IMG/VR virus record: IMGVR_UViG_3300028925_012764
Coordinates: 1 to 23,680 of that record
Strand: one strand, 5' to 3'
DNA length: 23,680 bases
From: a virus
In this document: positions 1 to 23,680 of the stretch, in pieces
Layout of the letters: the number at the start of each line of letters is the position of its first letter
How positions within the stretch are numbered: position 1 is the first letter of the stretch
The notes under the pieces: model-generated
Databases searched by the model: none
Told to the model about the DNA's origin: nothing
Seen by the model: only the letters and a program-made list of their open reading frames with translations
Position numbers and translations under genes: made by a program

Positions 1-330
1 CAGAGCACAAAAGACGTTTAAGACATGACCAAACGCACAAAAGACGTATGCAAGGTGACCCAGAACACAAAAAGGGTTTGCAAGGTGACCCAGAACACAA
101 AAAGGGTTTGCAAGATGACTTAAAGCACAAAAGACGTCTTAAACGTGACCAAATCTACGAACAGGGTTTGCAGGGTGACTAAATCTACGAAAGACGTTTA
201 TAACGTGACTCAGAACACGAACAGGGTTTGCAGGATGACCAAACGCACAAAAGAAGTTTATAACGTGACTCAGAGCACGAACAGGGTTTGCAGGATGACC
301 AGATCTACAAAAGATGTTTTAAACGTGACC
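1..330. repeat. 30-bp tandem repeat array, 11 units
   Basis: Eleven units of exactly 30 bp lie in perfect register from the window edge to 330. A twelfth unit (331-360) has decayed. Each unit has an ACA/ACG-AAA core and ends in GTGACC, GTGACT, ATGACC or ATGACT. Two subtypes exist: one with AAAGACGT followed by TTTAAAC-like sequence, the other with ACAGGGTTTGCAGG or AAAGGGTTTGCAAG. From unit 4 onward they alternate, giving a 60-bp higher-order period. All six frames carry at least one stop within the array, so the whole array cannot be one reading frame. It sits just upstream of the strongest early promoter. Iterons of a replication origin, a binding array for a phage or host protein, or a decayed coding repeat are all possible. 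The array may continue to the left of the window. Confidence 0.93.
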
Positions 331-385
331 AGAATATATATTTTCAGTCACGGTTCGACTTAAGACACGCAACATCCAGGGACAT

Positions 386-414
386 TTGCACCACACCCTC
401 TTATGTGGTATAAT
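386..414 (+). promoter_or_regulatory. Sigma70-type extended -10 promoter P1
   Basis: The -35 box TTGCAC (386-391) and -10 box TATAAT (409-414) are separated by 17 bp, with an extended -10 TGG just before the -10 box. It drives the rightward early operon starting at 465. The core around the -10 (TATGTGGTATAATAGT) closely matches the promoters at 2436 and 5819. Confidence 0.9.
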
Positions 415-420
415 AGTATA

Positions 421-464
421 TGGGGCGAGATTTGCTCCCCCAACCACGATAAAGAGGAATTACC
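421..464 (+). promoter_or_regulatory. 5' leader hairpin and ribosome site
   Basis: GGGG at 422-425 can pair with CCCC at 437-440; pairing of GAG with CTC inside it, with a bulged C, extends the stem. It is followed by the leader ACGATAAAGAGGAATTACC (446-464), which contains the AGAGGA ribosome site and ends immediately before the ATG at 465. The same 19-base leader recurs at 2926-2944 and in part at 2488-2501. The hairpin near the 5' end may protect the mRNA or control initiation; that is inference. Confidence 0.6.
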
Positions 465-1211
465 ATGAAGTTACGCACTGAATTAATATCTGAGATTCGC
501 ACCCTAGCAGTTACATTCACAGCTGGCGACCAGTTACGTGATTGGATTGAAGAGGTTTCTGACCAAGCCATCCAAGAGGTGTTGGGTTCACGAGTTCGCA
601 CCATCGCTTCAGCCATGACTCGCCTTGAGGCATTTATGGTTGATTATGGTTACGATGACGCACGTGGCGATGATTATGAAGCCCAGGCCATCTTGAATGA
701 GGCTGTCGAAGTGTTTGCCTTTGGCAAAGGTGAAAATGTTTATAGCGGCCCTGCTGATACATCAGGCGCTAAGACCAGTGCCGAAATCGCATTTGACGTC
801 CTTGACGCACAGGAGGCTGACCGCGAAGATTTTGATTCTGAGACATTTAATGATGGCGAAGATGATGAGGAAGATGGCGTTGACCCCAAGCGCATGGCCG
901 AGAAGCTAAGAAAAGCTCGCGCCCGTTACGAGCCCACAGTAGCCTACACTGGTCGCCTATCATCGAACACTGGTGATGAGCTTTCAGTATTCCTAGCCGG
1001 AATGTCTCCAAGGGAAGTATGTACTATGGCCGATTGGGTATGTTTAGAGGAGAATGGTGGTCTTATCTCTGATTTTCATCATTGGCATAAGTATGAGCAC
1101 CTTAATCCAGGCTCAATCCGCATGAATGCTGGTAATAAGATTCGCTCACGGGTTAAGTCTGGCCTAATTACAGTAGCTGGTTTGCAAGGTTACTTAAAAT
1201 CAGGTTTCTAA
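465..1211 (+). CDS. Early phage protein of unknown function with acidic linker
   Basis: This is the first gene behind promoter P1 and has a near-perfect ribosome site (AAAGAGGAA, 451-459). The 248-residue product has no family I recognise. Residues about 1-60 look helical and charged. Residues about 118-140 form a strongly acidic stretch (FNDGEDDEEDG) that is probably a flexible linker. It is followed by a basic helix (KRMAEKLRKARARY) and a compact C-terminal domain of about 90 residues that is rich in Trp and His (FHHWHKYEHL) and ends with basic residues. The two-domain layout with an acidic linker would suit a DNA-binding or protein-interaction role, but nothing proves it. As the promoter-proximal early gene it may act in host takeover. 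It is followed by a GC-rich hairpin at 1222-1237. Confidence 0.9.
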   Translation: MKLRTELISEIRTLAVTFTAGDQLRDWIEEVSDQAIQEVLGSRVRTIASAMTRLEAFMVDYGYDDARGDDYEAQAILNEAVEVFAFGKGENVYSGPADTSGAKTSAEIAFDVLDAQEADREDFDSETFNDGEDDEEDGVDPKRMAEKLRKARARYEPTVAYTGRLSSNTGDELSVFLAGMSPREVCTMADWVCLEENGGLISDFHHWHKYEHLNPGSIRMNAGNKIRSRVKSGLITVAGLQGYLKSGF

Positions 1212-1221
1212 CGATAACGAG

Positions 1222-1237
1222 GGGGGCTACGGCCCCC
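1222..1237 (+). promoter_or_regulatory. Intercistronic hairpin with UACG tetraloop
   Basis: GGGGGC (1222-1227) and GCCCCC (1232-1237) form a 6-bp all-GC stem closed by the very stable C(UACG)G tetraloop. No U-run follows directly, so it is not a classic terminator. The AGAGGA ribosome site (1238-1243) starts right after the stem. It could stabilise or punctuate the mRNA, or set translation of the gene at 1251. Confidence 0.8.
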
Positions 1238-1250
1238 AGAGGATTTTGAC

Positions 1251-1475
1251 ATGACTAATTACGAACTTATTGAAATTCACCTAAACAACAGCGATTTATC
1301 GCTATCTAATCTAGCTGCTATCAGTAACCATACTGAGGCAGAGGTTCTTGTTGTATTAAAGGACTCTAACTACATTAATATTCTAAAGGGCCAGCTCGAT
1401 GACCCAATAACCTTTTGCGCCAAGAATGGCATTTCCGTTTCATATGACCGGGGCCCAGCCCCCACGGGAGTTTGA
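1251..1475 (+). CDS. Small hypothetical early protein (74 aa)
   Basis: A ribosome site AGAGGA lies 7 bases before the ATG, directly after the tetraloop hairpin. The product is 74 residues and mildly acidic. It has a short helical N-terminal half (MTNYELIEIHLNNSDLSL) and the sequence LSNLAAISNHTEAEVLVVL, which has the spacing of a small helix-turn-helix (HTH), although I cannot assign a family. Its last codons (RGPAPTGV) are written by the next hairpin (1450-1462), so the C-terminal tail is probably shaped by that RNA structure. Its stop lies one base before the next start (TGA C ATG), which suggests translational coupling. Function unknown. Confidence 0.8.
   Translation: MTNYELIEIHLNNSDLSLSNLAAISNHTEAEVLVVLKDSNYINILKGQLDDPITFCAKNGISVSYDRGPAPTGV
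1450..1462 (+). promoter_or_regulatory. Hairpin inside gene end, just before ribosome site
   Basis: GGGGC (1450-1454) pairs with GCCCC (1458-1462) across a CCA loop, within the last codons of the preceding gene. The GGGAG ribosome site (1466-1470) and the sequence TTTGACATG follow. This repeats the arrangement seen at 1222-1253: hairpin, purine-rich site, TTTGACATG. Confidence 0.6.
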
Positions 1476-1476
1476 C

Positions 1477-1863
1477 ATGGCTGAATATAGATTTTTGAAG
1501 GTAGACGAAGCTGACGAGTTGGTCCCATACGCGCTTCAGCATTGGGACGACACCCGGAGTTGGAAGGCCGTTGCTGATCATGTCCTAGACGTGGGCCAGG
1601 ATTTACATGGCTTTAATATTGGTTCGTTTATGGCATACATCATTGTGGCTCGCACTAAGGTTGCACTATTGGAACGTCAGGAGGCATTTGAGAAAAACGC
1701 CATGTTGAATTTTTGTGACGAGCAGATTGTTGACTTATTTGAGCTTAACCCGGACGTGACTATCTCAGAAATCTCGAAAATGACCGGGAGGTCCACGCAC
1801 GAATTAAAGCAGTTAATTATGGAAGCACCACCAGCTAAAATATGGGGAGGACCTAAAGTATGA
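1477..1863 (+). CDS. Small early protein with C-terminal helix-turn-helix
   Basis: The start is placed at 1477 (MAEYRFLKVDE) because GGGAG lies 6 bases upstream. An upstream in-frame ATG at 1426 has no such site and would overlap the previous gene deeply. The product is 128 residues. Residues about 88-122 (DLFELNPDVTISEISKMTGR and on through STHELKQLI) match the pattern of a helix-turn-helix: helix, short turn with Gly, recognition helix. The N-terminal part is aromatic and charged with no family I recognise. It may be a small early transcription factor or a DNA-binding host-takeover protein. The next gene starts at 1860 with an ATGA overlap of stop and start, so the two are coupled. Confidence 0.82.
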   Translation: MAEYRFLKVDEADELVPYALQHWDDTRSWKAVADHVLDVGQDLHGFNIGSFMAYIIVARTKVALLERQEAFEKNAMLNFCDEQIVDLFELNPDVTISEISKMTGRSTHELKQLIMEAPPAKIWGGPKV

Positions 1864-2045
1864 CTATGAAAGACCGAATGAACACTGAGGAGCTTGAGCT
1901 TGTCGAGAATGTGCCTGACCTTTTGATTCACGTAGAGTCGCAAGGCGTGACTTCCCGGTCCAGGCTTTTAAATCTAGGTCACTCTGAAGAGGCCATAGAT
2001 AAATTCATGAAGGAAGGTATTTATGTGGAGGTGGACTATGAGTAA
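1860..2045 (+). CDS. Small acidic hypothetical protein (61 aa)
   Basis: The ATG overlaps the stop of the preceding gene (ATGA), and a GGGGAGGA ribosome site lies about 8 bases upstream. The 61-residue product is acidic and mostly helical (NTEELELVENVPDLLIHV), followed by SRSRLLNLGHSEEAIDKFMK, which has the look of a second helical hairpin. No family is recognised. It overlaps the next start by 8 bases, so four consecutive early genes (1251-2250) are coupled tightly. Small acidic early phage proteins are often host inhibitors, but that is only inference from position. Confidence 0.78.
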   Translation: MTMKDRMNTEELELVENVPDLLIHVESQGVTSRSRLLNLGHSEEAIDKFMKEGIYVEVDYE

Positions 2046-2250
2046 TTGGATAGCTTGGAAGGATTGCCAGCCAGCAATTATGCAGACCGTTTTGACCCAC
2101 TATAATGGGATAGTCGGAACCGACTGGGTAGACAGTGAAATGTTACGGGATGCTGAAAACGGCAAAAAGCCGGTCACCGAATGGATGGTGATGCCAAGGG
2201 GTCCAATTATGACCCAGCTTGAATTAGATTTATGGGGTTGGGAGGACTAA
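2038..2250 (+). CDS. DUF551-like small phage protein
   Basis: The start is set at 2038 (MSNWIAWKDCQP), 8 bases after GGAGG; the earlier in-frame ATG at 2023 lies on top of that ribosome site. The 70-residue protein has the pattern of the DUF551 family common in phages and prophages: an N-terminal W-I-x(5)-P segment (residues 4-12), then a strand ending VLTHYNG, and near the end V-T-x-W-M-x-x-P (VTEWMVMPRGP), where the family often has VTHWMPLP. The function of DUF551 is unknown. The match is by pattern only, so a distant or chance likeness is possible. It lies in the early operon between other small genes. Confidence 0.75.
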   Translation: MSNWIAWKDCQPAIMQTVLTHYNGIVGTDWVDSEMLRDAENGKKPVTEWMVMPRGPIMTQLELDLWGWED

Positions 2251-2253
2251 GCG

Positions 2254-2463
2254 ATGGAAGTGCCGCCTTTATTCTGGGTTACGTGTGGCCAAGCCACGCG
2301 CATCCGAAGGACTCACACCAAGTCCCAAATCAAAGCCACCAAGCGCAGACGCGCTATTGAGAGCACCATTGAAGACCAAAAGGTGGCCAAGGAGCTAGGC
2401 ATAACTTTGCAGGAGCTTCAGTCTCAAACAGGTCCTTGTCCTATCATCAGGGACGTGATATAA
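2254..2463 (+). CDS. Small basic hypothetical protein (69 aa)
   Basis: GGAGG (2241-2245) lies 8 bases before the ATG. The product has 69 residues and is very basic in the middle (RIRRTHTKSQIKATKRRR). A C-terminal stretch KVAKELGITLQELQ looks like the first two helices of a Cro/XRE-type helix-turn-helix, though the domain would be incomplete. Its last codons and TAA stop contain promoter P2 (2436-2464), so coding and promoter functions share the same bases. Nucleic acid binding is plausible from charge. No family is recognised. Confidence 0.68.
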   Translation: MEVPPLFWVTCGQATRIRRTHTKSQIKATKRRRAIESTIEDQKVAKELGITLQELQSQTGPCPIIRDVI

Positions 2464-2464
2464 T
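2436..2464 (+). promoter_or_regulatory. Sigma70-type extended -10 promoter P2
   Basis: The -35 box TTGTCC (2436-2441) and -10 box TATAAT (2459-2464) are 17 bp apart with an extended -10 TGA. It lies over the end of the gene at 2254-2463. The -10 context (GTGATATAATA) is the same as in P3. Its -35 is the weakest of the three. Confidence 0.82.
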
Positions 2465-2470
2465 AAAGCC

Positions 2471-2507
2471 TGGGGCAATTTTGCCCTACGATAAAGAGGA
2501 AGTTGTA
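2471..2507 (+). promoter_or_regulatory. 5' leader hairpin and ribosome site of P2 transcript
   Basis: GGGCAA (2473-2478) and TTGCCC (2481-2486) can form a short stem (5 bp with a 4-base loop is realistic). The leader sequence ACGATAAAGAGGAA (2488-2501), shared with 446-464, follows and supplies the ribosome site. P1 and P2 transcripts thus begin the same way: hairpin, then the common leader. Confidence 0.6.
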
Positions 2508-2897
2508 ATGATTATACTCAAAGAGCAATTAGCAAGCAGTGAGTTATTTTTGGCCGGGCTGCGCATAATGCAGGTAGAAATCGATATGGAAGGAATCATA
2601 ATAATTGGGGACCAGGAAATTACCACTGCAGACATGGTAGATGTCATGGGAAGAGAAGTAGTAGATAATGTTGCTCTCATGCTTCTGGTGGACCCGGACG
2701 AAGCTCGCGAAGAGTTACGAAGTCTAGTGACCCTTGCAGTGAGGTCATTCTGTGAGGCAACTCCTAAATATGCCGTACAGTGTGCTTTGGAAAATGGCCA
2801 CACCTTCATTAACGAGCAAACTAAATTTAAGGACCGAGTAAAGCTTGGACTCAGTCCCAGTACCATAGTAGAAAATATTGATTGCAGAAAACATTGA
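2508..2897 (+). CDS. Hypothetical early protein (129 aa)
   Basis: The start is placed at 2508 (MIILKEQLASSELFL) because AAAGAGGAA sits 8 bases upstream. The earlier in-frame ATG at 2436 falls inside promoter P2. The 129-residue product has a hydrophobic, beta-rich N-terminal third (QVEIDMEGIIIIGDQEI), then acidic helices (LVDPDEAREELRSLVTLAVR) and a C-terminal segment with three Cys (about residues 90-127). There is no signal peptide or obvious membrane segment. I do not recognise a family. It is the first gene of the P2 transcript and precedes the SleB-type hydrolase by 47 bases. Confidence 0.82.
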   Translation: MIILKEQLASSELFLAGLRIMQVEIDMEGIIIIGDQEITTADMVDVMGREVVDNVALMLLVDPDEAREELRSLVTLAVRSFCEATPKYAVQCALENGHTFINEQTKFKDRVKLGLSPSTIVENIDCRKH

Positions 2898-2925
2898 TTT
2901 CAGGCAGTCAAGTCCCATAACGATA

Positions 2926-2944
2926 ACGATAAAGAGGAATTACC
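2926..2944 (+). repeat. Repeated translation leader, second full copy
   Basis: ACGATAAAGAGGAATTACC here is identical to 446-464, both ending directly at an ATG. A tandem CGATAACGATAA precedes it. A 19-base identity at two starts and a 14-base partial at 2488-2501 suggests duplicated or converged high-efficiency initiation leaders. Confidence 0.85.
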
Positions 2945-3358
2945 ATGATAGCAGCTTCTGTACTTTGCCTTGCTATGAACATATACCATGAGGCACGTGG
3001 CGAGAATCTGGCTGGCCAAATGGCAGTTGGATTTAGCACTCTCAACCGGGTAAACGACAAACGTTACCCAGATAGTGTATGTGATGTTGTCCACCAAGCC
3101 AGATATTCGTCTTGGGACCCGGTTAACCCAATTAAACACAAATGCCAGTATAGTTGGTTCTGTGATGGGTTGTCAGATACGCCCCATGATGGCAAGGCGA
3201 TGCTGGAAGCCACCATTTTAGCCCAGAATATATATTATGGTAGAGTTACTGACATTAGTGAAGGAGCCACTCATTACCATGCTACCTACGTCAACCCGTA
3301 TTGGGCCAGCTCGATGACTCAAGTACTTTCCATAAACGATCACATTTTCTACCGATAG
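2945..3358 (+). CDS. SleB-family cell wall hydrolase (Hydrolase_2)
   Basis: The 137-residue product matches the SleB/Hydrolase_2 fold of peptidoglycan hydrolases. It shows the N-terminal catalytic signature NIYHEARGE (residues 12-20, likely catalytic Glu16), then QMAVGFSTLNRV, YPDSVCDVVHQ, a central SWFCDG, and the C-terminal GATHYHATYVNPYWA. This family cleaves the glycan strand in spore-cortex and phage lysins. The domain fills the whole protein. The first 11 residues (MIAASVLCLAM) are hydrophobic but seem part of the domain rather than a full signal peptide. It lies among early genes, far from the late lysis cassette that has its own M15 endolysin at 14493. It may act in lysis, or in cell wall remodelling earlier in infection. 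The ribosome site is AAAGAGGAA in the repeated leader. Confidence 0.92.
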   Translation: MIAASVLCLAMNIYHEARGENLAGQMAVGFSTLNRVNDKRYPDSVCDVVHQARYSSWDPVNPIKHKCQYSWFCDGLSDTPHDGKAMLEATILAQNIYYGRVTDISEGATHYHATYVNPYWASSMTQVLSINDHIFYR

Positions 3359-3367
3359 GAGCTTCAA

Positions 3368-3559
3368 ATGATCTATGACCGCAAATCACCATATGTAGTT
3401 GAAGGCCAGCCCTCAGTAGAGGTAGATGTTGCATATTTCAAGAGTATCCAAAGTGACAGTCATTTATTGGACTATCTTCGATATGTGGGAGTTGAAGATT
3501 GGGACGGCTACAACACAGCCGTTGAACTTTATGAAGACGAAGAATTCGAAGACGAATAG
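3368..3559 (+). CDS. Small acidic hypothetical protein (63 aa)
   Basis: TAGGAG lies 7 bases before the ATG, and the gene begins 9 bases after the hydrolase stop. The 63-residue product is strongly acidic, ending VELYEDEEFEDE. The middle (SIQSDSHLLDYLRYVGVEDW) is likely helical. The high negative charge is like that of DNA-mimic proteins, but length and charge alone do not establish this. No family is recognised. Confidence 0.75.
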   Translation: MIYDRKSPYVVEGQPSVEVDVAYFKSIQSDSHLLDYLRYVGVEDWDGYNTAVELYEDEEFEDE

Positions 3560-3569
3560 GAATTAAAGA

Positions 3570-3851
3570 ATGAGTCTAATGTTTAAACCCAAAATCCCCA
3601 GAGAATTTTCTGGCTGCGCAAAATTACGAAAACGCGAAGTAATATTTTATGGAACCCGGTGGACTGTCAGTGGGATAAAAATTCTAGTAGAGCTAAGAGC
3701 TCTGAATTGCTCCTATAAAGAATGTGGACTGTTAATGGGCCTATCATCTTATAAAGTGTTTTCATGTGTCAATTCTAGAAGTCTGTGGGAGCCTATCGCC
3801 AAAAGACGGAAAGAACTTATAGCAGAGGCATTAAAATGGAACCTACAATGA
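3570..3851 (+). CDS. Basic helix-turn-helix-like protein (93 aa)
   Basis: AGGAATTAAAGA precedes the ATG. The 93-residue product is basic and carries the stretch LNCSYKECGLLMGLSSYKVF (about residues 46-65). This has the spacing of a helix-turn-helix: helix, Gly turn, then a recognition helix with Ser, Tyr and Lys. The N-terminal part (KIPREFSGCAKLRKREVIFY) is basic and beta-like. It probably binds DNA, perhaps as an early regulator, but I cannot name a family. It overlaps the next gene by 16 bases. Confidence 0.75.
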   Translation: MSLMFKPKIPREFSGCAKLRKREVIFYGTRWTVSGIKILVELRALNCSYKECGLLMGLSSYKVFSCVNSRSLWEPIAKRRKELIAEALKWNLQ

Positions 3852-4186
3852 ACCAAATTAAAGACATATTTATCCGGGCTGAACGTCTACGAATGACGGC
3901 CCTATGCCTGGATATTGAAATAGATCACATTAAACACATGATTGATATGTACAGGAAAGCCGATTTGATGGACAGCTGCAACAGCTGGACTAATGGGTTC
4001 TGGCCTTTCGTGGAGCTGATGAAGATTAAAGGCTGGTCTAAAAAGGAAGACCTTTACAATATAGCCATGGTCCAGTTGGAAGAAATAGCCGATGCCTGTG
4101 AAACCAAAAATCAACGCCTTAACATACTATTACAGGAGGCTGAATCAAATGAATACTCAAGTGAGACTTACCCAACAGAACATTGA
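3836..4186 (+). CDS. Hypothetical helical protein (116 aa)
   Basis: The start is chosen at 3836 because AGAGG lies about 8 bases upstream; an ATG at 3848 overlaps the stop of the previous gene (ATGA) and is an alternative. The product is about 116 residues, predicted almost wholly helical with coiled-coil-like heptads (LRMTALCLDIEIDHIKHMID, then VQLEEIADACETKNQRLNIL). There are no catalytic motifs. The last 38 bases overlap the start of the SNF2 helicase gene, so the two are translated in a coupled way and may function together. Family not recognised. Confidence 0.75.
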   Translation: MEPTMNQIKDIFIRAERLRMTALCLDIEIDHIKHMIDMYRKADLMDSCNSWTNGFWPFVELMKIKGWSKKEDLYNIAMVQLEEIADACETKNQRLNILLQEAESNEYSSETYPTEH

Positions 4187-5822
4187 AGTCCAATGTGAGC
4201 GGTTTGACCACCGGGCGAAGGAAGCCCCCATTCGAAAGTGGGAGCCCCAGGCCAGGGTATGGCAGCTGCCTTTGACCGGGGCTACAGCAAAATACGTATT
4301 AAAAAGTTACGCCACAAGGGAAATTTGCCCCACTGCAGCGTCCAAATTGAGGGAGATATTAGACCAAACCAAAGTCATTGTACCTTTCCCCGTCTGGTAT
4401 AAATTCAAGAACAAACCCATGGACCACCAAATCGTGGCTCTTGAAAAGATGTGGGGTGAGAGGAACTTTGCCCTTTTCATGGAAATGGGAACCGGGAAAA
4501 CATTCGCGATAGTGAATTGGGGTGCTGCCATGTTCATGAATAAAGATATTGAAGCCATGTTGGTGGTTTGCCCCACCTCGGTCAAGCCTGTGTGGATAAA
4601 TGAAATGGAGGCCCATTGCCCCATCGAGCACTCAGTCCATGTGTTAGAGTCAGGTGGCTCCAGTAAATGTGAAAAGTGGATGAACGAAGCCCCAGGCCTA
4701 AAAGTTATGGTAGTAGGGGTAGAAGCTTTATCTGCTGGCCGAGCTTATAGCAGCGCAATTGACTTTGTTGTGGCCCATAAAACCGCAATGATCATAGACG
4801 AATCAAGCCGAATCAAAACACATTCAGCCACCCGGACCAAAAGGTGCATCAAACTAGGGGAAGCTTGCCAAGCCAAGGCTATTCTTACCGGGACGCCCAT
4901 AACCCAAGGTATGCAGGACTTATATGCCCAATTCGCTTTCCTAAATAAAGACATCATTGGTCAAAAATCTTATTACGGATTCCAAAACAGATATTGTACT
5001 ATGGGTGGATTTGAGCAGCGCAAGATTATAGGATATAAGAACATAAATGAAGTCATGGACCTAGTAGCACCCCATACCTATATTGTAAAGAAGGAAGACG
5101 TATTGGACCTGCCGCCTAAAGTTTATGAGACCATAACCGTTAAACCCAGCAAGGAACAGGCCAGAATTCTGAGAGACGTGGGAGATAAATTCGTCATGGG
5201 CTCGCACTTGGACGGCCTGGACCTAGAAGTAGAAACCATACTTGAGCGAATGATCAGATACCAGCAGATTGTGGGTGGCATGTTCCCATATGACGAGGAA
5301 GGTGGGACACACGGCATCACCCCCATTCCAGGGCCAAATCCCAAACTAGATGCTATGGTAGATTTGATTAAGGACTTGGATTTGAAATCAAAAGTGATAA
5401 TATGGGCCCGGTTTGTCCCGGAACAAAAAATGATAGCAGAATACTTAAATTCGGTCTTTGGGCCGTGTGTTGCTCATTACTCTGCTGGTTGCAGTACAAA
5501 CGAACGAAAAGACATGATTACTGAGTTCCAAGACTTGGAGTCACCAACACGATTTTTCCTATCCAACCCCACTATGGGTGGCATAGGTCTCACCTTGACA
5601 GCAGCTTCTTATGTGGTATACTTCAGTAACAGCTTTTCACTAGAAGACCGCTTGCAGTCAGAGGACCGAGCCCACCGGAAAGGCCAAACCAAGTCTGTCA
5701 CTTACATTGATGTTATGATGGACCACCAGATAGACCGGGACATCGTCACAGCCATTCGCAATAAAAAGTCTGTGGCTGATTATGTAGAAAGTTCAATCAT
5801 CGAGGCCCAGAACGGGTCTTGA
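4149..5822 (+). CDS. SNF2-family DEAD/DEAH helicase
   Basis: The start at 4149 follows AGGAGG by 9 bases. The 557-residue product is a superfamily 2 helicase/translocase of SNF2 type. It has a Q motif (MDHQ, about 91-94), Walker A MEMGTGKT (111-118), a DEAH-box variant DESS (217-220), motif III LTGTP (246-250) and, in the second RecA lobe, motif VI QSEDRAHRKGQ near residue 510. Residues 1-85 form a short N-terminal domain resembling those of SMARCAL1/HARP-like annealing helicases. Phage SNF2 proteins are thought to remodel replication or recombination intermediates; in many phages they travel with a VRR-NUC nuclease, and one is found here at 13336. The second residue of the DEAH box is intact and the third and fourth are both Ser, as in some SNF2 enzymes. 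The stop overlaps promoter P3. Confidence 0.93.
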   Translation: MNTQVRLTQQNIEVQCERFDHRAKEAPIRKWEPQARVWQLPLTGATAKYVLKSYATREICPTAASKLREILDQTKVIVPFPVWYKFKNKPMDHQIVALEKMWGERNFALFMEMGTGKTFAIVNWGAAMFMNKDIEAMLVVCPTSVKPVWINEMEAHCPIEHSVHVLESGGSSKCEKWMNEAPGLKVMVVGVEALSAGRAYSSAIDFVVAHKTAMIIDESSRIKTHSATRTKRCIKLGEACQAKAILTGTPITQGMQDLYAQFAFLNKDIIGQKSYYGFQNRYCTMGGFEQRKIIGYKNINEVMDLVAPHTYIVKKEDVLDLPPKVYETITVKPSKEQARILRDVGDKFVMGSHLDGLDLEVETILERMIRYQQIVGGMFPYDEEGGTHGITPIPGPNPKLDAMVDLIKDLDLKSKVIIWARFVPEQKMIAEYLNSVFGPCVAHYSAGCSTNERKDMITEFQDLESPTRFFLSNPTMGGIGLTLTAASYVVYFSNSFSLEDRLQSEDRAHRKGQTKSVTYIDVMMDHQIDRDIVTAIRNKKSVADYVESSIIEAQNGS

Positions 5823-5847
5823 CATATATATGCCTATGTGATATAAT
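5819..5847 (+). promoter_or_regulatory. Consensus sigma70 promoter P3
   Basis: Perfect TTGACA (5819-5824) and TATAAT (5842-5847) are separated by 17 bp with extended -10 TGA. The context (CTATGTGATATAATAGT) matches P1 almost base for base. It starts the replication and Z-nucleotide operon at 5876-14048, making it a likely middle promoter. The -35 overlaps the stop of the SNF2 gene. Confidence 0.93.
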
Positions 5848-5875
5848 AGTGCACTAGAGAGAAAGAGGAAATAAA

Positions 5876-6226
5876 ATGAACGACATTAAAAATCAAAGCG
5901 GCCCCCAAGTCTTTGTAACGCAGTTTGACCCGAAGTGGGATTTTTCATCTTTGGTAAAGCATGGTGAGGTGGTTTTCCTAACCCAGACCGAATATAGGCC
6001 TGAGCCATCTATGCCTGGGTATAATCAGGCTATCATGGCGGAAATCTTGCGCAACATGAAAGAGTACCGCCCCGGAATTGACTATATAGCCCTCACCGGG
6101 TCCGCTATGCCAAACGTTATCTCAGGAATGGCTCTTGGTAGCATTCTGCGCTACAACAGTAACGTATCCAACAACATTTTAAAATGGAGTCGAAGAAATC
6201 ACGACTACGAATTGTTTGCACTTTAA
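5876..6226 (+). CDS. Conserved-type phage protein of unknown function (116 aa)
   Basis: This is the first gene behind consensus promoter P3, with an AGAGGAA ribosome site 7 bases before the ATG. The 116-residue product reads as a small alpha/beta protein: VFVTQFDPKWDFSSLVKHG, then VVFLTQTEYRP, a helix, and DYIALTGSAMPNVISG. The segment near residue 78 (DYIALTGSAMPNVISGMALG) looks like a strand followed by a glycine-rich turn. It might be a small phage protein in the style of proteins that report a count or list, but no family is clear. Its place at the head of the replication operon suggests a replication or regulatory role. Confidence 0.83.
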   Translation: MNDIKNQSGPQVFVTQFDPKWDFSSLVKHGEVVFLTQTEYRPEPSMPGYNQAIMAEILRNMKEYRPGIDYIALTGSAMPNVISGMALGSILRYNSNVSNNILKWSRRNHDYELFAL

Positions 6227-6238
6227 GAGGAAGAGATC

Positions 6239-6637
6239 ATGAGTATTAAAACGCTGGCCGAAAAAATGGTCATAGTAAAAACCAAGCTTGAAGCATCAAA
6301 GTCGGCAACGGCTGAGCTACAGAAAGAATTCGATGACATTCGGAAGGTCCAATTACCAGAAGCTATGGAAGCTGCTGGCATGGAGTCTACCCGGTTGCCG
6401 AATATTGGTACGGTTTCAATGAGAACCGATGCATACGCAAGTATCAAAGGTGGTCAGCAAGAAGGAGCATACCAATGGATGCGAGAAAACGGCTTTGAAG
6501 ATCTTATCAAAGAGTTTGTTCACACGTCCACCCTTAAAGCTTTCCTAAAGGAGCAATTTCGCGAAGGCGAGCAACTCCCGGAAGAAATCTTTACATTTTC
6601 ACCCTATAGCTATGTCGCTATAACTAAATCAAAATAG
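6239..6637 (+). CDS. Conserved phage replication-region protein (132 aa)
   Basis: AAGAGGAAGAG precedes the ATG. Residues 1-45 form a predicted coiled coil (LAEKMVIVKTKLEASKSATA and on). Residues 46-132 form a compact domain with MEAAGMESTRLPNIGTVSMR, the segment GAYQWMRENGFEDLI and HTSTLKAFLKE. Proteins of this layout (a coiled coil, then a small domain with an LPN-G-V-x-V strand and a W-L-x-x-NGF-x-DLI helix) recur in phage replication gene blocks next to SSB-like and polymerase genes. I infer an accessory replication or recombination role. No enzyme motif is visible. Confidence 0.82.
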   Translation: MSIKTLAEKMVIVKTKLEASKSATAELQKEFDDIRKVQLPEAMEAAGMESTRLPNIGTVSMRTDAYASIKGGQQEGAYQWMRENGFEDLIKEFVHTSTLKAFLKEQFREGEQLPEEIFTFSPYSYVAITKSK

Positions 6638-6653
6638 AACCGAGGATTAAGAA

Positions 6654-7364
6654 ATGAGCACTAAACAACTTAAAACCAATAGTGGTGAAGTAGCACGTCC
6701 AGCATTCATGGACACTGGCAGCGGACGTGGCTCCGAAGGAGTCGGCATCGATGATATCACGATTCCACGCGTAGATGTACTCCAGGCTCTAAGCCCCCAG
6801 CGCAAAAAAACGAACGCAGAGTACATAGAAGGAGCCGAGGAGGGTATGCTCTTTAATACCGTCACCAAGCAGCTCTATGGCCCCAGCTTTCTTTTTGTAC
6901 CAGTGTACTTCCGAAAAGAGTATGTTATCTGGAAGGACCGCAAAGAGGGAGGTGGATTTGCTGGCGCATTTGCCTCTGAGCAAGACGCCCAGAATGCAAT
7001 GACGGACCAAGATCTTAACCCGGAAATCCACCAAATCACCGACACCGGGCAACATTTCGGTTTGCTAGTAGATGATCATGAGTCTGAAAACCCTAAAATT
7101 GAAGAAGCCGTAATTTCAATGTCTCGGTCTAAGATGAAGGTTAGTCGCCAATTGAACACAATGATTCGCATGGCAGGGGGTGACCGTTTCGAAAGAGCTT
7201 ACACTATTGCTTCTGCCGAGTCTACCAACAACAATGGCGATGAATTTTGGAACATTTCGGTTAAGCAAATGGGCTACGTTTCTGAGTCTGTATTTAAGGC
7301 TGCTGAGGTAGTGTATACCGCTATCACGGCTGGGACCACAGACGTTAGCCGCACAGCTGACTAA
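6654..7364 (+). CDS. Conserved phage protein, possible ssDNA-binding or recombination accessory
   Basis: CGAGGA stands about 10 bases before the ATG. The 236-residue product has a flexible Gly/Ser-rich N-terminus (to about residue 30), then DDITIPRVDVLQALSPQRKK, the segment GAEEGMLFNTVTKQLYG and a beta-rich core with FVPVYFRKEYVIWKDRKEGG. A long helical/beta C-terminal part contains SMSRSKMKVSRQLNTMIRMA and FWNISVKQMGYVSESVFKAA. This pattern (IPR-x-x-LQALSP, then W in a strand, then a late K-x-x-R-x-LN) is one I associate with a conserved phage replication-block family of unknown biochemistry, sometimes suggested to bind single-stranded DNA. The lack of an acidic tip contrasts with the small protein at 7403. 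Confidence 0.8.
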   Translation: MSTKQLKTNSGEVARPAFMDTGSGRGSEGVGIDDITIPRVDVLQALSPQRKKTNAEYIEGAEEGMLFNTVTKQLYGPSFLFVPVYFRKEYVIWKDRKEGGGFAGAFASEQDAQNAMTDQDLNPEIHQITDTGQHFGLLVDDHESENPKIEEAVISMSRSKMKVSRQLNTMIRMAGGDRFERAYTIASAESTNNNGDEFWNISVKQMGYVSESVFKAAEVVYTAITAGTTDVSRTAD

Positions 7365-7370
7365 AACTGA

Positions 7371-7388
7371 TGGCCCCTCCGGGGGCCA
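7371..7388 (+). promoter_or_regulatory. Intercistronic hairpin with UCCG tetraloop
   Basis: TGGCCCC (7371-7377) and GGGGCCA (7382-7388) form a 7-bp stem closed by C(UCCG)G, a member of the stable UNCG tetraloop class. Only ATTT follows, so termination is unlikely to be complete. The GGAG ribosome site of the gene at 7403 comes 4 bases later. It resembles the hairpin at 1222-1237. Confidence 0.8.
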
Positions 7389-7402
7389 ATTTGGAGACTA
7401 TC

Positions 7403-7645
7403 ATGGCGTTTGAACAAAGAGAACTTAGTGGTTCACTATTCCGCAACACTTACAAAAAAGCCTCAAACCAACCCGACCACCGGGGGTCCTGTAAAATTGG
7501 CGGTGAAGAATATGACATTTCAGCCTGGATTAAAGACGGTAAATCCGGCAAATTTTTCAGTCTAGCATTCCAAAAGAAAGCTGGCGAGCCAACCAAAGCT
7601 TTATCAGATGACGGAATTGACACAGACGAAGACATACCGTTTTAA
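7403..7645 (+). CDS. Small OB-like protein with SSB-type acidic C-terminal tip
   Basis: The start is set at 7403 (MAFEQRELSG) from GGAG 7 bases upstream. The 80-residue protein has a single beta-rich domain (residues 8-58: GSLFRNTYKKASNQPDHRGS, then GGEEYDISAWIKDGKSGKFF, then SLAFQ). This resembles a widespread group of small phage proteins loosely like DUF736. Residues 69-80 are acidic and end in DTDEDIPF. Bacterial SSB proteins end in the same kind of tip (DDDIPF), which docks SSB-interacting repair and replication proteins. I infer a minimal ssDNA-binding protein, or a decoy for the host SSB interaction network, acting with the polymerase encoded 41 bases downstream. A basic face (KK, HR, K at 44, 47, 50) would suit DNA binding. 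Confidence 0.85.
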   Translation: MAFEQRELSGSLFRNTYKKASNQPDHRGSCKIGGEEYDISAWIKDGKSGKFFSLAFQKKAGEPTKALSDDGIDTDEDIPF

Positions 7646-7686
7646 ACCACCAGCAAAGAACTCCACTTTAACAAAGAGTATTCACC

Positions 7687-9525
7687 ATGTTCAATTTACC
7701 AGATCTCAGCCAGTACCCGGTTATCGCACTTGATACCGAGACCACTGGACTTTTACAAGGGGTGGACAAAGCCTTTGGCGTCTCCATTACCCTCCCTAAC
7801 CTGCAGGATTTCTATTGGGACCTGCGAGTCCAACCCCAAATCATAGAATATCTAAATGAAAAACTCGGCAATTATCGTGGCATCATCGTGGGCCATAACA
7901 TCGGCTTTGATTACAGGATGTCACGTTCTGCCGGACTTATGCTACCTATCTCCAGGCTCGATGACACTGTCATTAGGGCTGCTCTCATTGACGAGCATTT
8001 GGTATCTTACCGCTTGGATGATCTTGCGATAAAGTATCTCAATGAAAGGAAGGAAATAGAAATTTACGAGGAGTTGGCTTTTTTATTTGGGGGCCGGGCC
8101 ACTCGAAAGGTCCAAATGCCAAACATCAGCCGGGCTCCTGTAAGTGTTGTCGCCCCATATGCAAAGAAAGACACAAACCTAACAATGCGCCTTTGGCAGT
8201 GGCAAGAGAAAGAGATCAAAACCCAAAATCTAGGTGAAATTCATGAATTTGAACGGTCTCTAATACCCACCTTTATCAAGACTATGGAAAGGGGCATTAG
8301 GATTGATTCCGGGTACGCAGAAGAAGCGGCTGATAAACTCACACCTCTTATACTGGAAGACCAGAAAGCTCTAAATAAAATTGCAGGACATGAGATCAAT
8401 GCCAATTCATCTGTCCAAATCCGAAAGCTATTTGAACCCAAGATGACGACACTTCGTGGAACCAAGCAATGGGCAGCAAACGATGGTACATTTTTGTTGG
8501 AGACCAATAGTGGCAATCCATCTATTGGTTCTGATGCCCTACGCCAAATGACACACCCAGCAGCAGCGAGGATTCTTTCAATTAGGTCCTTAATCAAAAC
8601 TAGAGACACCTTCATCAGAGGACACGTGTTGGGCCATAGTGTTGGCGATAGGGTCTATCCCACCATAAACCAAAGTAAAGGCGAAACCGGGGGCACTGGC
8701 ACAGGGCGGCTGTCGATTCAAAATCCGGCAATGCAGCAAATACCATCCCGCAACAAAACAGTAGCAGCTATTGTTAAGCCTTGTTTCTTACCAGACGAAG
8801 GAATGGTATGGGTTGATGGGGATATGAGTTCGTTTGAGGTACGGGTATTTGCCCATTTAATAAACAACCCAGTCATCAACGATGAATATGAACGTGAACC
8901 GGGCACAGACTTGCATCAGTTTGTGGGTGATCTGGCCAACCTGCCCCGGAACGCTACCTATAATGGCCAGGCCAATGCTAAGCAATTGAACTTATCGATG
9001 ATTTTTAATTCAGGGAACGGGGCGATAGCAGACGAAATGGGGATGGACTGGGAGTGGCAATCTTTTAGGTCTTCAGACGGAAAGACCATAACCTATAAAA
9101 AAGCCGGGGCGGAAGCACTAGAAGTTATCCAGCGATACCATAGTCGAGTGCCCGGTGTGAAAGAGCTGGCCCAAAAAATGCAAAGGCGAGCTGAAAATTG
9201 GGGCTACGTTATGAATTATAAAGGCCGCAAGCTTAGATTCCCTCATGGTTGGAAATCATACAAAGCCTCTGGTCTTTTAATACAATCAACGGCAGCTGAC
9301 CTAAACAAAGAAAACTGGAAATTGGCCGAGGAAGCTATGGGTGATGACGGCCATCTTATTTTAAACACTCATGATTCTTACTCAATGTGTATGCCGGAAG
9401 ATTGGCAGCCAGTTTGGGCTAGAGTCAAAGAAGCAATAGAACGCCCACGTCTCAGAGTTCCACTAGTATTGGACTTGAATGGGGCAGGTAAAAATTGGTG
9501 GGAAGCCTTACAGGGAGAGAAATAG
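7687..9525 (+). CDS. dpoZ: Family A DNA polymerase with 3'-5' exonuclease (DpoZ candidate)
   Basis: The 612-residue enzyme has an N-terminal DEDDy proofreading domain: DTETTG (Asp16, Glu18), GHNIGFDYR (Asp75) and YAKKD (Tyr158, Asp162). The polymerase domain follows: GTGTGRLSIQNPAMQQIP (337-353), motif A GDMSSFEVR (Asp379, Glu384), O-helix around 428-440 and motif C THDS (His562, Asp563). There is no 5' nuclease domain. The O-helix is unusual: relative to E. coli Pol I, R754, F762, Y766 and G767 become Gln428, Leu436, Phe440 and Asn441, while K758 is kept as Lys432; motif C has Ser where Glu is usual. An extra segment (about 453-475) follows the O-helix. The gene sits in one operon with purZ, datZ and mazZ, so it is the likely copying enzyme for Z-DNA. 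The symbol is given from context; no search was run. Confidence 0.93.
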   Translation: MFNLPDLSQYPVIALDTETTGLLQGVDKAFGVSITLPNLQDFYWDLRVQPQIIEYLNEKLGNYRGIIVGHNIGFDYRMSRSAGLMLPISRLDDTVIRAALIDEHLVSYRLDDLAIKYLNERKEIEIYEELAFLFGGRATRKVQMPNISRAPVSVVAPYAKKDTNLTMRLWQWQEKEIKTQNLGEIHEFERSLIPTFIKTMERGIRIDSGYAEEAADKLTPLILEDQKALNKIAGHEINANSSVQIRKLFEPKMTTLRGTKQWAANDGTFLLETNSGNPSIGSDALRQMTHPAAARILSIRSLIKTRDTFIRGHVLGHSVGDRVYPTINQSKGETGGTGTGRLSIQNPAMQQIPSRNKTVAAIVKPCFLPDEGMVWVDGDMSSFEVRVFAHLINNPVINDEYEREPGTDLHQFVGDLANLPRNATYNGQANAKQLNLSMIFNSGNGAIADEMGMDWEWQSFRSSDGKTITYKKAGAEALEVIQRYHSRVPGVKELAQKMQRRAENWGYVMNYKGRKLRFPHGWKSYKASGLLIQSTAADLNKENWKLAEEAMGDDGHLILNTHDSYSMCMPEDWQPVWARVKEAIERPRLRVPLVLDLNGAGKNWWEALQGEK

Positions 9526-11822
9526 TGGAAGCAACTGAACACACAGTCCTGGACCTGAGAAGTCTAGAAGATATTTCCAATTTGGAGTCCTATGAACAGA
9601 AACTCTACATGGCAGCTTTGGAATACATCAAAGCAGGTTTTTATGTAGTCCCCTTAACCAAAAATGAAAAGAAGCTGCCAGAAGCCAATAAAGGGGTAAA
9701 CTACTCTACTGCCTCCAATAGTCACCGGGTGATTGAGAAGTGGTTCCACCCCACAAAGGGCAAATTTGCTGGATATAACATTGGAATCGCCACCGGGCGT
9801 GAGAATGGTGTGTTTGTAGTAGATGTGGACCGCCACGGTGAAGAGGACGGAGTTCAAACCTTGAAGGACCTTGAAGCCAAGCACAGCGAGCTTCCAATAG
9901 GCCCCTGCCAAGCCACCCCAAATGGGGGGTTTCATTATCTATTTAGGTGGCAGGAAAACGCTACTAATAGTACTAACAAAATCGGCCCTGCCATCGACAC
10001 TAGAGGTGGCAGCAAGACAGCTTGCAAGGGACATATTGTAGCCTGGCCTTCAATGATAAACGGAATTGGCTACAAATGGGTGACATCAGGACCACTACCC
10101 AGTATTCCCCATTGGGTGGTGGAAAAGATGGGAATCTCTTGGTCAAAACCAAGGGGCGAAATCACCGGGAACGGCCGGGGCAATGAGAATGTCAACGTTG
10201 ATGATTTCGAAAAGAAAGTTCCCCTCGACCAGATCACCCGGATGATGGAATCTATTGCTATCGATGATGCTAGTTATGATGAGTGGATACGGGTTGGTAT
10301 GGCCATCAAATCTCAATATCCGGACGAGGACGGTTTTGAGTTGTGGGATGACTGGTCATCACAGGGCTACAGATATGAAAAAAACGAATGTCGCATACGC
10401 TGGGATGGTTTCAGCGATTTTGGTACTGTCAGAATGGGCTCCCTGTTTTACATGTCAAATGAGAGTGGGTGGAAGCCCGAACCCGATGACGTCCACATGG
10501 GTAGAATTCACGGGGAAATTGAGCGAGTCAACGCTGAATATGGTTTTACTGTAGTTGGTGGCAAAGCTAAAATCATCCGGGAAAGGAAGAAGACTCATGC
10601 GGCCGAAGCTCATATGGCCCGTTATGACTTAATGGACAAGTCTTCGTTTGAGGCATACCTAGAGAACGATAGGGTGGTAATAGACGAGGAGACCGGGAAA
10701 AAGATATCAGTGGCTAAGATATGGCTGGCGAGTGAAGCCAGGCGAACTTACCCAAACGGAATCGGCCTGTTTCCAGAGGGAGCACCCGGTGGATATTATA
10801 ACACTTGGGAAGGATTCTCAGCAAAGCCTGAACCGGGGGATTGCGATGTTTTCATTGACCACATCAAGGACATAATATGTAATGGGAATGAAGATGAAAG
10901 TAAGTGGGTATTAGACTGGATAGCCGATATGTTCCAAAACCCACAGGACCCCAAAGGCACTGCAATTGTAATGAGGGGAGGGGAAGGAACAGGAAAGGGT
11001 ACACTTGCCAACACAATAGGTGAGCTACTTGGGAGCCACTATATCCACCTCATTGATGACGCCCACCTAACCAGCAATTTCAATGCATTTATGATGGATG
11101 CCGTCTTGGTATTTGCAGACGAGATCACTTGGGGTGGTAATAAAAAGACATCAGGCAAACTCAAAGGCTTAGTGACCGAGAGGTTTCTTGTTTGTGAGCG
11201 CAAAGGCGTAGATGCCCAGAGCTTCCGAAATATGATACATATGTTTATAGCATCTAATTCTAAGTGGGTTATCCCCGCTGGAACAGATTCCAGGCGTTGG
11301 TATGTAACCGATGTTAGTCCCAATAAAAAGGGCAACATACCTTATTTTAAGAATATAAAAACCTTCTTTGACCAAGGTGGACACGGGAAAGTTCTTAATT
11401 TCTTCCTAAATAGGAAAATAACCAGCGATTTAAGAATAGCCCCACATACGGAAGCATTGCAAGACCAGAGAGATATGTCGATGTCTTCAGAGACAACAGC
11501 AAATTGGATTTCCATGCTTTGCATAAACGAGTCAATGAAAGCCCCCTGTCTTGACGACACAGAAGGATGGCCAACTAAAGTCCAAAAGAAGGATTTATAT
11601 GAAGATTACAGTGAATGGTGTTCAAAGCGAAATAGACATTCTGACCACATGATGATTTTTTTCAAAGAACTGAAGAAAATGGGTTTCAGGCCCACAAAGA
11701 AAAGACTACCGGGTGGAGGAAGAGTTCCTGCGGTGGAAGTGCCTCTATTAGAAAATCTGATAGAGTCAATGAAGCAATTGCATAACATGAACCTAAGGGA
11801 AGATAATGATGATGATGGATAA
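9525..11822 (+). CDS. PrimPol-SF3 helicase fusion (replicative primase-helicase)
   Basis: The GTG start at 9525 overlaps the polymerase stop (TAGTG) behind AGGGAGAG; a TTG further upstream is less likely. The 765-residue product contains three known parts. Residues about 26-205 form a bifunctional primase-polymerase (Prim-Pol) domain with catalytic DVD (100-102) and GGFHYLF with His137. Residues about 232-316 resemble the PriCT-2 primase C-terminal domain (YDEWIRVGMAIKSQYPDEDG, then WDDWS). Residues about 440-640 form a D5-like/SF3 helicase with Walker A GGEGTGKGT (485-493) and Walker B VLVFADE (527-533). It should prime and unwind the phage genome. The fusion is common in phages; the PurZ cyanophage S-2L uses a PrimPol-type enzyme for copying, so priming with Z nucleotides is worth considering. 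The PurZ start lies inside its last codons. Confidence 0.93.
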   Translation: MEATEHTVLDLRSLEDISNLESYEQKLYMAALEYIKAGFYVVPLTKNEKKLPEANKGVNYSTASNSHRVIEKWFHPTKGKFAGYNIGIATGRENGVFVVDVDRHGEEDGVQTLKDLEAKHSELPIGPCQATPNGGFHYLFRWQENATNSTNKIGPAIDTRGGSKTACKGHIVAWPSMINGIGYKWVTSGPLPSIPHWVVEKMGISWSKPRGEITGNGRGNENVNVDDFEKKVPLDQITRMMESIAIDDASYDEWIRVGMAIKSQYPDEDGFELWDDWSSQGYRYEKNECRIRWDGFSDFGTVRMGSLFYMSNESGWKPEPDDVHMGRIHGEIERVNAEYGFTVVGGKAKIIRERKKTHAAEAHMARYDLMDKSSFEAYLENDRVVIDEETGKKISVAKIWLASEARRTYPNGIGLFPEGAPGGYYNTWEGFSAKPEPGDCDVFIDHIKDIICNGNEDESKWVLDWIADMFQNPQDPKGTAIVMRGGEGTGKGTLANTIGELLGSHYIHLIDDAHLTSNFNAFMMDAVLVFADEITWGGNKKTSGKLKGLVTERFLVCERKGVDAQSFRNMIHMFIASNSKWVIPAGTDSRRWYVTDVSPNKKGNIPYFKNIKTFFDQGGHGKVLNFFLNRKITSDLRIAPHTEALQDQRDMSMSSETTANWISMLCINESMKAPCLDDTEGWPTKVQKKDLYEDYSEWCSKRNRHSDHMMIFFKELKKMGFRPTKKRLPGGGRVPAVEVPLLENLIESMKQLHNMNLREDNDDDG

Positions 11823-12840
11823 AAAAGTAGATGTAATAGTGGACCTTCAATTTGGCTCCACCGGGAAAGGCTTAATAGCCGGATATTTGGCCAAAAGGGG
11901 AGGCTATGATGTGGTGATAAACGCCAATATGCCAAACGCTGGCCATACATTCATAGACGACACCGGGCGCACTTGGATTCATAAAGTCCTGCCAAACGGT
12001 TTTGTGGCTGACTCTGTTAAGACTATAGGCCTGGGTCCAGGCTCAGTATTCAGCTTGGACCGCCTTACCAAAGAGCTAACCGAATCTAAAGACATAATGA
12101 AGGGCAAACGTCTGATAATACACGAAGCATCTGTCGTACTATCTGAAAAACACGCAGAGACCGAGCGAGCTATGCTTAGTGGGATTGCTTCTACAATGCA
12201 AGGAAGCGCAGCTGCGATGGTCCAAAAGATAATGCGCCAAAAAGAGGACAGCCCACTGGCCATATCCGCTCTAGCTAAAACCGGATTTGCTAAGTATGTA
12301 GTTACCCACGCTGAATGGATTAACATCATGTATAAGGCCCATAGGATACTCCTAGAGGGTGCTCAAGGATATAGTCTAGGTGTCAATTCTGGATTCTGGC
12401 CATACTGCACCAGCCGTGATTGCACCCCCACCCGGTTTTTGTCAGATTGTGCTATTCCTTTCAGCTGGGCCGATAAAGTGATTGGGACAGCTAGGGTCCA
12501 CCCCATAAGAGTTGGGAACACACCGGATGGTTTTAGTGGCGGACACTATGAGGACCAAGAGGAGACATCGTGGCTGGAGCTAGGCGAAGTGCCGGAGACT
12601 ACCACTGTAACCGGAAGAGAGAGAAGGGTGTTTACATTCAGCCGGGTCCAAATGCGAGAAGCTATCATGGCCTGCCAGCCCACTGATATATTCCTGAATT
12701 TCTGTAATTACGACCCCGATTTAGCTGAGGAAATAGTAGTCCAGACAAACTCGGACCTAGACACCTTTGGACCTTCCGGGTCACAAGTTACCTACACCGG
12801 GTGGGGTGCTGCAGAGGGAGATATAACCTGTGAGAATTAA
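11806..12840 (+). CDS. purZ: PurZ, 2-aminodeoxyadenylosuccinate synthetase
   Basis: PurZ joins L-aspartate to dGMP to give 2-aminodeoxyadenylosuccinate, the first committed step to dZTP. The 344-residue protein is a short PurA paralogue (PurA is about 430). It shows LQFGSTGKG (14-22), where PurA has GDEGKG: the catalytic Asp13 is replaced by Ser18, the substitution reported for PurZ. NAGHT (44-48) keeps the catalytic His47. EGAQGYSLGVNSGFWPY (184-200) and the aspartate-binding loop VTGRERR (268-274) are also present. Four consecutive ATGs (11806-11815) follow AAGGGA; the first two have the best spacing. The gene overlaps the primase gene by 17 bases and the HD gene by 11, so it is coupled to both. 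A cellular PurA is ruled out by length, the Ser and the setting. Confidence 0.96.
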   Translation: MMMMDKKVDVIVDLQFGSTGKGLIAGYLAKRGGYDVVINANMPNAGHTFIDDTGRTWIHKVLPNGFVADSVKTIGLGPGSVFSLDRLTKELTESKDIMKGKRLIIHEASVVLSEKHAETERAMLSGIASTMQGSAAAMVQKIMRQKEDSPLAISALAKTGFAKYVVTHAEWINIMYKAHRILLEGAQGYSLGVNSGFWPYCTSRDCTPTRFLSDCAIPFSWADKVIGTARVHPIRVGNTPDGFSGGHYEDQEETSWLELGEVPETTTVTGRERRVFTFSRVQMREAIMACQPTDIFLNFCNYDPDLAEEIVVQTNSDLDTFGPSGSQVTYTGWGAAEGDITCEN

Positions 12841-13339
12841 CGATATGCTTAGGGCCCAACACGTCAAGCGGTTTCATATAGTCCATACTATCAAGAACCA
12901 GAGCATAGCTGAACACTCGTTCAACGTGGCCATGATAGCAAGAAGAATCGCCATTGAAATGGGTTATGATGAAGATGATGTTAAGACCGTAATGTTGGCT
13001 GGCTTGGTCCACGATTTAGACGAAGTAATCACCGGGGACATTCCTACCCCCACTAAAATCAGGGCCAAGGCACAAGGAGTGGACCTGAACAATAACGGCA
13101 TAAATGTTCCATATCAATGTTCGGGTCTGGAGTGGGTTACAAGGATAGTTAAAGTCTCGGATTATATTGAAGCAATGTCATTTATGGAAGAAAATGCAGT
13201 TGGTATGCATGCTCTTACCGTTGAAGCTGATATAGGTGAAAAGATGGAAGCTTATGTCGAAGCCACTTTTAGCATCGATGAATTGGGCCAAATACGGGAC
13301 GTAGTAGAAGAAATTAAACAGGCAGACTTTGTATTTTGA
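12830..13339 (+). CDS. datZ: DatZ-like HD-domain dATP triphosphohydrolase
   Basis: The GTG start at 12830 is chosen because GAGGGAG lies 9 bases upstream; ATG at 12845 is the alternative. The 169-residue protein is an HD-domain phosphohydrolase of YfbR type. The metal ligands are His29 (AEHS), His61-Asp62 (LVHDLDEV) and Asp111 (KVSDYIEA). EVITGDIPTPTK (65-76) is the YfbR/DatZ signature. DatZ enzymes in PurZ phages remove the triphosphate from dATP, clearing adenine from the pool so that Z is used instead. Overlap with purZ (11 bases) and with the next gene (4 bases) shows one operon. A general 5'-nucleotidase is the alternative, but the PurZ neighbourhood makes DatZ much more likely. Confidence 0.92.
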   Translation: MRINDMLRAQHVKRFHIVHTIKNQSIAEHSFNVAMIARRIAIEMGYDEDDVKTVMLAGLVHDLDEVITGDIPTPTKIRAKAQGVDLNNNGINVPYQCSGLEWVTRIVKVSDYIEAMSFMEENAVGMHALTVEADIGEKMEAYVEATFSIDELGQIRDVVEEIKQADFVF

Positions 13340-13737
13340 ATGAGTCTCAATTTCGAAAATGGGCAGTAACCGCTATTAGAAAGGTAGGCGGCCATGCTTC
13401 GTCTGTCGAATCCCACGCCACGAGCCCAGGCATACCAGACGTAGATTTTTGCATAGATGGTATATCGGGTCACATTGAACTTAAAGTCTGCAGCAGTAGG
13501 GGCTTAAGACAATCACAAATACTGTGGTTCAAGCAGAGGATTAAAGCCGGAGGGAATCCCTGGATTCTGGTTTATAGTATAGAAAAGGTTTACCTCATAG
13601 CAGGTAAACATTACCAACATGTAATATATATGAATAAAGAGGAAAAAACACAATGGGAAACAACAGCAGTGAAAATTTGGCCGTCGTTGCCGACACCCCA
13701 AGACCTCGCCATTGGCTTGAAGACAAACCAGCCTTAA
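13336..13737 (+). CDS. VRR-NUC-like PD-(D/E)xK nuclease
   Basis: The only in-frame start near the beginning is TTG at 13336, overlapping the datZ stop (TTGA). The conserved helix-1 Glu3 right after it supports that start. The 133-residue product matches the VRR-NUC fold: Glu3, PGIPDVDF (31-38, catalytic Asp35), ELK (48-50, catalytic Glu48 and Lys50), and a Q-x-x-W-F helix (LRQSQILWFKQRIKAGGNPW) with Gln. VRR-NUC enzymes cut branched or flapped DNA structures (for example Holliday junctions) and in phages often accompany SNF2 helicases. One is found here at 4149. The polymerase has no 5' nuclease, so this protein might supply flap or junction cutting. Its last 85 bases overlap mazZ in another frame. 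Confidence 0.87.
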   Translation: MNESQFRKWAVTAIRKVGGHASSVESHATSPGIPDVDFCIDGISGHIELKVCSSRGLRQSQILWFKQRIKAGGNPWILVYSIEKVYLIAGKHYQHVIYMNKEEKTQWETTAVKIWPSLPTPQDLAIGLKTNQP

Positions 13738-14048
13738 ACTATATGTACGAATTTCCAAACGGAATGGAAGGAATCTGCCGCACTTTGATGATGGGAGAGG
13801 GCAAATACACTAGGGGGGAGTGGAAGGGTGATAGTAACACCAGATACGCCAGGCTTTCAATTATAGATTCAATGAATCGCCATTTAATGGCAAGTGAAAA
13901 CGGGGAGAGGGCAGACCCGGAATCGGGCCTGGACCATTTATATCATGTAGCTGTAAACGCCTTAATGCTGGCCGAAAAATATGGGGTCCAACCTCAGACC
14001 CTCAGCCAAGCATACCCATGGCCCACAGACAGTTCCGAATCAGATTAA
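13653..14048 (+). CDS. mazZ: MazZ-like dATP/dGTP diphosphohydrolase (DUF5664 type)
   Basis: AAAGAGGAAAAAA precedes the ATG. The 131-residue protein carries the DUF5664 pattern (now named dATP/dGTP diphosphohydrolase, N-terminal): KPALNYMYEFPNGMEGICR (25-43), GEGKYTRGEW (48-57), RLSIIDSMNRHLMA (67-80) and DPESGLDHLYHVAVNALML (88-106). Conserved acids and His (Glu49, His77, Asp88, Asp94, His95) can bind metal. MazZ in known Z-phages converts dGTP to dGMP, the PurZ substrate, and can also degrade dATP. It is the last gene of the rightward operon and overlaps the nuclease gene by 85 bases, an unusually long overlap. The C-terminal tail (PWPTDSSESD) is probably disordered. Confidence 0.87.
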   Translation: MGNNSSENLAVVADTPRPRHWLEDKPALNYMYEFPNGMEGICRTLMMGEGKYTRGEWKGDSNTRYARLSIIDSMNRHLMASENGERADPESGLDHLYHVAVNALMLAEKYGVQPQTLSQAYPWPTDSSESD

Positions 14049-14049
14049 A

Positions 14050-14490
14050 CTATTTTAACTTAATTCCACCCAGCTTGCCAGACACCAATTTGGTGAGCAA
14101 ACCCCTCAACCCGAATTTAACCACATATACGCCAATTATCAAGTATTGATACCATTCGGGCATAGCAGCAAAAGATTCAAATGCTGCTGTAACCTCAGCT
14201 TGATACCCTAAAAATGACGCTCCCACCGGGACCAACAACAAAGCTATCATGATATCATCTACATAACTTTTATCCATTTGCTGCATGGCTATGTAGTCTA
14301 GATTGTAGTCCTGGGTTTGTCCATTATCTGCTAGTTTGTGTGCTGCTTTAGCTCCTGCTACCTTAACGTCTGCATCGGCTTCAATAGCTATAATAGCTGC
14401 CGCTGACTTAGCTTTGGCTACTTGGTTCTTACCTTCAAGGTATGTGCTACCTAAACTGGCTATTGGATTTAAGAAACTTAAAAAGCTCAT
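14050..14490 (-). CDS. Putative holin (two membrane segments)
   Basis: AAGGATTAATT precedes the ATG. The 146-residue product has an amphipathic, Ala-rich N-terminal half (residues 18-52) and two likely membrane segments at about 80-97 (DIMIALLLVPVGASFLGY) and 113-130 (WYQYLIIGVYVVKFGLRG). It ends with a basic tail (LTKLVSGKLGGIKLK). It directly follows the M15 endolysin gene in reading order, the usual place for a holin. The layout, with a long soluble part before the membrane segments, is like the three-segment phage holins of the GTA type, but I cannot assign it to a family. It is the last gene of the late operon and its stop is one base from that of mazZ on the other strand. Confidence 0.8.
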   Translation of the reverse strand: MSFLSFLNPIASLGSTYLEGKNQVAKAKSAAAIIAIEADADVKVAGAKAAHKLADNGQTQDYNLDYIAMQQMDKSYVDDIMIALLLVPVGASFLGYQAEVTAAFESFAAMPEWYQYLIIGVYVVKFGLRGLLTKLVSGKLGGIKLK

Positions 14491-14492
14491 AA

Positions 14493-14879
14493 TTAATCCT
14501 TGATTTCAAAATGTGGATAATCTTGCCATGATTTCCATAAACCACCCCACTTAAGCTCATAGCCTAGTTGGGCCGAGGCTTGTAACATGGCTGCGGCACA
14601 AACACTAAGATGAAGTTTGTCCCAACTAGCCTTCCCGTCAACATACGCATACAGATCAACGGCCTTCCCACTTTGGTGATATGACTTATTATTAACCCCG
14701 TCTGTTTTTGACACGCCATCAGCGAACAATTTGGCTTGCTGGTCGGTAGTGCGAAGCCCACCAGTAGAGGGAATACCAAAATCAATAGGGCTAATCGTAA
14801 TAGCGAGGTCTGCAATATCAATGAGTCTTCCATCCACGCCTACCAAATTATTTATACTATTTTTGCCTAGTTTAAACAT
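14493..14879 (-). CDS. M15-family peptidase endolysin
   Basis: AGGAG stands 9 bases before the ATG. The 128-residue product has the zinc peptidase pattern of the M15C / VanY-like family: RTTDQQAKLFADGVS (43-57), SYHQSGKAVDLY with zinc ligands His68 and Asp75 (66-77), and WGGLWKSWQDYPHFE with His123 (111-125). It should cut peptide cross-links of peptidoglycan (L-Ala-D-Glu or D-Ala bonds) to lyse the cell at the end of infection. There is no signal peptide, so it depends on a holin, and one is encoded next door. It is the second peptidoglycan hydrolase in the window; SleB at 2945 is the other and cleaves a different bond type. Confidence 0.9.
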   Translation of the reverse strand: MFKLGKNSINNLVGVDGRLIDIADLAITISPIDFGIPSTGGLRTTDQQAKLFADGVSKTDGVNNKSYHQSGKAVDLYAYVDGKASWDKLHLSVCAAAMLQASAQLGYELKWGGLWKSWQDYPHFEIKD

Positions 14880-14881
14880 GC

Positions 14882-15154
14882 CTAACTCCTAAACATTATA
14901 ACCGCACCGCCAACTAAGGCAGCTATTAATAATCTTATAAACCATTCATTAGCACCGCTAGCTTTACCAACTAATGCCAGTTTTATGGCGTGTTGATCTA
15001 TGTTGTCACTATGCTTATTAAGTCGTCTGTCTTGTGTCTCGTTATGAAACAACAGGCCATCAATCTTTGTATCTATTTCCACCAGCTTCACCATCGCCTC
15101 GGCCAGTTTATCTAACTTGGCCTCAAGTCTATCAAACCTTATGTCAGCTTCCAT
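14882..15154 (-). CDS. XhlA-like tail-anchored membrane protein
   Basis: The 90-residue product has an N-terminal coiled coil (RFDRLEAKLDKLAEAMVKLV, about 6-66) and one C-terminal membrane segment at about 68-87 (NEWFIRLLIAALVGGAVIMF). This layout is that of XhlA/hemolysin-like or pinholin-type phage lysis proteins. It may act with the holin or anchor the endolysin. The TAG stop of the upstream gene is only 5 bases before its ATG. It is part of the four-gene membrane/lysis cluster between the fibres and the end of the operon. Confidence 0.78.
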   Translation of the reverse strand: MEADIRFDRLEAKLDKLAEAMVKLVEIDTKIDGLLFHNETQDRRLNKHSDNIDQHAIKLALVGKASGANEWFIRLLIAALVGGAVIMFRS

Positions 15155-15159
15155 TTTAT

Positions 15160-15591
15160 CTATCTCAAGTAGAGTGCAACACCAAATGCTGCTGCCATAA
15201 TTACGAGTACAATGCCCATTGCTTTAAGGGCAACTGTAACATTTTCTTCAATCGCTTGCTGACGCTTATATTTTTGACGCGCTTTTTCTTTTTCAGCTTC
15301 GCGTAGATCCCTCGTGTATTGTTGTTTAAACGCTAAAAAATCACTGTACCCCTGCAGTCTTTGTTTATTAAGCATATATTTCAGTTCTTCTTCCTGAATC
15401 CTTAACTGCTCTTTAGCCTGGAATGCTTCAAGTACATTACCCGTACCAGCCTCAACTTGCTTGGCTATGGCCTTTTCAGCACCAAAATACTCACCTACGG
15501 CTTTACCAGCCGATAGCAATTCCCCACCATTACTGAGTGTTTGCTTTATCACTTGAAAAGCTGCATTAGCAATGGCTAGTTCTGCTAGCAT
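15160..15591 (-). CDS. Coiled-coil protein with C-terminal membrane segment
   Basis: The start at 15591 (second Met of MGMLAEL) is preferred because GGAGG lies 8 bases upstream; the ATG at 15597 would be only 2 bases from that site. The 143-residue product begins with a hydrophobic-helical segment (MLAELAIANAAFQVIKQTLS) and has a long coiled coil in the middle (AKEQLRIQEEELKYMLNKQR). It ends with a membrane segment (GIVLVIMAAAFGVALYLR). Proteins of this layout recur in lysis or virion blocks of marine phages without an assigned role. The position suits lysis, spanin-like bridging or membrane-associated packaging, all unproven. It lacks a lipoprotein signal. Confidence 0.78.
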   Translation of the reverse strand: MLAELAIANAAFQVIKQTLSNGGELLSAGKAVGEYFGAEKAIAKQVEAGTGNVLEAFQAKEQLRIQEEELKYMLNKQRLQGYSDFLAFKQQYTRDLREAEKEKARQKYKRQQAIEENVTVALKAMGIVLVIMAAAFGVALYLR

Positions 15592-15773
15592 ACCCATAAC
15601 CTCCGTGAATAAAGTTCCAGAGTTATTTCATAAGGTTTTCTTGACGGTTGCACGACCATGTAATCCTGTAACTGATACTCAACGCCAAGTGCCTTTACTG
15701 TATATATTCCGCTTGCGGGTGCTTGAGCAGGCGAAACATGAACAGGGTAAAGTTCAAGTGACGTTGCCCACAC
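15585..15773 (-). CDS. Small hypothetical protein (62 aa), GTG start
   Basis: The GTG start overlaps the TAG stop of the upstream gene (TAGTG), and its own stop overlaps the next start by a few bases. Both are marks of tightly coupled real genes. The 62-residue product reads as a beta-rich fragment (GIYTVKALGVEYQLQDYMVV, then YEITLELYSRRLW). It has no recognised family and no membrane segment. No strong ribosome site is visible; translation probably depends on coupling to the upstream gene. Confidence 0.62.
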   Translation of the reverse strand: MWATSLELYPVHVSPAQAPASGIYTVKALGVEYQLQDYMVVQPSRKPYEITLELYSRRLWVC

Positions 15774-16396
15774 TAAGCATCAACTAAACTTACAAATGCA
15801 GGGTCCACTTCCAGGCTTGGCCAACCATGTGTTGTATTATCGATACTACGATTAACTGTATAGGTTTGAGGGCCATAGGTTTCTGTACCATCGTCTGCTG
15901 TGTGTTTAACTTTGCGAGTCTCAACCATAGGCGTATTCTGATAAACAATGACAGCCGCCAAGTCAGACAAAGCAGCAATGGCACTTTCTTTAGTATCCAT
16001 TTCTGTATAGATTGCGGTGGCGTGAGTAGCTATAGCTGATGGTACTGCTGTGCCACCTTTAGCTGCTCTGCTCCAGTACCAATCTACACTGCCCTGCAAT
16101 GAGCCAGCTACTGATTTAACTGTGGCTAGCATATTAGTCTTGAGTGTTGCCACATCTTTATCAATGGCTGCATAAGTGCCTAATATTTCACCATCAACTT
16201 CAGTGCGAGTTAATGCGCCTTGGTTGTAATACCTTTGGTCAAGTCTAGTCTCGCTGTAAGGCTTAATGCCAATGGCAGCTAGTTCTTCTTTTGACCAGAG
16301 TACAAAGATATTGCGGGGATACTGGGTATCTCCAATCGTTAAACCTCTGGCCTTGTTTACTACAAATCCTGCTTCTGTATTTCCAACGAACCACAT
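15773..16396 (-). CDS. Tail-fibre-associated protein, DUF4376-like
   Basis: AGGAG stands 9 bases before the ATG. The 207-residue product has an N-terminal domain (to about residue 70) with the segment TIGDTQYPRNIFVLWSKEEL, AAIGIKPYSETR, and a long helical middle (LKTNMLATVKSVAGSLQGSV). It resembles DUF4376-type proteins often encoded just after phage tail fibres, which may act as fibre assembly chaperones or fibre-tip domains. The likeness is by pattern only. It sits 30 bases downstream of the LamG fibre gene in the same operon. Confidence 0.8.
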   Translation of the reverse strand: MWFVGNTEAGFVVNKARGLTIGDTQYPRNIFVLWSKEELAAIGIKPYSETRLDQRYYNQGALTRTEVDGEILGTYAAIDKDVATLKTNMLATVKSVAGSLQGSVDWYWSRAAKGGTAVPSAIATHATAIYTEMDTKESAIAALSDLAAVIVYQNTPMVETRKVKHTADDGTETYGPQTYTVNRSIDNTTHGWPSLEVDPAFVSLVDA

Positions 16397-16426
16397 AGTG
16401 TATTCTCCTAAATTGTGATTGCCATG

Positions 16427-19400
16427 TTATCGGGCGTTTGAATGTTTAAATGGCATTTCTGCTATTGCATAAAATATGTATGTAACACCAGAGGCGTTAA
16501 AATCTGCATTGGCGAATCGCCACTTGAAGCCATTAGATAAAAGGTCTAGGAATACAGGGTTTGACGCATCCTCTGCCGCACTACTGTTTGGCAATAAAAT
16601 GTAACTTGAACTGTTATACCCTGATCTTCGATTATCAAATATATTCCAGTCTGCCGCTGCAATGCTTTTGACTAAAACCATAGCTGGCCTAAATCCTAAA
16701 TTTATAAACGCACCATCAACCACGCCAGAGCCTCCAGTTCCAACAAATGAACCGACCTTCGAGTAGCCGTCAACGCTGTGGAAGCAGTAGGCTATTAGGT
16801 TACTGCTGCTTCTGTTTACATCAGCCAAACTTCCTAAATTAAATACAGTTGATGTTGGGGCCGTATCATTCCACGCTGTGTTTGTATCTCCCTTTGCATC
16901 TGAACGATCTAAAATTATAAAGTCTGTTTGAGGATCGCTGGCTAGTCCATCGTGATAAACTAACCAAACGTCTGTGACATTACGATTCTTAACAATTAGC
17001 ATCTCAGGCGCAGATGCCAGACCATGTCCCACTGTGGCGTTAGCACCCGTACCCGTATAACTAACAATACTAAAGCCAGCACTAGGGTTAGCAGACACAC
17101 TAGAAGTGATTGTGCCGTTGGTGTTAGATGAGGCTGAACCGCCAGCTTTCCAGTTCCATGCTGCATAGGTAGCATTATTATCGTTGAATCCATAACCAGC
17201 AGCATCGACCCCAAGGCTAAATCCGTCAGAACTAAATGCTGTAACTTTATCATCTTGTGCGCCATATTGATTTTCAGTAGAAACAGTATTAGGCTGGATT
17301 GCTTTACCACCTCCACGGACGCTATCAACACTTACATGATTACTGGTTGTTGATCTGGTTTTAAGCCAAATAAAATCGGGCTGAAAGCCTACTCCAGAAA
17401 TTACTTTATTTTGCCGTGTGCCCGTATAAAGCACAGTATTAAAATGCTCACTAGGTATCACATCAACCGATGGAAGGTTGCTTGTACATAACGCTAAGAA
17501 GCCAGACGGGGGCTGGTAAAAAAAGTCACCAATTCCACCTGAGTCTTGTTTGCCTTGTGGGGTTTTCGCTCCTGCAAAACTTGAGTCAGAGCCAAAGTTA
17601 ATTCTTATATCTGATCCTGTGCCAGTGTAAATACCAGCAAACGGAACGATACCACCGCCTGTTTGAGTGAGCCAATCCGAATCAAAAGTTGCTTGTGGGT
17701 TTGAACCAGTTGCAGGATTACCACTGTTAAAATAAGTACCACTAGCATTTGTAAACCATGCTTTGCCAGCATCAGCATCTATAGCAAAACCGATGACGCT
17801 TATACCTGTTTGACTAGACAATCCAGTTGCGCTAGTAGCTGTCCAAGCTGGCGTTCTAACTCCACCATTATTTGAAATAAACAAGAATTTATCTGTAGAG
17901 TTTGTTGCTCCTGAATTAGCGTAGCTCTGCGAGATTGGTGCTAGACCAATTTCAGGGTTACTCCCAGCCGTATAATAAATCTCAAAATAAAACTTACCAG
18001 ACGAAATAGCCATATTACCAGCACCACCTCTGTCGTTTGAGGTTTGCGTTAATTTAGTGTTACCTTCTGATAAAACTGCTGCGGCTGGTAAGTTTAAAGG
18101 ATTCCAAATTGCAAAGTTATTGGTCGGGCTGTCAACCATCACATCAGATTCAGTCAGGCCACCCTCGCTTGTCCAATCGTTGTTGTTGCCACTCTGATCT
18201 AACCAGTAAGCGTACTCACGGGTGTCAGCAAATGCCATGTAGATGTAAGTGCCGCCTGAAGCGTTTGTTCCACCACTAGTTGAGGTAAGCTGAAACCCGT
18301 TGGCACTAAAATTAACTGTATTGTTGCCACTTGTAGCCTCTGCATCAGCTTCGTTTGGCTGTAAAACACTATTTACAGGATTGTTAGGATTACGAGTGTT
18401 ATCGTACATCCTCCAATTTTCTACTCCATTACTACGTCTAATAATAACGAAAGCTGGCGGGAAGCCTAGCGTCACTATTGGGCCTGTAGCATTTCCGTTT
18501 CCAGAGTATGAAGAAAATTTTGAATAGCCTGTGACGCTGTGAAATGCGTACGCTATGTAAGTTGCACCATTGCTGTTAGTGTCTGAATTTGCGCCAACGC
18601 CAATAGTAGTAGCTGTATTCCCTTGAAATCCAGTTGTTTCCTGATCTGCTGCGGCTGAAGTGTTTAGGGACAGAAAAGCACTATTATTTGACCCATCACC
18701 ATACACGGCTTGAATAACTGAACCGCCCACTTTCCAAGGTGCGGCTGTCGTTCTGCTTTTGACTATAACAATTTCAGGCGTAGATCCTAAACCATGCCCT
18801 AATTTGGTATTATTTGTGGCATTACCTGTCCAACTGACTATAGATTGCCCATAGGTGGTGTTAGCCCTGACACTGGTTGTGATTGTACCATCGGTATTAG
18901 AGGCTGTCGTGCTGCCCATGTCCCAGTTCCATGCAACATAGGCTCTGCCGTTCGTGTTTACGTCACCGCCGCCGCCGCCACTATCTAAACTAAACCCGTC
19001 TGTCTGCCATCCTGCAAAACCGTTATTAGTTGTTGCTTCCACAGTAGTCGCATTGGTTACTAACCTTGCAGAAGCACCTCTGACTGTATCGTAAAGTTGA
19101 TGATTACCCGCCTCACTTCTGACTTTAAACCAGCTCATATCTGGAGAAAAACCTGTCCCGCCTATATAATTTGACGCACCCGTTCCCTCATAAACCACTG
19201 TAGAAAAACCTTCAACAGAATAGTCCTGCTTGAACGGCAGATAGAAACCATTGGTTCCGTATGTGCCAGCGTACTCAATGGGATTCCACTCCCCGTATTT
19301 CCCTGTCTCACCAAGGCTATCAGGCGTCAGTGCTTGTCCGTCAATGAAGTTTACTTCGCCTATGTAACAGTCTAAGGTTTGTACACCTCCGTTATACCAT

Positions 19401-19885
19401 TTGCCAATGGTATGTAAAGCTGTACTATTAATTTCTCTATCAGCAGTGCCGGGATAGTTGCTTCTATTGTCTGTGGCAAAAGATGTTACTTCTTCCCCGT
19501 TAACGTACAAATTATAGAAAGGAGAATTTGTAGACGATTTTAAGACAATGTGATACCAAGCACTAGGGTCACGATAAACAGCATTAGTATAGAATGATGT
19601 ATTTGCACCATTAGTCCAACATCGTAGTTGGTCACTAGTGTGAAAATATAAAGAAAACGCAGGGTCACCTGCTACTAGCCCCACTGAAATAATAGGTCTT
19701 TCAAGGCCCATATTCCCACGTTTAACCCAAGCACTAAAAGTCCAAGTCTTAAGATTACCAGCACTTGATGGAGTGCGGCTAAGATATGAACCATCATCGT
19801 CATTAAACCTAAGACTCTGCTCAATCTCAAACTCACCGCCAGCACCACTAGCCCCTAATAATTGATTCTCGTTAAGTACACTCAT
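16427..19885 (-). CDS. Giant tail fibre with LamG, SPRY-like and duplicated beta modules
   Basis: The start at 19885 overlaps the stop of the upstream gene (TAATG). The 1152-residue protein has a modular lectin-like build: a LamG/concanavalin-like domain (about 25-195, SLRFNDDDGSYLSRTPSS and the segment FSAWVKRG), then beta modules of types A, B and C (VVYEGTGASN, SIVSWTGNATNN, GYSKFSSYSGNG). A SPRY-like domain follows (about 620-795, GKFYFEIYYTAGSNPEIGL), then a second set of A, B and C modules (VLYTGTRQNK, FSIVSYTGTGAN, GYSKVGSFVGTGG). These folds bind surface sugars or proteins, so this is the main host-recognition candidate. The C-terminal part (FKWRFANADFNASGVTYIFY) forms the fibre end. 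Internal duplication is also visible at DNA level. Confidence 0.9.
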   Translation of the reverse strand: MSVLNENQLLGASGAGGEFEIEQSLRFNDDDGSYLSRTPSSAGNLKTWTFSAWVKRGNMGLERPIISVGLVAGDPAFSLYFHTSDQLRCWTNGANTSFYTNAVYRDPSAWYHIVLKSSTNSPFYNLYVNGEEVTSFATDNRSNYPGTADREINSTALHTIGKWYNGGVQTLDCYIGEVNFIDGQALTPDSLGETGKYGEWNPIEYAGTYGTNGFYLPFKQDYSVEGFSTVVYEGTGASNYIGGTGFSPDMSWFKVRSEAGNHQLYDTVRGASARLVTNATTVEATTNNGFAGWQTDGFSLDSGGGGGDVNTNGRAYVAWNWDMGSTTASNTDGTITTSVRANTTYGQSIVSWTGNATNNTKLGHGLGSTPEIVIVKSRTTAAPWKVGGSVIQAVYGDGSNNSAFLSLNTSAAADQETTGFQGNTATTIGVGANSDTNSNGATYIAYAFHSVTGYSKFSSYSGNGNATGPIVTLGFPPAFVIIRRSNGVENWRMYDNTRNPNNPVNSVLQPNEADAEATSGNNTVNFSANGFQLTSTSGGTNASGGTYIYMAFADTREYAYWLDQSGNNNDWTSEGGLTESDVMVDSPTNNFAIWNPLNLPAAAVLSEGNTKLTQTSNDRGGAGNMAISSGKFYFEIYYTAGSNPEIGLAPISQSYANSGATNSTDKFLFISNNGGVRTPAWTATSATGLSSQTGISVIGFAIDADAGKAWFTNASGTYFNSGNPATGSNPQATFDSDWLTQTGGGIVPFAGIYTGTGSDIRINFGSDSSFAGAKTPQGKQDSGGIGDFFYQPPSGFLALCTSNLPSVDVIPSEHFNTVLYTGTRQNKVISGVGFQPDFIWLKTRSTTSNHVSVDSVRGGGKAIQPNTVSTENQYGAQDDKVTAFSSDGFSLGVDAAGYGFNDNNATYAAWNWKAGGSASSNTNGTITSSVSANPSAGFSIVSYTGTGANATVGHGLASAPEMLIVKNRNVTDVWLVYHDGLASDPQTDFIILDRSDAKGDTNTAWNDTAPTSTVFNLGSLADVNRSSSNLIAYCFHSVDGYSKVGSFVGTGGSGVVDGAFINLGFRPAMVLVKSIAAADWNIFDNRRSGYNSSSYILLPNSSAAEDASNPVFLDLLSNGFKWRFANADFNASGVTYIFYAIAEMPFKHSNAR
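17020..17170 (-). repeat. Diverged internal repeat of fibre gene, copy 1
   Basis: Copy 1 (about 17020-17170) and copy 2 (about 18790-18940) share order and many bases: ACCATGYCC, a long middle stretch, GTGATTGTRCC and CAGTTCCATG, about 1.77 kb apart. They encode equivalent beta modules of the LamG fibre (type B, FSIVSYTGTGAN and SIVSWTGNATNN). Such repeats can recombine and shuffle fibre modules. Confidence 0.7.
18790..18940 (-). repeat. Diverged internal repeat of fibre gene, copy 2
   Basis: This is the second copy of the module described at 17020-17170, in the same orientation, within the N-terminal half of the fibre (roughly residues 315-365). Confidence 0.7.
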
Positions 19886-20469
19886 TATTTCACATCCAAT
19901 GAAACCACTGCATGAATTTTAGTTGCTGCTGCTACCACATAATCTATTCTATCAACTGCTGCGGCTGTAGTGCTAAGTGTGGGGGCAGTGCCACCTACAA
20001 ACTTAAAGTTAGCTCCATAAGCTAATGTGCGTGAGCCTGTTCCGTCTTGTGTGATGAATATAGAACCAGACTGACCAGCGACAGTGTTGGTGGGATTAGC
20101 TAATGTGCGGTTGCCAGCTAGGGTGACTGAGTAGTTGTTGCTCAATGCTAGGTTAGTGGCAATGCTAGTTGCATCTGTCAGGGCAGTAACCTCACCACGC
20201 TGACCGGCTGTAAATGTTTGAGCGGATGCCAACGCTGCATGGCCTAAGTTGGCAGTGGCAAGCGTCCCTAGAGACACCCAGGCATTATTCGCTGCGTTCC
20301 TTTGCTTAAGTAAGCCAGTATTAGTATCAACCCACCACATATAGGCAAACTTGGCCGAGGGCTCAGAAGATGAACTATTATTACTAGTTACTGCACCTAG
20401 GATAGTGTTGAGTTCAGCGCGGAAAGCCGCGCCTGATTGGTTCCCTAATACATAGTCAGCGTTTGACAT
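19885..20469 (-). CDS. Tail fibre / minor structural protein (194 aa)
   Basis: AGGAG lies 10 bases upstream of the ATG. The 194-residue product starts with MSNADYVLGNQSGAAFRAEL, a start typical of phage fibre proteins. It then has a Ser-rich spacer (NNSSSSEPSAKFAYMWWVDT), the segment TGLLKQRNAANNAWVSLGTL, and repeated Ala/Thr beta turns ending RTLAYGANFKFVGGTAP. This is the usual build of a small fibre or fibre-tip attachment protein encoded between tail tip and long fibre. It probably links the 848-residue tail tip to the LamG fibre. A role by position and composition is inferred; no specific family was identified. Confidence 0.85.
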   Translation of the reverse strand: MSNADYVLGNQSGAAFRAELNTILGAVTSNNSSSSEPSAKFAYMWWVDTNTGLLKQRNAANNAWVSLGTLATANLGHAALASAQTFTAGQRGEVTALTDATSIATNLALSNNYSVTLAGNRTLANPTNTVAGQSGSIFITQDGTGSRTLAYGANFKFVGGTAPTLSTTAAAVDRIDYVVAAATKIHAVVSLDVK

Positions 20470-20470
20470 T

Positions 20471-23017
20471 TTATGCTATCTCCTGTGCTGTTACTGACAG
20501 CTCTGATATTTCGATGTTGTAGGCTGAGTCGTTAACACTCAACAATGCTTTAAATTGGAATGCTCTTTTGTTGTACTCGTTCACGTTTAACAATTCCCAA
20601 GCCGACCAGGTGGGGTTTGATGCCGGGTTGTCGGCTGTATGGCGAACATAAACTTTACAATCTCCGTTTGCGGTATTTGTGCCATCCCAGTCTGCCCAAT
20701 CATCTATGTTAACAGACCTGCTGTCAACTAAATCCAAAGGCTGGGTTATAATTGATTTAATATGTCTCTTCAATTGTTGTCGTTTAACAGAGCCAGCATC
20801 TATGCCCGCTGAGAATGTATAAGTGCCGCCAAGGTCTATGCCAGCATCACCAATATCGAATAAAACAACACTGTCTATATCAGCCCAGGCATCAATATTA
20901 TTTTGTCCTTCTAACTTAATAATGCTGCCTAGTTTAACAGTGTCATCCTGAGTGCCATTAAAGTTAGGGTGTTCAGATAATGTGCCAACACTGGAAAATG
21001 CTTGAACAGTGTCCCCTAGATTTATTATGCTGGTGACATTTGATTGTATACCACTGGAATCTGTTGCTCTGACAATGTAAGTTCCTGCTTGAAAGGGTAG
21101 AACGGCAACAGTCGCAGTTCCATTTAAGATAGAATTTCCTACAGATACTGAGTCAGACCAGCCAGCACTTGATGTTAAACTTGAATGGCGAACCTCTATA
21201 TGCCCACCAATCCTAACGTCAAGGTCTACAGATTGATTCCAGGTTAAAATTGTAAGGCTAGAAACATTTTGAGCAGATAACCCAGTTAATGCACTTGGCT
21301 GTGCAGCTAATCCAAAAACCTCAATTAGTGCCGTTTCAGCCCAGTCACTATTAGCACCTAAAGCGTTTATAGCACGAACCCTAAAATAATACTTGTTTGG
21401 TGCAATGTCTAATATTTCTAAATCAATGTCGCTAACAGTCCCAGCGTGTGAGTATGTAGCAGCCCCGTTTTCTTTATATTGAACTTCATACTGATTTACA
21501 AACGCGTCATTTGCAGCAGTCCATTTTAGTTCGACTTTAGCTTTAACCCCTGCGCCATTTTTTGTAACATACAAAGATTCAGTTACTGAAGGTATGCCAG
21601 CACTAGCAACTGTAAATGGGTCTGGTAAGTTAGTATCTGGAATATCATCAGCTTCGGTTTTTTCTGACCAAGGGTATATGCTGTCTTGATGTTCAATTAA
21701 AGAAACATTTACAGTTCCATCAGGGGCCAAGACTAACTTCTGGACCCTAAATGGCTTTGCAACGAAAGATGGGGTTGAATGGGTAACTGATACAATATCA
21801 CCAATAGAAGCATTTAAAGCCTCACTGGTCGAATTAAAGGAAACGATTAAAGCATTCCTTGACCGTTTTAATGCAATCGAAGCCATATCCTGAGCAGTGT
21901 AAATGTTTGTAGTAGTAGGTAAGTTCATTTGGCTAACTAATTCAACCCCCCCGTCCTGCAGTAAATACCCTGCTTCCTCTGAACTTCCTGCAATCGGGTG
22001 CTCAATTTGGTCCATCTGCCAATTAGCATCTGGGTTGCAAAATGTGGCTATAATTCTGTTGAATTTTGTGCGTTTGCTTTCACTTCTAATGCTTATTCCA
22101 CCAATTATATGGGATTCTGTAAATGCAAATGTTGCATCACCCTCGTCTTCTATAATAAGACCATAGGCCCCCTTATTGTAAGGCATTAAGCCTCTCATTC
22201 CAGATAGTATTACTTTGACATTGGAAATAAGAGTTTTATTTGTGTCTATTACCGCGTTGCACTCAAAAATCTTTTGGTTACTGCCGCCAGAATAAGATGT
22301 AACGAGGGAGTCGCACTTGTTTGCTGCGGTTATAAATTGTGATTCATTTATAAAAGATGACGATAATCCCTTTCCATACCTAGCATTGGTTAAATAGTCT
22401 CTAAGGCAAAGGGCTGAGTTTGAACTATTGGCTACACTCGCTGTTGTTGTGGCCCTTGGGTCGTAAACTTTTTTCCCTTGAACAATTGCATGGATTGTTG
22501 GAATACTTCCAAAAGCGTCCTGGTCCCAAGTAAATCTGGCTGCAATATAAGCTACACCGCTTAATGTATGAGCAGAAGTCCAGCCTATGTTGGCATCAAT
22601 TAACATTTGATCTGCATCTTGACCATCCGTACCAACATATTTGTTGATGGTCAACAGTCCTGAGAATTTAGAGTTGCTGCTTAAAATATCGTTAATATAT
22701 ACATCACCAATTGAATGTATTTCGCCCTCACACAGTGTTAAAACCATGTACAAATATTTATTATCTGTTCCAGATGTAGAAATAAATATTCTTGTTCCAC
22801 CTATTTTTCTTTGTCCATATACTACAGGAATTGAAGAGATGTTGGATTGCTTGTTAAGCAAAACACCCCTATATTCTTGCTCAACAACCTCCATATCAGG
22901 AATGTCTATGAACCAAGAGACAACATCACTGATAGCATCAACAACAACATCAATGATTACTTGGCCTATGTCTAAAATAGGGTCAACAATATTCCTTTTT
23001 ATCCAGCCGAATATCAT
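20471..23017 (-). CDS. Tail tip / host specificity protein J-like
   Basis: The ATG at 23017 overlaps the upstream stop (TAATG). The 848-residue product resembles the TipJ / lambda gpJ-type baseplate hub. Its N-terminus is amphipathic (MIFGWIKRNIVDPILDIGQV). The hub region follows, with KQSNISSIPVVYGQRKIGGT, the segment YMVLTLCEGEIHSIGDVYIN and a WDQDAFGSIPTIHAIVQGKK strand. Its middle contains the Phage-tail_3-like part (about 200-400). One or two fibronectin type III domains lie around residues 480-660 (AKVELKWTAANDAFVNQYEV, YYFRVRAINALGANSDWAET). It forms the tail end that contacts the host and allows DNA to pass. It is the largest non-fibre tail gene and indicates a siphovirus-type tail. 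Confidence 0.92.
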   Translation of the reverse strand: MIFGWIKRNIVDPILDIGQVIIDVVVDAISDVVSWFIDIPDMEVVEQEYRGVLLNKQSNISSIPVVYGQRKIGGTRIFISTSGTDNKYLYMVLTLCEGEIHSIGDVYINDILSSNSKFSGLLTINKYVGTDGQDADQMLIDANIGWTSAHTLSGVAYIAARFTWDQDAFGSIPTIHAIVQGKKVYDPRATTTASVANSSNSALCLRDYLTNARYGKGLSSSFINESQFITAANKCDSLVTSYSGGSNQKIFECNAVIDTNKTLISNVKVILSGMRGLMPYNKGAYGLIIEDEGDATFAFTESHIIGGISIRSESKRTKFNRIIATFCNPDANWQMDQIEHPIAGSSEEAGYLLQDGGVELVSQMNLPTTTNIYTAQDMASIALKRSRNALIVSFNSTSEALNASIGDIVSVTHSTPSFVAKPFRVQKLVLAPDGTVNVSLIEHQDSIYPWSEKTEADDIPDTNLPDPFTVASAGIPSVTESLYVTKNGAGVKAKVELKWTAANDAFVNQYEVQYKENGAATYSHAGTVSDIDLEILDIAPNKYYFRVRAINALGANSDWAETALIEVFGLAAQPSALTGLSAQNVSSLTILTWNQSVDLDVRIGGHIEVRHSSLTSSAGWSDSVSVGNSILNGTATVAVLPFQAGTYIVRATDSSGIQSNVTSIINLGDTVQAFSSVGTLSEHPNFNGTQDDTVKLGSIIKLEGQNNIDAWADIDSVVLFDIGDAGIDLGGTYTFSAGIDAGSVKRQQLKRHIKSIITQPLDLVDSRSVNIDDWADWDGTNTANGDCKVYVRHTADNPASNPTWSAWELLNVNEYNKRAFQFKALLSVNDSAYNIEISELSVTAQEIA

Positions 23018-23571
23018 TAGGCTTTACCCCATTTTAAATCACGCATGATTTTGGGTGCAAACTCAAAGCCCTTATCGCCATTAAAGAATATCTGTTGGCT
23101 GTTGTGGTTTGTCCTTCGCCCTGACTTTTTATTAAAGTCTGACCAATGAGATGCGGCTGTAATGGTCACGTTGCTAGTTTCCATTGTGTCGTTGATTGCA
23201 AAATTTGTAATTCGACCATCATACATTAATATAGGAGTGCCTATAATTTGAAGGTATGGGTCCATTAATACTCGGCTTATTGTTACTTGCTTGTCTATAT
23301 AAGCATTATTCAAAAGGATGCTGATATATTCTTGACTGACACCAGACAGAGTTAGGCTAACTGCTCCAACTTGAACTTCTGTTGTTTCAGTTACTGCTGA
23401 TATGCCCTGTAAGGCTCCGCTTGAGGCATATGTATTACCATCAAATATGATGTCAGATATGCACTCAGTGATATAAATAGGTGTTTCAAAATCTATCAAT
23501 ATCAAATGAGCCATTTGAAAGCTGTCTTTTGCAAGCTCAGTTATTACATCAGCATGAATTTCCCTACTCAC
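23017..23571 (-). CDS. Minor tail protein L-like
   Basis: The GTG start at 23571 overlaps the stop of the gene upstream (GTGA). The 184-residue product has ITELAKDSFQMAHLILIDFE at its start, then YITECISDIIFDGNTYASSG, VGAVSLTLSGVSQEYISILL, and a C-terminal SDFNKKSGRRTNHNSQQIFF. This pattern is typical of the small minor tail protein encoded just before the tail tip J-like protein in marine siphophages, comparable to lambda gpL or DUF2163-type hub proteins. No NlpC/P60 tail peptidase gene lies between it and the J-like gene, unlike lambda. The role in the tail-tip complex is inferred from position and pattern. Confidence 0.82.
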   Translation of the reverse strand: MSREIHADVITELAKDSFQMAHLILIDFETPIYITECISDIIFDGNTYASSGALQGISAVTETTEVQVGAVSLTLSGVSQEYISILLNNAYIDKQVTISRVLMDPYLQIIGTPILMYDGRITNFAINDTMETSNVTITAASHWSDFNKKSGRRTNHNSQQIFFNGDKGFEFAPKIMRDLKWGKA

Positions 23572-23680
23572 GATAAAGCCTCTATAAAGTCCACTTCAAA
23601 TTTATGAAGCATATCCGTTCCAATAGAATATTCCTGGACGTCATTGGCAAGCCTTACGGTGAAAGGCACATCATTATAGG
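23568..23680 (-). CDS. Partial tail protein, C-terminal 36 residues
   Basis: Reading leftward from the window edge, one frame stays open for 36 codons (YNDVPFTVRLANDVQEYSIG, ending FEVDFIEALS) and stops at 23568-23570, overlapping the next start in GTGA fashion. The overlap supports a real gene of the late tail operon that continues outside the window. The family cannot be determined from this fragment; by position it should be another small minor tail protein. Confidence 0.75.
   Translation of the reverse strand, partial: YNDVPFTVRLANDVQEYSIGTDMLHKFEVDFIEALS

Follow-up and report, generated by a model that had tools for sequence, protein, structure and literature searches.

Organization of the operon

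The window—the whole stretch of 23,680 nt analyzed here, IMG/VR record IMGVR_UViG_3300028925_012764 of an uncultured bacterial virus—bears a single block of plus-strand genes at 7687-14048, within which neighboring ORFs overlap throughout (Table 1). Four of these ORFs, encoding DpoZ, PurZ, DatZ, and a stand-alone DUF5664 protein, had been named in the original prediction, and they lie at the coordinates and on the strand claimed there, with family scores far over chance. The overlapping ORFs also bear out its description as one coupled block; its gene list, however, omitted a primase–helicase and a nuclease. The primase–helicase occupies the same position as the primase in ZP6 and phiVC8. For the nuclease, the VRR-NUC label was assigned from sequence reading, and a search against Pfam gave no match. 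As judged by a home-made profile, this nuclease co-travels with DatZ—its gene follows directly 3′ of datZ in most PurZ loci.

Table 1. Genes and features of the operon, with the DUF6378 genes of related loci. Positions refer to the window unless another contig is named.
Feature	Position	Strand	Basis or remark
DpoZ, 2-aminoadenine-selective family A DNA polymerase, phiVC8-like clade, with 3′-5′ exonuclease	7687..9525	+	NF038380
PrimPol/PriCT-2/D5-like primase–helicase	9495..11822	+	PF09250, PF08707, PF19263; phrog_1156, 320 bits; start codon uncertain
PurZ, N6-succino-2-amino-dAMP synthetase	11806..12840	+	NF038379
DatZ, dATP triphosphohydrolase (HD family), GTG start	12830..13339	+	phrog_7076
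Closed MazZ slot	12830..12840	.	11-nt purZ/datZ overlap
VRR-NUC-type nuclease homologue, TTG start listed	13336..13737	+	phrog_2165, E 3e-16
Stand-alone DUF5664 (dGTP_diPhyd_N)	13653..14048	+	PF18909
DUF6378, contig L002	10207..10479		
DUF6378, contig L003	10449..10745		
DUF6378, contig L108	6202..6537		
DUF6378, contig L106	6242..6604		
DUF6378, contig L105	6386..7072		

Upstream of the block, genes for an SSB-like protein (7370-7645) and a helicase (4092-5822) are found, along with two for Pam3-like proteins. In a megablast search, the window matched no phage record. Some further features were seen outside the operon. At its left end (5-334), the window carries a degenerate tandem array with periods of 30, 60, and 120 bases, through which two overlapping ORFs read. 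Two separate endolysin-type genes (2945-3358, plus strand, and 14493-14879, minus strand; families phrog_938 and phrog_465) sit on opposite genome arms. A small acidic protein encoded at 3368-3559 on the plus strand belongs to the T7 gp5.9 RecBCD inhibitor family PF25708 (27.2 bits, cutoff 24.5) and is a possible anti-RecBCD protein.

PurZ, DatZ, and DpoZ belong to the families of Z phages

PurZ scores 346.2 bits against NCBIfam NF038379 (cutoff 300), whereas the models of cellular PurA reach 45-142 bits on it, well below their cutoffs. Its closest PDB entry is PurZ of phiVC8 (6fm1, E 2e-108), with PurA appearing at best at E 2e-20. The catalytic Asp of PurA is changed to Ser18, and the dGMP pocket—N44, A45, R144, Q187, and V236, taken from the description of S-2L PurZ (PMC8342488)—is invariant with S-2L, phiVC8, ZP6, and SH-Ab. 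DatZ matches phrog_7076 with 104.7 bits and, among PDB entries, DatZ of S-2L (6zpa) at E 2e-13 versus E 5e-8 for YfbR. With the metal and phosphate ligands as named in PMC8065100, it retains H29, H61, D62, E65, D70, D111, R14, K76, and K108. I17, the equivalent of the 2-amino-excluding I22 of S-2L, is retained as well, and W20 is changed to Phe15.

The polymerase scores 845.6 bits against the DpoZ_1 model NCBIfam NF038380 (cutoff 500), and its closest PDB entry is DpoZ of phiVC8 (7pbk, E 3e-216). The exonuclease triad D16/E18/D75 is present. The marks of the phiVC8 clade were taken from PMC8599892: L455, F459, G548, and S583 are found at L436, F440, G529, and S564 of the window protein, together with all three phiVC8-type insertions. 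Compared with contig L014, DpoZ and PurZ show dN/dS values of 0.03-0.05.

By PDB and family matches and by the key residues kept, PurZ and DatZ hence fall into the Z-phage families, as had been claimed, and the check that went with this claim—whether the best matches would be the cellular PurA and YfbR—gave PurZ and DatZ instead. In the same way, NF038380, 7pbk, and the clade residues identify the family A polymerase as a DpoZ and not a PolA. Since PurZ, DatZ, and DpoZ are members of proven 2-aminoadenine families with their diagnostic residues, the virion DNA very likely carries Z instead of A.

The MazZ slot is closed

The dGMP that PurZ consumes is usually produced from dGTP by MazZ, which is encoded between purZ and datZ and regularly accompanies the PurZ-type Z system without being the feature that defines it. 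The MazZ-2 gene at this place comprises 85 codons in ZP6 and 86 in phiVC8. The window leaves no such space: its purZ overlaps its datZ, and the MazZ slot is therefore closed.

The rest of the genome can be appreciated from the sibling contig IMGVR_UViG_3300028925_012725 (G001; 32,122 bp). In reverse orientation, it matches window positions 1-18214 (18.2 kb) with an identity of at least 99.9%, and a second match at positions 22754-23680 (927 bp) is 100% identical. Window and G001 thus overlap at both ends and yield a closed map of 23,680 + 12,981 = ~36.66 kb. The extra part of G001 carries the genes for terminase, portal, head, and connector proteins and for a tape measure, so that the phage has a siphovirus-type long tail. 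G001 (also L010) further bears a head-morphogenesis protein at 5952-7637, whose C-terminal part gives weak ADP-ribosyltransferase matches (phrog_802, phrog_3895), as in MuF-fused enzymes.

Profile searches of the window and G001 found no MazZ-1 (DUF550), MazZ-2, MazG, PRA-PH, or dUTPase, and the same profiles found none in another five contigs with an empty slot, each 36-38 kb long. In controls, the MazZ-2 and DUF550 profiles recover the known members in ZP6, phiVC8, S-2L, and SH-Ab, while some of these escape the weaker generic models for MazG and PRA-PH. A MazZ gene of a known type outside the window can be rejected, as the sibling contig closes the map and these profiles find none in it.

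The stand-alone DUF5664 protein

The last gene of the block encodes a protein with 65.7 bits against PF18909 (cutoff 27), in which the conserved DUF5664 residues G48, K51, Y52, H77, D88, and H95 are present. It corresponds only to the N-terminal domain of SH-Ab MazZ; no DUF550/MazG domain, with the E..E...E..D metal site of MazZ, was found in it. In hhalign comparisons, the DUF5664 profile matches MazZ-1 and MazZ-2 with a probability of <1%, whereas the MazZ-1 and MazZ-2 profiles align mutually at the metal motif. The original prediction of a complete Z gene set with a MazZ-like enzyme is thus, in its strict sense, wrong: the slot is closed, MazZ-1 and MazZ-2 are absent from the window and G001, and the proposed MazZ-like protein is PF18909 only, without DUF550 and without profile similarity to either MazZ type.

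On the structural level, the DUF5664 sequence gave nothing significant against the PDB. A fold search with its AlphaFold model (pLDDT 77.5) returned no PDB match with an E-value below 1 and thus does not demonstrate a MazG-like fold; MazZ of S-2L matches the model weakly (E 6, TM 0.32-0.40). The gene is under purifying selection, with a dN/dS of ~0.09 versus the 85%-identical homologue of L014, or 0.055 when the part shared with the nuclease gene is left out.

A biochemical precedent comes from Arthrobacter phage Wayne, whose stand-alone DUF5664 has been proven to convert dATP, dUTP, and dGTP to their monophosphates (Poubanne et al. 2026, PMC12884076). Its kcat is 0.48 per s for dATP and 0.053 per s for dGTP—a difference of ~10-fold—and Wayne is the only phage for which the activity of a stand-alone DUF5664 is known (PMC12884076). 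DUF5664 is also common in phages without a PurZ match, so that its presence alone is no sign of a Z system.

Empty slots and DUF5664 among PurZ loci

For a wider view, 80 PurZ loci were fetched from viral contigs, and all of their ORFs were scanned with profiles built here; gene content was counted in 74 non-redundant loci and the purZ–datZ spacing measured in 68. Most of the 74 loci carry DUF550, either without DUF5664 (32) or together with it (17). MazZ-2 is found in 11, DUF5664 only in 10, MazZ-2 plus DUF5664 in one, and none of these in three; MazZ-1 and MazZ-2 never share a locus (0/74). Nine of the 68 loci—the window among them—have -13 to +12 nt between the purZ stop and the datZ start, and the remaining 59 have at least 255 nt. 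All nine empty-slot loci bear a stand-alone DUF5664 that adjoins or overlaps the nuclease gene, and they are spread over several PurZ lineages. Mapped onto the PurZ tree, the state with DUF5664 only requires five changes, at least two of them on strongly supported branches. In tree-aware tests of the replacement pattern, independent pairs were too scarce for significance, and power was low; hence, the association of the empty slot with DUF5664 is a strong pattern, short of formal proof. Among isolates, MazZ-1 or MazZ-2 is kept in 8/8 (ZP6, phiVC8, SH-Ab, S-2L, BUCT555, Bm1, OH, and K300), and the slot between purZ and datZ is occupied in each isolate checked.

In two PurZ contigs, the slot is occupied by an ORF belonging to neither MazZ-1 nor MazZ-2 (L065, 11047-11367; L080, 11004-11486). 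Neither ORF has a convincing Pfam match; judged by eye, both show acidic helical motifs resembling MazG-type enzymes and might represent a possible further MazZ type.

The position downstream of the nuclease is variable, too. Directly 3′ of the nuclease gene, in the place of DUF5664 in the window, ZP6, phiVC8, K300, BUCT555, and Bm1 encode a DUF6378 protein (Table 1). DUF6378 and DUF5664 never occur together in the 74 PurZ loci: 0/28 loci with DUF5664 have DUF6378 versus 19/46 of the others (Fisher p 2e-5, with kinship ignored). DUF6378 may be another candidate nucleotide-pool enzyme.

Origin of the DUF5664 proteins

The nearest isolate relatives of the empty-slot DUF5664 proteins occur in phages without a PurZ match: GP100 (56% to L046), the Vibrio phages D69/D181/D148 (49.5% to L015), and PT11-V22. 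DUF5664 of Wayne groups with that of Arthrobacter phage GoCrazy, apart from the window's. The DUF5664 tree rests on ~98 columns, and with this number of columns, neither a clade of all empty-slot DUF5664 (p 0.18) nor one of the window group and the SH-Ab fusions (p 0.22) is rejected. A single clade of all sampled PurZ-phage DUF5664 proteins, by contrast, is rejected (p 0.0006). DUF5664 of PurZ phages has been described as one clade (PMC12884076); this fails in the wider sample because the proteins of the PurZ contigs L016, L051, L064, and L072 group with those of canonical T7-like, Schitoviridae, and similar phages. Outside these four contigs, the tree is compatible with a single origin as well as with several.

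Comparison with known Z systems

ZP6 and phiVC8 share with the window the gene order dpoZ–primase–purZ–datZ–nuclease and the DpoZ clade, and their PurZ proteins are 56.5% and 51.6% identical to that of the window, respectively (tblastn). In both, MazZ-2 separates purZ from datZ, and the nuclease is followed by DUF6378; the window lacks these two genes, and its nuclease is followed by DUF5664. Furthermore, the tail genes of the window phage are of the siphovirus type, while ZP6 is a podovirus by description (PMC8515928).

Acinetobacter phage SH-Ab 15497 has the PurZ, DatZ, and DpoZ families and the DUF5664 domain in common with the window. Its MazZ, however, is a 385-aa fusion of DUF5664 (3-98) and DUF550 (170-244) encoded between purZ and datZ, of which the window has the DUF5664 half only, as a separate downstream gene. 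Cyanophage S-2L has the same catalytic residues in PurZ and DatZ, but it bears MazZ-1—DUF550 alone—between the two genes, where the window has none. S-2L also lacks DpoZ and uses PrimPol as polymerase (PMC8065100), in contrast to the window. Wayne resembles the window in its stand-alone DUF5664 beside a PurZ-type gene (PMC12884076), yet with PurZ0, DmtZ-DutZ, and another DpoZ clade instead of PurZ, DatZ, and a DpoZ of the phiVC8 clade. The layout of the window itself is shared by eight IMG/VR contigs (L014, L015, L017, L040, L046, L050, L056, and L060): they show a gapless purZ–datZ junction, the nuclease, and DUF5664, are without MazZ, and have PurZ proteins 88% to ~46% identical.

A possible route to dGMP and its alternatives

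We consider it likely that the window stems from a Z-DNA siphovirus that is related in its operon genes to phiVC8 and ZP6 and in which DUF5664 replaces MazZ. In such a phage, DatZ would remove dATP, and PurZ would join dGMP and aspartate to the dZMP precursor. Host enzymes would complete dZTP, and DpoZ would replicate the genome, placing Z opposite T. The dGMP would most likely be supplied by the stand-alone DUF5664, encoded two genes past datZ, which perhaps trims dATP and dUTP as well. As the simplest reading, DUF5664 probably does MazZ's job in the window phage. As DatZ already removes dATP, a shift of DUF5664 toward dGTP is expected if this reading is right.

The preference of the Wayne enzyme for dATP (PMC12884076) points in another direction: with an approximately 10-fold faster turnover of dATP, DUF5664 may be a second dATP-depleting enzyme and not the dGMP supplier. 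Its wide occurrence without a PurZ match (T7-like, Zobellviridae, and Cellulophaga phages) and its presence beside DUF550 in 17/74 loci imply, in addition, that DUF5664 and MazZ are not simply exchangeable. These observations would fit a Z-DNA phage that draws dGMP from its host and whose DUF5664 is a general pool enzyme, acting mainly on dATP or dUTP, backing up DatZ, and having no particular part in the supply of PurZ. Against such a host supply stands the DUF5664 gene in 9/9 empty-slot loci from several PurZ lineages. Moreover, MazZ is kept in all isolates checked, as if the host by itself seldom provided sufficient dGMP, and we regard this explanation as unlikely.

It is more doubtful still that the MazZ role is filled by a novel kind of (d)GTP pyrophosphohydrolase, encoded elsewhere in the phage genome. 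Further MazZ types may exist, since the slot ORFs of L065 and L080 are unassigned and a number of small early-region ORFs match no family. Yet, the profiles of MazZ-1, MazZ-2, MazG, PRA-PH, and dUTPase stay empty in both contigs, and an enzyme of this kind would not explain why empty slots and DUF5664 are so strictly linked. The operon might also be present in a phage whose virions contain normal DNA, or DNA with Z in part only, through a failed step or dominant host polymerases. Given that PurZ, DatZ, and DpoZ are intact and conserved—with the low dN/dS of DpoZ and PurZ—and that DpoZ has every mark of the phiVC8 clade, this is the least probable of the explanations and would come as a surprise.

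Implications

The locus is a genuine Z-DNA operon, whose PurZ/DatZ/DpoZ system is known and whose stand-alone DUF5664 without MazZ is new. In ten complete phages, mazZ was always found between datZ and purZ (Czernecki et al. 2021, PMC8342488), and as partners of DatZ in PurZ phages, only MazZ-2 or DUF550—the latter often fused to DUF5664—have been listed (Poubanne et al. 2026, PMC12884076). Whether DUF5664 took over the MazZ step in PurZ/DatZ phages more generally, possibly repeatedly and by recruitment from canonical-DNA phages, we hold to be evenly balanced. If true, a non-homologous enzyme would have replaced the one that supplies dGMP in the Z pathway, a case undescribed in the Z-phage literature consulted.

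The operon of the window would allow for a direct test of DUF5664 function without a DUF550 partner, and DUF5664 might serve as an alternative small enzyme for laboratory Z-DNA production. For the biology of these phages, the use of a stand-alone DUF5664 in place of MazZ would mean that the substrate-supply step of the Z pathway is replaceable.
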